Assembly (NCBI RefSeq): GCF_000026105.1
Contig: NC_008027.1
Span: 4,546,501-4,610,500, forward strand
DNA from: Pseudomonas entomophila L48
GTDB lineage: Bacteria > Pseudomonadota > Gammaproteobacteria > Pseudomonadales > Pseudomonadaceae
Length of the DNA stretch: 64,000 bases
Direction: 5' to 3'
The translations under genes and the position numbers were made by a program. This document shows, one piece after another, positions 1 to 64,000 of this stretch (position 1 is the stretch's first letter; each line of letters starts with the position of its first letter). Under the pieces are notes generated by a model. It did no database searches and was not told where the DNA came from. It saw nothing but the letters and a program-made list of their open reading frames with translations.

Positions 1-245
1 GCAGCCTTGGCAGCTTCCTTCAGCAGCTGAGCAACGCGCTCAGACGGCTGTGCGCCCTGGCTCAGCCAGTAGGTGACGCGCTCTTGGTTGACCGACAGCT
101 TGACTTCGGCGCCCGATGCGATCGGGTTGAAGAAGCCAACGCGCTCAACGAAACGGCCGTCACGGGCGTTACGCGAGTTGGTCACGGTCAGGTGGTAGAA
201 TGGGCGCTTTTTCGAGCCGCCACGGGCCAGACGAATGGTTACCAT
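1..245 (-). CDS. rpsP: 30S ribosomal protein S16 (3' end cut by window edge)
   Basis: The reverse strand from an ATG at 245 reads [20 protein letters not shown] and continues with [16 protein letters not shown], the conserved core of S16, a small-subunit protein that binds 16S rRNA. About 81 codons lie in the window; the family is about 83 residues in Pseudomonas, so only the last few residues and stop are missing. It lies downstream of ffh on the same strand, as in other Pseudomonas where rpsP leads rimM-trmD-rplS. The 242 bases between rpsP and ffh hold no gene; they contain GC-rich dyads (for example 420-433) and presumably the rpsP promoter. Confidence 0.97.
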
Positions 246-487
246 GTGAACATCGTTCCTATAGTCGGTGCTGCAAAACTGAATGCCCAATGGGCACACG
301 GGTGCCCAAAAGGCCGCATATTCTCGGGGAATACACGGACATTTGCAAATGCCTTTTTCGGCGAGCACATGCCCGACCGCTCAGTTCTGCCGGTTTAGCC
401 GCTATGTTGCGGCCGTTATCCCGCCGAGGCGGGGGCTGGAGGGCTGCCGCGCTTCCTATATAAAGCAGGGCGGCCCTCCGGATTCGC

Positions 488-1864
488 TTACATTTTTGGC
501 ATGCCGCCACCTGGCAGCATCCCGCCAAGGCCACGCATCATCTTGGCCATGCCGCCCTTGGCGGAGAATTTCTTCATCATCTTCTGCATCTGCTTGTGCT
601 GCTTGATCAAGCGGCCGATGTCCTGCACCTGGGTGCCGGAACCGAGGGCGATACGACGCTTGCGCGAACCACTGATCAGGTCGGGGTCGCGACGCTCGGC
701 CGGGGTCATGGAGTTGATGATCGCCTCCATCTGCTTGAACTGCTTCTCGGCGGCGCCCTGGGCGTTGCCCATCTGCGACAGGTTCATGCCGCCGATGCTG
801 GGCAGCTTGTCCATCAAGCCACCGAGGCCGCCCATGTTTTTCATCTGCTGCAGCTGGTCGCGGAAATCTTCGAGGTCGAAGCCCTTGCCCTTCTTCAGCT
901 TCTTGGCGAGCTTGTCGGCCTTGGCCTTGTCGATGTTCTGCTCGGCCTGCTCGATCAGGCTGAGCACGTCACCCATGCCGAGGATGCGCGAGGCGATACG
1001 GTCGGGGTGGAACGGCTCGAGGGCTTCGGTCTTCTCGCCCATGCCGATGAACTTGATCGGCTTGCCGGTGATGGCGCGCACCGACAGGGCGGCACCGCCA
1101 CGGGCGTCACCGTCGACCTTGGTCAGCACCACGCCGGTCAGCGGCAGGGCATCGCCGAAGGCCTTGGCAGTGTTGGCGGCGTCCTGGCCGGTCATGGCGT
1201 CGACCACGAACAGGGTTTCGATCGGCTTGACCGCGGCGTGCAGGGCCTTGATCTCGTCCATCATGTCGGCATCGACATGCAGGCGGCCGGCGGTGTCGAC
1301 GATGACCACGTCGATGAACTTGAGCTTGGCTTCGCGGATCGCCGCTTCGGCGATGGCCACCGGCTTCTGGCTGATGTCGGACGGGAAGAAGGTCACGCCG
1401 ATGTCGTTGGCCAGGGTTTCGAGCTGCTTGATCGCCGCCGGACGGTAGACGTCGGCCGACACCACCATCACGCTCTTCTTCTTGCGTTCTTTCAGGTGGC
1501 GCGCCAGCTTGCCGGCGGTAGTGGTCTTACCGGCACCCTGCAGGCCGGCCATCAGCACCACGGCGGGTGGCGCGGCGTTGAGCGTCAGCTCTTCGTTGGC
1601 CGCGCCCATCAGGCTTTCCAGTTCGGCCTGGACGATCTTGACGAAGGCCTGGCCTGGCGTGAGGCTGCGCGACACTTCGGTGCCGACCGCGCGTTCCTTG
1701 ATGCTGTTGACGAAATCCTTGACCACCGGCAGGGCGACGTCGGCCTCGAGCAGGGCCATGCGCACTTCGCGCAGCGTGTCCTTGATGTTGTCTTCGGTCA
1801 GCTTGGCCTTGCCGGTGACATGGCGCAGCGTCTGTGACAGGCGGTCGGTCAGGTTTTCGAACAT
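488..1864 (-). CDS. ffh: Signal recognition particle protein Ffh
   Basis: The 458-residue protein is the GTPase subunit of the signal recognition particle. With 4.5S RNA it binds signal sequences of nascent inner-membrane proteins and docks on FtsY. Order of parts: N-terminal helical bundle (MFENLTDRLSQTLRHV), a G domain with the P-loop GLQGAGKTTT near residue 107, DTAGR and TKVDGDARGG, then a methionine-rich M domain ending GGMLPGGGMPKM. The start is the ATG at 1864 because homology begins there; the frame stays open upstream but that extension has no Ffh-like sequence. It is transcribed toward rpsP. Confidence 0.97.
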   Translation of the reverse strand: MFENLTDRLSQTLRHVTGKAKLTEDNIKDTLREVRMALLEADVALPVVKDFVNSIKERAVGTEVSRSLTPGQAFVKIVQAELESLMGAANEELTLNAAPPAVVLMAGLQGAGKTTTAGKLARHLKERKKKSVMVVSADVYRPAAIKQLETLANDIGVTFFPSDISQKPVAIAEAAIREAKLKFIDVVIVDTAGRLHVDADMMDEIKALHAAVKPIETLFVVDAMTGQDAANTAKAFGDALPLTGVVLTKVDGDARGGAALSVRAITGKPIKFIGMGEKTEALEPFHPDRIASRILGMGDVLSLIEQAEQNIDKAKADKLAKKLKKGKGFDLEDFRDQLQQMKNMGGLGGLMDKLPSIGGMNLSQMGNAQGAAEKQFKQMEAIINSMTPAERRDPDLISGSRKRRIALGSGTQVQDIGRLIKQHKQMQKMMKKFSAKGGMAKMMRGLGGMLPGGGMPKM

Positions 1865-1948
1865 GGTGATCCTTTCAGGCCCAGTAAAGCCGAGGTTTTT
1901 CAGGCGCCCAGGTGAACAGGTACACGCGCTGGGCACAGCAAGGCGGCG

Positions 1949-1954
1949 ATTATA
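1949..1954 (-). promoter_or_regulatory. Candidate -10 element upstream of ffh
   Basis: The minus strand reads a perfect TATAAT about 85 bases upstream of the ffh start. The -35 position (17-base spacing) is poor, so this is a tentative sigma-70 promoter. The rest of the 321-base region 1865-2185 between the divergent ffh and cytochrome-assembly genes holds one REP half-element (2041-2070) and no convincing gene. Confidence 0.4.
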
Positions 1955-2040
1955 GCGAAGAGCGACGGCGGCGCACACCTTGACGCCTGTCGGGTAGATA
2001 TTCGGTGACATCAGCAGGTAAAGAGATCGCGCGCCCCACA

Positions 2041-2070
2041 CCGGCAGGAGCCGGCTTTGCCGGCGAATGG
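2041..2070. repeat. Single REP half-element
   Basis: Contains GGAGCCGGCTTTGCCGGCGA, the same REP core found in pairs elsewhere in the window (10364, 25629, 31846). Here only one arm is seen. Confidence 0.7.
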
Positions 2071-2185
2071 GCCGGCATATACGGTACAAGTCGCTCGCCA
2101 GGCACAGGGGCAGGCTTCCCGGTCTTCCTTGCCCACCGCGATCTATGCCAAACTCCGTCCCTTTAGGGCTTGCCTGCCAGGACTT

Positions 2186-2995
2186 ATGCTCTCTTCACCC
2201 AGCCTCATCCCCAATCTGCTCGCCGCCTTCCTTTATGTGGCCGCGACCATCTTCCAGGCCACCGGCCTGGCCCGTGGCGCCCGTGCCGACAAACGGCTGC
2301 TCGGCCTGCTCGGTACATTGGCAGTGTTCGCCCAGGGCGGCGCGCTGTTCTTCCAGCTGATCACACCGCTGGGCCTGAGCCTCGACTTCTTCAGTGCCGC
2401 CAGCCTGATCGCCGTGGCGGTGATCGCCCTGACGCTGGTCGCCTGCCTGAGCATTCCGGTGGAAAACCTGCTGGTCCTGCTGTTCCCGCTCGGCGCGGTG
2501 ACCGCCCTGCTGGCCCAGTTCGCCCCGCCCGGCACGGTGCCGCTGATCAACGAGGAACCGGGCATACTGGCGCACATCCTGCTGTCGATCCTGGCCTACG
2601 GCCTGTTCACCATCGCCGTGTTCCAGGCCCTGCTGCTGTTGCTGCAGGACCACCAGCTGAAGAACAAGCACCCGTCCGGGCTGATCCGCAACTTCCCGCC
2701 GCTGCAAACGATGGAGAGCCTGTTGTTCGGTTTCCTCTGGGCCGGCTGGGGCCTGCTGTCGCTGTCGCTGATTTCCGGCTGGTTGTTCCTCGACAACCTG
2801 TTCGCCCAGCACCTGGTGCACAAGACCCTGCTGGCCTGCGTGGCCTGGATCGTCTTCAGCGTGCTGCTGTGGGGCCGCACCCGCCTGGGCTGGCGCGGCC
2901 ACAAGGCGATCCGCTGGACCCTCGCCGGTTTCTGCCTGCTGATGCTGGCCTATTTCGGCAGCAAGCTGGTCCGCGAATTCATCCTGCATATCTGA
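2186..2995 (+). CDS. CcsA/YpjD-like cytochrome c assembly family membrane protein
   Basis: A 269-residue, very hydrophobic protein with about eight predicted membrane segments, consistent with the CcsA/CcmC/HemX-type cytochrome assembly family (often named YpjD or CorE in this position beside ffh). Family members handle haem or are inner-membrane proteins of unclear role; a haem-handling WWD motif is not obvious here. The ATG at 2186 gives MLSSPSLIPNLLAAFLYVAA; an open extension back to 2057 is REP-derived and rejected. The next gene starts 9 bases downstream, so the two are probably co-transcribed. The specific function is inferred from family and context. Confidence 0.85.
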   Translation: MLSSPSLIPNLLAAFLYVAATIFQATGLARGARADKRLLGLLGTLAVFAQGGALFFQLITPLGLSLDFFSAASLIAVAVIALTLVACLSIPVENLLVLLFPLGAVTALLAQFAPPGTVPLINEEPGILAHILLSILAYGLFTIAVFQALLLLLQDHQLKNKHPSGLIRNFPPLQTMESLLFGFLWAGWGLLSLSLISGWLFLDNLFAQHLVHKTLLACVAWIVFSVLLWGRTRLGWRGHKAIRWTLAGFCLLMLAYFGSKLVREFILHI

Positions 2996-3004
2996 CGGCC
3001 GCCC

Positions 3005-4192
3005 ATGGACACCCTGCCGTACGCCCCGCTGCTCGGCACACTCACACTGGCGCTGCTGTGGTCGGCGCTGTTCACTGCCGTGGACGCCGCCCGCCAGCAA
3101 CTCAATGGCCAGGCTGAACCGACGCTGCCGGCCCAAGCCCTGGTGCTTGGCGCCAGCCTCGGCAAACTGCTGGTGCTGGGCCTGGCCTGCCTGATCGGCC
3201 AGCGCCACAACGGTGAGCATGGCTTCTGGCTTGCCGGCCTGGGCGCCACGCTCATGCTGCTGGTGCTGGCCGAATACCTGCCGCGGCGCCTGGCCCGGCG
3301 CAACCCGCAAGCCTTCCTCAGCCTCGGGGCCAGCCTGCTCAAGCTGCCGCTGGCCACCCTGCAACCCTTGGGCTGCCTGCTCGACGGCTGCGCCAAGCTG
3401 ATCCTGCGTCCATTTCGCATCCAACCCACCGCCGTGGCGCTGCATCCCCAGGAGCACGACGACTTCGACGAAGACCCGGCCCACGATCCGGCCCGCAATG
3501 GGCTACTCGAAGGCCTGCAGGCGCTGGACAAGGTCACCGTCAACGACATCCTGGTGCCACGCAACGAAGTGGACGGCATCAACCTCGACGACCCCATCGA
3601 GCAGATCATCGAGCAACTGATCGTCAGCCGGCATACCCGCCTGCCGGTCTACCACAACGACATCAACCAGGTCGAAGCGGTGCTCAACACCAAGCTGATC
3701 AGCCATCTGCTGCCCCGCGCCGAGCTCAGTTTCGAGAAACTCCAGGCCGCCTGCTACGAGCCCTACTTCGTCCCCGAGAGCACCCCGTTGCAGATGCAGT
3801 TGCTGAACTTCCACAAGCAGCAGCGGCGCATGGGCGTGGTCGTGGACGAGTACGGCGAAGTGCTGGGCATCGTCACCCTGGAAGATATCCTCGAAGAGAT
3901 CGTCGGCGAGTTCGAGGACGAACACAGCCTCGACAACCCCCATGTGTATCCGCAGCCCGACGGCACCTTCATCATCGAGGGCACGGCGTCGCTGCGCGAA
4001 ATCAATCGCACCCTCGGCTGGCACCTGCCTTCCGACGGCGGGCCGAAGACCCTCAACGGCCTGGTCACCGAAGCGCTGGAAAGCATTCCGGAAAGTGCGG
4101 TGTGCCTGAAAATTGGCAGATACCGCCTGGAAATCCTTGAAACCGAGGACAATTGCGCCAGCAAGGTACTGGTCTGGACCGTGACCCGATAG
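3005..4192 (+). CDS. CorC/HlyC-type transporter with CBS domains (YfjD/CorB-like)
   Basis: The 395-residue protein has a hydrophobic N-terminal part (residues about 5-150) matching the DUF21/CNNM membrane region, a pair of CBS domains (about 170-300, with ILVPRNEVDGI and VVVDEYGEVLGIVTLEDILEEIVGE) and a C-terminal CorC_HlyC domain (about 315-395, FIIEGTASLREINRTLGW). The family is linked to Mg/Co efflux and membrane integrity. It follows the CcsA-like gene after 9 bases. The N-terminal membrane part looks somewhat shorter than in E. coli YfjD (about 428 residues). The substrate is not shown by the sequence. Confidence 0.9.
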   Translation: MDTLPYAPLLGTLTLALLWSALFTAVDAARQQLNGQAEPTLPAQALVLGASLGKLLVLGLACLIGQRHNGEHGFWLAGLGATLMLLVLAEYLPRRLARRNPQAFLSLGASLLKLPLATLQPLGCLLDGCAKLILRPFRIQPTAVALHPQEHDDFDEDPAHDPARNGLLEGLQALDKVTVNDILVPRNEVDGINLDDPIEQIIEQLIVSRHTRLPVYHNDINQVEAVLNTKLISHLLPRAELSFEKLQAACYEPYFVPESTPLQMQLLNFHKQQRRMGVVVDEYGEVLGIVTLEDILEEIVGEFEDEHSLDNPHVYPQPDGTFIIEGTASLREINRTLGWHLPSDGGPKTLNGLVTEALESIPESAVCLKIGRYRLEILETEDNCASKVLVWTVTR

Positions 4193-4207
4193 CTATACTC
4201 GGGTCAC
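4181..4207. terminator. Stem-loop enclosing the stop codon of the CBS-domain gene
   Basis: GTGACCCGA (4181-4189) and TCGGGTCAC (4199-4207) form a perfect 9-bp stem with a 9-base loop that contains the TAG stop. No U-run follows, so it may be a weak terminator, an mRNA 3'-end stabiliser or a protein-binding dyad. The rest of the gap to 4436 shows nothing else clear. Confidence 0.45.
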
Positions 4208-4436
4208 GCTTACCCAGCCCTGCCGTCCCGCCTGCTACCCGCACCCGGCGCTTCACGGCCAGTCCGCACCACTGACACGCCCCGCGGTCCTGCTTCAACA
4301 CCCCGAACAGCGCCCGCTCCCCGCCTCTATCCCCTGGGCTATCGTCAGTCGGGCGACCAACAACAATACGCTCCGGCTCCCGTGTGCCTGCCACATGGGC
4401 CGTGCCCCATGGAGCATGACTGTCAGGGACCTTCGC

Positions 4437-5741
4437 ATGACTACCAGCAGCACCTACGCCGAACCGGCTTCGGCGACCCCGGCCAATTCGCCTGCCCGGG
4501 TGGCCACCGCCAGCTTCATCGGCACCGCCATCGAGTTCTACGATTTCTACGTCTACGCCACCGCCGCCGCCCTGGTGATCGGGCCGGTGTTCTTCCCTTC
4601 GGGTTCAGGCACCGCGCAGATGCTCGCGGCCTTCCTCACCTTTGGCATCGCCTTCCTCGCCAGGCCGCTGGGCTCGGCGCTGTTCGGCCACTTCGGCGAC
4701 CGTATCGGACGCAAGTCGACCCTGGTCGCCTCACTGCTGCTGATGGGCGTGTCCACCACGCTGATCGGCGTGCTGCCCGGCTATGACAGCATCGGCGTGT
4801 GGGCGCCGATCCTTCTCTGCCTGCTGCGCTTCGGCCAGGGCCTGGGGCTGGGCGGCGAATGGGGTGGCGCGGCGCTGCTGGCCACCGAAAACGCCCCGCA
4901 GGGCAAGCGCGCGTGGTTCGGTATGTTCCCGCAGCTCGGCCCTTCGATCGGCTTCCTGGCCGCCAACGGCCTGTTCCTTACCCTGGCCCTGGTGCTCAGC
5001 GACGCGCAATTCCGCGAGTGGGGCTGGCGCATTCCGTTCCTGCTCAGCGCCGCCCTGGTGCTGGTCGGCCTGTACGTGCGCCTGAAGCTGGAGGAAAGCC
5101 CGGTATTCGCCAAGGCGGTCGCCCGCCACGAGCGGGTGAAGATGCCGGTGGTCGACCTGTTCGCCCGCTACTGGCTGCCGACCCTGCTGGGGGCCGCGGC
5201 GATGGTGGTGTGCTACGCGCTGTTCTACATCTCCACAGTGTTCTCGCTCAGCTATGGCGTAACCACCCTGGGCTACAGCCGTGAAACCTTCCTGGGGCTG
5301 CTGTGCTTCGCCGTGGTGTTCATGGCCCTGGCCACGCCACTGTCGGCCTGGCTGAGCGACCGTTTCGGGCGCAAGCCGGTGCTGATCGTCGGGGGTGTGC
5401 TGGCCATTGCCTCGGGCTTCACCATGGAGCCGCTGCTGACCTCGGGGTCGACCACGGGCGTGGCGCTGTTCCTGGCCATCGAGCTGTTCCTGATGGGGGT
5501 GACCTTCGCGCCGATGGGGGCATTGTTACCGGAGCTGTTCCCGACCCATGTGCGCTACACCGGTGCTTCGGCGGCGTACAACCTGGGCGGCATCGTCGGC
5601 GCCTCGGCGGCACCGTTCTTTGCCCAGAAGCTGGTGAGCATGGGGGGATTGAGCTGGGTGGGAGGGTATGTGTCGGTGGCGGCGGTGATCAGCCTGATTG
5701 CCGTGTTGTGCCTGAAAGAGACGCGCGATACAGCGCTTTGA
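4437..5741 (+). CDS. MFS transporter, metabolite:H+ symporter (MHS) type
   Basis: The 434-residue permease has about twelve membrane segments and the MHS signatures SFIGTAIEFYDFYVYATAAA at the N terminus, GHFGDRIGRKSTL in loop 2-3 and RFGQGLGLGGEWGGAALL in helix 4, like ShiA/ProP/KgtP-type symporters. It likely imports a small organic acid or osmolyte with protons; the substrate cannot be read from the sequence. The ATG at 4437 is chosen over an in-frame ATG at 4395 because similarity begins with the Thr/Ser/Ala-rich stretch just before ARVATASF. It stands alone between other genes and is followed by a REP pair. Confidence 0.88.
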   Translation: MTTSSTYAEPASATPANSPARVATASFIGTAIEFYDFYVYATAAALVIGPVFFPSGSGTAQMLAAFLTFGIAFLARPLGSALFGHFGDRIGRKSTLVASLLLMGVSTTLIGVLPGYDSIGVWAPILLCLLRFGQGLGLGGEWGGAALLATENAPQGKRAWFGMFPQLGPSIGFLAANGLFLTLALVLSDAQFREWGWRIPFLLSAALVLVGLYVRLKLEESPVFAKAVARHERVKMPVVDLFARYWLPTLLGAAAMVVCYALFYISTVFSLSYGVTTLGYSRETFLGLLCFAVVFMALATPLSAWLSDRFGRKPVLIVGGVLAIASGFTMEPLLTSGSTTGVALFLAIELFLMGVTFAPMGALLPELFPTHVRYTGASAAYNLGGIVGASAAPFFAQKLVSMGGLSWVGGYVSVAAVISLIAVLCLKETRDTAL

Positions 5742-5766
5742 ACCCTTGGGGCTGCTTTGCAGCCCA

Positions 5767-5850
5767 TTCGCGACACAAGGCCGCTCCCACAGGGTCTATG
5801 CGATACCTGTGGGAGCGGCCTTGTGTCGCGAAAGGGGCGCGAAGCGCCCC
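5767..5850. repeat. REP pair, perfect 27-bp inverted repeat plus hairpin
   Basis: Arms 5767-5793 and 5806-5832 are perfect inverted repeats (27 bp, 12-base loop), containing CGACACAAGGCCGCTCCCAC. A second hairpin, GGGGCGC-GAA-GCGCCCC, follows at 5834-5850. It lies between convergent MFS and purT genes and could serve as a transcript end for both. Confidence 0.9.
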
Positions 5851-5864
5851 CCAGCAGCATCAGA

Positions 5865-7046
5865 TCAGAACTCGACCTTGACCGCCTGCGAAGCACGGGT
5901 CGCCTTGGCACGAGCGGCCTCGACCGACTCGTCGCGCGCCAGGCACACGCCCATGCGGCGGGTACCATTGATTTCCGGCTTGCCGAACAGGCGAATGGCG
6001 GTATCCGGCTCGCTCAAGGCCGCACCGAGGTTGGCGAAGCTGGTCTGCTGCGACTGGCCTTCCGGCAGGATCACCGCCGAAGCCGAAGGACCGAACTGGC
6101 GCACCACCGGGATCGGCAGGCCAAGAATCGCCCGGGCATGCAGGGCGAACTGCGACAGCTCCTGGGAAATCAGGGTCACCAGGCCTGTGTCGTGCGGGCG
6201 TGGCGAGACCTCGCTGAACCACACCTGGTCGCCCTTGACGAACAACTCCACGCCGAACAGGCCACGCCCCCCCAGTGCATCGGTGACCGCCTGGGCCACG
6301 CGCTGCGACTCGGCCAAGGCTTTCGGGCTCATGGCCTGGGGCTGCCAGGACTCTTGATAGTCGCCCTTCTCCTGACGGTGACCGACCGGCTCGAGGAAGG
6401 TGGTGCCGCCTACATGGCGCACGGTCAGCAGGGTGATTTCGTACTCGAAGTCGATAAAGCCCTCGATGATCACCCGGCCCTTGCCGGCACGGCCGCCCTC
6501 CTGGGCATAGTCCCAGGCCTTCTGCAGATCGTCGGCGCTACGCAGCAGGCTCTGGCCCTTGCCCGAGGAACTCATCACCGGCTTGACCACGCAGGGGTAG
6601 CCCAGGTCGGCGACCGCCTTGCTGTAGTCTTCGAAGGTATCGGCGAAGTGGTACGGCGAGGTTGGCAGGTCCAGCTCTTCGGCGGCCAGGCGGCGGATGC
6701 CTTCGCGGTTCATGGTCAGCTGGGTGGCGCGGGCGGTAGGGACGACGTTGAAGCCTTCGTTCTCCAGCTCCACCAGGGTGGCGGTGGCGATGGCCTCGAT
6801 CTCGGGGACGATGTAGTGCGGTTTCTCGGCCTCGATCACCGCGCGCAGGGCCACACCGTCGAGCATGTTGATCACATGGCTGCGGTGCGCGACCTGCATG
6901 GCCGGGGCATTGGCGTAGCGGTCAACGGCGATCACCTCGACCCCCAGGCGCTGCAACTCGATCACCACTTCCTTGCCCAGCTCGCCGCAGCCGCACAGCA
7001 GTACACGGGTCGCGGTCGGCGACAATGGGGTTCCGATACGGGTCAT
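5865..7046 (-). CDS. purT: Formate-dependent phosphoribosylglycinamide formyltransferase (GAR transformylase 2)
   Basis: The 393-residue ATP-grasp enzyme makes formyl-GAR from GAR, formate and ATP in purine synthesis. The N-terminal domain has [24 protein letters not shown], and the ATP-grasp part has [17 protein letters not shown] and the metal/formate-site region [23 protein letters not shown]. The length fits PurT (about 392). It is a monocistronic gene on the minus strand; the upstream gap to 7120 is short and carries no other gene. Confidence 0.97.
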
Positions 7047-7120
7047 TTCAGGTCCTCGAAGGCGTCCGGGGCCGCGCCACGCTGGCTGCCGCCCGCTGAA
7101 AAATGGACCGGTATTCTACA

Positions 7121-7588
7121 TCAGGATGCAGCGATCGCGCGCCGTGCCCGCCAAGCCATGATCAGCCACACCGCCGTGACCCCGGCGAACTTCGAGGCCA
7201 GTGCCGTGCCGATCACCGCCGGTGTCAGCGCACCGATCATGCCGAAGAAGATAAAGGTGTCCACCGGGATGCTCAGGGCCGAGCTCAGCCACAGGCGATC
7301 ACGCAGGGGGCGGCGGGTGACGCTGAACACCAGCCAGTCGATCAGTTCGGAGACGAAGAACGCGGTGGCGCTGGCCAGGGCAATGGCCGGCTCCGACGTG
7401 GCGTAGGACAGCACCAGCGCCACCAGCATCGCCAGCAACGCGCCGTGGCCGTAGCGGGTCTGCACCATGTCGCGCAGGATGAACACCAGGCCACCCCAGG
7501 CGGACCAGATCACGTCCAGGTGCGGCGCGCTGGAGAAGGCGTAGTTGATCAGCACCACGCTGCTGATGTAGGCGATGAGATAGAACAT
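7121..7588 (-). CDS. VUT-family (queuosine-precursor-transporter-like) membrane protein
   Basis: The 155-residue protein has about five membrane segments and resembles the VUT/YhhQ family of vitamin-uptake-type transporters, with SATAFFVSELIDWLVFSVTRRP as the recognisable core. It is shorter than E. coli YhhQ (about 220). Some relatives import queuosine precursors; whether this one does is inference. It is transcribed in the same direction as purT with a 74-base gap. Confidence 0.75.
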   Translation of the reverse strand: MFYLIAYISSVVLINYAFSSAPHLDVIWSAWGGLVFILRDMVQTRYGHGALLAMLVALVLSYATSEPAIALASATAFFVSELIDWLVFSVTRRPLRDRLWLSSALSIPVDTFIFFGMIGALTPAVIGTALASKFAGVTAVWLIMAWRARRAIAAS

Positions 7589-7660
7589 GGTCTGGGTATT
7601 CAGGTGGGCAAGCCGCTCAGAGTAGCGTCGGGGCAGCCACTGGACAAGCCTGCGATCCTC

Positions 7661-7728
7661 GCCTTGCTGGCGAATGTGACGCCGGCAAGGCGATGCCTTG
7701 CTTTCGCCAGCAAGGCTGGCTCCTACAG
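7661..7728. repeat. REP pair overlapping the DUF1289 stop codon
   Basis: Arms around GCCTTGCTGGCGAA (7661-7674) and TTCGCCAGCAAGGCTGGCTC (from 7703) form an imperfect inverted pair of the same class as 37867-37953. The TAG of the DUF1289 gene lies in the CTGTAGGAGCC of the right arm. Confidence 0.8.
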
Positions 7729-7923
7729 GCCGATGATCAACCCAGCGGCGACCGCCCGCTCATGGCACAGTTTGAGTACCGCGCGGCGTTCCGTGTTGTC
7801 CATCCGCCCCCAGCGGGTTATTTCGGCCACCGTGCGCTGGCAGCCGGTGCAGATGTCCTGCTCGTCCAGCGCGCAGACGCTGACACAGGGCGAGGCCACC
7901 GGTTTTTCGTCACTCATCGTCAA
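7723..7923 (-). CDS. DUF1289 domain protein
   Basis: A 66-residue protein with [21 protein letters not shown] followed by [17 protein letters not shown], the four-cysteine signature of DUF1289 (a Fe-S or zinc site has been proposed for the family but its role is unknown). Its first bases overlap the end of the upstream carbonic anhydrase gene by 14 bases, so translation is probably coupled. The last codons and stop lie in a REP element. Confidence 0.88.
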
Positions 7924-8434
7924 CTACCAGGTCGCGGGCATAGCGCTGGGCATTGTGTACGTAATGGGCGGCGCTGGCTTCGAGCATGCGTTTCTGCTGC
8001 TCGGTCAGCTCGCGTACCACCTTTCCGGGCGAGCCCATCACCAGCGAACCGTCGGGGATTTCCTTGCCTTCCGGGATCAGCGCGTTGGCGCCGATGATGC
8101 AATGCTTGCCGATGCGCGCACCGTTGAGGATCACCGCATTGATGCCGATCAGGCTGTAATCGCCCACCGTGCAGCCATGCAGCATGGCGTTATGGCCAAT
8201 GGTCACGCCCTTGCCGATGTTCAGCGGCGAGCCCATGTCAGTGTGCATCACCGTGCCGTCCTGGACGTTGCTGTCTTCGCCGATGTCGATCAACTCGTTG
8301 TCGCCACGCAGCACCGCACCGAACCACACACTGGCACGGGCCTGCAGGCGCACCTTGCCGATCAGGGTGGCGTTGGGCGCGGCCCAGCTGCTGGGATGGG
8401 CCTCGACCCGCAGGTCGCCCAGGCGGTATTTCAT
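7910..8434 (-). CDS. Gamma-class carbonic anhydrase family protein (hexapeptide repeat)
   Basis: The 174-residue left-handed beta-helix protein has repeated hexapeptides ([29 protein letters not shown]) and the three expected metal histidines: one in GTVMHTD and two in IGHNAMLHG. This is the YrdA/PaaY/CaiE-like branch; relatives bind zinc and some hydrate CO2, others act as thioesterases, so the activity is uncertain. It overlaps DUF1289. Confidence 0.9.
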
Positions 8435-8479
8435 GTCTCGCTCCTCACGGTTGGACGCAGGTGACGGGGTGGGCCCCGT

Positions 8480-9079
8480 TCAGTTCTGGATGAAACGCTC
8501 CGGTGGCTGGTGCAGGCTGATGCCGGCATCGAACAGCACGTTGACCAGCTCGACGATCATGATCGCCGACAGCCCCCAGATCTTGTAGTCGCCATAACGG
8601 TAACTGGGCACATACCAGCTGCGGCCCTGGTAATCGATGCGGTGGGTGTGCTCGCGCGGGTCCTGGCGGAAGAATGCCAGCGGCACGCTGAACACGGCGG
8701 CGATTTCCGCATCGTTGGCGCGGTACTCGACGTAATCGGGAATCAAGCCGACGAACGGTGTCACCTTCAGGCCATGCAACGAGATCAGCGGGCTGAGCGG
8801 GCCGAGCACCTCGACCAGGCCGGGGGGCAGGCCGATTTCCTCTTCGGCTTCACGCAAGGCGGTGAACACCAGGTCCGGGTCTTCCGGATCGCGCCGGCCG
8901 CCAGGGAACGCCACTTCTCCGCCATGGGTGGAAAGCCCCTTGGCACGCAGTGTCAGCACCAGCTCCGGCTCTTCGCCGCGGGTAATGGGCAGCAGCACCG
9001 CCGCTTCGGGGAAACGGCGGTCCGTCTCCAGTGACGCGGGGGTATGGTTGCTCATTCGGCGAAGAAGCTCGTCCAGCAT
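8480..9079 (-). CDS. Nudix hydrolase, coenzyme A pyrophosphatase type
   Basis: The 199-residue protein carries the CoA-pyrophosphatase (NuCoA) motif LVLTLRAKGLSTHGGEVAFP directly before the Nudix box GGRRDPED...ALREAEEEIG. It likely splits CoA or acyl-CoA into phosphopantetheine and 3',5'-ADP, cleaning up the CoA pool. The ATG at 9079 gives MLDELLRRMSNHTPASLETD; the frame is open further upstream but enters unrelated sequence. A 45-base gap separates it from the carbonic anhydrase gene on the same strand. Confidence 0.9.
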   Translation of the reverse strand: MLDELLRRMSNHTPASLETDRRFPEAAVLLPITRGEEPELVLTLRAKGLSTHGGEVAFPGGRRDPEDPDLVFTALREAEEEIGLPPGLVEVLGPLSPLISLHGLKVTPFVGLIPDYVEYRANDAEIAAVFSVPLAFFRQDPREHTHRIDYQGRSWYVPSYRYGDYKIWGLSAIMIVELVNVLFDAGISLHQPPERFIQN

Positions 9080-9212
9080 TGCGCACTCTCGATTCCAAGG
9101 CCTGCCCTGCATGATGCACCAAAGCCACGGGGCACCCAAGCCCCGCCCGCGGTCCGCTTGCGGTGGGCGGGTCGGGCGCGCCAAGATAGCCCGACCACAC
9201 AGGAATGAAAGC

Positions 9213-9767
9213 ATGAAATTCTGCAGCGCGTGCGGCCAGCCGGTCACCCAGCGAATCCCCGACGGCGACAGCCGCCCACGGTATGTCTGCGACCATTGCC
9301 AGACCATCCATTACCAGAACCCGAACATTGTCGCCGGGGTGCTGCCCACCTGGGGCAGCCAGGTGCTGCTGTGCCGCCGCGCCATCGAGCCGCGCCGAGG
9401 CTTCTGGACCTTGCCGGCCGGCTTCATGGAGAACGGCGAGACCCTCGACCAGGCCGCCCGTCGCGAAACCGTCGAGGAAGCCTGCGCCCGGGTCGGTGAA
9501 ACCCACCTGTACCAGCTGTTCGACCTGCCGCACATCAACCAGGTGCATGTGTTCTTCCGCGCCGAGCTGTCGGACCTCGACTTCGCCGTGGGTGTCGAGA
9601 GCCTGGAAGTGCGGTTGTTCGAGGAACATGAGATCCCGTGGGGCGAGCTGGCTTTCCGGACTGTCACACGCACACTAGAATGCTACTATCGCGACCGCAT
9701 CAGGCAGCTGTACCCGATAGGCCATGAATACCTGCCGCCGATGAACGTCTCGTCGTCCACCACCTAA
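9213..9767 (+). CDS. Nudix hydrolase with N-terminal zinc ribbon (NudC-like)
   Basis: The 184-residue protein begins MKFCSACGQPVTQ...YVCDHCQTIHYQNP, a CxxC...CxxC zinc ribbon, then the Nudix box GFMENGETLDQAARRETVEEA. It resembles the C-terminal half of NADH pyrophosphatase, but without the N-terminal NudC domain; these short forms are typical of Pseudomonas and the substrate is not known. It is divergent from the CoA pyrophosphatase gene. The gap to the next gene is 19 bases, suggesting an operon. Confidence 0.88.
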   Translation: MKFCSACGQPVTQRIPDGDSRPRYVCDHCQTIHYQNPNIVAGVLPTWGSQVLLCRRAIEPRRGFWTLPAGFMENGETLDQAARRETVEEACARVGETHLYQLFDLPHINQVHVFFRAELSDLDFAVGVESLEVRLFEEHEIPWGELAFRTVTRTLECYYRDRIRQLYPIGHEYLPPMNVSSSTT

Positions 9768-9786
9768 GTCTCAGGGATACGGTTTC

Positions 9787-10344
9787 ATGCGCTGGTTGCT
9801 TGCCCTCTTCTGCCTCAGTGTCGCCTCGGTGTCGCAGGCTGCCTTCACCGAAACCATCATTCGCAAGCCAGCCTCGACGCAGCAGCCGGCGTCTCTGGCC
9901 ATGGTTGCCCCGCAAGGGCCGCAGATCGACAAGGTGCTGGTGCTCAAGTCCGAGCGCCGCCTGCAGCTGATCAGCCGCGGCGAACCGCTCAAGACCTACC
10001 GCATCTCCCTGGGCAAGCAGCCCAAGGGCGCCAAGGAACGCGAGGGCGACAAGAAGACCCCCGAAGGCTTGTACTGGCTGGACTGGCGCAAGGTCAGCGA
10101 CCGCTACAACCTGGCCATGCACATCTCCTACCCGAACATCACCGACGCCGCCAAGGCCCGGCGTGACGGGGTGGCGGCCGGCAGCATGATCATGATCCAC
10201 GGCACGCCGATCAACGAGGAGTACCCGGAGTGGTACTTCCACACCCTCGACTGGACCGAAGGCTGCATCGCCATGCGCAACGACGACATGCGCGAGGTGT
10301 GGAGCATGGTCAAAGACGGCACCATGATCGAGATCCGCCCCTGA
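9787..10344 (+). CDS. L,D-transpeptidase family protein (YkuD domain)
   Basis: The 185-residue exported protein has a signal peptide (MRWLLALFCLSVASVSQAA). The YkuD domain starts near residue 45 (KVLVLKSERRLQLISRGEPL) and contains the catalytic set: His in MIMIHGTP and Cys in DWTEGCIAMR. It may crosslink peptidoglycan or attach lipoprotein in the periplasm, or cleave such links as in the YafK-like subgroup; the sequence does not settle which. It follows the Nudix gene by 19 bases. Confidence 0.9.
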   Translation: MRWLLALFCLSVASVSQAAFTETIIRKPASTQQPASLAMVAPQGPQIDKVLVLKSERRLQLISRGEPLKTYRISLGKQPKGAKEREGDKKTPEGLYWLDWRKVSDRYNLAMHISYPNITDAAKARRDGVAAGSMIMIHGTPINEEYPEWYFHTLDWTEGCIAMRNDDMREVWSMVKDGTMIEIRP

Positions 10345-10363
10345 GCCATCGAAGCACGCCTAC

Positions 10364-10440
10364 CCTGTAGGAGCCGGCTTTGCCGGCGAATGCGGTAGTG
10401 ATCCCACCGACGCAATCGCGGGTAAACCCGCCCCTACAGG
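10364..10440. repeat. REP pair
   Basis: Left arm CCTGTAGGAGCCGGCTTTGC starts at 10364; the right arm ends CGCCCCTACAGG at 10440. The two arms have different inner stems (GCCGGC...GCCGGC and GCGGGTAAACCCGC). It separates convergent L,D-transpeptidase and gspN genes. Confidence 0.8.
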
Positions 10441-10477
10441 TATCGCGCGCGCCTCAAGATCTATTGCGACGCTGTCC

Positions 10478-11137
10478 CTACCAGCGGATTTCCCGCTGTC
10501 CTTGCAGCGCCTCGGCACCCAACCACTGCCCCCCACGCAACACGGGTGTCAGCGCCGCGTTGGGCTGCACCTCGACACTCACCTGAGCCCGCCGCGCCAG
10601 CAGATCGCCGCTCACCGCCAGGCGATGCTGCCCGTCCTGTGCCAAATATCCTGACACCTGCCACCCATCCGCGCAGCTCATCTCGATACCGCCCTGCCCC
10701 AGCCCCAGCGACCAAGGCTCGACCAGCGCCAGGTCATTCACCTCGAGCCGCCCCTGTGCCTCGCGGCACCGCCCGCCACTCCCCCGCATATGCAGCACGC
10801 CTTGCCAGAGCCCGGCCAGGCGATACCCCTGGGCGACACTGGATTGAGCGCTCAGTGCTTCGACTTCGGCTTGCCAGAGCCAAGGCCAGCCACTGGCATG
10901 CAACCGCCACCCCTGCCCCTGGAACCCCATCCATACCTGCACGTCCCGGCGCCACGGTCGCAGCTCCCAGCGCAAGGGGCCAACCGCCCCCAGGCGCATC
11001 GCCTGCCCTTGCCACAGGCTGCCCATCACGCCCTCTGCCGGCAGCCCGCTCATCCATGCCAGCCAAGGCGCAGGCAGCTCGACCAGCAGGCTCAGGCAGA
11101 ACACCACCCCCAACCAAACACCCAAACGCCGGCTCAA
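10478..11137 (-). CDS. gspN: Type II secretion system protein N
   Basis: The last gene of the T2SS cluster encodes about 219 residues: one N-terminal membrane segment (LGVWLGVVFCLSLLVELP) then a periplasmic part with LPAEGVMGSLWQGQAMRLG, the usual GspN pattern. GspN is an optional inner-membrane T2SS part of unclear role. I place the start at TTG (11137), because TTGA overlaps the gspM stop and the membrane helix follows at once; the longer frame to 11191 runs inside gspM. It is not found in the classical P. aeruginosa Xcp cluster. Confidence 0.75.
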   Translation of the reverse strand: MSRRLGVWLGVVFCLSLLVELPAPWLAWMSGLPAEGVMGSLWQGQAMRLGAVGPLRWELRPWRRDVQVWMGFQGQGWRLHASGWPWLWQAEVEALSAQSSVAQGYRLAGLWQGVLHMRGSGGRCREAQGRLEVNDLALVEPWSLGLGQGGIEMSCADGWQVSGYLAQDGQHRLAVSGDLLARRAQVSVEVQPNAALTPVLRGGQWLGAEALQGQREIRW

Positions 11138-11520
11138 GGCTGCACCTGCACATCGAAGCGCAGCCCGTCGCCCTCTCGTGACAACCCCCACTGCACCAAC
11201 CGCGCGCCCTCCGTGCGAAGTGCCTGCAACCAGTCCAGCAGGGACTGGGCATCGCCGACCTTGCCCCGCACCTGCCAGCCTTCATCCTGCGCCTGCACTT
11301 CAAGCAACTCGACACGCCGGGCCTGAGCCGACTGGCGCAGGCGCTCAAGGCTCAAGGTCGGCCCGGTTCGCATCCCGACCGCCGACTCGGCCAAGGCGCG
11401 CCATTGCGCCAGCTCCCGCCAATAGCCGAGCCCTTCACGAAGCACCAGGAAGCACGCCAGCAACGCAATCAGCAGCCAGGCCAGCAGCATCCGCCGTCGC
11501 TGCCACCACTCGCGGCTCAT
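11134..11520 (-). CDS. gspM: Type II secretion system protein M
   Basis: A 128-residue protein with one N-terminal membrane helix (RRMLLAWLLIALLACFLVL) and a ferredoxin-like periplasmic domain containing VRGKVGDAQSLLDWLQAL. GspM pairs with GspL in the inner-membrane assembly platform. The ATG at 11520 overlaps the gspL stop (ATGA). It is shorter than many GspM proteins (about 160) because the cytoplasmic tail and coiled coil are short. Confidence 0.82.
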   Translation of the reverse strand: MSREWWQRRRMLLAWLLIALLACFLVLREGLGYWRELAQWRALAESAVGMRTGPTLSLERLRQSAQARRVELLEVQAQDEGWQVRGKVGDAQSLLDWLQALRTEGARLVQWGLSREGDGLRFDVQVQP

Positions 11521-12593
11521 GAGGCCTCCTCCAGGTCGAACACCACCTGCCGTGCTCCCTGTTCGATCTGCACCTTGCCCCCCACGGCCGCCGCCATCTC
11601 TTGCCAAGGAGGCGTCGCACCATCCCCCTCCAATGCCAACCGCCAATGCCGACCATCGAAACGCACAGCCTGCAACCGCCAGCCTGGGTTCGCCTCCAGC
11701 CAAGCCTGCAATTGCGCCTGCAACCCCTCCAGCTGGCGCAGGCGCAGTTGTTCTTCGCCGTGACTGTCACGCAAGCGCTTGAGCGCCTGGGCCGCCTGGC
11801 GTGGCGTGGCCTGCGGGCCGGTCACGGCCAGCACTTGCTCACGGTAGACCTGCGCCTGGCGCCACTGCTGGGCCAGCCAGAGGCCACCCCAACTGACGGC
11901 CAAGGCCATGCAGGCAAGGGCGAGCCGCCGCTGCGCTGGCTCCAGCCGAGGGTACTGGCGTGGGCTTCGCGCCTCGAACAAGCCAGGCAGGCCCTCCAAG
12001 GGCGCCAGCTCCTTGGGCCAGTCACCTTCGACGGGGGCCCGCGCACCTGCCGGCCAAACCATGGCGGGCACCTGGCCGAGTGACTCGGGCCAGGCCAGCC
12101 AATGGACACGCCCCTCGGCGCCCTTTCCAAGCTGCAACAGCCTTTCGCCTCGACGCCATTGCAAACATTCGTCCGCTTCAGGTTCGGGCAGCAACTGAAA
12201 CTCCCCCCAACATCGCTCCACGGACAACGCCCATTCGACGCACTGGGCACGCCATTGAGCCAACCGCTGCCGGGCCACCACCAGCAGCCGCAGTTGGCCC
12301 GGAGGCCGGCCGATGCAGGCACAATCAACTTCATCCACCCCTTGCAACAGCCGGTCCTCCAGCAACAGCGGCCACTCTTCGCGCTTGAGCCCAGGCGGCG
12401 CGGCCAGCTGGAAGTGGCTGCAATGTTCACCCGGAACAATCAGGGCAACCCGCGCCGACAGGCCCGCAGGCGGCATGCCCTGCCCCTGACGGGTGGCCAC
12501 GCCCTGCTCCACCAGCGCCCAGTCCCACACCGGGCCCGGACGCAGCAACAGCCACGGCCGCAGCGGCGTACGGCGCCGCCACTCAAGTTTCAC
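11517..12593 (-). CDS. gspL: Type II secretion system protein L
   Basis: The 358-residue protein has a cytoplasmic actin-like part (about 1-210), one membrane segment near residue 225 (RRLALACMALAVSWGGLWLA) and a C-terminal periplasmic domain. GspL couples the GspE ATPase to the platform. Its ATG overlaps the gspJ stop with no gene between, so the usual gspK is absent here. Confidence 0.85.
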   Translation of the reverse strand: MKLEWRRRTPLRPWLLLRPGPVWDWALVEQGVATRQGQGMPPAGLSARVALIVPGEHCSHFQLAAPPGLKREEWPLLLEDRLLQGVDEVDCACIGRPPGQLRLLVVARQRLAQWRAQCVEWALSVERCWGEFQLLPEPEADECLQWRRGERLLQLGKGAEGRVHWLAWPESLGQVPAMVWPAGARAPVEGDWPKELAPLEGLPGLFEARSPRQYPRLEPAQRRLALACMALAVSWGGLWLAQQWRQAQVYREQVLAVTGPQATPRQAAQALKRLRDSHGEEQLRLRQLEGLQAQLQAWLEANPGWRLQAVRFDGRHWRLALEGDGATPPWQEMAAAVGGKVQIEQGARQVVFDLEEAS

Positions 12594-13180
12594 GAGCGCC
12601 CCCAGGGCAGCACGAAGGTACAGGCATAGGGTGCTCCATCACGCACGAACTCCAGGCGTACACCCCGTCCGGGATGTGTCGGTTGATCGGAAGGCCAGGC
12701 CAGCCACTGGCCGGACTGGTGGTAAAGCAGGCTCATCGCGCTGACCCGCTCCAACCGTTCGCGCAACACCCACTGCGGGCTCGCGGCGGCATACAGGTCA
12801 GCGGAGGTTTCCACCAGCAACTGCTGCTCACGCGCCTCGAAGCGCAGGCGCTGACGTTGCAGCCGCGAACCGCCTTCGGCCTGCGGCCACGCCGCGGCGG
12901 CCACCCAAAGCAGTTGCTGGCGGTCGGGCTGCCAGTCCAGCCAGCGCACCGGCAAGGGCAGGCGTTGTTCATACACACGGCGCAGCACCGGGCTGTCGAA
13001 GCGCCGCTCCAACGCCAGGCAGAAGTCCACGACCTGGGTTTCCCGCTGCGGCTGATCGAGCCGCTCACGCACCCTCAGCCAGCCATTGACCAGCGCGGCC
13101 AGCAGCAGCCCAAGCAAGGCAGTCAACGCCAGGGCCACCATCAGTTCGATCAGGGTCATGCCTGTCTGCCTGCGCTTCAT
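12590..13180 (-). CDS. gspJ: Type II secretion minor pseudopilin J
   Basis: The 196-residue protein begins MKRRQTGMTLIELMVALALT, a prepilin-type leader with cleavage after Gly and Glu at +5, then a long soluble domain with LRERLERVSAMSLLYH and a C-terminal GVRLEFVRDG. The position after gspI and the length fit GspJ, part of the tip of the pseudopilus. It overlaps gspI and gspL by 4 bases each. Confidence 0.82.
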   Translation of the reverse strand: MKRRQTGMTLIELMVALALTALLGLLLAALVNGWLRVRERLDQPQRETQVVDFCLALERRFDSPVLRRVYEQRLPLPVRWLDWQPDRQQLLWVAAAAWPQAEGGSRLQRQRLRFEAREQQLLVETSADLYAAASPQWVLRERLERVSAMSLLYHQSGQWLAWPSDQPTHPGRGVRLEFVRDGAPYACTFVLPWGRS

Positions 13181-13545
13181 GGACGCTCCAGGAACACCGT
13201 GTATTGCCCCAGCGGCAGACGCTGGTCGCGGTCGGCAAACAGCAGAAGCTCGCCGCGGCGCAGGTCACGCACGCCCGTGCGCCGCAACTGCAAGTGCCAA
13301 TGGCAAACCTGCGCGCCCTGGGTCAGCTCGCCAGTGTCATGATTGGTCGCCGGCCAGTACTGCTCGACCACGAACCGCGCCTGCAACTCACGGGCGCAAA
13401 GCACACCCAGGCGATGCTGCTGCACCGTGTCCTGCACCGCCAGGCGCTGACGCAGGACCTGACTGGTGATCACCGCCAACACGGCGGCAATCGCCAGCGC
13501 GACGCTTACTTCAAGCAGCGTAAAACCCTGCTCCCTGTGCTTCAT
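13177..13545 (-). CDS. gspI: Type II secretion minor pseudopilin I
   Basis: The 122-residue prepilin-like protein has the leader and helix QGFTLLEVSVALAIAAVLAV, with processing at G|FTLLE expected by the PilD peptidase encoded elsewhere. The family core ARELQARFVVEQYWP is typical of GspI. GspI nucleates the pseudopilus tip with J and K. It overlaps both neighbours by 4 bases. Confidence 0.85.
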   Translation of the reverse strand: MKHREQGFTLLEVSVALAIAAVLAVITSQVLRQRLAVQDTVQQHRLGVLCARELQARFVVEQYWPATNHDTGELTQGAQVCHWHLQLRRTGVRDLRRGELLLFADRDQRLPLGQYTVFLERP

Positions 13546-13979
13546 TGGGCGCGGCTCACCTGCAAGCGGCCATCACGCCCCCAGTGCCAGCCCAGGCTGC
13601 CTTGCGCCCAGTACCAGCGCACACTGCCGGGCCGGGCCCAACCGTCGGGGGTGAATACCAGCACCGGCGCCGGGCTGCTCGGCCAGTCTGGACGCAGGCC
13701 CTTTGGCCACGCGCCCAGGGCCACCGGCTCGACCACCCAGCGTCCACGCTCCTGGCGCACGAACTCCGGACGCTGGCCGCTCCAGCGCAGGCCACGCAAC
13801 TGCCCGGCATGACGCGCCAGGTCGCCCTGGGCCACGGTGGCAGTCGCCAAACGCTCCAGCGCCTGATCGACACCGCCGTTGCCGCTGTCGAGCCAGGCCA
13901 CGGCCAGGCTGGTCATCAACCCGGCGATGGCCAGCACCACCAGCAGCTCGAGCAGACTGAAACCACCCTGGCGACGCAT
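13542..13979 (-). CDS. gspH: Type II secretion minor pseudopilin H
   Basis: The 145-residue prepilin-like protein starts MRRQGGFSLLELLVVLAIAG, a type III leader peptide (G|FSLLE), followed by a soluble domain. GspH links the GspG filament to the I-J-K tip. The ATG at 13979 is chosen because it is followed directly by the leader; the open frame upstream lies in gspG. It starts 1 base after the gspG stop. Confidence 0.85.
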   Translation of the reverse strand: MRRQGGFSLLELLVVLAIAGLMTSLAVAWLDSGNGGVDQALERLATATVAQGDLARHAGQLRGLRWSGQRPEFVRQERGRWVVEPVALGAWPKGLRPDWPSSPAPVLVFTPDGWARPGSVRWYWAQGSLGWHWGRDGRLQVSRAQ

Positions 13980-13980
13980 G

Positions 13981-14415
13981 TCACAACGCCCAGTTGCCCA
14001 GGTCGGCATCCAGCCCTTCGCCACCGGGCACACCATCGGCGCCCAGCGAATACACATCGACCCGGCCATGCTCACCAGGCATGCGGTACTGGTACGGCGT
14101 GCCCCACGGATCTTCCGGCAGGCGGCGGATATAGCCATCGCTGCGCCAGCTGCGTGGCAGCGGTTCCTGGGTCGGTTTCTTCGCCAGCGCGGCCAGGCCC
14201 TGCTCGTTGCTGGGGAAGCGCAGGTTGTCCAGGCGGTACATGTCCAGCGCCTGCTCCAGGGTGGCCAGGTCGGCCATCACCTTCTGCTTCATCGCCTTGT
14301 CCTGGTTGCCCAGCACACTGGGCGCAACCACGGCGATCAGCAGGCCGATGATGAAGATCACCACCATGATTTCCATCAGGGTGAAGCCACCCTGGCGCTT
14401 GTGTCGTTGCTGCAT
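13981..14415 (-). CDS. gspG: Type II secretion major pseudopilin G
   Basis: The 144-residue protein has a short leader and helix GGFTLMEIMVVIFIIGLLIA, then the GspG core LATLEQALDMYRLDNLRFPS and the calcium-site loop region DPWGTPYQY...VYSLGADG. It is the main subunit of the periplasmic pseudopilus. The ATG at 14415 has AAGGAG eight bases upstream; an in-frame ATG at 14433 has none and would add six residues. Confidence 0.95.
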   Translation of the reverse strand: MQQRHKRQGGFTLMEIMVVIFIIGLLIAVVAPSVLGNQDKAMKQKVMADLATLEQALDMYRLDNLRFPSNEQGLAALAKKPTQEPLPRSWRSDGYIRRLPEDPWGTPYQYRMPGEHGRVDVYSLGADGVPGGEGLDADLGNWAL

Positions 14416-14429
14416 CGAAGTTCTCCTTG

Positions 14430-15632
14430 TCACAGTTGCAATCCCTGGTTGAGCTGCATGATCGGCAGCAACACCGCCAGCACGATGAACAGCACCACGC
14501 CACCCATCACCAGAATCATCAGCGGTTCGAACAGCGCCATCGCGGTGTCCACCTGGCGGGCGAAGCCGCGCTCCTGGTCATCGGCCACCCGTTCGAGCAT
14601 GTCGGCCAGGGTGCCACTGGCCTCGCCGCTGCCAACCATGTTCACCAGCAACGGCGGAAACTGGCCTGCGCCGTCCAGCGCCCGGTGCAGGCTGGTGCCG
14701 CCCTGCACCTGCAGGCGCACCTGCTCCATCGCCACGCGGATACGCCGGTTGCCGACCGTCTCGGTGGCCACCTGCAACGCCTCGAGCAAGGCCACGCCGC
14801 TGCCGCAGAGGATCGCCAGGCTGCGCGCCAGCCGGGCGCTCTCCAGCACCTGCAGTACCTGGCCGATGCGCGGCAGGCGCAGCAGCAGGTCGTCGCGGCG
14901 CAGGCACCAGTGGGGCTTGCGCAGCAGCACGCCTGCGAACAGCGTCAGCATGAGCGCCAGCAGCAACAGGTATGGCCCGGCATGGACCAGCCCCTGGCTG
15001 AGGCCGATCAGCAACGAAGTAATGAAGGGCAGGCTCTGCCCGGAATGGGCGAATTGTTCGGTGAGCTTGGGCACCACGAAGGTCATCAGGCCGACCACCA
15101 CCGCCAGCGACACGCCCATCAGCACCGCCGGGTAGATCAACGCGGTGCGCGCCTTGTGCCGCTGGCGTTGCACCTGCTCGAGGTGATCGGCCAGGCGCGC
15201 CAGCACCTGGCCCAGGCGCCCCGAGCGCTCGCCGGCCTCGACCAACGCGCAATACAGGCCGGTGAAGGGCTGCCCCTGGCGCGCCAGGCTGCGGGCCAGG
15301 CCGAGGCCTTCGGCGAGGGAGCCGCGCAAGGCCACCAGCACGGCGTGCAGGGCCGGCTGGCGCAGCTGCCGTTCCAGGGTGGCCAGGGCGTCGACCAAGG
15401 GAATGCCGGCGCCGACCAGGGTTGCCAGCTGGCGGGTCAGCTCGCACAGCTGGGCACGGCTCAAACGCTGGCGCCGTGGCTGGGCCTGGCCGGCTTCATG
15501 GCGCTGCAGGTGCCGGGCGAACAACCCCCGCTCGCGCAGCAACTGGCGCGCATGGCGCTCGCTGTCGGCCTGCACGCTGGCCTTGTGCGCCTTGCCGGCG
15601 AGGTCCACGGCCTGGTAGCGATAAGTCGGCAT
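14430..15632 (-). CDS. gspF: Type II secretion inner-membrane platform protein F
   Basis: The 400-residue protein carries the duplicated GspF domain: RAQLCELTRQLATLVGAGIP with GERSGRLGQVLARLADHLEQ in the first half, and LARSLAILCGSGVALLEAL with VGSGEASGTLADMLERVADD in the second, and three membrane segments. It forms the platform core that couples GspE to pseudopilus assembly. It starts 3 bases after gspE. Confidence 0.95.
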   Translation of the reverse strand: MPTYRYQAVDLAGKAHKASVQADSERHARQLLRERGLFARHLQRHEAGQAQPRRQRLSRAQLCELTRQLATLVGAGIPLVDALATLERQLRQPALHAVLVALRGSLAEGLGLARSLARQGQPFTGLYCALVEAGERSGRLGQVLARLADHLEQVQRQRHKARTALIYPAVLMGVSLAVVVGLMTFVVPKLTEQFAHSGQSLPFITSLLIGLSQGLVHAGPYLLLLALMLTLFAGVLLRKPHWCLRRDDLLLRLPRIGQVLQVLESARLARSLAILCGSGVALLEALQVATETVGNRRIRVAMEQVRLQVQGGTSLHRALDGAGQFPPLLVNMVGSGEASGTLADMLERVADDQERGFARQVDTAMALFEPLMILVMGGVVLFIVLAVLLPIMQLNQGLQL

Positions 15633-15635
15633 AGG

Positions 15636-17075
15636 TCAGCCCTGCACCACGCGCAACACTTCGGCGAGGCTGGTCTGGCCCTGCGCCAGGCAGTCGGCGG
15701 CCATCGCCACCAGGCTCTGCCGGCGACCCTCCAGGTAAGCCTGCATGGCCAGTTCACTCTGGCCGTCGTAGAGCAATGCCACCAGCCCGTCGTCCAGCTC
15801 GATGAATTCGTACAACCCCAGGCGCCCGACATAGCCGTTGCCCTGGCAACGCTCGCAGCCCAGCGGGTGGTAGGTTTCGGTCAGTTGCGGCCACAGCTCG
15901 CGCTCCGCGCTGTGCAGCGGCCGCGCCACCGCGCAGGTGCACAGCCGCCGCACCAGGCGCTGGGCCAGCACACCGCGCAAGCACGAGGCAATCAGAAACG
16001 GCTCGACGCCCATGTCGCGCAGGCGGGTCACTGCGCCCACGGCACTGTTGGTGTGCAGCGTCGACAGCACCAGGTGCCCGGTGAGGCTGGCCTGCACGGC
16101 GATCTGCGCGGTTTCCTGGTCGCGAATCTCACCCAGCATGATCACGTCCGGGTCCTGACGGAGAATGGCCCGCAGACCGCTGGCGAAGGTCAGCCCGGCC
16201 CGTGGGTTGATGGCGGTCTGGCCGATGCCGGCGATGGCGTACTCAACAGGGTCTTCGACGGTGAGGATATTGCGGCTGCCGTCGTTCAGGCTGTTGAGGC
16301 TGGCATACAGGGTGGTGGTCTTGCCCGAGCCGGTGGGGCCGGTGGACAGTACGATGCCGTTGGGCCGCGCCAGGCAGCTGCGCAGGCCGCGCAACACGGC
16401 GGCGGGCATGCCCAGGTTGTCCAGCGCCAGCAGGCTGGCCTGCTTGTCGAGCACCCGCATCACCACCCGTTCGCCGTGGATGCCGGGCAGGGTCGAGACA
16501 CGCACGTCCACCTCGCGCCCGGCGGCGCGCAGGGTGATGCGGCCGTCCTGGGGCTGGCGCTTTTCGGCGATGTCCAAACGGGCCATCACCTTGATTCGCG
16601 ACACCAGCATCGCCGACAGCGCCCGTGGCGGGCGCAGTACTTCGCGCAGGTGACCGTCGACCCGCAGGCGCACCACCAGGCTCTGCTCGAAGGTTTCGAT
16701 ATGGATATCCGAGGCGCGCAGGCGCAGGGCCTGGCCGAACAGGCCGTTGATCAGGCGGATCACCGGCGCTTCGTCGTCGCTTTCCAGCAAGTCCTCGATA
16801 CGCGGCATCTCGCTCATCAGGCTGTCGAGGTCGACCTGTTCGCCGATGCCTTCGATCAACGCCTCGGTCGCCGCCTCGCCGGCCTGGTAGAGCTGGCCGA
16901 GACGCTCGTCGAACTGAGCGTCGTCAAGGTGTTCCAGCGCACTTGGCTGGCCATGGACCCGCAACAGCTCCTGGAGCTGGTCGCTGTCGGCGTCGCTGCG
17001 CAGCCACAACTGCCAGCCGCCTTCGGCAGGCGCCATGGCCAGGCCTGTCTGGCGCGCCAGGCGATAAGGCAGCAT
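15636..17075 (-). CDS. gspE: Type II secretion ATPase E
   Basis: The 479-residue cytoplasmic ATPase has Walker [20 protein letters not shown] near residue 247, an Asp box [10 protein letters not shown], Walker [15 protein letters not shown] and a His box [14 protein letters not shown]. The zinc-binding loop is RRLCTCAV...[13 protein letters not shown]: the first pair is CxC, where relatives have CxxC. The start is ATG 17075, overlapping the gspD stop as TGATG; a GTG at 17078 is an alternative one codon earlier. Confidence 0.94.
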
Positions 17076-19033
17076 CACCAGTCACCGCCGTCGAGCCGCG
17101 CGCGGCTGGCCGGGAACGCCTGCAGCAACGGCATGCCTTCGGCCAGCGCCGGCAGCTTGAGCGATGTGCCCTGTTGCAAGCTTTGGTATTTCTGCTGGCT
17201 GAGCCCGGCCAGGCTCTCGCCATCGCGCAGGATGCGTGGGCGGATGAACACCATCAGGTTCTGCTTGGTGCCCTTGCTGGCGTCGGAACGGAACAGCCGG
17301 CCCAGGCCGGGAATATCGCCGAGCAGCGGCACGCGCTGGTTGCTGGTGCTGCGCTCGTCACTGATCAACCCGCCGAGGATCACCAGGCCGTTGTCCTCGA
17401 CCATGACCTTGGTCTTGATCTCGCGTTTGTTGGTGATCACATCGCTGGCAGCGCGAGACTCGGCGATCGACGACACTTCCTGGACGATGTCCAGGCGCAC
17501 GCTGTTGTCGACGTTGACCTGCGGCTTGATGCGCAGCTTCACCCCCACTTCCTTGCGCTCGATGGTCTGGTAGGGGTTGGCGTTGTTCTGGGTGACGGAG
17601 CCGGTGACGAAGGGCACTTCCTGGCCCACCAGGATCGACGCCTCGGCGTTGTCGAGGGTCAGCAGGGTCGGGGTGGACAACAGGTTGAAGCCGCTGTTGC
17701 CCTTGAGCGCGTTGACCAGCATGGCGAAGTTGAAGCCACCGCCGAAATGGCCGAAGCCGGCCGTGGCGCCGGTGGTCGCCGACAGCAGCTTGCCAAGCTT
17801 TGCGTTGTCGCCACTGCTGGCCGCACCCGCGATGCTGGCGATGTTCACCCCGTTGCTGCCGAAGTTGACGATGCCCGCGCCGAATTTTTCGTCGGCGAAC
17901 AGCCATTGCACACCCAGCTCCTGGGCGCTGCTGTCGGACACTTCGGCGATGATCGCCTCGACCACCACCTGCGCCCGGCGGATATCCAACTGTTCGACGA
18001 TGCTACGGTAGGCGGCCAGCTCGCTGTCGGGGCCGACCATGACCACGGCATTGGTGCCCTCTTCATATTCGAGGCGGATGCCGGAATCGCTGGCCGCCTG
18101 CAACGGCTTGTCCTTGCCATCGCCCTCGCCGCCTTCGGCCGGCACCGCGCCCGACTGGCTCAGCCCACGCAGCACCTTGACCACTTCGGCGGCATTGGCG
18201 TGGCGCAGGTACATCACCTGGGTGTTGCTGCTGTGCAGGTTTTCACTTGGCCGGTCCAACTGGGCGAGCAAGGCGCGCACGCGCTCGCGGCTGTCGGCGC
18301 TGCCGCGTACCAGCAGCGCGTTGCTGCGCGGGTCGGCGACCACCTGGGCGCCATCGGCGCCCTGCTCGCGGGCCAACAGTCGGGTCACCAGCCCCGCCGT
18401 GTCGGCGGCGCTGGCATGCTTGAGCGGCATCACCTGCAACGGCTCGTCACTGACCTGGTCGAGCTGGCGCAGCAGGCTGTCGATACGTTCGAGGTTGCTG
18501 CGCCAGTCGGTGACCACCAGCAGGTTGGCGGCCGGGTATGGCGTGATCACCCCGACCCGCGGGTCGATCAGCGGCTTGAGGATATTAAGCATCTGTTCGC
18601 TGGCAGCGTTACGCACATTGAACACCCGAGTGGCCACGCCATCGCTGCCTTCGGACTTCTTGCCCGGCCGTTCCACCGGCACCGGCTCCAGGCGCGCGGC
18701 CTGGTCGGGGACGATCTTCACGCTGCCGTTGGGCAGGTCCACCGTGGCAAAACCCTGGGCGCGCAGCTGGGCCAGGAAGATGTCGTAGATGGCGTCGGCA
18801 TCATGGCGATCGACCGTGCGCACGGTGACCTTGCCCTGCACCCGCGGGTCGACGATGAAGGTGGTGCCGGTGATGCGCGACACGCTGTCGATGAACTCGC
18901 CCAGCTCGGTGTCGACGAAATTCACCTCATACAGCGGCGTGCCGTCGTCGGCGAACACTTCCGGCTCCTCGGCCCAGGCCAGGGACAGGCACAGGGTCAG
19001 CAACCCAGCCACGCAGTACCGTGTGATCATCAT
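17075..19033 (-). CDS. gspD: Type II secretion outer-membrane secretin D
   Basis: The 652-residue secretin has a signal peptide ([21 protein letters not shown]), the N0 domain ([20 protein letters not shown]), three N1-N3 repeats ([58 protein letters not shown]) and the secretin core with VPFVTGS and [12 protein letters not shown]. It forms the outer-membrane channel. No GspS pilotin gene is present. The gspC stop lies next to its start. Confidence 0.95.
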
Positions 19034-19450
19034 TCATCCTTGGCGCTTGAAGCCGGTCACGGCGGGGCGTGGCGGCCAGGGCAGGCGCTCGCGCCGCCCG
19101 TGGTTGTCGAAAATCAGGCCCTGGGCGTCGATGTCCTGCAGCACGATACCCGGCGCCAGGCGCTGGCCACGGCCCAGGGTGCGGACCTGCTCGCCGTGAC
19201 GCAGCACCACCACGCTGGCCGACAGGGGCTGGGCCTTGAGCCCGCCCAGGTAATGAAGAGGCAAGCGGGTCAGCGGAATGACGCCGTCGTCCACCGGTGC
19301 CTGCCAATGCCCGACCAGCAAGCCCGGCAGCAGCGCCTCGGCCTGCTGCGCGGCCTGGGCCGGTTGCGGCTGGCGGCTGAGCAGCAGCACGCATTGCGCC
19401 GCCAGCCAGCCGGCGAGGGTCAGCAACAGACCCGTGACGATGCGCGGCAT
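19034..19450 (-). CDS. gspC: Type II secretion protein C (short, no PDZ domain)
   Basis: The 138-residue protein has one N-terminal membrane helix (IVTGLLLTLAGWLAAQCVLL) and a homology-region domain (RLPLHYLGGLKAQPLSASVVVLRHGEQV) that in GspC binds the secretin N0 domain. There is no room for the C-terminal PDZ or coiled-coil domain of long GspC proteins. Position before gspD supports the call. It begins 5 bases after the SoxB-like gene, in the same transcription unit. Confidence 0.78.
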   Translation of the reverse strand: MPRIVTGLLLTLAGWLAAQCVLLLSRQPQPAQAAQQAEALLPGLLVGHWQAPVDDGVIPLTRLPLHYLGGLKAQPLSASVVVLRHGEQVRTLGRGQRLAPGIVLQDIDAQGLIFDNHGRRERLPWPPRPAVTGFKRQG

Positions 19451-19455
19451 ACCGA

Positions 19456-21099
19456 TCACACCGCCCCCTGGCGCGGATGCCAGCCAGGGTGGCCCTGCAC
19501 GTAGCGCACGTCGGGCAGTTGCAACGGTGTCAGGTGCCAGCCCGGCGCCTGCCGCGCCAGCCAAGCCTCGACGGTTTGCCACAACGGCACGCCCGCCTGG
19601 GCATCGACATGCAGGCCGAAGGTCCGGCACAACCCCTGCACAGGTTCGAACCCGACAATGCGCTTGCCGGTCGGGCTGTAGTTCACGTGCCAGGCTTGGG
19701 TCTGCCAGCGGGGCAGGTCCTGGCTGTTGTCCAGCAGCAGCGGGTCGCCGAACAACTGCTCGGCGGCGTTCTCCAGCACCTGCTCGACGGGTTGCGCGGG
19801 CACTTCGAGCACCGGTGCGGGGTAGCCACCAGTCAGGCTGATCAAGTGTTCACGGGTAATGGATTCACCGGCCTGCACGGGGAAGTCGTAGCGCAGGCCG
19901 GGAAGCAGCACCGGCATGCTCGAACCATCGGCCAGGGCCTGGTGCAACAGGTTGTCCCAGCTGCCGCCACGGGTATCGCGACGCCACAGCGCCTGTGGGG
20001 CCCGGGCCAAAGGCTGGTCGAGCCAGGCGGCATGGCCGCTGCGCTGTTGTTGCAGCACGCCGCGCAACTGACCGGCCCGGGCCAGGGTGGCAGGCGGGAG
20101 GCTTTGCTCGAACGCGGGGTAGAACCGGGCGTCGAACTGCCATTGCCCGCCCGCCTGCCGGCAACGCAGGCGAAACGCGCCACTGGCCCGACACCCGGCG
20201 AACAGCACTGGCACCCGCCGCCCACTGGCCTGGGTAACCTGCACTGGCGCAGGCCACAGATCCTGGCCCCGGGCGCACAGCAGCACGTCAATTTCAGGAA
20301 TACGCTCGGCCAGCCACAGCCCCGGCCCACTGCCGACATCGGCCAGGGCCACCACCAGGTCGCCCTCGCGACGCGCCTGCTGGAAGCTGGGCAACAACGC
20401 CTGGTACCACTGCTTGAGGGAAGCTTTCTGGTCCTGGGCATAGGGGTCGGTGACACCGACCACCGCCACCCGCACACCGCCGCGCTGGAACACGTGCACA
20501 CCCGCGACCCCCAGCGCCTTGGCCTGCTCGCTGGCCAGACCCGCGCCCAGGGTAATAGAAGAAGACTGTCGGTACAGCACCGTGCTGCGCTGCGGCCAGA
20601 GTACGCGTTCGTCGCTGCTGACCCGCGCCTCGCTGCCCAGCAACTGGCTGCCCTGCACCCCACTCTCACCTTGGGTGAGGTAGGCCAGGCCACTGCCGTT
20701 CCAGCACTGACCGTTCTCCAAGGTCAGGCAGCGCTCGGCACCGGCCTCGCCACGCAATTGTTCGAGCAGCGCCGCCAGCACCGCGTAGCCCCCCGTGCGA
20801 GCCTGCGCGGCCTGGTCGGCATCGAGCAACGGCGCCAGCTCCGGTTGCGCGACGCGGGCATTCGGGCCGCTCATCCAAGGCGCGCGGCCCAGGTGGCTCA
20901 CCGGACCCAGGCGGGTCGCCGGGACCACGGCCTGGCCAGGCTGGCGGGCGTCCAGCGTGTCAGCCACGTACAGCAGGTCCACCGACCGCTCACCGCCAGC
21001 ACCGGGCAGCGGCAGCGCGGAACAGGCGCCGAGCAGCGGTGCCAGCGCACCGATGCCCATCCAGCCAATCACGTCCCGCCTGCCCATGTTGCTTGCCAT
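19456..21099 (-). CDS. SoxB/5'-nucleotidase-like Tat lipoprotein lacking metal ligands
   Basis: About 547 residues. The N terminus GRRDVIGWMGIGALAPLLGAC combines a twin-arginine motif with a lipobox. The body follows SoxB-type phosphoesterases (from memory of the family): VDLLYVADTLDA, TGGYAVLAALLEQLRGE, CWNGSGLAYLTQG, GVRVAVVGVTDPYAQ, and a C-terminal part EHLISLTGGYPAPVLEV. But where SoxB has TDTHAQ, GGDTW, a GNH-like turn and GHTHD, this protein has ADTLDA, ENGQCW, SSDER and CARGQD, so the metal-binding His/Asp set is lost. The gene heads the T2SS operon and starts next to a PHO box. In-frame ATGs at 21129, 21111 and 21087 are alternatives. It may be a non-catalytic surface or secreted lipoprotein, perhaps helping the T2SS or PhoX. 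Confidence 0.72.
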   Translation of the reverse strand: MASNMGRRDVIGWMGIGALAPLLGACSALPLPGAGGERSVDLLYVADTLDARQPGQAVVPATRLGPVSHLGRAPWMSGPNARVAQPELAPLLDADQAAQARTGGYAVLAALLEQLRGEAGAERCLTLENGQCWNGSGLAYLTQGESGVQGSQLLGSEARVSSDERVLWPQRSTVLYRQSSSITLGAGLASEQAKALGVAGVHVFQRGGVRVAVVGVTDPYAQDQKASLKQWYQALLPSFQQARREGDLVVALADVGSGPGLWLAERIPEIDVLLCARGQDLWPAPVQVTQASGRRVPVLFAGCRASGAFRLRCRQAGGQWQFDARFYPAFEQSLPPATLARAGQLRGVLQQQRSGHAAWLDQPLARAPQALWRRDTRGGSWDNLLHQALADGSSMPVLLPGLRYDFPVQAGESITREHLISLTGGYPAPVLEVPAQPVEQVLENAAEQLFGDPLLLDNSQDLPRWQTQAWHVNYSPTGKRIVGFEPVQGLCRTFGLHVDAQAGVPLWQTVEAWLARQAPGWHLTPLQLPDVRYVQGHPGWHPRQGAV

Positions 21100-21155
21100 C
21101 GACCCCGCCATCCTTATCCGAGTACACATTGGGTCCCGGATAGTGCGGCGTTCTC

Positions 21156-21173
21156 GTGACAGTTTAATGGCAG
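21156..21173 (-). promoter_or_regulatory. PHO box (PhoB site) for the SoxB-like/T2SS operon
   Basis: The minus strand reads CTGCCATTAAACTGTCAC: two 7-bp direct half-sites (CTGCCAT, CTGTCAC) separated by 4 A/T bases, one mismatch from the E. coli-type PHO box CTGTCAT-N4-CTGTCAY. It lies about 57 bases upstream of the assigned start, facing the T2SS operon. It suggests activation by PhoB at low phosphate. Confidence 0.8.
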
Positions 21174-21238
21174 AAAAGCGCTGTTAATTCCAAAGCATTA
21201 TTTATTCAACCCGATTAAGAACCGCCCGTTTTAACGGC

Positions 21239-21256
21239 GCGTCACATTTCTGCAAA
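21239..21256 (+). promoter_or_regulatory. Possible weaker PHO box upstream of phoX
   Basis: The plus strand reads GCGTCAC-ATTT-CTGCAAA, matching GTCAC and CTG of the two half-sites. A -10-like CATACT lies at 21265-21270, about 9 bases downstream, the distance usual for PhoB-activated promoters. It is a weaker match than the divergent site. Confidence 0.45.
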
Positions 21257-21322
21257 TCAATCATCATACTTACGCCCTAAAGTCGCTGTTTCCTCCCACT
21301 CAGCCAACATAAGGACACCCTG

Positions 21323-23398
21323 ATGAGTCGAGAATCCGGCGACAACCTGGACCGCAACCCAAGCGACAACCTGCCGATGGCCAGCGTCATGGACGCCTAC
21401 CTGAGCCGTCGGAGCGTGGTGCGCGGCAGCCTGGGCGCGGCCATCGCGATGATCGCCGGCGCAGGCCTGAGCGGCTGCTTCGACAGCGGCGGCGGCTCCA
21501 ACCATGACGACCCGGTCAGCGAACCACCGGTGACCACCCCGGACCCGAAGCCGGAAAAACCCAAGCTCAAGCTCGGCTTCAATTCCATCGCCGGCTCGCG
21601 CACCGACGCCTGCGTGGTCGCCGCTGGCTATAGCGCTTACGTGCTGGCGCCCTGGGGCACGCCCATCAACAGCAACGGCAACCCCTGGAAATCCGATGGC
21701 AGCAACACCGCCACCGACCAGGCCAACGCCATGGGCATGCACCATGACGGCATGCACTTCTTCCCCATCAACGGCAGCTCCGACGACGGCTTGCTGGCGA
21801 TCAACTTCGAGTACATCGACACCGCGGCCCTGCACCCGGCCGGCCCGACCACCGACGCCAGCGGCAAGCGCCCGGCCGAGGAAGTGCGCAAGGAGATCAA
21901 CGCCCACGGTGCCGGCGTGGTACGCCTGACCAAGGTCAACGGCCGCTGGCAGGTGATCCAGAACGACCCGCTCAACCGCCGTTTCACCACCGCCTCGCTG
22001 ATGAACATCGCCGGCCCCCTGCGTGGCACCGACCACGTCAAGACCAAGTTCTCGCCCAGCGGCACCCAGTGCCGCGGCACCAACAACAACTGCGGCAACG
22101 GCTACACCCCGTGGGGCACCTACCTGACCTGCGAGGAAAACTGGCCCGGCATCTTCGTCAACAAGGGCACCCGCCCGGCCAACCAGACCCGCATCGGCGT
22201 GGGCAGCTCCAGTGGCCAGTACAAATGGGAAAGCGCGGCCGGCGATGCCAGCGAAGTGGCCGACGAATTCGCCCGTTTCAACATCACCCCGACCGGTGCC
22301 GGCGCCACCAGCGACTACCGCAACGAGGCCAGCACCTACGGCTACATCGTCGAGATCGACCCGTACAACAGCGCCACCCTGGCCGTGAAGCGCACCGCGC
22401 TCGGCCGCTTCCGCCACGAAGGCTGCTGCCCCGGCCTGCCGGTGGCGGGCAAGCCGCTGGTCTGGTACACCGGCGACGACTCCAACAACGAATACCTCTA
22501 CAAATTCGTCTCCGACGCAGTCTGGGACCCGGCCGACGCCAACCCCGCCGACCGCCTGGCCACCGGCGCCAAGTACATGGACAAGGGCAAGCTCTACGTG
22601 GCGCGCTTCAACGCCGACGGCAAGGGCGTGTGGCTGCTGCTCGACGTCGCCACCCCGACCACCAACGGCAGCACCCTGGGCGCCCTGTTCGGCGACCTGC
22701 CGGGGATCATCCTCAACACCCGTGGCGCCGCCGACGCCGTGGGCGCGACGCCCATGGACCGCCCCGAGTGGACCGCCGTCAACCCGCTCAACGGCGACGT
22801 CTACCTCACCCTCACCAACAACAGTGCGCGCACCGCCGCCAAGGTCGATGCCGCCAACCCGCGCGGGCCGAACCGCCACGGCCATATCATCCGCTGGCAC
22901 GACAGCGACGATCACAAGAGCTTCACCTGGGACATCTTCGTGTTCGGCGCCAACGCCGCCGGCGCCCCGGACATCAACCGCTCCGGCCTGACCGAACTGA
23001 ACCAGTTCGCCAGCCCCGACGGCATGAGCTTCGATAGCCGTGGCGTACTGTGGTTCGAGACCGACAACGGCGAAACCACCCTGACCAACTACACCAACGA
23101 CCAGCTGCTGGCGGTGATCCCCACCGACCTGGTCGACGCCACGGGCAAGCAGGTCCCGATCAACGCCACCAACCAGGCCGACCTGCGGCGCTTCTTCGTC
23201 GGGCCAAATGGCTGCGAAGTGACCGGTATCACCTTCACCCCGGACAACAAGACGTTGTTCATCAACATCCAGCACCCGGACAACTGGCCCTACACCGACA
23301 AGGCCACCGATACCACCCCAGCCGGCAGCACGGTGCGCCCACGGGCCGCGACCGTGGTGATCCAGCGCAACGACGGCGGCGAGATCGGCACCGCCTGA
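21323..23398 (+). CDS. phoX: PhoX family alkaline phosphatase (DUF839), Tat substrate
   Basis: The 691-residue protein carries a twin-arginine signal (SRRSVVRGSLGAAIAMIAGA) followed by a lipobox LSGC. The PhoX fold markers are visible: GYTPWGTYLTCEENWPG, YGYIVEIDPYN, and ALGRFRHEGCCPG with the conserved cysteine near residue 368, and a C-terminal FVGPNGCEVTGITFTPDNKT. PhoX enzymes are calcium/iron phosphomonoesterases that release phosphate from organic esters at phosphate starvation. AAGGA eight bases upstream of the ATG fixes the start. It is divergent from a T2SS cluster; in P. putida, Xcp-type T2SS is known to secrete phosphatases, so this protein is a likely cargo. Confidence 0.92.
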   Translation: MSRESGDNLDRNPSDNLPMASVMDAYLSRRSVVRGSLGAAIAMIAGAGLSGCFDSGGGSNHDDPVSEPPVTTPDPKPEKPKLKLGFNSIAGSRTDACVVAAGYSAYVLAPWGTPINSNGNPWKSDGSNTATDQANAMGMHHDGMHFFPINGSSDDGLLAINFEYIDTAALHPAGPTTDASGKRPAEEVRKEINAHGAGVVRLTKVNGRWQVIQNDPLNRRFTTASLMNIAGPLRGTDHVKTKFSPSGTQCRGTNNNCGNGYTPWGTYLTCEENWPGIFVNKGTRPANQTRIGVGSSSGQYKWESAAGDASEVADEFARFNITPTGAGATSDYRNEASTYGYIVEIDPYNSATLAVKRTALGRFRHEGCCPGLPVAGKPLVWYTGDDSNNEYLYKFVSDAVWDPADANPADRLATGAKYMDKGKLYVARFNADGKGVWLLLDVATPTTNGSTLGALFGDLPGIILNTRGAADAVGATPMDRPEWTAVNPLNGDVYLTLTNNSARTAAKVDAANPRGPNRHGHIIRWHDSDDHKSFTWDIFVFGANAAGAPDINRSGLTELNQFASPDGMSFDSRGVLWFETDNGETTLTNYTNDQLLAVIPTDLVDATGKQVPINATNQADLRRFFVGPNGCEVTGITFTPDNKTLFINIQHPDNWPYTDKATDTTPAGSTVRPRAATVVIQRNDGGEIGTA

Positions 23399-23410
23399 CC
23401 ACGTGGATCG

Positions 23411-23431
23411 AGGGGCGCTCCGCGCCCCTTT
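23411..23431 (+). terminator. Rho-independent terminator after phoX
   Basis: AGGGGCG-CTCCG-CGCCCCT forms a 7-bp stem with a 5-base loop, followed by TT. It lies 12 bases past the phoX stop. Confidence 0.65.
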
Positions 23432-23566
23432 CAGCCACATGACCCGCCCATTACAGATCGGTTATCTGCGCGGATTCGCTCGCCACATGTCGTAACATCG
23501 CTGCGCTTGACCCTGATACAGCTACAGGGTTGAGAATCGCCGCCTTTCTTCCGACCGAGCCCGACC

Positions 23567-24241
23567 ATGCGCCTACTGATCATCGAGGACGAACCCCGTA
23601 CCGCCGACTACCTGCAGCAAGGGCTGCGCGAAAACGGCTACGTGGTCGACTGCGCCCACACCGGTACCGACGGCCTGCACCTGGCCCGCCAGCAGCCCTA
23701 CGACCTGGTGATCCTCGACGTCAACCTGCCCGAACTGGACGGCTGGGGCGTGCTGCAGCGCCTGCGCGCAGAATCGTCCACGCGGATCATGATGCTTACC
23801 GCCCACGGCCGCCTGGCCGATCGGGTCAAGGGCCTGGACCTGGGCGCCGACGACTACCTGCTCAAGCCTTTCGAGTTCCCCGAACTGCTGGCGCGTATCC
23901 GTAGCCTGTTGCGGCGCAACGACCAGCACCTGCAACCCAGCACCCTGAAGGTCGCCGACCTGGAGCTCGACCCCGGCCGCCATCGCGCCTGGCGCGGTGG
24001 CCAGCGCATCGACCTGACCGCCAAGGAGTTCGCCCTGCTGCACCTGCTGATGCGCCAGAGCGGCGAGGTGCTGTCGCGCACCCAGATCATCTCGCTGGTG
24101 TGGGACATGAATTTCGATTGCGACACCAACGTGGTCGAGGTGTCGATCCGCCGCCTGCGGGCGAAGATCGACGACCCCTTCGAGGACAAGCTGATCCACA
24201 CCCTGCGCGGTGTCGGCTATGTGCTCGAGGCCCGGCCTTGA
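23567..24241 (+). CDS. OmpR-type response regulator (heavy-metal CopR/CzcR/IrlR group)
   Basis: The 224-residue regulator has a receiver domain with phospho-acceptor Asp51 ([14 protein letters not shown]), acidic pocket IIEDE and Lys in [13 protein letters not shown], and a winged-helix DNA-binding domain ([20 protein letters not shown]...[14 protein letters not shown]). The sequence style fits the CopR/CzcR/IrlR group. It is translationally coupled to the kinase (TTGA). No metal resistance gene is next to it, so the signal is unknown. Confidence 0.9.
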
Positions 24242-25623
24242 AACGCGCCAGCCTGTCCCTGCGCCTGGGCCTGACCGTCACCCTGCTGGGCGCGGCGCTG
24301 GTGCTGCTGCTCGCCTGCCTGGCGGTGTTCGCCCTCGACCACGAGTTGGACAGCCGCGCGCGCAAGGACCTGGCGCGCAAGATGCTGCAGGTCGAGCACA
24401 ACCTGCGGGTCGACCTGCGCAGTGACGACCTGGGCACCCGCGCCCATCCGCTGCTCGACCTGGTGATGGGGCACGACAACCTCAGCCTCAGCGTGATGGC
24501 CGTCAATGCACGCCACCCGGCCCTGATCAGCCTCGGCCCGGCGATGCAGTCACAGCATCTTCTGACGCTGGAAGTCGACGCCCGGCTGACCTTCCATGAA
24601 TGGCGAGATGCGGACGGCAAGCAGATCCTCACCGCCAGCAGCCTGATGCGCCTGCGCGACGACACCCCGGTCAAGGTGCTGATGTCGCTCAATCGCGACG
24701 ACGACAATGCACTGCTGCAGGCGTACCTGAACTCCACCCTGCTGGCCCTGCCGTTGTTGCTGCTGTTGATCGGCATCGCCGCCTGGAAACTGGTGCAGCG
24801 CGGCTTGCGCCCCCTACGGCACTTCCGCCGCATCGCCGGCCAAGTCTCGGCCCAGGACCTGGGTCATCGTTTGCCCGACAGCGACCTGCCCGTGGAACTG
24901 GCCGACCTGGCCCGGGCGATCAATGTCATGCTCGACCGCCTCGACGAGGGGGTGCGCCAGCTGTCGCAGTTTTCCGACGACCTGGCCCATGAACTGCGCA
25001 CCCCAATCGGCAACCTCATGGGCAAGGCCCAGGTGACACTGGCCCGCGAGCGAGATGGCGAGCGTTATCGAGAAGCGTTGGAAGACAGTGTCGAAGAACT
25101 CACCCGGCTCAACCGCATCATCAACGACATGCTGTTCCTCGCCCAGGTCAGCCAGCCGCAGACACAAGTAGTCCTATCGCCCGTGGCGCTGGCCGACGAA
25201 GTGGCTCGGGTAAGCGAGTTGTTTGCGTTCAGTGCCGAGCTCAAGGACATCATCTTGAAACGCCAGGGTTGGGGCACGGCGCTGGTCGACCGACTGATGT
25301 TCCAACGGGCACTGTCGAACCTGTTGAGCAACGCCCTGCGCCACAGCCCGGAAGGCCAGCCGGTAACCGTGGGCATCGAACGGCGGGGGAACGAGGTAGC
25401 GGTCTGGGTGGAGAACCAGGGGCCGGGAATAGCCGAGGCGCATCAACCACACCTGTTCGAGCGGTTCTACCGGGTGGGTGCCGGGCGTTCGCGGCTGGAA
25501 GGTGGAACCGGGTTGGGGTTGGCGATCGTGAAGTCGATCATGCAGTTGCATGGCGGGCGGGTCGAGGTGTGTAGCCAGCCCGAAGGGCCGACACGCTTCA
25601 CCCTGGTGTTCCAGGCCGAATAG
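24238..25623 (+). CDS. Sensor histidine kinase (CusS/CzcS-like)
   Basis: The 461-residue kinase has two membrane segments (about 10-32 and 165-185) flanking a periplasmic domain, a HAMP linker, HisKA with His251 in [15 protein letters not shown], and ATPase boxes [13 protein letters not shown] and [20 protein letters not shown] place the start at TTG 24238, which overlaps the regulator stop as TTGA and puts the first membrane helix directly after; the frame runs open upstream inside the regulator gene. It is followed by a REP pair. Confidence 0.88.
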
Positions 25624-25628
25624 GCGGG

Positions 25629-25694
25629 TTCGCCGGCAAGCCGGCTCCTACAGTGGGAATTGCGCATGCCCGTAGGAGCCGGCTTGCCGGCGAA
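25629..25694. repeat. REP pair, perfect 23-bp inverted repeat
   Basis: Arms 25629-25651 and 25672-25694 are perfect inverted copies (core GCCGGCAAGCCGGCTCCTAC), separated by 20 bases, between the convergent kinase and pdxJ genes. Confidence 0.9.
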
Positions 25695-25699
25695 CAAGG

Positions 25700-26440
25700 T
25701 CAACGCGAAGCCGCGACGATCAGCGCCTTCATCTCCGCCACCGCCGCCTTGAAGCCAACGAACAAAGCGTGAGCCACCAGCGCATGGCCGATGTTCAGCT
25801 CGTTGATACCCTTGATCGCAGCGACCGCCTCGACGTTGTGATAATGCAGGCCATGCCCGGCATTGACGATCAGGCCCTGCCCCACGCCAAAGGCGACGCC
25901 ATCGACGATGCGCTTGAGCTCTTCGGCCACGTCGGTCGGGGTTTCGGCATCGGCGTAACGCCCGGTGTGCAACTCGATGGCCGGGGCCCCCACACGACGC
26001 GAGGCCTCGATCTGCCGTTCGTCGGCATCGATGAACAACGACACTTCAGCGCCCGTACGCGACAGGCGCTCCACCGCCGCCTTGATTCGCGCTTCCTGGC
26101 CGGCCACGTCCAGGCCACCTTCGGTGGTCAGCTCCTGGCGGGTTTCCGGCACCAGGCAGATATGCGCCGGGCGAATCTTCTCGGCGAAAAGCATCATCTC
26201 CTCGGTGACGCCCATCTCGAAGTTCATGCGGGTCTGCAGCACGTCCTTGAGCAGCAGCACGTCGCGCTCCTGGATGTGCCGACGGTCCTCGCGCAAGTGC
26301 ACGGTAATGCCGTCGGCACCCGCTTCCTCGGCGTCCAGCGCGGCCTTGACCGGGTCCGGATAGCGGGTGCCCCGGGCCTGGCGCAGGGTCGCCACGTGGT
26401 CGATGTTGACACCGAGAAGCATGCGGTTGCTGTGAGTCAC
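25700..26440 (-). CDS. pdxJ: Pyridoxine 5'-phosphate synthase
   Basis: The 246-residue TIM barrel joins 3-amino-2-oxopropyl phosphate and deoxyxylulose phosphate to pyridoxine 5'-phosphate. Visible: [58 protein letters not shown] and [13 protein letters not shown] chose GTG 26440 because CAGGAG lies nine bases upstream and [15 protein letters not shown] matches the usual N terminus; an ATG at 26488 would overlap recO. It follows recO in the rnc-era-recO-pdxJ operon. Confidence 0.95.
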
Positions 26441-26484
26441 GAAAGGGCTCTCCTGAAGATTGAGGCCCACAGCATACGTCGTGC

Positions 26485-27168
26485 TCAACGCTTGCGAAAC
26501 AGTTCCCGGCTGACCAGCGGCTTTGTGCCCAGGTGCACCGCCAACGCCTGGCGCATCAGGCGCTTGGCCGCCAGCAAGGCGCCCGGCGCGTCCCAGTCGG
26601 CCTCGGCCAGCGCCAACAGCTCGCTGCCCTTGAACAATCCAGGCTGGAACAGCTCGACCCGCTCTAGTCCGGCATCCACCCGCAGGCGGTAGAGGCCGTC
26701 GGCAACCACCGCTGCATCATTGACGTCCTGGCTCAGGGAGAAGGCGTACCCCAGCTCATCCAACAGGCGCCATTCGAACGAGCGCAGCAACGGCTCCAGC
26801 GGCCGCCCGGCCGCCAGGGCCTGCAAGGTCAGGGTGTAGTGTTCGAACAGTGCGGGGTACGGTGCTTCCGCCGGCAGCAGGCGCATCAGCAGCTCATTGA
26901 GGTACAGCCCGCTGAACAGCGCGTCGCCATGCAGCCAGGCGGCGATGCCGGTGCTATCGAGGCGCCCGACGTTCTTCAACTCGCCACGCCCGCGCAATTC
27001 GACTTCAAGCGGCACGAATGGCCGTACCAGGCTGCCACCCTTGCCCCGCGCCCGGCGCAGCACCGCCCGCACCCGACCCTGTGGGGTGAGGAAGTCCACC
27101 AGCGCACTGGTTTCCTTGTAGGCGCGGCTGTGCAGTACGTAGGCGGGTTGGGGGGCTGGTTGTTCCAT
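26485..27168 (-). CDS. recO: DNA repair protein RecO
   Basis: The 227-residue protein has an OB-fold start ([20 protein letters not shown]) and helical domain ([20 protein letters not shown]). RecO loads RecA on SSB-coated DNA in the RecFOR pathway. The usual zinc cysteines are absent, as in many gamma-proteobacteria. The ATG at 27168 fits homology; a longer frame adds unrelated residues. It is separated from era by a REP pair. Confidence 0.95.
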
Positions 27169-27200
27169 GACGATCTCTGAACCCGAGTTTGACGCAGCCA

Positions 27201-27316
27201 CTGTTGGAGCGGCCTTCAGCCGCGAAAGGGCTGCGCAGCAGCCCCAAGATCTCGACTGCTACGTGGATCCTGGGGCCGCTTCGCGCCCCTATCGCGGCGG
27301 AAGGCCGCTCCTACAG
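27201..27316. repeat. REP pair between era and recO
   Basis: Left arm starts CTGTTGGAGCGGCCTTCAGC at 27201 and right arm ends AAGGCCGCTCCTACAG at 27316. It sits inside an operon (rnc-era / recO-pdxJ) and may adjust mRNA stability between the two halves. Confidence 0.8.
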
Positions 27317-27331
27317 AGAAAGTGCGTGGGC

Positions 27332-28234
27332 TTACAGGTCGCCGTAACCCAGCGAACGCAGGGCACGTTCGTCGTCGGACCAGCCGCCTTTGACCTTGAC
27401 CCAGAGGTTGAGCATGACCTTGGAGTCGAACAGCACTTCCATGTCCTTGCGCGCCTCGGAACCGATGCGCTTGATGCGCTCGCCCTTGTCGCCAATGATG
27501 ATCTTCTTCTGGCCGTCGCGTTCGACGAGGATCAGCGCATGGATGTGCAGCACATGGCCCTGCTGCTTAAACTCTTCGATTTCCACGGTGATCTGGTACG
27601 GCAGCTCCGCCCCCAGCTGACGCATGATCTTTTCGCGTACCAGCTCAGCCGCGAGGAAGCGGCTGCTGCGGTCGGTGATCTGGTCTTCCGGGAAGAAGTG
27701 ATCGTTTTCCGGCAGGTGCTTGGCGATCTGCGCTTCCAGCGCATCGAGGTTGTGCCCCTGCTGCGCGGAAATCGGCATGACTTCAGCATTCGGCAGTTGT
27801 TCCTGCAGCCACTGAAGGTGCGGGATCAGCTCGGCTTTCTCTTCCATGCGGTCGGTCTTGTTGACCGCGATGATCAGCGGGCCTGTCACGTACTGCACGC
27901 GCTCGAGCACCAACTGGTCCTCGTCGGTCCAGCGGGTACGGTCGACCACGAAGATCACCACGTCGACGTCTTTCAACGCCGCCGAGGCATTGCGGTTCAT
28001 GTAGCGGTTCAGCGCTTTGTCATTCGCTTTGTGCATGCCGGGGGTGTCGACATAGATCGCCTGCACGTCACCCTCGGTCTTGATGCCGAGCATGTTGTGG
28101 CGGGTGGTCTGCGGCTTGCGCGAGGTGATCGCCAGCTTCTGCCCGAGGATGTGGTTGAGCAGCGTCGACTTGCCGACGTTGGGGCGGCCGACAATGGCGA
28201 CGTAGCCGCAACGGGTCGAAGTGTTCTCAGTCAT
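27332..28234 (-). CDS. era: GTPase Era
   Basis: The 300-residue GTPase for 30S assembly has GRPNVGKST (G1, residues 16-23), DTPGMH (G3), NKTD (G4) and the C-terminal KH domain ([18 protein letters not shown]) that binds the 3' end of 16S rRNA. The start is ATG 28234, overlapping the rnc stop; an ATG at 28240 is two codons earlier. Confidence 0.97.
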
Positions 28235-28916
28235 TGCCATTCTCCACGCCCAGGGCGATCAGTGCGGCGGCGGCGGCGACTTGCTCGGCGATACGCCGGC
28301 TCACGCCCTGCCCGCGGCTTTTCTTGTTCAGCAGGACCACTTCGCATTCGACGAAGAAGGTCCGGCAGTGCGGTTCGCCCTGGATATCCACCACTTCGTA
28401 ACGCGGCAGCTCGCAGGCACGCGACTGCAGGAACTCCTGCAGGCGGGTCTTGGGGTCTTTGTTGGTGTCGACCAGGGTGAGCCCGTCGAACTCGTCGGTC
28501 AGCCAGGCCAGGATGCGCTCGCGCGCAGTCTGCATGTCGGCGTCCTGATAGATCGCGCCGATCAGGGCTTCCAGGGCGTCGGCCAGAATCGACTCGCGGC
28601 GGAAACCGCCACTTTTGAGCTCACCCGAGCCCAGGCGCAGGTAGTCGCCCAGGTCGAAGCCGCGGGCCAGGCGCGCCAGCGTCTCGCCTTTGACCAGGCG
28701 TGCACGCAGACGCGACAGCTGGCCCTCGCGGGCCTGGGGGAAGCGCTCGAACAGCGCCTCGCCGACCACGAAGTTGAGGATGGCATCGCCGAGGAATTCC
28801 AGACGCTCGTTGTTGCGCCCGGCATAGCTGCGATGGGTCAGGGCCAGCAGCATCTGGTCCTGATTCTTGAAGGTATAGCCGAGCTTGCGCTCCAGGCGGT
28901 CAAGGGAAGCGCTCAT
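28227..28916 (-). CDS. rnc: Ribonuclease III
   Basis: The 229-residue enzyme cleaves double-stranded RNA (rRNA precursors and mRNAs). It has the signature [20 protein letters not shown], the second acidic cluster [14 protein letters not shown], and a C-terminal dsRNA-binding domain ([14 protein letters not shown]). It overlaps era by 8 bases. The 161 bases to lepB (28917-29077) hold no gene; P. aeruginosa has a small gene at this place. Confidence 0.97.
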
Positions 28917-29077
28917 GGGGCCACCCCTACAATGTTCAACGCGTTGTTCAAATCAACATCCTGAAAGACGGTGTGGCTGTGATCTGACGCCGGAAACGGC
29001 GAAATCTCTCGCTCCCTGAGAACACAGCCTATGTCAGAAATGCAATCGGCGCCGTCCGTGGACAGCGCCGTCGATGC

Positions 29078-29932
29078 TCAATGGATCAAGCCGACCCGCG
29101 ACAGGTTCGGGAGGTGGCTCAGCTTGGGTTCCGGCCAGCTCATCCAGACTGCGAACGCCTTGCCGACGATGTTCCGATCCGGAACCATGCCGTGCAGTTC
29201 CTTGGGAATGTTCGGATCATCCCAGAAACGGCTGTCGTTGGAGTTGTCGCGGTTGTCACCCATCATGAAGTAGTGACCGGCCGGCACGGTCCATTGCTGG
29301 TCCGGCGGCATGCGATAGCGGGTCATTTCCTTGCGGATCAGGTGCTCGGCTTCGCCGAGTTTTTCCTTGTACAGCTCGGCGCTGCCCAGGGTGCCCGGCT
29401 CGCTGCCGACCAGTTGCTCGGCGATCGACTGGCCGTTCACGAACAGGCGCTTGTCGCTGGTGTAACGCACCTGATCGCCCGGCAGGCCAACCACACGCTT
29501 GATGTAGTTGACGTTCGGGTCGCTTGGGTAGCGGAACACCATCACATCCCCGCGCTGCGGATCACCCACCTCGATGACTTTCTTGTCGATCACCGGCAGG
29601 CGAATGCCGTAGGAGAACTTGTTCACCAGGATGAAGTCGCCCACTTCCAGCGTCGGTTTCATCGAACCCGACGGGATCTGGAACGGCTCGACCAGGAACG
29701 AGCGCAGCACCAGCACGATGAACAGTACCGGGAAGAACGACTTGCCGTATTCAACCAGCAAGGGCTCCTTGTTCAGACGTTCGACCACGGCCAGCTCGGG
29801 CTGGCTGACGCTGCCCTGGTAGTTGGTGATCGCCGCCCGCCGGCGCGGAGCCAGGAACAGCAGGTCGATCAGACCCAACAGGCCACAGACAGCGACGGCG
29901 ATGACAAGCAACAGCGGGAAATTTAGCGACAT
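29078..29932 (-). CDS. lepB: Signal peptidase I
   Basis: The 284-residue inner-membrane protease has two N-terminal membrane helices, then catalytic Ser90 in QIPSGSMKPTLEVGDF and the lysine near 145 in NYIKRVVGLPGD, and box E GHYFMMGDNRDNSNDSRFW. It cleaves signal peptides on the periplasmic face. It starts 5 bases after lepA. Confidence 0.97.
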   Translation of the reverse strand: MSLNFPLLLVIAVAVCGLLGLIDLLFLAPRRRAAITNYQGSVSQPELAVVERLNKEPLLVEYGKSFFPVLFIVLVLRSFLVEPFQIPSGSMKPTLEVGDFILVNKFSYGIRLPVIDKKVIEVGDPQRGDVMVFRYPSDPNVNYIKRVVGLPGDQVRYTSDKRLFVNGQSIAEQLVGSEPGTLGSAELYKEKLGEAEHLIRKEMTRYRMPPDQQWTVPAGHYFMMGDNRDNSNDSRFWDDPNIPKELHGMVPDRNIVGKAFAVWMSWPEPKLSHLPNLSRVGLIH

Positions 29933-29937
29933 AGGAC

Positions 29938-31737
29938 CTAGCTATCCAACCTGAGCACGGCGAGGAAGGCTTCCTGTGGAATCTCCACGTTACCCACCTG
30001 TTTCATGCGTTTCTTACCGGCCTTCTGCTTCTCCAGCAGCTTCTTCTTACGGCTGACGTCGCCACCGTAGCACTTGGCCAGTACGTTCTTTCTGAGCGCC
30101 TTGACGGTTGTCCGCGCGATGATCTGGCCGCCAATGGCTGCCTGGATCGCCACGTCGAACATCTGCCGAGGGATCAGTTCCTTCATCTTTTCGGTCAACG
30201 CACGACCTTTGTAGGCGGCGTTGTCGCGGTGCACGATCAAGGCCAGGGCATCGACCTTGTCACCGTTGATCAGCACGTCCAGCTTGACCAGGTTGGCCGA
30301 CTGGTAGCGATCGAAATGATAGTCCAGCGAAGCGTAGCCGCGGCTGGTCGATTTCAGGCGATCGAAGAAGTCCAAGACCACTTCGTTCATCGGCAGGTCG
30401 TAGCGCACCTGCACCTGGCTGCCGAGGAACTGCATGTCGCGCTGCACGCCACGCTTCTCGATGCACAGGGTGATGACGTTGCCCAGGTGCTCCTGGGGTA
30501 CCAGGATGGTCGCGGTGACGATCGGCTCGCGGAAATCGTTGACCGCCGAGACGTCCGGCAGCTTCGACGGGTTATCGACGGTGATGGTTTCGCCGGTCTT
30601 GAGCTCGAGCTCGTAGATCACGCTCGGGGCGGTGGTGATCAGGTCCAGGTCGTATTCGCGCTCCAGGCGCTCCTGGATGATCTCCATATGCAGCATGCCG
30701 AGGAAGCCGCAGCGGAAGCCGAAGCCCAGGGCGTCGGAGCTTTCCGGCATGTATTGCAGCGACGAGTCGTTCAGCGTGAGCTTCTGCAGGGCGTCGCGGA
30801 AGTCCTCGAAGTCGTCGGAGCTGACCGGGAACAGGCCGGCGTAGACCTGCGGCTGGATCTTCTTGAAGCCTGGCAGCACTTCGACTTCAGGCGTGTTGGA
30901 CAGGGTCAGGGTGTCGCCCACTGGCGCGCCGTGAATGTCCTTGATGCTGGCGATGATGAAGCCTACTTCGCCGGCTTTCAGATCAGCGGTTTGCGTGTGT
31001 TTCGGGGTGAATACACCGACGCTGTCGACCAGGTGCACCTTGCCGGTGGACTTGACCAGGATCTTGTCGCCCTTCTTGACGCGGCCCTGGCGCACGCGCA
31101 CCAGCGAGACCACGCCCAGGTAGTTGTCGAACCAGGAGTCGATGATCAGTGCCTGCAGCGGCGCATCGATCTCACCTTCTGGCGCTGGAATGCTCTGTAC
31201 CAGACGCTCGAGCACCTCGTCGACGCCCATGCCGCTCTTGGCACTGCAGGCCACGGCGTCGGTGGCGTCGATGCCGATGATCTTCTCGATCTCGTCCTTG
31301 ACGCGGTCCGGGTCGGCCTGGGGCAGGTCCATCTTGTTCAGCACGGGCATGACTTCCAGGCCCTGCTCGATGGCGGTGTAGCAGTTGGCGACCGACTGTG
31401 CCTCGACGCCCTGGCCGGCATCGACCACCAGCAGTGCACCCTCACACGCCGCCAACGAGCGCGAGACTTCATAGGTGAAGTCGACGTGGCCGGGGGTGTC
31501 GATGAAGTTCAGCTGGTAGGTCTTACCATCCTGCGCCTTGTAGTGCAGCGTGACGCTGTGGGCCTTGATGGTGATCCCGCGCTCGCGCTCCAAGTCCATG
31601 GAATCGAGGACCTGGGCTTCCATTTCGCGCGCCGTCAGGCCACCGCACATCTGGATGAAACGGTCGGCCAGCGTCGACTTGCCATGGTCGATGTGGGCGA
31701 TGATGGAGAAATTGCGGATATGACTCAAATCACTCAC
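29938..31737 (-). CDS. lepA: Elongation factor 4 (LepA)
   Basis: The 599-residue translational GTPase has G1 [16 protein letters not shown]3 DTPGHVDF and G4 NKMDLP, EF-G-like domains II, III and V, and the LepA-specific C-terminal domain ending with [20 protein letters not shown]. It back-translocates or rescues stalled ribosomes. It heads the lepA-lepB-rnc-era cluster. Confidence 0.98.
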
Positions 31738-31845
31738 GGGTCAACACTCGAAAAGGCTGCGAGCCGGACGCCCGCCGAAAAATAGCCGGGAATTGTACCT
31801 CAAGCTGCGGGGATATGGGAGATTCCTCTATCAGTTGCGCCCGTG

Positions 31846-31917
31846 TTCGCCGGCAAGGCCGGCTCCTACAGCATTTGCAGCCTGCCCGGTCCCGTAGGAG
31901 CCAGCCTTGCTGGCGAA
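31846..31917. repeat. REP pair
   Basis: Arms starting TTCGCCGGCAAGGCCGGCTC (31846) and ending CCAGCCTTGCTGGCGAA (31917); the two arms belong to different REP subclasses. It lies in the 286-base gap between lepA and mucD. Confidence 0.85.
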
Positions 31918-31978
31918 TCAGGCAACGCGATGGATGGATGACGCCCACCTGGAACAGGGGCTGATTGTTTGCTTTACG

Positions 31979-32006
31979 AAAAAAGGGCAGCCGAAGCTGC
32001 CCTTTT
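31979..32006 (-). terminator. Rho-independent terminator of the algU-mucABD operon
   Basis: The minus strand reads AAAAGGGCAGC-TTCG-GCTGCCC followed by TTTTTT: a 7-bp GC-rich stem with UUCG tetraloop and a U-run, 18 bases after the mucD stop. Confidence 0.92.
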
Positions 32007-32023
32007 CCTACTTCAGAACCCGC

Positions 32024-33463
32024 TTATTCAGCCAGTTTGAAGGTAATGAAGCTCGCACGCCCCTGGCGCAGCACACGCATGGACACCGACCGGTTCTTCG
32101 GCAGCTCCTTGGCGATTTCAGTAAACTGCTTGGCCGAAGCGATGGCCTGGTTGTTCAGGTGGCTGATGACATCGCCCGGACGCAGGCCAATCAGTGCCGC
32201 CGGGCCATCCTGGACTTCCTTGATGACCACGCCGCCCTTGAGCTCCAGCGTCTTCTTCTGCTCGGCGCTCAGGTCGGCCACGGACACGCCCAGGCGGTTG
32301 CTGCTGCGCTCGGCGCTGCCGTCGGCCCCCAGACCTGCGCCGATGTCGGCGTCATCTTCCGGCAGTGCGCCGATGGTGATGTCGAGGTTCTGGCGCTTGC
32401 CGTTGCGAATGATCTCAAGCTTGGCCTTCTCGCCGTCCTTGAGGCTGCCGACCAGGTGCGGCAGGTCGGCGGACATGATGATCGGCTGGCCGTTCATGCT
32501 CAGGATCACGTCACCCACCTGCAGGCCGCCCTTGGCCGCCGGGCCGTTTTCCAGGACCTGGGCCACCAGGGCGCCGGCCGGCTTGTCCAGGCCGAAGGAT
32601 TCAGCCAGGTCCTTGTTGACCTCCTGGATCACCACGCCCAGCCAGCCACGGCTGACCTTGCCATCTTTCTTCAGCTGGTTCGACACATCGATCGCCACAT
32701 CGATCGGGATGGCGAACGACAGACCCATGAAACCGCCGGAACGGGTGAAGATCTGCGAGTTGATACCCACCACTTCGCCCTTCATGTTGAACAGCGGGCC
32801 ACCGGAGTTGCCCGGGTTGATCGCCACGTCGGTCTGGATGAACGGCACGTAGGTGTCGTTGGGCAGGGTACGGCCCTTGGCACTGACGATACCTTTGGTC
32901 ACCGAGTGATCGAAGCCGAACGGCGAACCGATGGCCAACACCCACTCACCCACTTTCAGCTTCTCGGAGTCACCCAGCTTGACGGTCGGCAGGTTCTTGC
33001 CCTCGACCTTGAGCAAGGCCACGTCGGTGCGCGGGTCGGTGCCGACCAGCTTGGCTTGCAACTCGCTGCGGTCGGACAGGCGGACGATGATCTCGTCGGC
33101 GTCGGCCACCACGTGGTTGTTGGTCAACACGTAGCCATCGTCGGAGATGATGAAGCCCGAGCCCAGCGACTGCGCCTCGCGCTGGCGGTCGCCACGGGGC
33201 GAGCGTGGTTGCTGCGGCATGTTGCGCTCGAAGAACTCGCGGAACATCGGTGGCAGGCCTTCGAGGTCGGGCATTTGCCCGGCGGCGATGCGGCGGTCCG
33301 GCAGCTTTTGCTTGGTACTGATGTTGACCACCGCCGGCGAGGCCTGCTCGACCAGGGTGGTGAAGTCCGGCAGGGACTCCTCGGCCTGGGCACTGAGCAC
33401 CTGGCCGAGCATGAGCACGGCGGCGAACATCGAGAGATAGGTTTTCAAGCGTGGTATTGACAT
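32024..33463 (-). CDS. mucD: Periplasmic serine protease MucD (DegP/HtrA family)
   Basis: The 479-residue protein has a signal peptide (LSMFAAVLMLGQVLSAQA), the trypsin-like domain with His in VLTNNHVV, Asp in TDVALLKVEG and Ser in NPGNSGGPLFN, and two PDZ domains (GWLGVVIQEVNKDL..., VSVADLSAEQ...). It degrades misfolded envelope proteins and limits AlgU activity. ATG 33463 is chosen because the signal peptide begins there. Confidence 0.95.
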   Translation of the reverse strand: MSIPRLKTYLSMFAAVLMLGQVLSAQAEESLPDFTTLVEQASPAVVNISTKQKLPDRRIAAGQMPDLEGLPPMFREFFERNMPQQPRSPRGDRQREAQSLGSGFIISDDGYVLTNNHVVADADEIIVRLSDRSELQAKLVGTDPRTDVALLKVEGKNLPTVKLGDSEKLKVGEWVLAIGSPFGFDHSVTKGIVSAKGRTLPNDTYVPFIQTDVAINPGNSGGPLFNMKGEVVGINSQIFTRSGGFMGLSFAIPIDVAIDVSNQLKKDGKVSRGWLGVVIQEVNKDLAESFGLDKPAGALVAQVLENGPAAKGGLQVGDVILSMNGQPIIMSADLPHLVGSLKDGEKAKLEIIRNGKRQNLDITIGALPEDDADIGAGLGADGSAERSSNRLGVSVADLSAEQKKTLELKGGVVIKEVQDGPAALIGLRPGDVISHLNNQAIASAKQFTEIAKELPKNRSVSMRVLRQGRASFITFKLAE

Positions 33464-33630
33464 ACGGCTCCCGTCACAACGAGCGTAGTTAGCAGTAAGG
33501 TCCCTGCAGAAGCAGGAAAGGCCAGACTCCGAGAAGCCTGACCTATAGAAAATTTGCGGCAGGATTGCAAATGACAATGCCTTAATTTCATGTCAGCTCT
33601 GTGTAACAAGAGCTGTCAGGAGGCACGCCG

Positions 33631-34596
33631 TCATTGACGCGCCTGGGCATCCTGGGCCCGCATCGACAGGGCGACACGCTCGGCGGTGCCCAGGGGGATC
33701 TCGCCGACCACGGTAACCATCACCTTGCCTTTGGGGGTGGTGAGCCGGCGCGACACCGCCACGGTCGGGCCGAGTTGCGTGCGGATATCGTTGCCGCCAC
33801 TGTCACTGATCGGTTCGAGGAAAACCGAGAAGCGTGCCAGGCCATCGTCATACATCAGGCTGCTGACCGTGCTCTTGCGCTCCGGGTCGCGACGCACGGC
33901 ACTGCTGATCAATTCAAAACCAGGTGGCAGCCAGTCGGAGCGCCAGCCCGCGACCGCTTCGGACGAAGTGGTCGCGACATGCTCAACAGGCTTGCACGCC
34001 GCGCTGGCGCTGAGGTCGGCATCGGTCGGCTGGTCGTCGGTATCCAGGCGGGTCATCTGGAAGCGTTCGAGCAACTGGCCCTTGTCGTTGAGCATCAACG
34101 ACCGCAAGGGCAGGCCGGTACGACGGTCCAGATGCAGTTCGAACGCATAGCGGTGCTGGTCGCGCGGGGTGAGCGTGACGATCACCGCGTCGCGGTCGGC
34201 GACGCGGGACTTGCCGGCCACGCTCAGGTCATACCAGCCCATCAGTTTCAGAGGATCGAGCACACGCGGCGCGGAATCAGGCGGTGAACCCACTCCGCTG
34301 GCCAGGGCACCACTGACGCATTGCACCTTGCCATCGACCCGAACGATTTCCTGGGCAGCGCCATCGAGCTGCAACAACCGCTCGCTGACCTTGCCATCGC
34401 GCACGCGATGCCAGATATCGTGGGTGGAGAAGCTGCCATTGCGTTCATAGACGAAGGCGCCCTGGTAACTCTGCTCTTGTTCAGCTCGTGCCAGCCTGTT
34501 CAGCCACTCGCTCGCCTCAGGCGAGGAGTTGGCCGCCAGGGCCTGCACCGTCAGGCTGCTGCCAAGCAGCAGCGACAGGAGAGGTAGCGCGCGCAT
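33631..34596 (-). CDS. mucB: Sigma factor AlgU regulatory protein MucB (RseB family)
   Basis: The 321-residue periplasmic protein has a signal peptide (MRALPLLSLLLGSSLTVQALA|A), the MucB_RseB N-terminal fold (ARAEQEQSYQGAFVYERNG) and C-terminal domain (DGLARFSVFLEPI). It protects MucA from the regulated proteases until envelope stress displaces it. No mucC gene follows; mucD comes next after 167 bases. Confidence 0.95.
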   Translation of the reverse strand: MRALPLLSLLLGSSLTVQALAANSSPEASEWLNRLARAEQEQSYQGAFVYERNGSFSTHDIWHRVRDGKVSERLLQLDGAAQEIVRVDGKVQCVSGALASGVGSPPDSAPRVLDPLKLMGWYDLSVAGKSRVADRDAVIVTLTPRDQHRYAFELHLDRRTGLPLRSLMLNDKGQLLERFQMTRLDTDDQPTDADLSASAACKPVEHVATTSSEAVAGWRSDWLPPGFELISSAVRRDPERKSTVSSLMYDDGLARFSVFLEPISDSGGNDIRTQLGPTVAVSRRLTTPKGKVMVTVVGEIPLGTAERVALSMRAQDAQARQ

Positions 34597-34608
34597 GATC
34601 CTCCTTAA

Positions 34609-35199
34609 TTAGCGGTTTTCCAGGCTGGCGGCGCGGGCGTAAGGGAGTGCGGTCTCGTTACCCTTGAGTGCCGATTCCTGGGCATGCTGGCGCAGATAGC
34701 CCGGCAGGCGCTGATCCCAGCCGGCCTGGTTCTGCAGGACACCGTTGGCCATCGGGCCAGTCGGTTGTTCGCTGCTTTCACTATAGCCTGCCAAAACAGC
34801 CGGGCCCTGGGTCTGAGGCATGCTCAGGCCTTGTTGCACAGGCTGCTGGGCGGCCAGTTCGGCGCCAGTGATCTCGTCCTGGTTGTAGAAGCGCACGCCT
34901 GCCAGCACAGCGACGGTTACCGAAGCGGCCACGGCCAGGCGGCCGATGCTGCGCCACGGGCCCTGCTTGACCTTTACTGGCACGGCCTCGTCGGCCAGCG
35001 CCGCGGACACCGCCGAGGCGATATCCAGCTTGGGCAGCAGCAGTTCCTTGTGCATCGCCGCGCGGGCGACCTGGTAACGCGACCAGGTGGCACGGGTTTC
35101 GGCATCGTCCGCCGCGTTCAGCACGCGACGCAGTTCAAGCTCGTCCGCTTCGTTATCCATCACCGCGGACAGCGATTCCTGCAAAGCTTCACGACTCAT
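34609..35199 (-). CDS. mucA: Anti-sigma factor MucA
   Basis: The 196-residue single-pass protein has the cytoplasmic AlgU-binding domain (MSREALQESLSAVMDNEADE...RYQVARAAMH), one membrane helix near residue 85 (LAVAASVTVAVLAGVRFY) and a periplasmic MucB-binding part. It holds AlgU at the membrane until cleaved by AlgW and MucP. The frame is intact. Confidence 0.96.
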   Translation of the reverse strand: MSREALQESLSAVMDNEADELELRRVLNAADDAETRATWSRYQVARAAMHKELLLPKLDIASAVSAALADEAVPVKVKQGPWRSIGRLAVAASVTVAVLAGVRFYNQDEITGAELAAQQPVQQGLSMPQTQGPAVLAGYSESSEQPTGPMANGVLQNQAGWDQRLPGYLRQHAQESALKGNETALPYARAASLENR

Positions 35200-35230
35200 G
35201 GCGGTTCCTCTCTTGGCTATCGCCGCTGTC

Positions 35231-35812
35231 TCAGGATTCCTGCAACAACGGTTGCAGGGCTTTATCTATGGCCTCCCGAGCGCGAAAAATTCGAGAGCGC
35301 ACGGTACCCACCGGACATTGCATGACGCTGGCAATGTCTTCGTAACTCAGACCATCGAACTCACGCAGGGTCAGTGCCGTGCGCAAATCTTCCGGCAGTT
35401 GCTGGATGGTGCGATGGACAGTGCCTTCGATTTCATCCCGCAACAACGAGCGCTCTGGGGACTCGAGATCCTTGAGACCATGATCGCCGTCGTAAAACTC
35501 CGCATCCTCGGAGCTCACATCGCTGTCAGGTGGCCGCCTTCCACGGGACACCAGATAGTTCTTCGCCGTGTTGATGGCGATGCGGTACAGCCAGGTATAG
35601 AACGCACTGTCACCGCGAAAATTACCGAGCGCCCGGTACGCCTTGATAAAGGCTTCCTGCGCCACGTCTTGCGCTTCATGGGTGTCGTGGACAAAACGCA
35701 CGATCAACCCGAGAATCTTGTGCTGGTACTTCAACACCAACAGATCGAACGCTCGCCTGTCGCCGCGCTGCACGCGCTCGACAAGCTGCTGATCCTCTTC
35801 CTGGGTTAGCAT
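35231..35812 (-). CDS. algU: RNA polymerase sigma factor AlgU (RpoE, sigma-22)
   Basis: The 193-residue ECF sigma factor has region 2 (FDLLVLKYQHKILGLIVRFV, DVAQEAFIKAYRAL) and region 4 (LPEDLRTALTLREFDGLSYE, VGTVRSRIFRAREAIDKAL). It drives alginate and envelope-stress genes. ATG 35812 has GAGGAG six bases upstream; an ATG at 35818 is two codons earlier. The operon runs algU-mucA-mucB-mucD. Confidence 0.97.
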   Translation of the reverse strand: MLTQEEDQQLVERVQRGDRRAFDLLVLKYQHKILGLIVRFVHDTHEAQDVAQEAFIKAYRALGNFRGDSAFYTWLYRIAINTAKNYLVSRGRRPPDSDVSSEDAEFYDGDHGLKDLESPERSLLRDEIEGTVHRTIQQLPEDLRTALTLREFDGLSYEDIASVMQCPVGTVRSRIFRAREAIDKALQPLLQES

Positions 35813-35871
35813 GAACACTCCTCAGTGAACTCGAAGGAGCGTTGCGACAGCCATCGTTCAGGCTTGCAAAC

Positions 35872-35898
35872 ATAGACTCGGGCTTTGCGCAAAAGTTC
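35872..35898 (-). promoter_or_regulatory. AlgU-type promoter of algU
   Basis: The minus strand reads GAACTT (-35, 35893-35898), a 16-base spacer and TCTAT (-10, 35872-35876), matching the sigma-22 consensus GAACTT-N16/17-TCtgA. It lies 60 bases upstream of algU and suggests autoregulation. Confidence 0.75.
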
Positions 35899-36250
35899 TC
35901 CCCTCCAAGCAAGTTTCCTGCGGCCCTCGGTCGGCTCGCACGAAAGACGCGGCGCGGTCACGGCCGGCAGCGTCGATAATCTGGTTTCATACACGCAGGT
36001 GTCAGCCCGGGATAGAGCTGCCGCCCTGCGTCGCCGCGACAAAATGTGGCGTGCGGGCAGCCTTCATAGGATTTGCGCCAGCGCCGGAAAGTTCCCCGGG
36101 ACGTCGCCATTGCTCCGCAAGCGCCATTGGAAATCAGGCCCCCGGGGCTGCTATAAAGGCATCCCCGGCCAGGTTTCACGATAGTTTCACAATGCCATCT
36201 GCGCCCGACTATTGTGCCGTGCCCCCTCCAAAGAATACTAGTGTCCTGAC
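35899..36250. other. Intergenic region between algU and nadB
   Basis: This 352-base stretch separates divergent genes. Apart from the AlgU promoter at its left end it holds a TATAAA at 36152-36157 that could be a nadB -10, but no good -35. I see no RNA gene or credible coding region. Confidence 0.5.
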
Positions 36251-37855
36251 ATGAGCAAACAATTCCAACATGATGTCCTGGTGATTGGCAGTGGTGCCGC
36301 CGGTCTCAGCCTGGCACTGAACCTCCCTGGCCACCTGCGTATCGCCGTGCTGAGCAAGGGCGACCTGGCTAATGGCTCGACCTTCTGGGCCCAGGGCGGT
36401 GTCGCCGCGGTGCTGGACGACACCGACACCGTGCAATCCCATGTCGAGGACACTCTCAACGCCGGGGGTGGCTTGTGCCACGAAGACGCAGTGCGCTTCA
36501 CCGTCGAGCACAGCCGCGAAGCCATTCAATGGCTGATCGAGCAAGGCGTGCCGTTCACCCGCGACGAACACTACAGCGTCGACGATGGCGGTTTCGAGTT
36601 CCACCTGACCCGCGAGGGCGGCCACAGTCACCGGCGCATCATCCATGCCGCCGACGCCACGGGTGCGGCCATTTTCACCACCCTGCTGGAACAGGCGCGC
36701 CAGCGCTCGAACATCGAACTGCTCGAACAACGCGTGGCGGTAGACCTGATCACCGAGCGCCGCCTGGGCCTGGAAGGCGAACGTTGCCTCGGCGCCTACG
36801 TGCTGGATCGCAACACGGGCGAAGTCGATACCTTCGGCGCCCGCTTCACCGTGCTGGCCACGGGCGGCGCGGCCAAGGTCTACCTCTATACCAGCAACCC
36901 CGACGGCGCCTGCGGCGACGGCATCGCCATGGCCTGGCGCGCCGGTTGCCGGGTGGCGAACCTGGAGTTCAACCAATTCCACCCGACCTGCCTGTACCAC
37001 CCGCAGGCCAAGAGTTTCCTCATCACCGAAGCCCTGCGTGGCGAGGGCGCGCTGCTGCGCCTGCCTAACGGCGAGCGCTTCATGCCGCGCTTCGACCCCC
37101 GTGAAGAGCTGGCGCCACGCGATATCGTCGCCCGTGCCATCGACCACGAGATGAAGCGCCTGGGCGTGGACTGCGTGTACCTGGACATCAGCCACAAGCC
37201 GGCGGACTTCATCAAGGGCCACTTCCCCACCGTTTACGAACGCTGCCTCACCTTCGGTATCGACATCACCCGCCAGCCGATCCCGGTGGTGCCCGCGGCG
37301 CACTACACCTGCGGCGGGGTGATGGTCGATGAGCGTGGCCACACCGATGTACCGGGCCTGTACGCGATCGGCGAGACCAGTTTCACCGGCCTGCACGGCG
37401 CCAATCGCATGGCCAGCAACTCCCTGCTCGAGTGCTTCGTCTACGGCCGCGCCGCCGCCACCGACATCGAGGCGCACCTGGAACAGGTCGCCATGCCCCG
37501 TGCCCTGCCCTGCTGGGATGCCAGCCAGGTCACCGATTCGGACGAAGACGTGATCATCGCGCACAACTGGGATGAACTGCGGCGATTCATGTGGGACTAC
37601 GTGGGGATCGTGCGCACCAGCAAGCGCCTGCAACGTGCCGAGCACCGGGTACGCATGCTGCTGGCCGAGATCGACGAGTTCTACAGCAACTACAAGGTCA
37701 GCCGCGACCTGATCGAGCTGCGCAACCTGGCACAGGTGGCCGAGCTGATGATCCGTTCGGCGATGCAGCGCAAGGAGAGCCGGGGGCTGCATTACACGCT
37801 GGATTACCCAGGCATGCTGCCCGACGCCAAGGACACGATCCTCAGCCCGGGATGA
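36251..37855 (+). CDS. nadB: L-aspartate oxidase
   Basis: The 534-residue flavoprotein turns L-aspartate into iminoaspartate, the first step of NAD synthesis. It has the FAD Rossmann motif [32 protein letters not shown], the active-site region [17 protein letters not shown] and [21 protein letters not shown]. Full length. It is followed directly by a REP pair. Confidence 0.98.
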
Positions 37856-37866
37856 ACGCGATCGAG

Positions 37867-37953
37867 GTAGGCGCCAGCCTTGCTGGCGAACCGGGATCAA
37901 CGCAGGCCTCAGGTCCGGGGGTGACGCCGTTCGCCAGCAAGGCTGGCTCCTAC
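37867..37953. repeat. REP pair overlapping the 3' end of ygfX
   Basis: Arms 37867-37890 and 37930-37953 are inverted copies (core GCCAGCCTTGCTGGCGAA). The right arm is inside the ygfX reading frame and encodes its last residues. Confidence 0.85.
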
Positions 37954-38400
37954 AGGTTCAGACCACCTGCGCCGGCTGAATTTCAGCCGCACTCTCAGGC
38001 GGCGATGCTCATCAGGGGCAAGTGCGTCATTGGCAACACACTGGCCCTGCCCCAACCACCGCCCCTGGCGAACGAAACGCAGTACCACCAATCCCGGCAA
38101 CGCCACGCTATCCCGACATAGCCGCACCGGCTGCCAGCCTCGGGCCCGGCAATACAGCCGCCAGCCTTGCGCGTCACGACGCAGGCCGGTGATGGCTTCA
38201 GGATGAGTCAGCAAGATCCGGCGGGGAATGGCCCAGCATGCATGGGCGAGGCAGGCAATCAGCAAAAGGCCGCACAACCAGGCGGGTATCGCAACCACGG
38301 CAAGCGTGATGAGCGCCAGCGCCAGGCTGGCGAGGTAGGCCGTCAGCAGGCGCCTAGAGCCCTGCCAACGGCACTCGAAGCTGTCACTTGGGCTGGACAC
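37909..38400 (-). CDS. ygfX: YgfX/CptA-like membrane protein (REP-extended C terminus)
   Basis: The 163-residue protein has two adjacent membrane helices (about residues 20-60: [34 protein letters not shown]) and a C-terminal cytoplasmic part, the YgfX/CptA layout, and sits beside sdhE as in E. coli (cptAB). Its role in Pseudomonas is not established; in E. coli it has been linked to cell shape and a toxin role. The final [16 protein letters not shown] is encoded by a REP element and is probably not functional. It overlaps sdhE by 17 bases. Confidence 0.82.
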
Positions 38401-38638
38401 GGTCCAGGATGATGCGGACCATGCGCTGCAGCTCCGGGTCTTCCGATTCGCTGCGCTCCATGAACCAGCCGAACATGTCCTGGTCTTCGCAGGTCAGCAG
38501 CCGACGGTACAACGCCCGGTCATCTTCGCTCAGGCTTGGGTAGACTTCCTGGGTGAAGGGGACCAGCAGCACGTCCAGTTCCAGCATGCCGCGGCGGCTG
38601 TGCCAGAAAAGCCGGTTGAGTTCAGTTTGTTCGACCAT
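38384..38638 (-). CDS. sdhE: FAD assembly factor SdhE
   Basis: The 84-residue protein has the SdhE motif [12 protein letters not shown] (RGxxE) and [11 protein letters not shown]. It flavinylates succinate dehydrogenase SdhA. ATG 38638 is chosen because homology starts with [12 protein letters not shown]; the upstream open frame is not conserved. It is divergent from ygfZ. Confidence 0.94.
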
Positions 38639-38770
38639 GGGGCCCTCCTCGAATGGTCGCGCAGTATACCGCGCAGCGGACGAAGCGACACAGGGCGTTG
38701 GTCTAGTCACCTACCTATTTTGTTACTGGCGTTCTATGATGGCCGCCAGTCTTTAGCTACCGCGATGACC

Positions 38771-39712
38771 ATGGCCGATTCCGTTTTCTTCTGTACGCTC
38801 TCCCACGAAGGCATCCTCGCAGTCCGCGGCTCCGACGCCGGCAAGTTCCTGCAAGGCCAGCTGACCTGCAACCTCAACTACCTCAGCGACGACCACGCGA
38901 GCCTCGGCGCGCGCTGCATGGTCAAGGGCCGCATGCAGTCGAGCTTCCGCATCCTGCCCGAAGGCAATGGCTACCTGCTGGCCATGGCCAGCGAGCTGCT
39001 CGAGATGCAATTGGCCGACCTGAAGAAGTACGCAGTATTCTCCAAGGCCACCCTGGCCGACGAAAGCGCGGCCTGGGTGCGCTTCGGCCTGCAGCAGGGC
39101 GATAACGCGCTTCAGGCACTGGGCCTGGAGGTACCGGGCGAAACCGGCGCGACGGTTCGCCATGAAGGCCTGATCGCCGTGACTGCTTCCACCGGCCGCG
39201 TGGAACTGTGGGCACCCGCCGACCAGGCCGCCAACGTTCGTGAAAAGCTCGCCGCGCAGCTGCCTGAAGGCACCCTCAACGACTGGCTGCTGGGCCAGGT
39301 CCGCGCCGGCATCGGCCAGGTCATGGGCCCCACCCGCGAACTGTTCATCCCGCAGATGATCAACCTGCAGGCGGTCGATGGCGTGAGCTTCAAGAAAGGC
39401 TGCTACACCGGCCAGGAAATCGTCGCGCGCATGCAGTACCTGGGCAAGCTCAAGCGTCGCCAGTACCGCCTTGCGCTCGACGAGACAGCGGTACCCGCGC
39501 CGGGCGCCGAGATCTTCTCGCCCACCCACGGCTCGTCGGTCGGCGAGGTGGTGATCGGTGCCAGCAGCGGCAATGCCGTCGAACTGCTGGCTGTGCTCAG
39601 CGCCGACGCGGTGGCCGATGACAACCTGCACCTGGGCAGCCTGGAAGGTCCGCGCCTGACACTGCTTGACCTGCCTTACGAACTGGACCGCGACCGGGAA
39701 ATCCAGCGCTGA
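38771..39712 (+). CDS. ygfZ: tRNA-modifying protein YgfZ (folate-binding)
   Basis: The 313-residue GcvT-like protein acts in Fe-S cluster maintenance and tRNA modification. The signature KGCYTGQEIVARMQYLGKLK is present, as is GKFLQGQLTCNLNYL. The ATG at 38771 (or 38765, two codons earlier) gives MADSVFFCTLSHEG. A GC-rich dyad (39720-39740) follows the stop. Confidence 0.95.
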   Translation: MADSVFFCTLSHEGILAVRGSDAGKFLQGQLTCNLNYLSDDHASLGARCMVKGRMQSSFRILPEGNGYLLAMASELLEMQLADLKKYAVFSKATLADESAAWVRFGLQQGDNALQALGLEVPGETGATVRHEGLIAVTASTGRVELWAPADQAANVREKLAAQLPEGTLNDWLLGQVRAGIGQVMGPTRELFIPQMINLQAVDGVSFKKGCYTGQEIVARMQYLGKLKRRQYRLALDETAVPAPGAEIFSPTHGSSVGEVVIGASSGNAVELLAVLSADAVADDNLHLGSLEGPRLTLLDLPYELDRDREIQR

Positions 39713-39767
39713 CCAGCCCGCCCCGTCGATTTGGCGGGGCCGCACCACCTTTGCAGTAGAGAAGTCC

Positions 39768-40574
39768 ATGAACAAGCTGGCCGAGATGGTCCAAGCGCAA
39801 TTGCTCGCCGCCATCGACAACGACGACCTGGTCCTGCCAACGCTTCCGGAGGTTGCCCTGAGCATCCGCGAAGCCGCCGAGGACAGCGAGATCAGCGTGT
39901 CCGACCTGAGCAAAGTGATCGGCCGCGACGCCGCGCTGTCGGCGCGCCTGATCAAGGTGGTCAACAGCCCGCTGCTGCGCGCCGCCGTCGAAGTCACCGA
40001 CCTGCACACCGCCATCACCCGCCTGGGCATCAACTACAGTTGCAACCTGGCCATCGGCCTGGTGATCGAGCAGATCTTCCACGCACGCTCGCCGGCGGTC
40101 GAACAGAAGCTGCGGGATATCTGGGCCAGCAGCCTGGAAGTGGCGGGGATCAGCTACGAACTGTGCCGGCGGTACACGCAACTGAAGCCCGACCAGGCCA
40201 CCCTCGGCGGCCTGGTGCACCAGATCGGCGCGCTGCCCGTGCTGATCTATGCCGAAGAGCACAACGAACTGATTTCCGACCCGGTTTGCCTGCATTACGT
40301 GATCGAGCAGATCCAGCCAGCGCTGGGCGACAAGATCCTCAGTGCCTGGGAGTTCCCCGAGCAACTGGTCAAGCTGCCCAGCGAGATCCAGGACCTGGAC
40401 CGGCGCACCGACACCCTGGACTACATCGACGTGGTGCAGATCGCCCGCTGCATCAGCCAGCGCGGGCGCAGCCGGCCGCTGGCCGCCCTACCCGCCTACC
40501 GGCACCTGGGGCTGCCATTCGGTACCGAACTGGATATGGAAGAATTGCTGGATGCGCGGAACATGCTGCGTTGA
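39768..40574 (+). CDS. HDOD domain protein
   Basis: The 268-residue protein has an HDOD domain: LVLPTLPEVALSIREAAED, VSDLSKVIGRDAALSARLIKVVNSP and TAITRLGINYSCNLAI, with GGLVHQIGALPVL. HDOD proteins are HD-superfamily relatives that usually lack the catalytic pair and act in signalling. No other domain is joined here. Its partner is not shown. Confidence 0.9.
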   Translation: MNKLAEMVQAQLLAAIDNDDLVLPTLPEVALSIREAAEDSEISVSDLSKVIGRDAALSARLIKVVNSPLLRAAVEVTDLHTAITRLGINYSCNLAIGLVIEQIFHARSPAVEQKLRDIWASSLEVAGISYELCRRYTQLKPDQATLGGLVHQIGALPVLIYAEEHNELISDPVCLHYVIEQIQPALGDKILSAWEFPEQLVKLPSEIQDLDRRTDTLDYIDVVQIARCISQRGRSRPLAALPAYRHLGLPFGTELDMEELLDARNMLR

Positions 40575-40587
40575 CCCGGTTCGCCTG

Positions 40588-40672
40588 GAGGAGCGGCTTT
40601 AGCCGCGATGCTGGCGTCGTGGTGTCTGGCACCCGCTTTGCGGGTGATCGCGGCTGAAGCCGCTCCTACAGC
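40588..40672. repeat. REP pair
   Basis: Left arm GAGGAGCGGCTTTAGCCGCGAT, right arm ATCGCGGCTGAAGCCGCTCC, with a GCACCCGCTTTGCGGGTG hairpin between them. It separates the convergent HDOD and kinase genes. It is the same class as 57214-57296 and the tandem repeat near rsuA. Confidence 0.85.
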
Positions 40673-40682
40673 GATCGCAGCT

Positions 40683-42062
40683 TCAATCGGCGATGAAACT
40701 CACCCGTACCTTCAACCCGCCCCGCTCCCCGTCATGCAGGCTGATCTGCGCCAGGTGCGCCCGACAGATCTCGCCGACGATGGCCAGCCCCAGGCCACTG
40801 CCCTGGGCACTGCGCCGATAGAAGCGCTCGAACACCCGCTCGCGCTCCCCTTCGGGAATCCCCGGCCCATCGTCCTCCACTTCGAGCACGGCCGGTGCCA
40901 GCACCCGCAGAACCACATCGCCACCCGGCGGCGTATGGGCCAGGGCGTTGTCCACCAGGTTGCTGAGCAACTCGTTGAGCAAGGTCGGCTCGCCCTTGAG
41001 CCACACCGGCGCCTCGGCCTCCAACGCCAGGGACACACCACGGGCGTGGGCCAGTGGCGCCATGGCCATGCCCAGCTCCCGGGCCAGCTGGCTCAGGTCC
41101 AGGCGCTGGGCCCCGCCCTCGGCGATGGCCCGCGCGCCGTTTTCCACCCGCGCCAACGACAGCAGCTGATTGGCCAGATGGGTCAGGCGATCGGTGCCCT
41201 GGGCCGCGGCTTCCAGTGTCTTGCGCCATTCGTCGGGCTCTTTGGAACGCAGGCCCAGCTCGACCCGGGCCTTGAGTGCCGCCAAGGGGGTGCGCAGCTC
41301 GTGGGCGGCATCGGCGATGAACTGCGCCTGGCGCTCGAACTGCCCACGCAGCCGCTCGGTGAAATGGTTGAGCGCGCGCACCAGCGGCCCCAGTTCGCGT
41401 TGCACCTGCACCACCGGCAAGGCGCGCAGGTCATCGGGCTGTCGCTCCTCCACCGCGCCCCGCAGCCGCTCCAGCGGGCGCAAGGCCGCGCTGACCGCGA
41501 ACCACACCATCACCAGGGCCCCCAGCGCCAGCATCCCCAGGCGCAGCAAGGTGTCGGCCATCAGGCCACGGGCCATGCGCACCCGCGCCTCTTCGGTCTC
41601 GGCCACGCGGATCTCGGCCATGCCGTTCATGTTGGGTTCGCTGACCGGCTTGAGCAGGCTGACCACGCGCACGTCCTGGCCGAGGTAGGTGGCGTTGTAG
41701 AAACGCGCCAGGGCCGGGTAGTCGTCGGTACGCGGCGTGCCCGCAGGTGGCGCGGGCAGGTTCTCGTAGCCGGAGATCAGCTTCTGGTGGATATCCAGCA
41801 CCTGGTAGTAGATGCGCCCGGCGCTGTCGTAGGCGAAAGTATCCAGGGCCACGTAGGGCACGTCGGCGCTGAGGGTGCCGTCGCGCTGTGACAAGCCTGC
41901 GGCGATGGTCCGCGCCGAAGCCAGCAAGGTACGGTCATAGGCGGTGTCGGCGGCCTCGCGACCGTTCCAGTAGGCGCTCAGGCCGCTGGCCAGCATCAGC
42001 ACCACCAGCAACAGTGCCAGGTTGCCCAGCAGGCGCCCGCGCAGGCTGACGTTGTCACGCAT
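40683..42062 (-). CDS. tctE: Sensor histidine kinase TctE
   Basis: The 459-residue kinase has two membrane segments (about 12-30 and 178-195) around a periplasmic sensor part, a HAMP linker, HisKA His254 (FIADAAHELRTPLAALKARV) and ATPase boxes DNALAHTPPGG and GSGLGLAIVGEICRAHLAQI. With TctD it responds to tricarboxylates such as citrate. It overlaps tctD by 8 bases. The divergent opdH-tct genes support the name. Confidence 0.9.
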   Translation of the reverse strand: MRDNVSLRGRLLGNLALLLVVLMLASGLSAYWNGREAADTAYDRTLLASARTIAAGLSQRDGTLSADVPYVALDTFAYDSAGRIYYQVLDIHQKLISGYENLPAPPAGTPRTDDYPALARFYNATYLGQDVRVVSLLKPVSEPNMNGMAEIRVAETEEARVRMARGLMADTLLRLGMLALGALVMVWFAVSAALRPLERLRGAVEERQPDDLRALPVVQVQRELGPLVRALNHFTERLRGQFERQAQFIADAAHELRTPLAALKARVELGLRSKEPDEWRKTLEAAAQGTDRLTHLANQLLSLARVENGARAIAEGGAQRLDLSQLARELGMAMAPLAHARGVSLALEAEAPVWLKGEPTLLNELLSNLVDNALAHTPPGGDVVLRVLAPAVLEVEDDGPGIPEGERERVFERFYRRSAQGSGLGLAIVGEICRAHLAQISLHDGERGGLKVRVSFIAD

Positions 42063-42726
42063 CGCGATGCTCGAGCAGGTAACCCAGGCCGCGGAAGGTG
42101 ACGATGGCCACCGGATGGCCGTCGAGTTTCTTGCGCAGGCGGTGGATATAGATCTCGATGGCGTCGGGGCTGGCTTCTTCGTCCAGGCCGAACACCTGGG
42201 CGGCCAACTGCTCCTTGCTCATCACCCGCCCCGGCCGGGCGATCAACGCCTCGAGCACGCTCTGCTCGCGTTGCGTGAGGGTCAGCGGTTCATCGCCCAA
42301 GGTGAATCGGCGGGTGTCGAGGTCGTAGACCAACGGCCCACAGCGCTGCTGGCGCTCGCCGCCGAGCACGCTGCGGCGCAGCAGCGCCTTGACCCGAGCC
42401 TCCAGCTCGGTCAATTCGAACGGTTTGGCCAGGTAGTCGTCGGCGCCCAGGTTCAGGCCGTGGACCCGGTCCTTCACATCGCTGCGCGCGGTGAGCATCA
42501 GCACCGGCAACGTCTTGCCGCGCCCGCGCAGGCGCGCCAGCACCTCGAAACCGTCCAGGCGCGGCAGGCCGACATCGAGCACGGCCACGGCGTAGTCCTC
42601 GCTGGCCAACGCCAGGTCGGCGGCCACGCCGTCGTGCAACACATCCACGGTCAGGCCCTGGCTCTTGAGAGCCTGGGCCACGCTTTCAGCCAGTTGCAGG
42701 TGGTCTTCGACCAGCAGCACACGCAT
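42055..42726 (-). CDS. tctD: Response regulator TctD
   Basis: The 223-residue OmpR-type regulator has Asp51 (AVAVLDVGLPRLDGFEVL), the acidic pair VEDH, Lys in YLAKPFELTELEARV and a winged helix (LTLTQREQSVLEALIARPGR). It is divergent from opdH and presumably controls it; see the direct repeats at 42803-42834. Confidence 0.93.
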   Translation of the reverse strand: MRVLLVEDHLQLAESVAQALKSQGLTVDVLHDGVAADLALASEDYAVAVLDVGLPRLDGFEVLARLRGRGKTLPVLMLTARSDVKDRVHGLNLGADDYLAKPFELTELEARVKALLRRSVLGGERQQRCGPLVYDLDTRRFTLGDEPLTLTQREQSVLEALIARPGRVMSKEQLAAQVFGLDEEASPDAIEIYIHRLRKKLDGHPVAIVTFRGLGYLLEHRDA

Positions 42727-42802
42727 CGGATTCTCCCAGCTTGGGTGGGTCGGTTGGCGCGGAGTGTACCGCCGTGAGGGGGCCTGTGAAGCCCTCGCAA
42801 GA

Positions 42803-42834
42803 AACCTTTCACGCTGAAAGGTTAGCGAAAGGTT
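42803..42834. promoter_or_regulatory. Candidate TctD operator upstream of opdH
   Basis: Half-site GAAAGGTT occurs twice as a direct repeat (42816-42823, 42827-42834), 11 bases apart, and once inverted as AACCTTTC (42803-42810). OmpR-type regulators bind direct half-sites one helical turn apart. A -10-like TAGCAT begins at 42842. Confidence 0.6.
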
Positions 42835-42900
42835 GGTTACCTAGCATCGCACCACGGTCGCCCCGCGCGCCGCAAAAAGCACCAGCAAGGTGCAACACAT

Positions 42901-42911
42901 AAGAACAATAA
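42901..42911 (+). promoter_or_regulatory. Candidate Crc/Hfq A-rich motif in the opdH leader
   Basis: AAGAACAATAA contains two overlapping AANAANAA motifs, 16 bases upstream of the opdH ATG and just before its GGAG. In Pseudomonas, Hfq with Crc binds such motifs near the start to block translation during catabolite repression. Confidence 0.55.
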
Positions 42912-42926
42912 ATGGAGTCACCGACG

Positions 42927-44216
42927 ATGCTGTCCATGCAGCCGCAGGCGTTCGCGCCTACCCGTTCGTTCGCCGCCCGACCTTCCGCCCTCGCCAGCGC
43001 CTTCGCCCTTGCCGGGGTCGCGCCCCTGAGCCAGGCCGCCTTCTTCGAAGACAGCACGGCCACCTTCGAAACCCGCAACATGTACTTCAACCGCGACTTC
43101 CGCGACGGCACCAGCGCGCAGCAATCCAAGCGCGACGAATGGGCTCAGGGCTTCATGCTCAACTTCGAGTCCGGCTACACCGAAGGCACCGTGGGCTTTG
43201 GCCTGGACGCGCTGGGCATGGTCGGGGTCAAGCTCGACTCCAGCAAGGACCGCACGGGCACCGGCCTGCTGCCCACCCACGACGACGGCAAGGCGGCCGA
43301 CGAGTATTCCAAGCTGGGGCTCACCGGCAAGGTGAAAGTGTCGAAGACCGAACTGAAGATCGGCACCCTGATCCCCGAACTGCCCACCCTGCAGCCCAAC
43401 GACGGGCGCATCCTGCCGCAGACCTTCGAAGGTGGCCTGCTCACCTCGAACGAGATCAAGGGCCTGACCTTCACCGGCGGGCGCGTGGACAAGGCCAAGG
43501 ACCGCGACGACACCAATTGGGAAGACCTGGCCCTCAACAACAAGAATGGCCGCTTCGGTGGCACCTTCAGCGCCGACAACCTCGACCTGGGCGGCGTCGA
43601 CTACAAGTTCACCGACCGCATCACCGGCAGCTACCACTTCGCCCAGCTCGAAGACATCTACCGCCAGCACTTCATCGGCATGGTCGCCACCCAGCCCTGG
43701 GGCCCGGGCACCTTCGGCGCCGACCTGCGCCTGGCCGTGAGTGACGACGCAGGCTCCGCCAAAGCCGGGCGCATCGACAACACCACCTTCAACGGCATGC
43801 TCAGCTACGGCCTGGGCGGGCACAAGGTCAGCGCCGCCTGGCAGCAACTGACTGGCGACAGCGCCTTCCCCTATGTCGATGGCGCCGACCCGTACCTGGT
43901 CAACTTCGTCCAGATCAACGACTTCGCAGGCGCCGACGAGCGCTCCTGGCAGGTGCGCTACGACTACAACTTCGCAGCCCTCGGTATCCCCGGGCTGACC
44001 TTCATGACCCGCTACATCAACGGCGACAACGTCAGCCGCGCCGATGGCAGCGAGGGCAAGGAGTGGGAGCGCAACACCGAGTTCAAGTACGTGGTACAAA
44101 GCGGCCCGTTGAAAAACGTCGCCGTGCGCCTGCGCAATGCCACCTTCCGCTCCAACTTCACCCGCGACGCGGACGAAGTGCGGCTGCTGGTGAGCTACAG
44201 CGTGGCGCTGTGGTAA
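42927..44216 (+). CDS. opdH: OprD-family porin, tricarboxylate type (OpdH-like)
   Basis: The 429-residue outer-membrane protein has a signal-like N terminus ending ...AGVAPLSQAA, then the OprD pattern FFEDSTATFETRNMYFNRDF, WAQGFMLNFESGYTEGTVGF, alternating beta strands and a C-terminal VSYSVALW with aromatic last residue. Context (tctCBA and tctDE) supports a tricarboxylate channel like OpdH. ATG 42927 has GGAG nine bases upstream; ATG 42912 lies before this site and is rejected. Confidence 0.9.
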   Translation: MLSMQPQAFAPTRSFAARPSALASAFALAGVAPLSQAAFFEDSTATFETRNMYFNRDFRDGTSAQQSKRDEWAQGFMLNFESGYTEGTVGFGLDALGMVGVKLDSSKDRTGTGLLPTHDDGKAADEYSKLGLTGKVKVSKTELKIGTLIPELPTLQPNDGRILPQTFEGGLLTSNEIKGLTFTGGRVDKAKDRDDTNWEDLALNNKNGRFGGTFSADNLDLGGVDYKFTDRITGSYHFAQLEDIYRQHFIGMVATQPWGPGTFGADLRLAVSDDAGSAKAGRIDNTTFNGMLSYGLGGHKVSAAWQQLTGDSAFPYVDGADPYLVNFVQINDFAGADERSWQVRYDYNFAALGIPGLTFMTRYINGDNVSRADGSEGKEWERNTEFKYVVQSGPLKNVAVRLRNATFRSNFTRDADEVRLLVSYSVALW

Positions 44217-44235
44217 GCCAATTGCGGTAACCCAT

Positions 44236-44243
44236 AACAACAA
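44236..44243 (+). promoter_or_regulatory. Candidate Crc/Hfq motif in the tctC leader
   Basis: AACAACAA, the classical CA motif form of AANAANAA, lies 19 bases upstream of the tctC ATG. Together with the opdH site it suggests catabolite repression of tricarboxylate uptake. Confidence 0.6.
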
Positions 44244-44261
44244 TGCTCATGGAGTTAGACG

Positions 44262-45242
44262 ATGACTTTTTCACTGCGCCGCCTCGTCCTCGCCACCGGT
44301 TGCCTGCTGCTCGCCGGCAACGCCCTGGCAGGTGAACCGAAACGCCCCGAATGCATCGCCCCGGCCTCGCCCGGCGGCGGTTTCGACCTGACCTGCAAGC
44401 TGGTGCAAAGCGCCCTGGTCAACGAGAAGATCCTCAGCAAGCCCATGCGCGTGACCTACATGCCCGGCGGTGTCGGCGCGGTGGCCTACAACGCCGTGGT
44501 CGCCCAGCGCCCGGCCGACGCCGGCACGCTGGTGGCCTGGTCCAGCGGCTCGCTGCTGAACCTGGCCCAGGGCAAGTTCGGCCGCTTCGACGAGAACGCG
44601 GTGAAATGGCTGGCGGCCGTCGGCACCAGCTATGGCGCCATCGCGGTGAAGAGCGACTCGCCCTACAAGACCCTCGATGACCTGGTCGCGGCGCTGAAGA
44701 AAGACCCGAGCAAGGTGGTGATCGGCTCCGGTGGCACCGTGGGCAGCCAGGACTGGATGCAGACTGCGCTGATCGCCAAGGCCGCCGGCATCAACCCGCG
44801 CGACCTGCGCTACGTGGCCCTGGAAGGCGGCGGCGAGATCGCCACCGCGCTGCTGGGCGGGCATATCCAGGTCGGTTCCACCGACATCTCCGACTCCATG
44901 CCGCATATCCAGAGCGGCAACATGCGCATCCTCGCGGTGTTCTCCGAAAAACGCCTGGACGAGCCGGAGATGAAAGACATCCCCACCGCCAAGGAGCAGG
45001 GCTACGACATCGTCTGGCCGGTGGTGCGCGGTTTCTACCTGGGGCCGAAGGTCAGCGACGAGGACTACGCCTGGTGGAAGGCCTCGTTCGACAAGCTGCT
45101 GGCCTCGGACGACTTCGCCAAGCTGCGTGACCAGCGCGAGCTGTTCCCGTTCGCCATGACCGGCGAAGAACTTGATGGCTACGTGAAGAAGCAAGTGGCG
45201 GACTACAAGGCGCTGGCCCGTGAGTTCGGGCTGATCCAGTAA
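44262..45242 (+). CDS. tctC: Tripartite tricarboxylate transporter substrate-binding protein
   Basis: The 326-residue periplasmic protein has a signal peptide (LRRLVLATGCLLLAGNALA|G) and the TctC/Bug fold: ECIAPASPGGGFDLTCKLVQ, MPGGVGAVAYN and GSGGTVGSQDWMQTALIAKA. It captures a carboxylate (citrate or similar) for TctAB. It follows opdH after 45 bases. A REP pair separates it from tctB. Confidence 0.95.
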   Translation: MTFSLRRLVLATGCLLLAGNALAGEPKRPECIAPASPGGGFDLTCKLVQSALVNEKILSKPMRVTYMPGGVGAVAYNAVVAQRPADAGTLVAWSSGSLLNLAQGKFGRFDENAVKWLAAVGTSYGAIAVKSDSPYKTLDDLVAALKKDPSKVVIGSGGTVGSQDWMQTALIAKAAGINPRDLRYVALEGGGEIATALLGGHIQVGSTDISDSMPHIQSGNMRILAVFSEKRLDEPEMKDIPTAKEQGYDIVWPVVRGFYLGPKVSDEDYAWWKASFDKLLASDDFAKLRDQRELFPFAMTGEELDGYVKKQVADYKALAREFGLIQ

Positions 45243-45254
45243 GCCCGCCACCGT

Positions 45255-45378
45255 CCCTGTGGGAGCGGCCTTGTGTCGCGAAAGGGCCGCAAAGCGGCCC
45301 CAGGCTTCTAGCGTCCGCACATAGATCGCTGGGGCTGCTGCGCAGCCCTTTCGCGACACAAGGCCGCTCCTACAGGGG
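45255..45378. repeat. REP pair between tctC and tctB
   Basis: Arms from 45255 (CCTGTGGGAGCGGCCTTGTG) and to 45378 (CGACACAAGGCCGCTCCTAC) are long inverted copies of the 5767-5832 class; inner hairpins GGCCGC...GCGGCC and GGGCTGCTGCGCAGCCC lie between. Its place after the binding-protein gene suggests a role in differential mRNA stability. Confidence 0.9.
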
Positions 45379-45412
45379 CCACGCCGTGTCGAACATTACC
45401 GAGGATTCCCCC

Positions 45413-45871
45413 ATGATCCTGCAACGCCTCTTCGCCCTGGCCCTGCTCGCGCTGTGCGCCGTGCTGGCCGTGATGGCCTGGCCCTACCAGGCCGCCTTCT
45501 CCTATGAACCGGTGGGCCCACGCGCCTACCCGCTGCTGATGCTCGGCCTGATGAGCCTGGGCCTGCTCTACCTCGCCATCCGCCCCACGCCCATCGTGCG
45601 CAAGGACGACGAACCTGAGCTGGACCGCGAGACACTCATCAAGATCAGCGCCTGCGTCGGCCTGCTGATCGTCTTCGCCAGCACCTTCGAAGCCCTGGGC
45701 TTCATCCTCAGCGCCATCCTCGTCGGCGTGCCCATGGCCCGCCTGTACGGCGGCCGCTGGCTGCACAGCGCCCTGGTGGTGGTGGGCATGAGCCTCTTTC
45801 TCTACTGGCTGTTCGACCGCGTGATGGACGTGCCCCTGCCCCTCGGCCTGCTCGACGTACTGGAGAACTGA
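45413..45871 (+). CDS. tctB: Tripartite tricarboxylate transporter small membrane subunit
   Basis: The 152-residue protein has four membrane helices, the TctB layout (FALALLALCAVLAVMAW, FSYEPVGPRAYPLLMLGL, ISACVGLLIVFASTFEALGF). Works with TctA. ATG 45413 has GAGG upstream; a GTG at 45386 in the REP-proximal region is less likely. It ends 3 bases before tctA. Confidence 0.92.
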   Translation: MILQRLFALALLALCAVLAVMAWPYQAAFSYEPVGPRAYPLLMLGLMSLGLLYLAIRPTPIVRKDDEPELDRETLIKISACVGLLIVFASTFEALGFILSAILVGVPMARLYGGRWLHSALVVVGMSLFLYWLFDRVMDVPLPLGLLDVLEN

Positions 45872-45874
45872 CAC

Positions 45875-47389
45875 ATGGATACCTTGAGCTACCTCGGCCA
45901 GGGCTTCGGCGTCGCCCTGAGCCCGTACAACCTGGTCACCGCCCTGACCGGCACCCTGATCGGCACCGTGGTCGGCCTGCTGCCGGGCCTGGGCCCGATC
46001 AACGGCGTGGCGCTGCTGATCCCCATCGCCTTCGCCCTCGGTTTGCCGCCTGAGTCGGCGCTGATCCTGCTGGCCGCCGTGTACCTGGGCTGCGAATACG
46101 GTGGGCGCATCAGCTCGATCCTGCTGAACATCCCCGGCGAAGCCTCCACCGTGATGACCACCCTCGACGGTTACCCCATGGCGCGCCAGGGCCTGGCCGG
46201 CGTGGCCCTGTCGCTGTCGGCCTGGAGTTCGTTCATCGGTGCCTTCATCGCCACCTGCGGCATGGTGCTGTTCGCCCCGCTGCTGGCGAAATGGGCGATC
46301 GCCTTTGGCCCGGCGGAGTACTTCGTGCTGATGGTGTTCGCCATCGTCGCCCTCGGTGGCATGGCCGGCGACAAGCCGCTGAAGACCTTCATCGCCGCGC
46401 TGATCGGCCTGTTCCTGTCGGCGGTGGGCATCGACGCCAACAGCGGTGTGTACCGCTTCACCGGCGACAGCGTGCACCTGGCCGACGGCATCCAGTTCGT
46501 CGTGCTGGTGCTGGGCCTGTTCTCCATCAGCGAAATCCTGTTGCTGCTGGAGAAGACCCACCACGGCCATGTCGCGGTGAAAGCTACCGGGCGCATGCTG
46601 TTCAACTTCAAGGAAGCGGCGTCGGTGTTCTTCGTCAACATCCGCTGCGGCCTGCTCGGCTTCTTCATGGGCGTGCTGCCCGGTGCCGGCGCGACCCTGG
46701 CCAGTGCCGTGGCCTACATGACCGAGAAACGCCTGGCCGGTGAAAAGGGCAAGTTCGGCAAGGGCGACGCCCGTGGCCTGGCCGCGCCGGAAACCGCCAT
46801 CGGCGCCTCCTGCTGCGGCGCCCTGGTGCCGATGCTGACCTTGGGCGTGCCCGGTTCCGGCACCACCGCAGTGATGATCGGCGCGCTGACCCTGTACAAC
46901 ATCACCCCGGGCCCGCTGCTGTTCGAGCAACAGCCGGACATCGTCTGGGGCCTGATCGCCTCGCTGTTCATCGCCAACCTCATGCTGATCATCCTCAACG
47001 TGCCGATGATCCGCGTGTTCACCCGCATCCTCGCCGTGCCGAACTGGGCGCTGGTGCCGGTGATCGCGATCATTACCGCGATCGGTGTGTACGCCGTGCA
47101 TGCCACCACCTTCGACCTGTTCCTGATGGTCGGCATCGGCATCATGGGCTACATCCTGCGCAAGCTGGACTTCCCGCTGTCGCCGATCCTGCTGGGGTTC
47201 ATCCTCGGCGGGCTGATGGAGCAGAACCTGCGCCGCGCGCTGTCGATCTCCAACGGCGAGCTGGGCATCCTCTGGTCGAGCCCGATCAGCATGGGCGTGT
47301 GGGTGCTGGTGGTCTGCATGCTCAGCCTGCCGCTGCTGCGCGGCTGGCGCAAACGTGCCCTGCAACGCCGGGCCATGGCCGATGCCTGA
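45875..47389 (+). CDS. tctA: Tripartite tricarboxylate transporter large membrane subunit
   Basis: The 504-residue permease has about twelve membrane helices and the TctA signatures VVGLLPGLGPINGVALLIPI, YGGRISSILLNIPGEAST and LTLGVPGSGTTAVMIGALTL. It imports citrate or related acids with sodium or protons using TctC. The stop overlaps the start of the next gene. Confidence 0.96.
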   Translation: MDTLSYLGQGFGVALSPYNLVTALTGTLIGTVVGLLPGLGPINGVALLIPIAFALGLPPESALILLAAVYLGCEYGGRISSILLNIPGEASTVMTTLDGYPMARQGLAGVALSLSAWSSFIGAFIATCGMVLFAPLLAKWAIAFGPAEYFVLMVFAIVALGGMAGDKPLKTFIAALIGLFLSAVGIDANSGVYRFTGDSVHLADGIQFVVLVLGLFSISEILLLLEKTHHGHVAVKATGRMLFNFKEAASVFFVNIRCGLLGFFMGVLPGAGATLASAVAYMTEKRLAGEKGKFGKGDARGLAAPETAIGASCCGALVPMLTLGVPGSGTTAVMIGALTLYNITPGPLLFEQQPDIVWGLIASLFIANLMLIILNVPMIRVFTRILAVPNWALVPVIAIITAIGVYAVHATTFDLFLMVGIGIMGYILRKLDFPLSPILLGFILGGLMEQNLRRALSISNGELGILWSSPISMGVWVLVVCMLSLPLLRGWRKRALQRRAMADA

Positions 47390-48413
47390 CCGGTCGTTGC
47401 CGCTGTTCTGGGCCACAGGGCTGGTCGGCCTTGCGGGCGGTTATGCCGCCAGCAAGGTCGGCTGGCCCTTGCCGTGGATGGTCGGTTCGCTGCTGGCGAT
47501 CATCCTGGTGCGCTGCCTGACGCCCTGGCAACTGAGCGAGATCCCCAACGGCCGCAAGTGCGGCCAGTGGATCATCGGTATCGGTATCGGCCTGCACTTC
47601 ACCCCGGCGGTGATCGAGCAGGTCGCCGATCACTTTGCGCTGATCTTCTTCGGCGCGCTGTTCACCACGCTGTCCAGCGTGATCAGCGTGTGGCTGTTGC
47701 GGCGCACCGGCGAGGACCGTGCCACGGCGTTCTTCGCCAGCATGCCGGGTGGTTCGGGAGAGATGGTCAACCTGGGCGCGCGCAACGGCGCGGTGCTCAG
47801 CCAGGTGGCGGCTGCGCAAAGCCTGCGGGTGCTGGCGGTGGTGCTGTGCGTGCCGGCGCTGTCCAAGTTCCTGCTGGGCGATGGCGTGCCGCTGAATCAT
47901 GCGGGCAGTGTCAGTTGGGGTTGGCTGGCATTGATCGCGCCGCTGGGCGTGGTCGTGGCGCTGATCTGGCAACGCCTGCGCCAACCCAATCCGTGGCTGT
48001 TCGGGCCGTTGCTGGTGGCGGCCACGGTAAGCCTTGCGGGCAATCTGCAGATCGGCTTGCCCAACGGCGCCAGCCAGATCGGCCAGTGGCTGATCGGCAG
48101 CGGCCTGGCCTGCCACTTCAACCGGGCGTTCTTCCGCCGCGCGCCGTCGTTCCTCGGGCGCACCTTGCTGGCCACGGGGCTGTGCATGCTGATCGCCGCA
48201 GGCGCGGCATGGGCGTTGAGCCTGCTCACGCACCTGGACCTGCGCTCGCTGACCTTGGGGATGATGCCGGGTGGCATCGCGGAGATGAGCCTGACGGCGG
48301 AGACGTTGCAACTGTCGGTGCCGTTGGTGACGGCGTTGCAGGTGATGCGGTTGTTGTTCGTGTTGTTTCTGGCGGAGCCGTTGTTTCGGCGTTGGAATGC
48401 GGGCAGCGACTGA
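47382..48413 (+). CDS. AbrB-family membrane protein (ammonia monooxygenase-like, DUF)
   Basis: The 343-residue protein has about ten membrane helices in two repeats, with the AbrB signature in each half: FFASMPGGSGEMVNLGARNG and TLGMMPGGIAEMSLTAETLQ. Members are thought to be transporters or regulators of unknown substrate. It overlaps tctA by 8 bases, so it belongs to the tct operon. Confidence 0.85.
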   Translation: MPDRSLPLFWATGLVGLAGGYAASKVGWPLPWMVGSLLAIILVRCLTPWQLSEIPNGRKCGQWIIGIGIGLHFTPAVIEQVADHFALIFFGALFTTLSSVISVWLLRRTGEDRATAFFASMPGGSGEMVNLGARNGAVLSQVAAAQSLRVLAVVLCVPALSKFLLGDGVPLNHAGSVSWGWLALIAPLGVVVALIWQRLRQPNPWLFGPLLVAATVSLAGNLQIGLPNGASQIGQWLIGSGLACHFNRAFFRRAPSFLGRTLLATGLCMLIAAGAAWALSLLTHLDLRSLTLGMMPGGIAEMSLTAETLQLSVPLVTALQVMRLLFVLFLAEPLFRRWNAGSD

Positions 48414-48503
48414 GCAAATTGAACAACTGGTATTTTTGCCAGTTTCGCTCATCACAACCGAGGCGTTGAATGGGAGCTCCTCTGGCGCGTAGGAGTACAC
48501 TCA

Positions 48504-48887
48504 ATGGCCATGGTTCCGTTGACCGACCTGGAAGCCCTCATCTCACTGGTCATACAGAGTCATCAGCCCAAGCCGTGCATGGTGCTGATCCACTCCGACC
48601 AATGCCCACCCTGCATGGCGCTTCATCCAAAGCTATCGGGATTAGCCAGTGACATGGAGGGATACGCGTTCTACGCATTCAACGTGGATTCTTGCGACCC
48701 ACCTTGGAAGGACTATGTGCTGACCTTACTGTTCAAGGAGTGGGACGTGAAGTACCTGCCTACACAGATACTTCTCGCCACTGGCAGAGCGCGCAAGGTC
48801 ATCTTCACCACGAATTTGGACACCATTAAGAGCGAGCTTGCAGCTCTCGATGGTACGCGCGCGCAGACCCCGCTTCAGAAGTCGTAA
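48504..48887 (+). CDS. Thioredoxin-fold protein with CPPC motif
   Basis: The 127-residue protein has active-site residues C34-P-P-C37 in HSDQCPPCMALHPKLSGLA and a cis-proline at 86 (KYLPTQILLA), with no signal peptide, so a cytoplasmic thioredoxin-like reductase is likely. AGGAG eight bases upstream of the ATG fixes the start. Extra cysteines (25, 64) are present. It overlaps the convergent autotransporter gene by 13 bases at the 3' end. It looks lower in GC than its left neighbours and is probably accessory. Confidence 0.8.
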   Translation: MAMVPLTDLEALISLVIQSHQPKPCMVLIHSDQCPPCMALHPKLSGLASDMEGYAFYAFNVDSCDPPWKDYVLTLLFKEWDVKYLPTQILLATGRARKVIFTTNLDTIKSELAALDGTRAQTPLQKS

Positions 48888-51310
48888 CGCACGCCCACAT
48901 TCACACCATAAGGCTGTTCGATGTTCTTGCCATTGCTGTATTCCACATCGGCATGCACACGGAACTGCTTGGACAGCGCCAACGATACCCCGGCACCCAG
49001 CTCGGCACGCGAACCGGACAGGTCATTGTTGAACACGTTGTTGTTGACCTGTACCTGGTTGCGCTGGGCGAACTCGTGGGCGAAGGCGCCTTTCACGTAA
49101 GGCTGCACCATGGCCCCGCCATCGAGCGGGATGGTCTTGCCGACGGTGGTGCCCACCTTGCCCAGCAACGACTTGGCCATGTCGCCTTCGGCGCGCAAGC
49201 CATTGTCGAAGGTGTAGTCCTTGCCAGCGACGGCGGCGGTGGCCACCTGCACGAAGGGTTCGATGAAGTAGCCATCGTTGAGTTTGATGTGCTTGCCCGC
49301 CTCCACCGACGCGCTCACACCGTGGGTGTCATAGTCGCCCTTGCTGCGGGTGTGGTCGCTCATGCCGACCTTGGCATTGTTCTGGTAGCGGTTGTACTTG
49401 AGCACGGTGTCGACGTAGAAGCCGGTCTCACGGTCCAGCCAGGTGGCGTAGCCGCCCACGTAGTAGCTGTCGACGGTGCCGGAAGTACCGTAGTCGAGGT
49501 TCAGGTCCGAACGGCTGCTACCGGCCAGCACACCCACCAGCCAATCGCTGTCGGACAGCTGCATGTCCGCGCCCAGGCTCAGGCCGCGCTGGTTCTGCTG
49601 GTAACCCGCGCCCAGGGAGGCACCGCTGACGTTGTACTGGTTGCCGTAGGCACGCATCCAAACACCGGCATTGCGCCCTTCGCTGTAACGCAACTCGCCC
49701 ATGCGGCTGCGCAGCGAGCTGAGTTCGCCGTAGGCCACGGTGATCGGCGTGTTGAACAGCGCCATGGCGGCCATGGTGATCGGCGCGACGGTGCGGGTCT
49801 CACGGTTCAGTACCCAGTCATTGCCGTCCTGAGACAGTTCGTAGGAGTACGCGCCCACATCGACCCGCTCACGGTCGTTGAGCAGGTGGAACTGTGCGCC
49901 GCCGTCGGCGGTGCGTACCAGTGAGAGCGACTCAACACTTGCCTCCTGGCCAGTGCTGGCTACCAACAGCCCATGGTTTCCACTGGAAGTGCCGGTGACA
50001 ACCAATTGGTCCGCTTGGCCAGTGACGAAGTCACCGCCCATATGGAAGTTGCCATTGCCGGAGAGGTCGGTAACGGTAAGGGTATGGAAGCTTGGCGTGT
50101 CACCGAAGACGACGGTACCACCGCCCATGGACAATTTGCCGACATCACTGTTACCCGTAAGGGTCCAGATGGAGTCCGGGCCAATGCTGGCCTGGCCCAG
50201 CCCAATGGTGGTGCCGGTCAGTTGGGCGCCGCTGTCCAGGGTCAGGGCCCGCACTTGTTGTAAATTGCCGGTCAGCTGCGAGTGGTCAGCCAGTGCCACC
50301 ACAACATCGCTACCCTCTGCGGCGACAACATCGCCGGTCAGCGTGGCGCCTTGCAGTGCCAGGTTCGCCTTGCCTCCTGCCAGCACGTTGAGATTACCGG
50401 TCAGCTGCGAACGATCAGCCAATGCCACCGCAACATCGCTACCCTCTCCGACAATAACGTCGCCGGTCAGCGTGGCACGCTGCAGTGCCAGGTTCGCCTT
50501 GCCACCTGCCAGCACGTTGACGTTACCGCTGATTGTCGAATCACTGGCGGTAAGGGCAAGGTTGGAGAAGCCGGCCACCTGGATCGCCGTCCCATTGCCA
50601 GCCTTGATAGAAGCACCGTTGCTCAGGTCGATGACCGCATCGCTGCGGGTTCGCACATCGACGCCAGGGCCTGCGGTGCTTGTTACATCACTACCGTCCA
50701 GGCGCAAGGTTGCCACGGTCGGTCGGGCCACTTCAGTCAGCATGAGCACACCGGCGCCTTGCCCGACGATACTGCTGCCGCTGACCTGAGCCGTGCCCCC
50801 CTGAAGCCGCAGGCCATTGCCACCGGCCGCAGTCGCGGTCATCTGTGAACCGGAGATATCGAGAGAACCACCCGCGTTGACCTGCACCGCAGCCGTCCCC
50901 CCTTGGATCTGGCTGTTGCGCACTACCGCCGTGGAGCCTGCGCCCGCAGCGTGCGTCAGTGCCAGGCCGACACCATTGGCACTGGTAATAGTGGCGTTGG
51001 CAATGCTTGCCCGGCTGTCGGTCAGCCCTACCGCCGTGCCATTGGTCACTTGTGAAGTGCCGCTGAGGACATTGAGCTGCGAGTTGGTGACCCCGATGCT
51101 GGTCGTTTGCGCACCGTCAACGGTGAGTACGGACTGGTTGATCAGGACATAGTTGGTCGGTGCGTCGGCTGGGGTGATCGTCAAGGTCTGGTTATTCAGG
51201 ACCACCGCCGAAACCTGCGGGCTGAGGATGCCCAAGGTCAGTAAGCATGCCAGCTTGGACAAGGGGAAGTTTGAAATAGAGTTCGGTCTGGTACGATGAA
51301 AATCTCGCAT
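48875..51310 (-). CDS. Autotransporter with pertactin-like passenger and beta-barrel domain
   Basis: The 811-residue protein has an extended signal region (LSKLACLLTLGILSPQVSA), a passenger of beta-helix-like repeats (residues about 35-530, rich in GxSxI and TGxxV patterns) and a C-terminal autotransporter beta domain (about 545-811, MGELRYSEGRNAGVWMRAYG through GVNVGVRYDF). No protease or lipase motif is seen in the passenger, so an adhesin-type role is the safest inference. ATG 51310 has AAAGG eight bases upstream; ATG 51316 is an alternative. The region 51311-51495 to the next gene carries no further feature. Confidence 0.88.
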   Translation of the reverse strand: MRDFHRTRPNSISNFPLSKLACLLTLGILSPQVSAVVLNNQTLTITPADAPTNYVLINQSVLTVDGAQTTSIGVTNSQLNVLSGTSQVTNGTAVGLTDSRASIANATITSANGVGLALTHAAGAGSTAVVRNSQIQGGTAAVQVNAGGSLDISGSQMTATAAGGNGLRLQGGTAQVSGSSIVGQGAGVLMLTEVARPTVATLRLDGSDVTSTAGPGVDVRTRSDAVIDLSNGASIKAGNGTAIQVAGFSNLALTASDSTISGNVNVLAGGKANLALQRATLTGDVIVGEGSDVAVALADRSQLTGNLNVLAGGKANLALQGATLTGDVVAAEGSDVVVALADHSQLTGNLQQVRALTLDSGAQLTGTTIGLGQASIGPDSIWTLTGNSDVGKLSMGGGTVVFGDTPSFHTLTVTDLSGNGNFHMGGDFVTGQADQLVVTGTSSGNHGLLVASTGQEASVESLSLVRTADGGAQFHLLNDRERVDVGAYSYELSQDGNDWVLNRETRTVAPITMAAMALFNTPITVAYGELSSLRSRMGELRYSEGRNAGVWMRAYGNQYNVSGASLGAGYQQNQRGLSLGADMQLSDSDWLVGVLAGSSRSDLNLDYGTSGTVDSYYVGGYATWLDRETGFYVDTVLKYNRYQNNAKVGMSDHTRSKGDYDTHGVSASVEAGKHIKLNDGYFIEPFVQVATAAVAGKDYTFDNGLRAEGDMAKSLLGKVGTTVGKTIPLDGGAMVQPYVKGAFAHEFAQRNQVQVNNNVFNNDLSGSRAELGAGVSLALSKQFRVHADVEYSNGKNIEQPYGVNVGVRYDF
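50268..50525. repeat. Two tandem 129-bp repeats in the autotransporter passenger
   Basis: Units 50268-50396 and 50397-50525 begin alike (CCGGTCAGCTGCGA) and encode two 43-residue repeats of LAGGKANLALQ-ATLTGDV...GSDV-VALADxSQLTGNL. The high DNA identity suggests recent duplication. Confidence 0.85.
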
Positions 51311-51495
51311 GGACATTACCTTTGTGAAGCAATTCTTTAGCCGATACGGCGTTGATAACCGCGGCGATCCTAGTAGTCCCTCAACCAAACAGATGTAAGA
51401 ATTGTCCTATGACACACAGGTTTATCCCTACAACTCACCTTGCAGGCGTAATTCCGCCCACAAGATGAGTTGATTTTTTTGAACGCTCTACACAG

Positions 51496-54400
51496 TCAGC
51501 TAGCAACCCAGCCCGTGCATACCAGACCACCTTGCCGAGTGTTGTACTTGACCAGGCACTTGCGCGAAATCCACGAGTTTGTGCCTCTGCGGACCGAGAA
51601 TCTGCAGACGATCGAGTCAGCCACGGGTGTCGGTGGATTGCTGACCTGGTTGAACAGGTCATTGGCATAGCGGATCGGGTATCGCACCCCTGCCGCTGGA
51701 TTGAATCCCGCAGGTACCTGAACCTCCGGCAAGGCTCGCTCGACAGTCGGAGCAGCAAGATCACCGAGCGACGATCCGGAATGGTATTCCCAGAACACCG
51801 TCACGAAATCACCTGCCTGAAGGCTGACCGACACCGGGGGATTGGCCACCTCTTCCGGTCGCTCAGGATCACCTGCGCGGAAGTCGCGCAAAATCAGGTT
51901 GATGTTGTTCCAGGGCATGCTGGAGCAGTTCACTACCCCGGTCAGGTTAGTGGTGGTGCCCGGTCGCTGGTTCTGCCTTGCTGCCGGCACACTCTGGGTA
52001 TAGTCAAACCAGACAAAGTTCCGCATCAATACCGTAATGGCACTCACGTTCACTTGCGTATTCAGCGATTGCTGGAAGTTGGTGGCCGCTGCGGTCTCTT
52101 TGATCGTGTAGTTGGCGGGGATAACACCATTGCCCTGCGCCTGAATAATCGCCCCCGACAAGTTGAAATCAACGACCTCGCCTGGCACTTCAGTGCTCAA
52201 GGTCAAGGTCGTGACTTGCTGCCCACCATAGAAGATGGTCACGACATGACCGGCCTCGGCTCCTTCATACACCGTGAACTTGATGGTGCCGTCCAGGACC
52301 CTGATCGTCCCATCGTTCTCGACGACGTGATCCAGCGGTGTGATGAAGTTGTCCGGTGACCTGCCACTCCCACCGACTACGGTCAGCAAGGTCAGGGCAG
52401 GGTTGACCGGGTCAGGCTCGTTTGGGTTCACCGGACCCACGATCCGCAGGTCGACCCGCGGGCTGGCTGCGGGTGATGGGCCAAATGGTTGCCCATTGCG
52501 CAATACGCGATAGGTGACCGAAGCCGTGTAAAGCGCCCGGGAATCAGGTACCGACAGGAAGGTCCAATTCACACTGACCTTACCGGTGGAAAAGGGGAAC
52601 GGGGTAATTATACGAGGGGTACCGGCTCCGTCGGTCCAGGTGACCTCGATCAAGTCGGTGGGTTGCGAGCCATCGTAAGCGGGAATGGCAATGTCCACGA
52701 CCTTCGTGAGATCCGTAACAGGGAACAGATCTGCACGCACGATCGGATCAACCTTTGGCGTACTGTCCGGGTTGTTGATTTCCGGCGCCAACAAATTGCC
52801 CGGTTGTGCCTCCAGGCGCACAGTGAAATTGTAGCCAATCGATTTACCAGATGGACTACCAGGACGGTCGGCCAGGACATAGACCAGTTGATGACTACCG
52901 TTGCCAAGCGCCCGCAGCGTTGCGGCGGACACCGAGATCTGCGGCGCAGGCGCGACCGCATCGGTTTCAGGCCAGATCACGGTCAAGGGCACAATTTCAG
53001 CATCATCACTGCCATTGAGCAGCTGAATCCGATCGCCCGCTCGCGCCACGACATAGGGAGGTATCGGGAATGTCACCGTCGCATTGGCATCCAGGTACTC
53101 CCCGGTGAAGATCGGCACGCCCGCTTCCATGGGAGGGGGCACAGTCGGCGTCAACAGCGCCAGCGGAGGTACGCCATTAGAAGGTGGAATCCGATCGAGG
53201 GTTATGCGTTGAGGCAAGGACGGATCCGGGTTGAGAGCCTGGTCGTTCATTACCATGTAGCTGATCCGATGGATGCCCTCCCCCAGGAACTCAAGCATCT
53301 TCGGGGTGATTTGAATCTGAACGGGAAATGGCTGCGCGGCATCGATGGGATACGGGAGGCTGAACGGCTCGCCACGACGCGCTTCTTCGGCAGGGTCATC
53401 TTCTTCAGGCTCTCCATCCTCACCTTCGTAACGCCACGGTACGCCGTTGAAGATCAACCGAACCTGGTCCCGCGAGCCCTCATAGTCCATCCCTCCGGAC
53501 TCCGCCCAGCGAGGTACCTCTATATAGACATAGTCGTTCTCATTCCCCTCGACATAAGCGGTAAGGGGAATTTCATTGGGGCGAACGACGGCGTTATTCG
53601 GCAACGCACCTACAATGGTGAACTCGTCAGCCAAGGGGCCAGGCACTTCGAAAAGGCCCCCGCTCGCGCTTCTGACCTTGCCAATAGCCGTCGGACTGCT
53701 CGAGCGCTGCTCGATAATCCTGTTACGTTCAGCCTCGAACGCAGCTTTCGCTTCCTGCTCCTGTCGACGTTCCTCCTCGGCTTTTAACTCAGCCGGTCCA
53801 CCCGTGCTCACACCTTCATATGCACCCATGATCAAGCTCCTGTTCTGTGGGAACCACACTTGCTCTGTTATCCAAGGTCCACTGCACACACCGCCACCTG
53901 GTCTTTGCAGCGACACGTTGACTACCTCTACCGCACTGGTACGCCAACGCCCCGCTTGCGTTCGAACCCTGTAGGCCACATTGACCGACCCCTCGAAAGG
54001 GTCACGTCCTGGTTCGAACACTTTCCTGAGTTCTTCGACAATCAACTCATTGATGAACGGCATGACGACAATCCCATCCGCACGCATCGGCGTCGGTTCG
54101 AACGGGAGTAACGAAGGTTCGGAAATAGGCATCCGACCAAACGAGTCGCGGCACATCTGCCAACTGATCTGCACCAGGTCGCCGACACTCACGCCGTCCT
54201 GGGGCAACGGCACGCGGAAACGCATGCCTCGCGGGATACCAGGATCAGGCCATGGATCAAGCGTGGCGCGCTGGAGCGAGCTGCAATTGATCCAGCCGAA
54301 AATGCTCACGAAATCAGGTTCGATGCGCTTGATCGGAAGCAACAACTCCTCCCCGCCGACGAGATCGACGGTAATCGGCAGTAGGTTGGAGGCACGGTTG

Positions 54401-55155
54401 AGGTTCCCGGCTCGATCGCGCAACTGACAACTGACCTCGAAACTCCCCGAAACCAACAGTCGCTCGGCGATCAGCAATGGAATGTTGGGCAGAAGGCGGT
54501 TGGCCTGGGTAATTGCGATGATCGCGGTGGGCAGCGCCGGCAGCGCTCCTCCCGTTGGGCGGAAGAACACCTGTACCTGGTCTTCCAGGCGCAGGTCGGC
54601 CCAACGCGGCAGTTCCAACCTGGCAAAGCCAGCATTGGCTTCCAGATGCTCACGGTCGATGAGCGAAGGCCCGGAAAAGGTGAAAGGCGCGTTCTCGCCA
54701 GGCGCGGTGCGATCGTAGTAGACAAGGGTCGAATTGGATCTGGCGACGTTTCCGACATCCACGATCCATAGGTCATAAGCGATATCGAATTCACGATCAC
54801 GCAAGGGTGAGGGTGCAGGAAGCTGAAGCTCGACGCGGAACTGTTCCGAGTCGGCAACCATGGCAACGATGACAGGATCGCCAATGCGCTGTTGGTCACG
54901 TACCGCTTGGCACGCCACCTGAAGGTTGGTGTACCCGCTTCCGGTCAACGTCCTGTAGTCGTCTTCATAACCTTCCCAGGCACGCAGCTCGAAACGTAGC
55001 GGCTGTGCCTGGGCTTCCAGGGGCAAGGTAAAGGTGCCGTTTTCGTCATCCAGAAGGGGTAAGGCATCCAACAGCTTTGGGACTTGCAACTCAAGCAACT
55101 GGTTGCCCGCCAAGGTGGCGCTCACGGCACTGTTACGTTGAACGAGTATGGTCAT
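51496..55155 (-). CDS. Large Ig-like repeat protein of unknown function
   Basis: A 1219-residue protein I do not recognise as a named family. No signal peptide or membrane helix is visible. It is built of repeated beta-rich units of about 100-130 residues with Ig-like marks (VYYDRTAPG, ITLDRIPPSNG, LPRWADLRLEDQVQVFF, VPRWAESGGMDYEG). A charged coiled-coil-like segment lies near residues 452-481. Two matching modules occur: about 288-430 (INCSS ... GDLVQISW ... GGGVCSGPW) and about 1070-1219 (VNCSS ... GDFVTVFW ... GGLVCTGW). ATG 55155 with GGGGTG upstream is chosen over 55209. It lies upstream of the autotransporter gene on the same strand. It could be a surface or exported protein or a toxin-like accessory protein; this is open. 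Confidence 0.7.
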   Translation of the reverse strand: MTILVQRNSAVSATLAGNQLLELQVPKLLDALPLLDDENGTFTLPLEAQAQPLRFELRAWEGYEDDYRTLTGSGYTNLQVACQAVRDQQRIGDPVIVAMVADSEQFRVELQLPAPSPLRDREFDIAYDLWIVDVGNVARSNSTLVYYDRTAPGENAPFTFSGPSLIDREHLEANAGFARLELPRWADLRLEDQVQVFFRPTGGALPALPTAIIAITQANRLLPNIPLLIAERLLVSGSFEVSCQLRDRAGNLNRASNLLPITVDLVGGEELLLPIKRIEPDFVSIFGWINCSSLQRATLDPWPDPGIPRGMRFRVPLPQDGVSVGDLVQISWQMCRDSFGRMPISEPSLLPFEPTPMRADGIVVMPFINELIVEELRKVFEPGRDPFEGSVNVAYRVRTQAGRWRTSAVEVVNVSLQRPGGGVCSGPWITEQVWFPQNRSLIMGAYEGVSTGGPAELKAEEERRQEQEAKAAFEAERNRIIEQRSSSPTAIGKVRSASGGLFEVPGPLADEFTIVGALPNNAVVRPNEIPLTAYVEGNENDYVYIEVPRWAESGGMDYEGSRDQVRLIFNGVPWRYEGEDGEPEEDDPAEEARRGEPFSLPYPIDAAQPFPVQIQITPKMLEFLGEGIHRISYMVMNDQALNPDPSLPQRITLDRIPPSNGVPPLALLTPTVPPPMEAGVPIFTGEYLDANATVTFPIPPYVVARAGDRIQLLNGSDDAEIVPLTVIWPETDAVAPAPQISVSAATLRALGNGSHQLVYVLADRPGSPSGKSIGYNFTVRLEAQPGNLLAPEINNPDSTPKVDPIVRADLFPVTDLTKVVDIAIPAYDGSQPTDLIEVTWTDGAGTPRIITPFPFSTGKVSVNWTFLSVPDSRALYTASVTYRVLRNGQPFGPSPAASPRVDLRIVGPVNPNEPDPVNPALTLLTVVGGSGRSPDNFITPLDHVVENDGTIRVLDGTIKFTVYEGAEAGHVVTIFYGGQQVTTLTLSTEVPGEVVDFNLSGAIIQAQGNGVIPANYTIKETAAATNFQQSLNTQVNVSAITVLMRNFVWFDYTQSVPAARQNQRPGTTTNLTGVVNCSSMPWNNINLILRDFRAGDPERPEEVANPPVSVSLQAGDFVTVFWEYHSGSSLGDLAAPTVERALPEVQVPAGFNPAAGVRYPIRYANDLFNQVSNPPTPVADSIVCRFSVRRGTNSWISRKCLVKYNTRQGGLVCTGWVAS

Positions 55156-55263
55156 CACACACCCCGGCCAGTGGCGGTTCGACGCTTGTGCGTCGAACCC
55201 TGGCGCCACTGTAGGGCGGTGTTCTACCGGGTGAAACTGGCAAAAATGCTAGGTACGGCGGTA

Positions 55264-55956
55264 CTACAACGGCGGCAGCGACCAATCGATCGGCGCCATC
55301 CCATGCTGCTGCAGGAAACCATTGGCCCGGCTGAAATGCCCACACCCAAAGAACCCGCGATACGCCGACAACGGCGACGGATGCACCGACTTGAGCACCA
55401 GGTGGCGGGTGCCGTCGATCAGCTTCTGCTTGCTCTGGGCATGGGCGCCCCACAGCAGGAACACCACGTTCGGGCACTGCTCGCTGACCACCTGGATGAT
55501 CCGGTCGGTGAAGAACTCCCAGCCCTTTTTCGCGTGGGAGGCGGCGTTGGCGCGCTGCACGGTCATAGTGGTGTTGAGCAGCAGCACGCCCTGCTCGGCC
55601 CAGCTCTGCAGGTAACCATGGTTGGGGATGGGCAGGTTCAGGTCGCGCTGCAACTCCTTGTAGATGTTCACCAGCGACGGTGGCGCGGGCACGCCGGGCT
55701 GCACCGAGAAGCACAGGCCGTGGGCCTGGCCCGGGCCGTGGTACGGGTCCTGGCCGAGGATGACCACCTTGACCTGCTCCAGCGGCGTGGAGTTCAGGGC
55801 GTTGAAGATCAGCGGCCCGGGCGGGTAGATCTCCTTGCCGGCGGCGTATTCCTGGCGCAGGAACTCGCGCAGCTGGTGCATGTAGGGCTGGTCGAACTCG
55901 GCGCGCAGCGCGGCCTTCCAGCTGGGTTCGAGCTTGATGCGATCGTCGTCGGTCAT
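55264..55956 (-). CDS. ung: Uracil-DNA glycosylase
   Basis: The 230-residue family 1 enzyme removes uracil from DNA. The motifs are complete: [20 protein letters not shown] (catalytic Asp), [19 protein letters not shown] and the Leu-intercalation loop [17 protein letters not shown] 55956 begins [13 protein letters not shown]. It marks the right border of the accessory block. Confidence 0.98.
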
Positions 55957-56084
55957 GGGGGCATCCAATAGCAAAGTGGCGCGACACTAGGAAAGCCTCG
56001 CCGGCTTGTCAATCGATCCGACCGGCGACCGGCAGCCACGGGGCGACGGGCCATACTGAGGGGATAACTTGCGCGAGGTTGCCC

Positions 56085-57191
56085 ATGAGCATTCACTGCG
56101 AGGTACTCACCGGCGCCGACGGCGCCCGCATCGGCATCGCCACCCTCGATGCCCCCAAGGCGCTCAATGCCCTGACCCTGCCGATGATCGAGGTGCTCGA
56201 CGAGCACTTGCAGGCCTGGGCGCAGGACCCGGGCATCGTTTGCGTGGTACTGCGCGGCAACGGGCCCAAGGCGTTCTGCGCCGGGGGTGATGTGCGCGCG
56301 CTGGTCCAGGCCTGCCGCGAACACCCCGGCAGCGTGCCGCCGCTGGCCGCCACCTTCTTCGCCCATGAATACCGCCTGGATCATCGCCTGCACACCTTCC
56401 CCAAGCCGCTGCTGTGCTGGGGGCATGGCCATGTGCTGGGCGGCGGCATGGGGCTGTTGCAAGGCGCCGGCGTGCGCATTGTCACCCCCAGCAGCCGCCT
56501 GGCCATGCCGGAAATCAGCATCGGGTTGTACCCGGATGTCGGCGCCAGTTGGTTCCTTGCCAGGCTGCCGGGCAAGCTGGGGTTGTTCCTGGGGCTGACC
56601 GGTGCGCCGATCAACGCCCGCGATGCCCTGGACCTGGGGCTGGCCGACCGCTTCTTTGGCGAGCATCAGCAGGAAGCGTTGCTCGAAGAGCTGCTGCAAC
56701 TGAACTGGCAGGAGCAGACCGCGTTGCAGCTGAACAGCCTGCTCAAGGCCGAACAGCACCGCGCCTGCGCCGAGTTGCCCGAGGGGCAGTGGCTGGCGCG
56801 GCGGGCGGTGATTGATGAAGTGCTCGACGTGGCCGACCCGGTGGCGGCTTGGCGTGCGCTAAGTGGCCTGGCCCGGCATGCCGACCCGCTGCTGGCGGCG
56901 GCGGGCCAGCGGCTGCACGAGGGTTGCCCGCTGACCGCGCACCTGGTGTGGGAACAGATCCGCCGTGCGCGCTACCTGTCGTTGGCCCAGGTGTTCCAGA
57001 TGGAGTACACCATGAGCCTGAACTGCTGCCGCCACCCGGAGTTCAGCGAGGGCGTGCGGGCGCGGTTGCTGGACAAGGACAACACGCCGCACTGGCATTG
57101 GCCGGATGTGGCGCAGGTGCCGGCGGCGGTGGTCGAGGCGCATTTCACCAAGGTGTGGGAGGGGCGCCATCCGCTGGCGGACCTGGGGTGA
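56085..57191 (+). CDS. Enoyl-CoA hydratase/isomerase family protein (3-hydroxyisobutyryl-CoA hydrolase-like)
   Basis: The 368-residue crotonase-fold protein has the oxyanion sequences GNGPKAFCAGGDVRAL and KPLLCWGHGHVLGGGMGLLQ, and the HIBCH-type active-site stretch MPEISIGLYPDVGASWFLAR. The length (about 350-385) also fits 3-hydroxyisobutyryl-CoA hydrolase of valine breakdown rather than a simple hydratase (about 260). No valine genes adjoin. ATG 56085 has GAGG eight bases upstream. Confidence 0.85.
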   Translation: MSIHCEVLTGADGARIGIATLDAPKALNALTLPMIEVLDEHLQAWAQDPGIVCVVLRGNGPKAFCAGGDVRALVQACREHPGSVPPLAATFFAHEYRLDHRLHTFPKPLLCWGHGHVLGGGMGLLQGAGVRIVTPSSRLAMPEISIGLYPDVGASWFLARLPGKLGLFLGLTGAPINARDALDLGLADRFFGEHQQEALLEELLQLNWQEQTALQLNSLLKAEQHRACAELPEGQWLARRAVIDEVLDVADPVAAWRALSGLARHADPLLAAAGQRLHEGCPLTAHLVWEQIRRARYLSLAQVFQMEYTMSLNCCRHPEFSEGVRARLLDKDNTPHWHWPDVAQVPAAVVEAHFTKVWEGRHPLADLG

Positions 57192-57213
57192 ACGGTACCG
57201 GGCCCATGACAAG

Positions 57214-57296
57214 GTAGGAGCGGCTTCAGCCGCGATCACCCGCGCAGCGGGTGCCAGGCACCACGTTGCCTGCATCGCGGCTGAAGCCGCTCCTAC
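57214..57296. repeat. REP pair, perfect 23-bp inverted repeat
   Basis: Arms 57214-57236 and 57274-57296 (core GGAGCGGCTTCAGCCGCGAT) flank a GTGCCAGGCAC dyad. It lies between convergent genes. Confidence 0.9.
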
Positions 57297-57317
57297 AAAG
57301 GGCATGCGAACCAACAA

Positions 57318-57761
57318 TCACCGCTGCCAATTGCGATCCCCTCCCCGCCCGCCATCCGGCCGTCGGTCATGGTCCCCGCGCCCATTGGAATGCCAACGAT
57401 CCCCCTGGCCTCCCCGGTTGTCGTTGCGGTAGTCGTTGCGCTCACGATCCCGCCCATAGTCATAGCGCTGGCGGTTGCCGTAGTCATACCGCGGATTACC
57501 CTGCCAGCGTGGCTGCACGCCAGGCGGCGGATACGGGCGGTACTGCGGCACCGGCGCCGGCCGGTAGTAACGCGGTGCGGGCTGGTAGTAGTAACGCGGC
57601 TGCGGCGCCACGTAGTAGCGGTCTTGGCGGTAATAACCCGGGTACACGTAGCGATCGGTGGTGTAGTAGTCGCTGCGGTAATAGCCGCCGCCTTCGTAGT
57701 AAGGCGCGCAGGCGGATGTCAGCAGTCCCAACAGGACAACGAGCAGGATGCGTGGGTACAT
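57318..57761 (-). CDS. Tyr/Arg/Pro-rich lipoprotein
   Basis: The 147-residue protein has a lipoprotein signal (ILLVVLLGLLTSAC) and a mature part very rich in Tyr, Arg, Pro and Gly (RYYYQPAPRYYRPAPVPQYR), a low-complexity sequence with no known domain. AGGAGG six bases upstream of ATG 57761 fixes the start. It may bind cell wall or be a surface-associated stress protein; no function is shown. It is divergent from the cyclase gene. Confidence 0.78.
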   Translation of the reverse strand: MYPRILLVVLLGLLTSACAPYYEGGGYYRSDYYTTDRYVYPGYYRQDRYYVAPQPRYYYQPAPRYYRPAPVPQYRPYPPPGVQPRWQGNPRYDYGNRQRYDYGRDRERNDYRNDNRGGQGDRWHSNGRGDHDRRPDGGRGGDRNWQR

Positions 57762-57973
57762 GGCGGCCTCCTGGACCGCGAAGGTGCCCGGCACAGCGGC
57801 GCTGGCGGGCGTCGACGACGATGCGTTGATCGACATGGCATCAGACAGCGCGGCCGGGGTTCGGTGCCATTTCTGCAATAAATTGAAACAGGTCGTATAA
57901 CCCTGAAAAACATGCAGTCATTTTTCGGTCATCTCACTAGAATGTGGCCACCGGCACACCTCTCGGGAAGATC

Positions 57974-59464
57974 ATGCCTTCACCGTCCGCCCTGTTCTCG
58001 CAACGTTCGCTGATCCTCGCCCTGCTGCTGTTGCTGGCCTGCGGTTTCCTGGCCACTTCGCTGCTGAGCTACTACGCCTCGCGCGGGGCGATCCGCGATG
58101 GCATCGTCAATACCGAGCTGCCGCTGACCTCCGACACCGTCTATTCGGAAATCCAGAAGGACCTGATCCGCCCGGTGCTGATCTCGTCGATGATGGCCCA
58201 GGACACCTTCCTGCGTGACTGGGTGCTGGGCGGCGAGCAGGACACCCGGCGCATTACCCGCTTTCTGGGCGAGGTGATGGGCACCCAGGACACCTGCACC
58301 AGTTTCTTCGTCTCCGACCGCAGCCTCACCTACTACCAGGCCAAGGGCGTGCTCAAGCAGGTCAGGCCCGACAGCTGGCGCGACGCCTGGTACTTCCGCG
58401 TGCGCCAATCAACCAAACCCTATGAGATCAACGTCGACCTGGACATGGCCAACCAGGACAAGCTCACGGTGTTCATCAACCATCGGGTGCTCGACTACCA
58501 GCAGCGCTTCATTGGTGCGGTGGGCGTGGGGCTGAGCGTGGAGTCGGTGGTTCGCCTGATCGACGACTATCAACGGCGCTACCAGCGCGCGGTGCTGTTC
58601 GCCGACGCCCAGGGCAAAGTGTTGCTGACCGGCTCCGACGGCGGCCCCCACGGCCTGCGCGCCGGCCAGCAACTAAGCGATAGCAACCAGTGGCAGGACC
58701 TGCTCGCGCACCTGCCGGCACCCGCCGAAGGCAGCCACGAGTACCATGACAACGACGGCCACAGCCACTTCCTCAATGTGCGCCTGCTGCCGGAGCTGGG
58801 CTGGTACCTGCTGGTGGACAAGCGCGAGAGCGGCGCCCTGGACCGTATCCGCCAGTCGCTGTACTTGAACCTGGCGATCTGCGCGATGATCACCCTCGTC
58901 GTGTTGTCGCTGCTCAATGCCATGATCAAGCGCCACCAGGACAACGCCGCGGCGCTGGCCACCCTCGACAGCCTCACCGGCCTGCCCAACCGTCGCAGCT
59001 TCGACCTGCTGGCCGGGCAGGCGCTGGTGGAAGCCCAGCGCGACAGCGCGCCGCTGGTCGCCCTGTTGATCGACCTGGACCATTTCAAGGCGCTCAACGA
59101 CACCCACGGCCACCTGGCCGGCGACGAAGTGTTGCGCCAGTTCGCCACTGTGCTGCAAGGCAGCCTGCGCCAGTCCGATATACTCTGCCGCTGGGGCGGC
59201 GAGGAGTTCATCGTGCTGCTGCGCGAAGCCCACGGGCGCCACGCCATCGAGGTGGCGGAGAAGATTCGCCGGCGCACCGAGCAACTGATCTTCAGCTACA
59301 ACGAACAGCCACTGCGCCTGACCGCCAGCATCGGCCTGTCCAGCCTGCAGCGCGAAGACACCCTGCACAGCCTGCTGACCCGCGCCGACCATGCCCTTTA
59401 TCGTGCCAAGCAGAGCGGCCGCAACCGCGTCTGCAGCGAACTGCCCGGAACCGACCATGACTGA
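57974..59464 (+). CDS. Diguanylate cyclase with periplasmic sensor domain
   Basis: The 496-residue protein has two membrane segments (about 10-30 and 300-320) around a periplasmic region of about 270 residues resembling dCache, and a C-terminal GGEEF domain. The active-site GGEEF is at 408-412 and an RQSD at 399-402 gives the inhibitory I-site, so the enzyme should make c-di-GMP with product feedback. The ligand is unknown. It overlaps the next gene by 8 bases. Confidence 0.92.
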   Translation: MPSPSALFSQRSLILALLLLLACGFLATSLLSYYASRGAIRDGIVNTELPLTSDTVYSEIQKDLIRPVLISSMMAQDTFLRDWVLGGEQDTRRITRFLGEVMGTQDTCTSFFVSDRSLTYYQAKGVLKQVRPDSWRDAWYFRVRQSTKPYEINVDLDMANQDKLTVFINHRVLDYQQRFIGAVGVGLSVESVVRLIDDYQRRYQRAVLFADAQGKVLLTGSDGGPHGLRAGQQLSDSNQWQDLLAHLPAPAEGSHEYHDNDGHSHFLNVRLLPELGWYLLVDKRESGALDRIRQSLYLNLAICAMITLVVLSLLNAMIKRHQDNAAALATLDSLTGLPNRRSFDLLAGQALVEAQRDSAPLVALLIDLDHFKALNDTHGHLAGDEVLRQFATVLQGSLRQSDILCRWGGEEFIVLLREAHGRHAIEVAEKIRRRTEQLIFSYNEQPLRLTASIGLSSLQREDTLHSLLTRADHALYRAKQSGRNRVCSELPGTDHD

Positions 59465-59678
59465 CCCTCAGCGCTGCCCCGCCTGCGGCGCCGCCAACCA
59501 ATGCGGCCTGGCCGACCCACGCAGCGCCACCCAGGGGTGCTGGTGCTTCAACGTCAGCATCGACCCTGCCATCCTCGAGGCGCTGCCCGCCGAGCTGCGC
59601 GACAAGGCCTGCCTGTGCCCACGTTGCGCGGCGGTGGACGAACAACTCAAGGCAGCGCGAACACCCGCGATCCGCTAG
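59457..59678 (+). CDS. Cysteine-rich CWC family protein
   Basis: The 73-residue protein has CPACGAANQCGLADP, GCWCFNVSI and CLCPRCAAVD: eight cysteines with the CWC pattern of the cysteine-rich CWC family. Likely zinc-binding; function unknown. It overlaps the cyclase stop by 8 bases, so the two are translated together, and precedes rsuA by 32 bases. Confidence 0.85.
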   Translation: MTDPQRCPACGAANQCGLADPRSATQGCWCFNVSIDPAILEALPAELRDKACLCPRCAAVDEQLKAARTPAIR

Positions 59679-59710
59679 ACTGCGCGCCGATTTCCCACGA
59701 CCTTCCCGCC

Positions 59711-60460
59711 ATGCGCCTCGACCGATTCCTCGGCAACCTGCCCTGCTACAACCGCCAGCAAGTGCGTTTGCTGCTGGCGAGCAAGCGCGTGCGCGTGGAC
59801 GGTGTTGTTGCAAGCGATCCGTTGCATGAAGTGCGCGAGTTCAGCCGTGTCGAGGTGGATGACCAGGTCGTGCAGGCCGGGTACCCCGCCCGTTACCTGA
59901 TGCTGCACAAGCCCACCGGCTGTGTCAGCGCCACCAGCGACCCGCTGCACCCCACGGTGCTTGACCTGCTGCCGGCCGAGCTGCGCGACGGCCTGCATAT
60001 CGCTGGGCGCCTGGACTACAACACCACCGGCCTGATGATCCTGACCAACGACGGGCAGTGGTCGCGGCACCTGACCCAGCCGCGGACCAAGCTGCCGAAG
60101 GTATACCTCGTGCACACCGAGGACGAGATCGGCGCGCATTATGTCGACAAGTTCCGTGAAGGGTTCTACTTCGCTTTCGAGGACCTCACTACCCAGCCGG
60201 CCCAGTTGGACATCCTCGGGCCCCGCGAGGCCAGGCTGACAATCGTCGAAGGGCGGTATCACCAGGTGAAGCGGATGTTCGGGTATTTCCAGAACAAGGT
60301 GGTGGGGTTGCATCGGGAGCGTATGGGCGCCATCGCGCTGGACCCGGGGCTGGCACCGGGTGAGTACAGGGAACTCTCGGCCGAAGAGATCAGTACAGTC
60401 TGTAGGAGCGGCTTCAGCCGCGATGAACACACCTCGGTTTGGCACCCGCTTCGCGGGTGA
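59711..60460 (+). CDS. rsuA: 16S rRNA pseudouridine(516) synthase RsuA, REP-extended
   Basis: The 249-residue enzyme has an S4 domain (MRLDRFLGNLPCYNRQQVRL) and the pseudouridine synthase domain with catalytic Asp in GRLDYNTTGLMILTNDG and motifs LPKVYLV and EGRYHQVKRMF. It modifies U516. The usual C terminus ends near ELSAEEI; the final CRSGFSRDEHTSVWHPLRG is encoded by a REP element and adds about 20 residues of doubtful value. Confidence 0.93.
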   Translation: MRLDRFLGNLPCYNRQQVRLLLASKRVRVDGVVASDPLHEVREFSRVEVDDQVVQAGYPARYLMLHKPTGCVSATSDPLHPTVLDLLPAELRDGLHIAGRLDYNTTGLMILTNDGQWSRHLTQPRTKLPKVYLVHTEDEIGAHYVDKFREGFYFAFEDLTTQPAQLDILGPREARLTIVEGRYHQVKRMFGYFQNKVVGLHRERMGAIALDPGLAPGEYRELSAEEISTVCRSGFSRDEHTSVWHPLRG

Positions 60461-60692
60461 TCGCGGTTAAAACCGCTCCTACAGGCCGAAGAGATCAGTA
60501 CAGTCTGTAGGAGCGGCTTCAGCCGCGATGAACACACCTCGGCTGGCACCCGCTTCGCGGGTGATCGCGGTTAAAACCGCTCCTACAGGCCGAAGAGATC
60601 AGTACGGTCTGTAGGAGCGGCTTCAGCCGCGATGAACACACCTCGGTTGGCACCCGCTTCGCGGGTGATCGCGGTTAAAACCGCTCCTACAG
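60379..60692. repeat. Three tandem copies of a 104-105-bp unit including the rsuA 3' end
   Basis: Copies start at 60379, 60484 and 60588 with GGCCGAAGAGATCAGTAC. Each unit includes the last rsuA codons, then a REP pair (GTAGGAGCGGCTTCAGCCGC ... GCGGTTAAAACCGCTCCTAC). Copies differ only by single bases (for example TTTGG, CTGG and TTGG near the middle). Confidence 0.95.
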
Positions 60693-61063
60693 AGGTTGTA
60701 TCAGGCAAATGGGTCAAGTGTTGCCCACGAAGAAGCCGGCATCACCACACGACCGCCGAGCCCCCCGAGTCACATTTTTCCCCGAACGGCACTTGCGCGA
60801 TCCGCGCCTCGCTGCTTGAATCGAATCGTCAGTCTGCAAGTGACCAACAAGTCACACCGCAGATCGGACGCCCTTTGCCGGCCACCCAGCGCCTCGATGC
60901 TCTGGGGCACGGCAAATCGCCCGCAACAACAAAACTGTCGACACACGCGTCAAGGATCGACACAAGGGCCCACCGGTTTCTCTTCCAGGCAAATGCCTAC
61001 CTGTCATAAAGAACGTGCACCCTAGGTGACGCGAATACCCTTTTTGCGCCAGGAGTCGATGAC
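60693..61063. other. Intergenic region upstream of phaG
   Basis: A 371-base stretch with no credible gene. It presumably holds the phaG promoter; I could not recognise a clear sigma-70, AlgU or RpoN element. A ribosome-binding AGGAG lies eight bases before phaG. Confidence 0.5.
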
Positions 61064-61948
61064 ATGAGGCCAGAAATCGCTGTACTTGATATCCAAGGGC
61101 AGTACCGGGTTTACACGGAGTTCCATCGCGCGCAAGGCGCCGAGAAGACGATCATCCTGATCAATGGTTCGTTGGCCACCACGGCGTCCTTCGCCCAGAC
61201 GGTGCGCAACCTGCACCCGCAATTCAACGTGGTGCTGTACGACCAGCCATACGCCGGCAAATCAAAGCCGCACAACCGCCAGGAACGCCTGCTCACCAAG
61301 GAGACCGAGGCGCACATCCTGCTCGAGCTGATCGAGCACTTCCGTGCCGACCACGTGATGTCGTTCTCCTGGGGCGGCGCCTGCACCCTGCTGGCGCTGG
61401 CGCACCAGCCGCGGCTGGTGAAGAAGGCCATCGTCAGTTCGTTCTCGCCAGTGATCAACGAACCGATGCGCGACTACCTGGAGCGTGGCTGCCAGTTCCT
61501 GGCCGCCTGCGACCGCTACCAGGTGGGTAACCTGGTCAACGACACCATCGGCAAGCACCTGCCGTCGCTGTTCAAGCGCTTCAACTACCGGCATGTCAGC
61601 AGCCTGGACAGCCACGAGTACGCGCAGATGCACTTCCACATCAACCAGGTGCTCGAGCACGACCTGGACCGGGCTTTGAAGGCGGCGCGCAACATCGACA
61701 TCCCGGTGCTGTTCATCAACGGCGACCGTGACGAGTACACCACCGTCGAGGACGCGCGCCAGTTCAGCCAGCATGTGGGGCAGAGCCACTTCAGCGTGAT
61801 CCGCGACGCCGGCCACTTCCTCGACATGGAGCACAAGGGCGCCTGCGAGGATACCCGCTCGGCCATGCTTGGTTTCCTCAAGCCGACCGTGCGCGAAGCC
61901 CGTCAACGCTACACACCGGTACACGCGCAGCATGCACTGGCTATCTGA
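61064..61948 (+). CDS. phaG: (R)-3-hydroxyacyl-ACP:CoA transacylase / thioesterase PhaG
   Basis: The 294-residue alpha/beta-hydrolase links fatty-acid synthesis to medium-chain polyhydroxyalkanoate, by moving 3-hydroxyacyl groups from ACP (to CoA or as free acid). The catalytic triad seen is Ser102 (VMSFSWGGACTLL), Asp223 (NGDRDEYTT) and His251 (DAGHFLDME), the positions described for P. putida PhaG; the protein reads almost the same throughout as I recall it. RhlA of P. aeruginosa is a relative but less similar. No pha synthase genes adjoin. Confidence 0.96.
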   Translation: MRPEIAVLDIQGQYRVYTEFHRAQGAEKTIILINGSLATTASFAQTVRNLHPQFNVVLYDQPYAGKSKPHNRQERLLTKETEAHILLELIEHFRADHVMSFSWGGACTLLALAHQPRLVKKAIVSSFSPVINEPMRDYLERGCQFLAACDRYQVGNLVNDTIGKHLPSLFKRFNYRHVSSLDSHEYAQMHFHINQVLEHDLDRALKAARNIDIPVLFINGDRDEYTTVEDARQFSQHVGQSHFSVIRDAGHFLDMEHKGACEDTRSAMLGFLKPTVREARQRYTPVHAQHALAI

Positions 61949-61955
61949 GCGCATC

Positions 61956-62010
61956 GGCGTCCTGTGGGCCCTGTTACCCGCGGGCTACAGGTCGCCGACA
62001 GGCTTTTTTA
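61956..62010 (+). terminator. Probable terminator after phaG
   Basis: An imperfect stem (GGCGTCCTGTGGGCC with GGGCTACAGGTCGCC) is followed 8 bases later by TTTTTT. It separates phaG from the tRNA gene. Confidence 0.5.
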
Positions 62011-62063
62011 TAACCTTGGGCTTCTAATACGGAGGGAGTTATGGTAAAAAGTCGGGCGCAAAC

Positions 62064-62137
62064 GCGGGTATAGTTTAGTGGCAAAACGAAAGCTTCCCAA
62101 GCTTTAGTTGAGGGTTCGATTCCCTCTACCCGCTCCA
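62064..62137 (+). tRNA. tRNA-Gly (anticodon CCC)
   Basis: A 74-base cloverleaf: acceptor GCGGGTA/TACCCGC with encoded CCA, D arm GTTTAGTGGCAAAAC, anticodon stem AAAGC/GCTTT with loop TTCCCAA (anticodon CCC) and T arm GAGGG-TTCGATT-CCCTC. TTGGGC (62016) and TATGGT (62040) upstream could be its promoter. Confidence 0.97.
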
Positions 62138-62180
62138 CATCGCATTCCCCGCATGACGTTCCGGTAACGTCATCGCTGTC

Positions 62181-62204
62181 AAAAGGAGCCTCGGCTCCTT
62201 TTTT
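62181..62204 (+). terminator. Rho-independent terminator after tRNA-Gly
   Basis: AAAAGGAGCC-TC-GGCTCCTTTTTT: 6-bp GC-rich stem extended by A-T pairs and a U-run, 44 bases after the tRNA. Confidence 0.93.
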
Positions 62205-62324
62205 CGTTTCTGCGGTTTTCCTTGATCTGGCCCATGGCCAAGCCCCGGTCGATTGGCTTGAATGCTCAGCGGCTTCAGGTGCATAAACACCTAAGCTTGT
62301 TGAAACATTTCCAAGGGACTGCCC

Positions 62325-64000
62325 ATGTTTCTCTCCCGCTGGCTACCGGGCCTGGCCAACCTGCTGCACTACCGCCGTGAGTGGTTCCATGCCGACCTGC
62401 AGGCTGGCCTTTCCGTGGCCGCGATCCAGATCCCCATCGCCATTGCCTACGCGCAGATCGTCGGCCTGCCGCCGCAGTACGGTTTGTACGCCTGTGTGCT
62501 GCCGATGATCGTGTATGCCCTGATCGGCAGCTCGCGCCAGCTGATGGTCGGCCCCGACGCGGCCACCTGCGCGATGATCGGCGGCGCGGTGGCGCCCCTG
62601 GCCATGGGCGACTCGCACCGCATCGCCGAACTGTCGGTCATCGTCACCGTGTTGGTGGGTGCGATGCTGATCGCCGCCGGGGTGGCGCGGGCCGGGTTCA
62701 TCGCCAGCTTCTTCTCGCGGCCGATCCTGATCGGCTACCTCAACGGCATCGGCCTGAGCCTGATCGCCGGGCAGTTGTCGAAGGTGGTGGGGTTCAAGAT
62801 CGAGGGCGACGGGTTCATTCTCAGCCTTTTCAACCTGCTCCAGCGCCTGGGCGAGATCCACTGGCTGAGCCTGGCCATCGGCCTCGTCGGGTTGGGCCTG
62901 CTGATCGGGTTGCCACGCCGCTTCCCGCGCCTGCCGGCGGCGCTGGTCACCGTGGTGGTGTTCACTGCGCTGGCCGGCCTGTTCGGCTGGGACCGCTTGG
63001 GTGTGGCGATCCTCGGCCCGGTACCGGCGGGCATCCCACAGCTGGCCTGGCCACAGAGCAATCTGGCGGAAACCAAGAGCCTGCTGCGTGACGCCCTGGG
63101 TATCGCCACCATCAGTTTCTGCAGCGCCATGCTCACCGCCCGCAGCTTCGCCGCCCGGCACGGCTATGCGATCAACGCCAACCATGAATTCGTCGCCCTG
63201 GGGGTGAGCAACCTGGCCGCCGGCGTGTCCCAGGGCTTCGCCATCAGCGGCGCCGACTCGCGCACGGCGGTCAACGACATGGTCGGCGGCAAGAGCCAGC
63301 TAGTGGGGATCATCGCCGCCCTGGTGATCGCCCTGATCCTGCTGTTCTTCACCGCGCCCATGGCCTGGATCCCCCAGCCCGCGCTGGGCGCCGTGCTGCT
63401 GATGGCCGGCTGGGGGCTGATCGACGTGAGGTCGCTCAAGACCATCCGCCGGCTCAGCCGCTTCGAGTTCTGGCTGTGCCTGCTGACCACGGTTGGCGTG
63501 CTCGGCCTGGGGGTGCTGCCGGGCATCGTGTTCGCCGTGACCCTGGCCATCCTGCGCCTGCTCTACAGCATCTACCAGCCCACCGACGCCGTGCTCGGTT
63601 GGCTACCCGGCGTCGACGGCCAGGTCGACGTGCGCCAGCACAAGGACGCCCGCACGTTGCCAGGGCTGGTGGTATACCGCTTCGACGACGCGATCCTGTT
63701 CTTCAACGCCGACTACTTCAAGATGCGCCTGCTCGAAGCCGTGCAGGGTGAACAGCAGGTGCAGGTGGTGCTGTTCGACGCCGAGGCGGTGACCAGCATC
63801 GATGTCAGCGGCATCGCCGCCCTGCGCGAAGTGCGCGACACCCTCGCCGCCCAGGGCATCCACTTCGCCATTGCCCGCGCACGCGGCACGTTCCTGCGCA
63901 TGCTGGTGCGTTCGGGCATGGCCCGGGAGATGGAGGACAAGCTGCTGTTCGGTTCGGTACGGGCGGGGATCAGGGCGTATCGGGTGTGGCGAAACAGGAA
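62325..64000 (+). CDS. SulP-family inorganic anion transporter with STAS domain (3' end cut)
   Basis: The open frame runs from ATG 62325 to the window end (558 codons). It starts MFLSRWLPGLANLLHYRREW, has about eleven membrane helices with the SulP signatures DLQAGLSVAAIQIPIAIAYA and PPQYGLYACVLPMIVYALIG and ISGADSRTAVNDMVGGKSQ, then a cytoplasmic STAS domain (VVLFDAEAVTSIDVSGIAAL). It likely moves sulfate, bicarbonate or another anion. AAGGG eight bases upstream supports the start. Only a few residues should be missing. Confidence 0.92.
   Translation, partial: MFLSRWLPGLANLLHYRREWFHADLQAGLSVAAIQIPIAIAYAQIVGLPPQYGLYACVLPMIVYALIGSSRQLMVGPDAATCAMIGGAVAPLAMGDSHRIAELSVIVTVLVGAMLIAAGVARAGFIASFFSRPILIGYLNGIGLSLIAGQLSKVVGFKIEGDGFILSLFNLLQRLGEIHWLSLAIGLVGLGLLIGLPRRFPRLPAALVTVVVFTALAGLFGWDRLGVAILGPVPAGIPQLAWPQSNLAETKSLLRDALGIATISFCSAMLTARSFAARHGYAINANHEFVALGVSNLAAGVSQGFAISGADSRTAVNDMVGGKSQLVGIIAALVIALILLFFTAPMAWIPQPALGAVLLMAGWGLIDVRSLKTIRRLSRFEFWLCLLTTVGVLGLGVLPGIVFAVTLAILRLLYSIYQPTDAVLGWLPGVDGQVDVRQHKDARTLPGLVVYRFDDAILFFNADYFKMRLLEAVQGEQQVQVVLFDAEAVTSIDVSGIAALREVRDTLAAQGIHFAIARARGTFLRMLVRSGMAREMEDKLLFGSVRAGIRAYRVWRNR

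Follow-up and report, generated by a model that had tools for sequence, protein, structure and literature searches.

Introduction

On the minus strand of the window (the whole stretch of 64,000 nucleotides of Pseudomonas entomophila L48 analysed here), a gene for a SoxB-like protein leads directly into the genes of a type II secretion system (T2SS), and phoX lies divergent from them. This arrangement raises two questions: whether the locus is a secretion module switched by phosphate, and what a SoxB-like protein is doing at its head. The reading that we prefer, with a probability of roughly 0.8, is that this is the P. entomophila copy of the Pho-regulated Xcp (Uxp) T2SS of the P. putida group, in which PhoX would be exported through Tat and then the T2SS, with the SoxB-like protein, UxpA, as a non-catalytic partner. 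The core is a known system in another species, and its interpretation is essentially published for the P. putida orthologue.

Results

Organization of the locus

The gene order, tight packing and divergent phoX (21323-23398, plus strand) described in the original prediction are borne out by the gene ends: uxpA-gspC-D-E-F-G-H-I-J-L-M-N form a single packed minus-strand unit (10478-21129) in which every reading frame is open. The features are as follows.

10478..11191, minus strand: gspN-like, final gene of the unit, named from its position; conserved in relatives
11134..11520, minus strand: gspM; TIGR04412, 197 bits
11517..12593, minus strand: gspL; Pfam GspL_C, 65 bits (above the Pfam cut-off); NCBIfam, 62 bits against a cut-off of 65
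12590..13180, minus strand: gspJ; N_methyl; TIGR01711, 25 bits, under the cut-off; assigned with its position
13177..13545, minus strand: gspI; Pfam T2SSI, 44.5 bits
13542..13979, minus strand: gspH; TIGR01708, 93 bits against a cut-off of 80
13981..14433, minus strand: gspG, major pseudopilin; Pfam T2SSG, 140 bits
14430..15632, minus strand: gspF; Pfam T2SSF, 203 bits
15636..17078, minus strand: gspE, ATPase; Pfam T2SSE, 454 bits
17075..19033, minus strand: gspD, secretin; TIGR02517, 616 bits; N-terminus with a signal peptide and, by eye, without a lipobox
19034..19450, minus strand: gspC; Pfam T2SSC, 25.6 bits, slightly below the cut-off of 27; assigned with its position
19456..21129, minus strand: uxpA, predicted lipoprotein of SoxB fold that lacks the metal site; start probably at 21099; TIGR04486, 120 bits against a cut-off of 550
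21140..21145, minus strand: probable -10 element CACTAT, 10 bases past the PHO box
21156..21173, minus strand: PHO box CTGCCATTAAACTGTCAC, facing uxpA and the T2SS genes; 2 mismatches; conserved in relatives
21250..21283, plus strand: conserved promoter block on the phoX side, with a degenerate PHO-like repeat CTGCAAATCAATCATCAT followed 10 bases later by TAAAGT
21323..23398, plus strand: phoX (uxpB orthologue); Pfam PhoX, 454 bits; Tat signal SRRSVVRG; lipobox LSGC

Spacings run from 5 to -58 bases: 5 for uxpA-gspC, given a gspC start at ATG 19450; 0 for C-D, -4 for D-E, 3 for E-F, -4 for F-G and 1 for G-H; -4 each for H-I, I-J, J-L and L-M; and -58 for M-N with gspN at its called GTG. Profile searches give clear family matches for GspD, E, F, G, I, M and PhoX and place GspH above its NCBIfam cut-off; GspC and GspJ score under their family cut-offs, and GspN has no match among the Pfam and NCBIfam families and none in a plasmid collection. 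Secretin, ATPase, inner-membrane platform and pseudopilins, the core of a T2SS, are all present, and the genome holds a single prepilin peptidase (PF06750, 117.7 bits). The kinase adjoining phoX was considered as PhoR and rejected, since it scores 447.6 bits with a heavy-metal sensor family, its best match, and 156.3 with PhoR.

GspK, the tip pseudopilin, is not encoded in the T2SS cluster. The original prediction correctly listed the unit without gspK, passed over this without comment, and missed both gspK and a second tatA (tatA2) elsewhere in the genome. An intact gspK lies at about 4668378-4669346 of G000:C1, ~99 kb from the locus (169.5 bits; cut-off 130), still beside an intact tatA2. 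Because gspK is present elsewhere in the genome, we reject an incomplete T2SS. In P. putida WCS358 and most relatives the pair sits beside phoX, with gspK convergent with phoX and divergent from tatA2. The gene is also outside the cluster in a second genome (G190), and it was not found within 10 kb of the locus in P. entomophila COR5. A conserved PHO box directed at gspK was likewise rejected, since only 2 of 74 upstream regions, that of this genome included, have a box with at most 3 mismatches.

A PHO box conserved across relatives

The original prediction placed a near-consensus PHO box between uxpA and phoX. The box is present and conserved, but it faces uxpA and the T2SS genes, and phoX has its own degenerate, conserved promoter block. 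Taken alone the box is weak: the window has 4 matches at no more than 3 mismatches against 3.8 expected, and as proof of regulation on its own it was rejected. Genome-wide, matches at no more than 2 mismatches number 24, against 8 for the reversed pattern. It is conservation across relatives that makes the box convincing. Among the loci listed, 73 of the 80 intergenic regions have a box with at most 3 mismatches, compared with 0.44% of shuffled sequences (locus L091 was left out of this set and L063 trimmed to its last 240 bases), and it forms the best-conserved 18 bases of the uxpA-phoX intergenic region. It also lies at promoter distance: a -10-like CAATAT, CAGTAT or CACTAT follows 10-11 bases past the box in 47 of the 73 box-bearing sequences, and CAACAT in 23 more. 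The phoX-side block is the second conserved stretch of the region and is covered wholly or partly by the alignment in 8 of 11 loci that lack the T2SS.

PhoX, a candidate Tat-exported lipoprotein

PhoX carries the full domain (454 bits over positions 2-515 of the 515-position Pfam profile), matches the PhoX structure 3zwu (E 2.8e-106) and has a Tat signal, SRRSVVRG, followed by a lipobox, LSGC. A lipobox, defined by a permissive pattern, is found in 80 of 80 PhoX proteins of the T2SS-bearing loci listed, and PhoX is probably lipidated. The linker past the lipobox has a median length of 24 in 77 T2SS-bearing loci and 21 in the 9 compared with them (Mann-Whitney p 0.005), a difference that carries little weight because the loci are related. 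Lipidation fits poorly with detection of PhoX in exoproteomes unless the protein is held at the surface or cut free.

UxpA, a SoxB fold without its metal site

The AlphaFold2 model of UxpA (pLDDT 79) has the SoxB fold (TM ~0.75, 22-23% identity to 2wdc and 4uwq). We take the di-metal ligands of SoxB to be D, H, D, H, H, H and H. When UxpA is compared with four SoxB references, only the first D is kept, in all 114 full-length relatives listed; the other six of the seven positions are replaced (by L59, Q141, S172, D264, R287 and Q289), each replacement being invariant in the same 114. This alignment drew on at least 120 proteins listed of 166, and 7 of 121 were dropped as shorter than 500 residues. 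The locus set comprised 80 listed of 112 confirmed loci; its fetching patterns included the degenerate motifs, which favours forms of UxpA that lack the ligands. An unbiased check, a whole-protein UxpA search of 199 genomes, gave besides UxpA itself just three weak matches (26-31% identity, dropped). UxpA has no Pfam match even at E 10. In the plasmid collection, 16 distant matches were found (23-27% identity), and the annotated ones are SoxB.

An RR pair is present in 104 and a lipobox (permissive pattern) in 108 of the 114 listed relatives, with mostly Ser or Ala after the lipobox Cys, and from its sequence and model UxpA is predicted to be a Tat lipoprotein of SoxB fold. It shares that fold with the SoxB thiosulfohydrolase (2wdc, 4uwq) and differs from it in lacking the metal site, carrying a lipobox and being encoded at a T2SS locus. 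With the ligand positions replaced and no Pfam match, we reject the idea that UxpA works as a SoxB or nucleotidase, and a role as a metallophosphatase is not plausible on this evidence; the earlier reading of the SoxB-like protein as an enzyme is not supported. UxpA is annotated as a 2',3'-cyclic-nucleotide 2'-phosphodiesterase. The dN/dS of uxpA is 0.09-0.16 across six pairs, similar to gspD and gspE. Two values above 1, for gspN in L095 and for gspC in L026, were excluded as probable alignment artefacts; the values for gspC are inflated because the called frame starts inside uxpA.

UxpA follows the secretion system

At 75% identity or more, GspD is found in 32 of 199 genomes of the genus, and UxpA is present in all 32, split in one (G164); the sole other genome with UxpA, G076, has a fragment at a contig end. 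PhoX at the same threshold occurs in 44 genomes, namely those 33 and 11 that have neither UxpA nor the T2SS GspD, and the uxpA-gspN block is missing cleanly from 4 of these 11. GspD matches at 43% identity or below and 16 PhoX matches at 49-51% were dropped. Conversely, locus L091 has the T2SS with UxpA, and phoX was not found within 10 kb of it. Because UxpA is absent from all 11 PhoX-only genomes and present at L091, its tie appears stronger to the T2SS than to PhoX, although co-inheritance would look the same for a component of the machine and for an additional dedicated client, and related genomes are non-independent samples. Short phoX-side DNA matches occur in 2 records of the plasmid collection.

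Discussion

The original proposal of a PhoB-switched secretion module with PhoX as a client finds its support in the orthologous P. putida locus, where others have shown the dependence on phosphate and PhoBR and the secretion of PhoX by the T2SS. In P. putida BIRD-1, low phosphate raises PhoX, UxpA, GspK and GspG (the table of that study names GspK tatA and GspG tatG); a phoBR mutant lacks PhoX, UxpA and 'TatADG', and the exoproteome contains PhoX (PMC5082522). The Xcp T2SS with UxpB (PhoX) has been described in P. putida KT2440 and WCS358 (Putker 2013, cited in PMC4509608 and PMC12700990). The WCS358 locus (L036) has the same genes in the same order, with a divergent phoX and a PHO box, and its UxpA and PhoX are 80% and 87% identical to those of L48. 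A more distant parallel is the Hxc T2SS of P. aeruginosa, which exports LapA and has a lipoprotein secretin; it too serves phosphatase secretion at low phosphate, and it differs in that PhoX would be the cargo in P. entomophila, whose GspD shows no lipobox by eye.

By analogy with P. putida, we infer that in L48 PhoB would bind the PHO box at low phosphate and turn on uxpA-gspC..N; phoX (uxpB), along with gspK and tatA2 at their distant site, would be induced at the same time from separate promoters. PhoX would fold in the cytoplasm, cross the inner membrane through Tat, probably be lipidated, and leave through the Xcp (Uxp) T2SS, with UxpA as a non-catalytic partner, either a machine accessory or a surface partner for PhoX.

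What kind of partner UxpA might be deserves consideration. It is quite possible, if short of an even chance, that UxpA lies outside the machine and is itself a dedicated client of the T2SS alongside PhoX, sitting on the surface as a lipoprotein, where it would bind organophosphates or assist PhoX. The precedent is ElpS of Caulobacter crescentus, a low-phosphate lipoprotein encoded beside a T2SS that raises phosphatase activity and is not itself a phosphatase, having no activity of its own found (PMC2996285); ElpS is set alongside UxpA by description only, and a likeness to SoxB goes unmentioned in the available text of that study. The RR pair and lipobox of UxpA, the Ser or Ala after its Cys, and a fold found in nucleotidases of the periplasm or cell surface are in keeping with such a cargo. 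Its absence from the PhoX-only genomes and its presence at L091 speak against it, although a cargo lost together with its machine would look alike; so does the BIRD-1 study, which places UxpA in the whole-cell proteome and, in its available text, does not report it among the exoproteins (PMC5082522). Slightly less likely is the bolder proposal that UxpA is a decommissioned enzyme of the SoxB/5'-nucleotidase type, now an obligatory part of one T2SS lineage, which as an outer-membrane lipoprotein would receive or dock the Tat-exported, lipidated PhoX; the whole would then be a Tat-to-T2SS line with its own TatA, a dead-enzyme adaptor and a lipoprotein cargo.

Two further alternatives would change the picture more. 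That UxpA is an active enzyme of different chemistry, working through a retooled pocket, would accord with its listing as a putative phosphatase (PMC5082522) and with selection on the pocket, which the invariance of the replacing residues implies; with six of seven ligand positions lost and no Pfam match at E 10, we consider this unlikely. Less probable still is that the T2SS has been dead or decaying in the P. entomophila lineage because gspK was split off from the cluster. The placement of gspK in L48, G190 and COR5 invites that idea, but the frames are all open, gspK is intact beside tatA2, and dN/dS against COR5 is 0.03-0.09 for uxpA, phoX, gspD and gspE. We retain the Pho-regulated Xcp (Uxp) system with a non-catalytic UxpA.

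At its core, the locus extends an established system of phosphate scavenging to one more species. What is added here is that UxpA has lost its metal site and tracks the T2SS, that gspK and tatA2 are displaced in L48, and that PhoX bears a Tat lipoprotein signal; the likeness of UxpA to SoxB, or more, may have been noted earlier by those who named it. If UxpA is indeed a lipoprotein without catalysis that belongs with the T2SS, its phosphodiesterase annotation is wrong and the protein offers a direct handle on how a T2SS recognises folded cargo. The phoX loci without a T2SS provide a ready natural control.

Results

The window lies in a complete genome of 5,888,780 bases, and among the matches listed its closest named locus is that of P. 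entomophila COR5, with a UxpA 95% identical; UxpA is the name that relatives of the window's SoxB-like protein carry in public records. The original prediction described a packed minus-strand unit, a divergent phoX and a PHO box between them, and the gene ends, family matches and conservation of the box bear this out. The features are as follows:

21129 down to 10478, minus strand: uxpA-gspC-D-E-F-G-H-I-J-L-M-N, gaps of at most 5 bases, many 4-base overlaps
21156–21173, minus strand: PHO box CTGCCATTAAACTGTCAC, directed towards uxpA
21323–23398, plus strand: phoX (the orthologue of uxpB), divergent from the uxpA-gspN unit
L009 (own-genome stretch) 8379–9347: gspK, divergent from tatA2
L009 9497–9712: tatA2, a second tatA, divergent from gspK
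G000:C1 (contig holding the window) about 4668378–4669711, equal to L009 8379–9712: the gspK and tatA2 pair

Most members of the unit match T2SS families, with gspC and gspJ under the curated cut-offs; family profile searches gave no match for gspN, whose called start makes it overlap gspM by 58 bases. Directly after phoX lie a heavy-metal-type histidine kinase and an ORF that is possibly its regulator (23567–25623, plus strand); an assignment of this kinase as PhoR was rejected, its best match being of the heavy-metal type. Beyond gspN, a conserved ORF (9787–10344, plus strand) has a weak L,D-transpeptidase-like family match (41.6 bits against a cut-off of 365), and the homology of T2SS-less loci to the window ends where this ORF ends.

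UxpA resembles SoxB in fold. Its score with the SoxB model is 120 bits, where the cut-off is 550; a 28-member profile aligns with SoxB structures across positions 40–488 of 549, and the predicted structure of UxpA (pLDDT 79) fits SoxB with a TM of about 0.75. We aligned the 114 members that reach 500 residues or more, out of 121 among the matches listed, with four annotated SoxB proteins, and compared the seven SoxB positions that we take to be metal ligands, as for the SoxB superfamily. The first Asp alone is kept; at the remaining six, all 114 members carry, in order, L, Q, S, D, R and Q. A reading of the SoxB-like protein as an enzyme is not supported. From its sequence, UxpA is predicted to be a dead enzyme. 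The dN/dS of uxpA (0.09–0.16 in six pairs) is near the values for gspD and gspE, and such strong purifying selection indicates that UxpA is not decaying and has another job.

UxpA belongs with the T2SS. Among 199 genomes of the genus, the GspD of this T2SS, counted at 75% identity or more (the next-best match has 43%), occurs in 32; once three weak matches are dropped, UxpA occurs in 33. All 32 genomes with this GspD also have UxpA, in split form in G164; the one extra UxpA genome, G076, has a piece of UxpA where a contig ends, and a search at E 1e-100 found no GspD there. At the G164 locus (L120), uxpA is spread over two frames, with full-length matches for gspD and phoX. Five genomes (G057, G072, G103, G081 and G163) have a GspD frame of about 588 residues in which the query stretch between residues of about 199 and 257 has no match, a length variant in the N-domains of the secretin. 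PhoX, at 75% identity or more, is present in 44 of the 199, namely the 33 UxpA genomes and 11 that lack both UxpA and this T2SS. At four of these 11 loci (L107, L110, L112 and L117) homology to the window ends at 10344–10345 and restarts at 21244–21259, the two points being 202–422 bases apart, which makes for a clean absence of the uxpA-gspN block. At L109 the two flanks lie 3.9 kb apart, and at the remaining six the left flank falls outside the fetched stretch. Among the 80 related loci listed, L091 is the sole case with UxpA and the T2SS present and no phoX within reach.

The uxpA-gspN cluster contains no gspK; an intact copy lies about 99 kb from phoX, outside the window. Among the same 80 loci gspK is found in 73, adjoined by tatA2 in 64 of them, and on the opposite side, after gspN, at L091. 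A contig end cuts five of the seven misses, and gspK is truly absent within 10 kb in P. entomophila COR5 (L020) and L084. The gspK/tatA2 split in G190 is like that of P. entomophila L48, and the distant pair here accordingly shows that this lineage has split the module. At one T2SS-less locus (L107) tatA2 directly follows phoX and gspK is gone; the other ten have no tatA2 in the fetched stretch, so that tatA2 too mostly goes with the T2SS. In 28 of 74 cases (the 73 loci and our own genome, whose site has 4 mismatches), a PHO-like site directed towards tatA2 has 3 mismatches or fewer, against 0.75% of shuffles. The corresponding figure for gspK is 2 of 74, and control of gspK thus lacks support of the PHO-site kind.

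Judged by count alone, the PHO box CTGCCATTAAACTGTCAC could have arisen by chance: the window holds 4 matches against 3.8 expected, and the genome 24 against 8 with the reversed pattern. The phoX-uxpA region was therefore compared across related loci (n = 80: the window and 79 of the 80 listed, L091 being left out because its phoX is out of reach). In 73 of the 80 regions a uxpA-directed box has 3 mismatches or fewer, against 0.44% of shuffled regions (20 shuffles per region, one strand), and it forms the 18 best-conserved bases of the region in 76 aligned sequences. Ten to 11 bases past it stands CAATAT, CAGTAT or CACTAT in 47 of the 73 and CAACAT in a further 23, matching the expected Pho promoter layout. 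The seven sequences missing a good box (L086, L089, L092, L094 and L096–L098) are all more distant loci. A phoX-directed box of this quality occurs in 1 of 80; phoX has a conserved block of its own, in which TAAAGT comes after a degenerate PHO-like repeat and which aligned wholly or partly in 8 of the 11 loci without the T2SS. A further PHO-box-like site (2 mismatches; 57915–57932, plus strand) lies 11 bases ahead of an ORF at 57944–59464, and matches of this kind in the window are no more numerous than chance.

By a permissive pattern, PhoX has a lipobox after its Tat motif in 80 of 80 T2SS-bearing loci listed and in 9 of the 11 T2SS-less ones. UxpA has RR in 104 of 114 members and a lipobox in 108, the six misses being three shortened N-termini and three with LPGC.

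Discussion

If lipidated, PhoX would be surface-held or cut free. A precedent for a low-phosphate lipoprotein beside a T2SS is ElpS of Caulobacter, described in PMC2996285 as a phosphate-starvation lipoprotein adjoining a T2SS and released in a T2SS-dependent manner, itself no phosphatase. UxpB itself is PP_1043, a 74 kDa phosphatase exported by Tat, according to PMC12700990.

The original prediction of a PhoB-switched T2SS with PhoX as client is right for the P. putida orthologue, and is hence already known. According to PMC5082522, PhoX, UxpA, GspK and GspG of P. putida BIRD-1 are enriched at low phosphate, PhoX, UxpA and 'TatADG' are absent from a phoBR mutant, and the exoproteome includes PhoX. 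A table in that paper labels GspK as tatA and GspG as tatG, an apparent mix-up of the T2SS with the Tat pathway. WCS358 (L036) has the same genes and PHO box as the window.

PMC5082522 calls UxpA a putative intracellular phosphatase. Our literature search, whose reach did not extend to the paper believed to have named UxpA, found no published statement on its active-site loss. UxpA may act as an accessory of the secretion machine or as a partner at the surface, and we regard the two as about equally likely. What is new for this module is the predicted loss of the UxpA active site, the co-inheritance of UxpA with the T2SS, and the splitting of the module in the P. entomophila L48 lineage.
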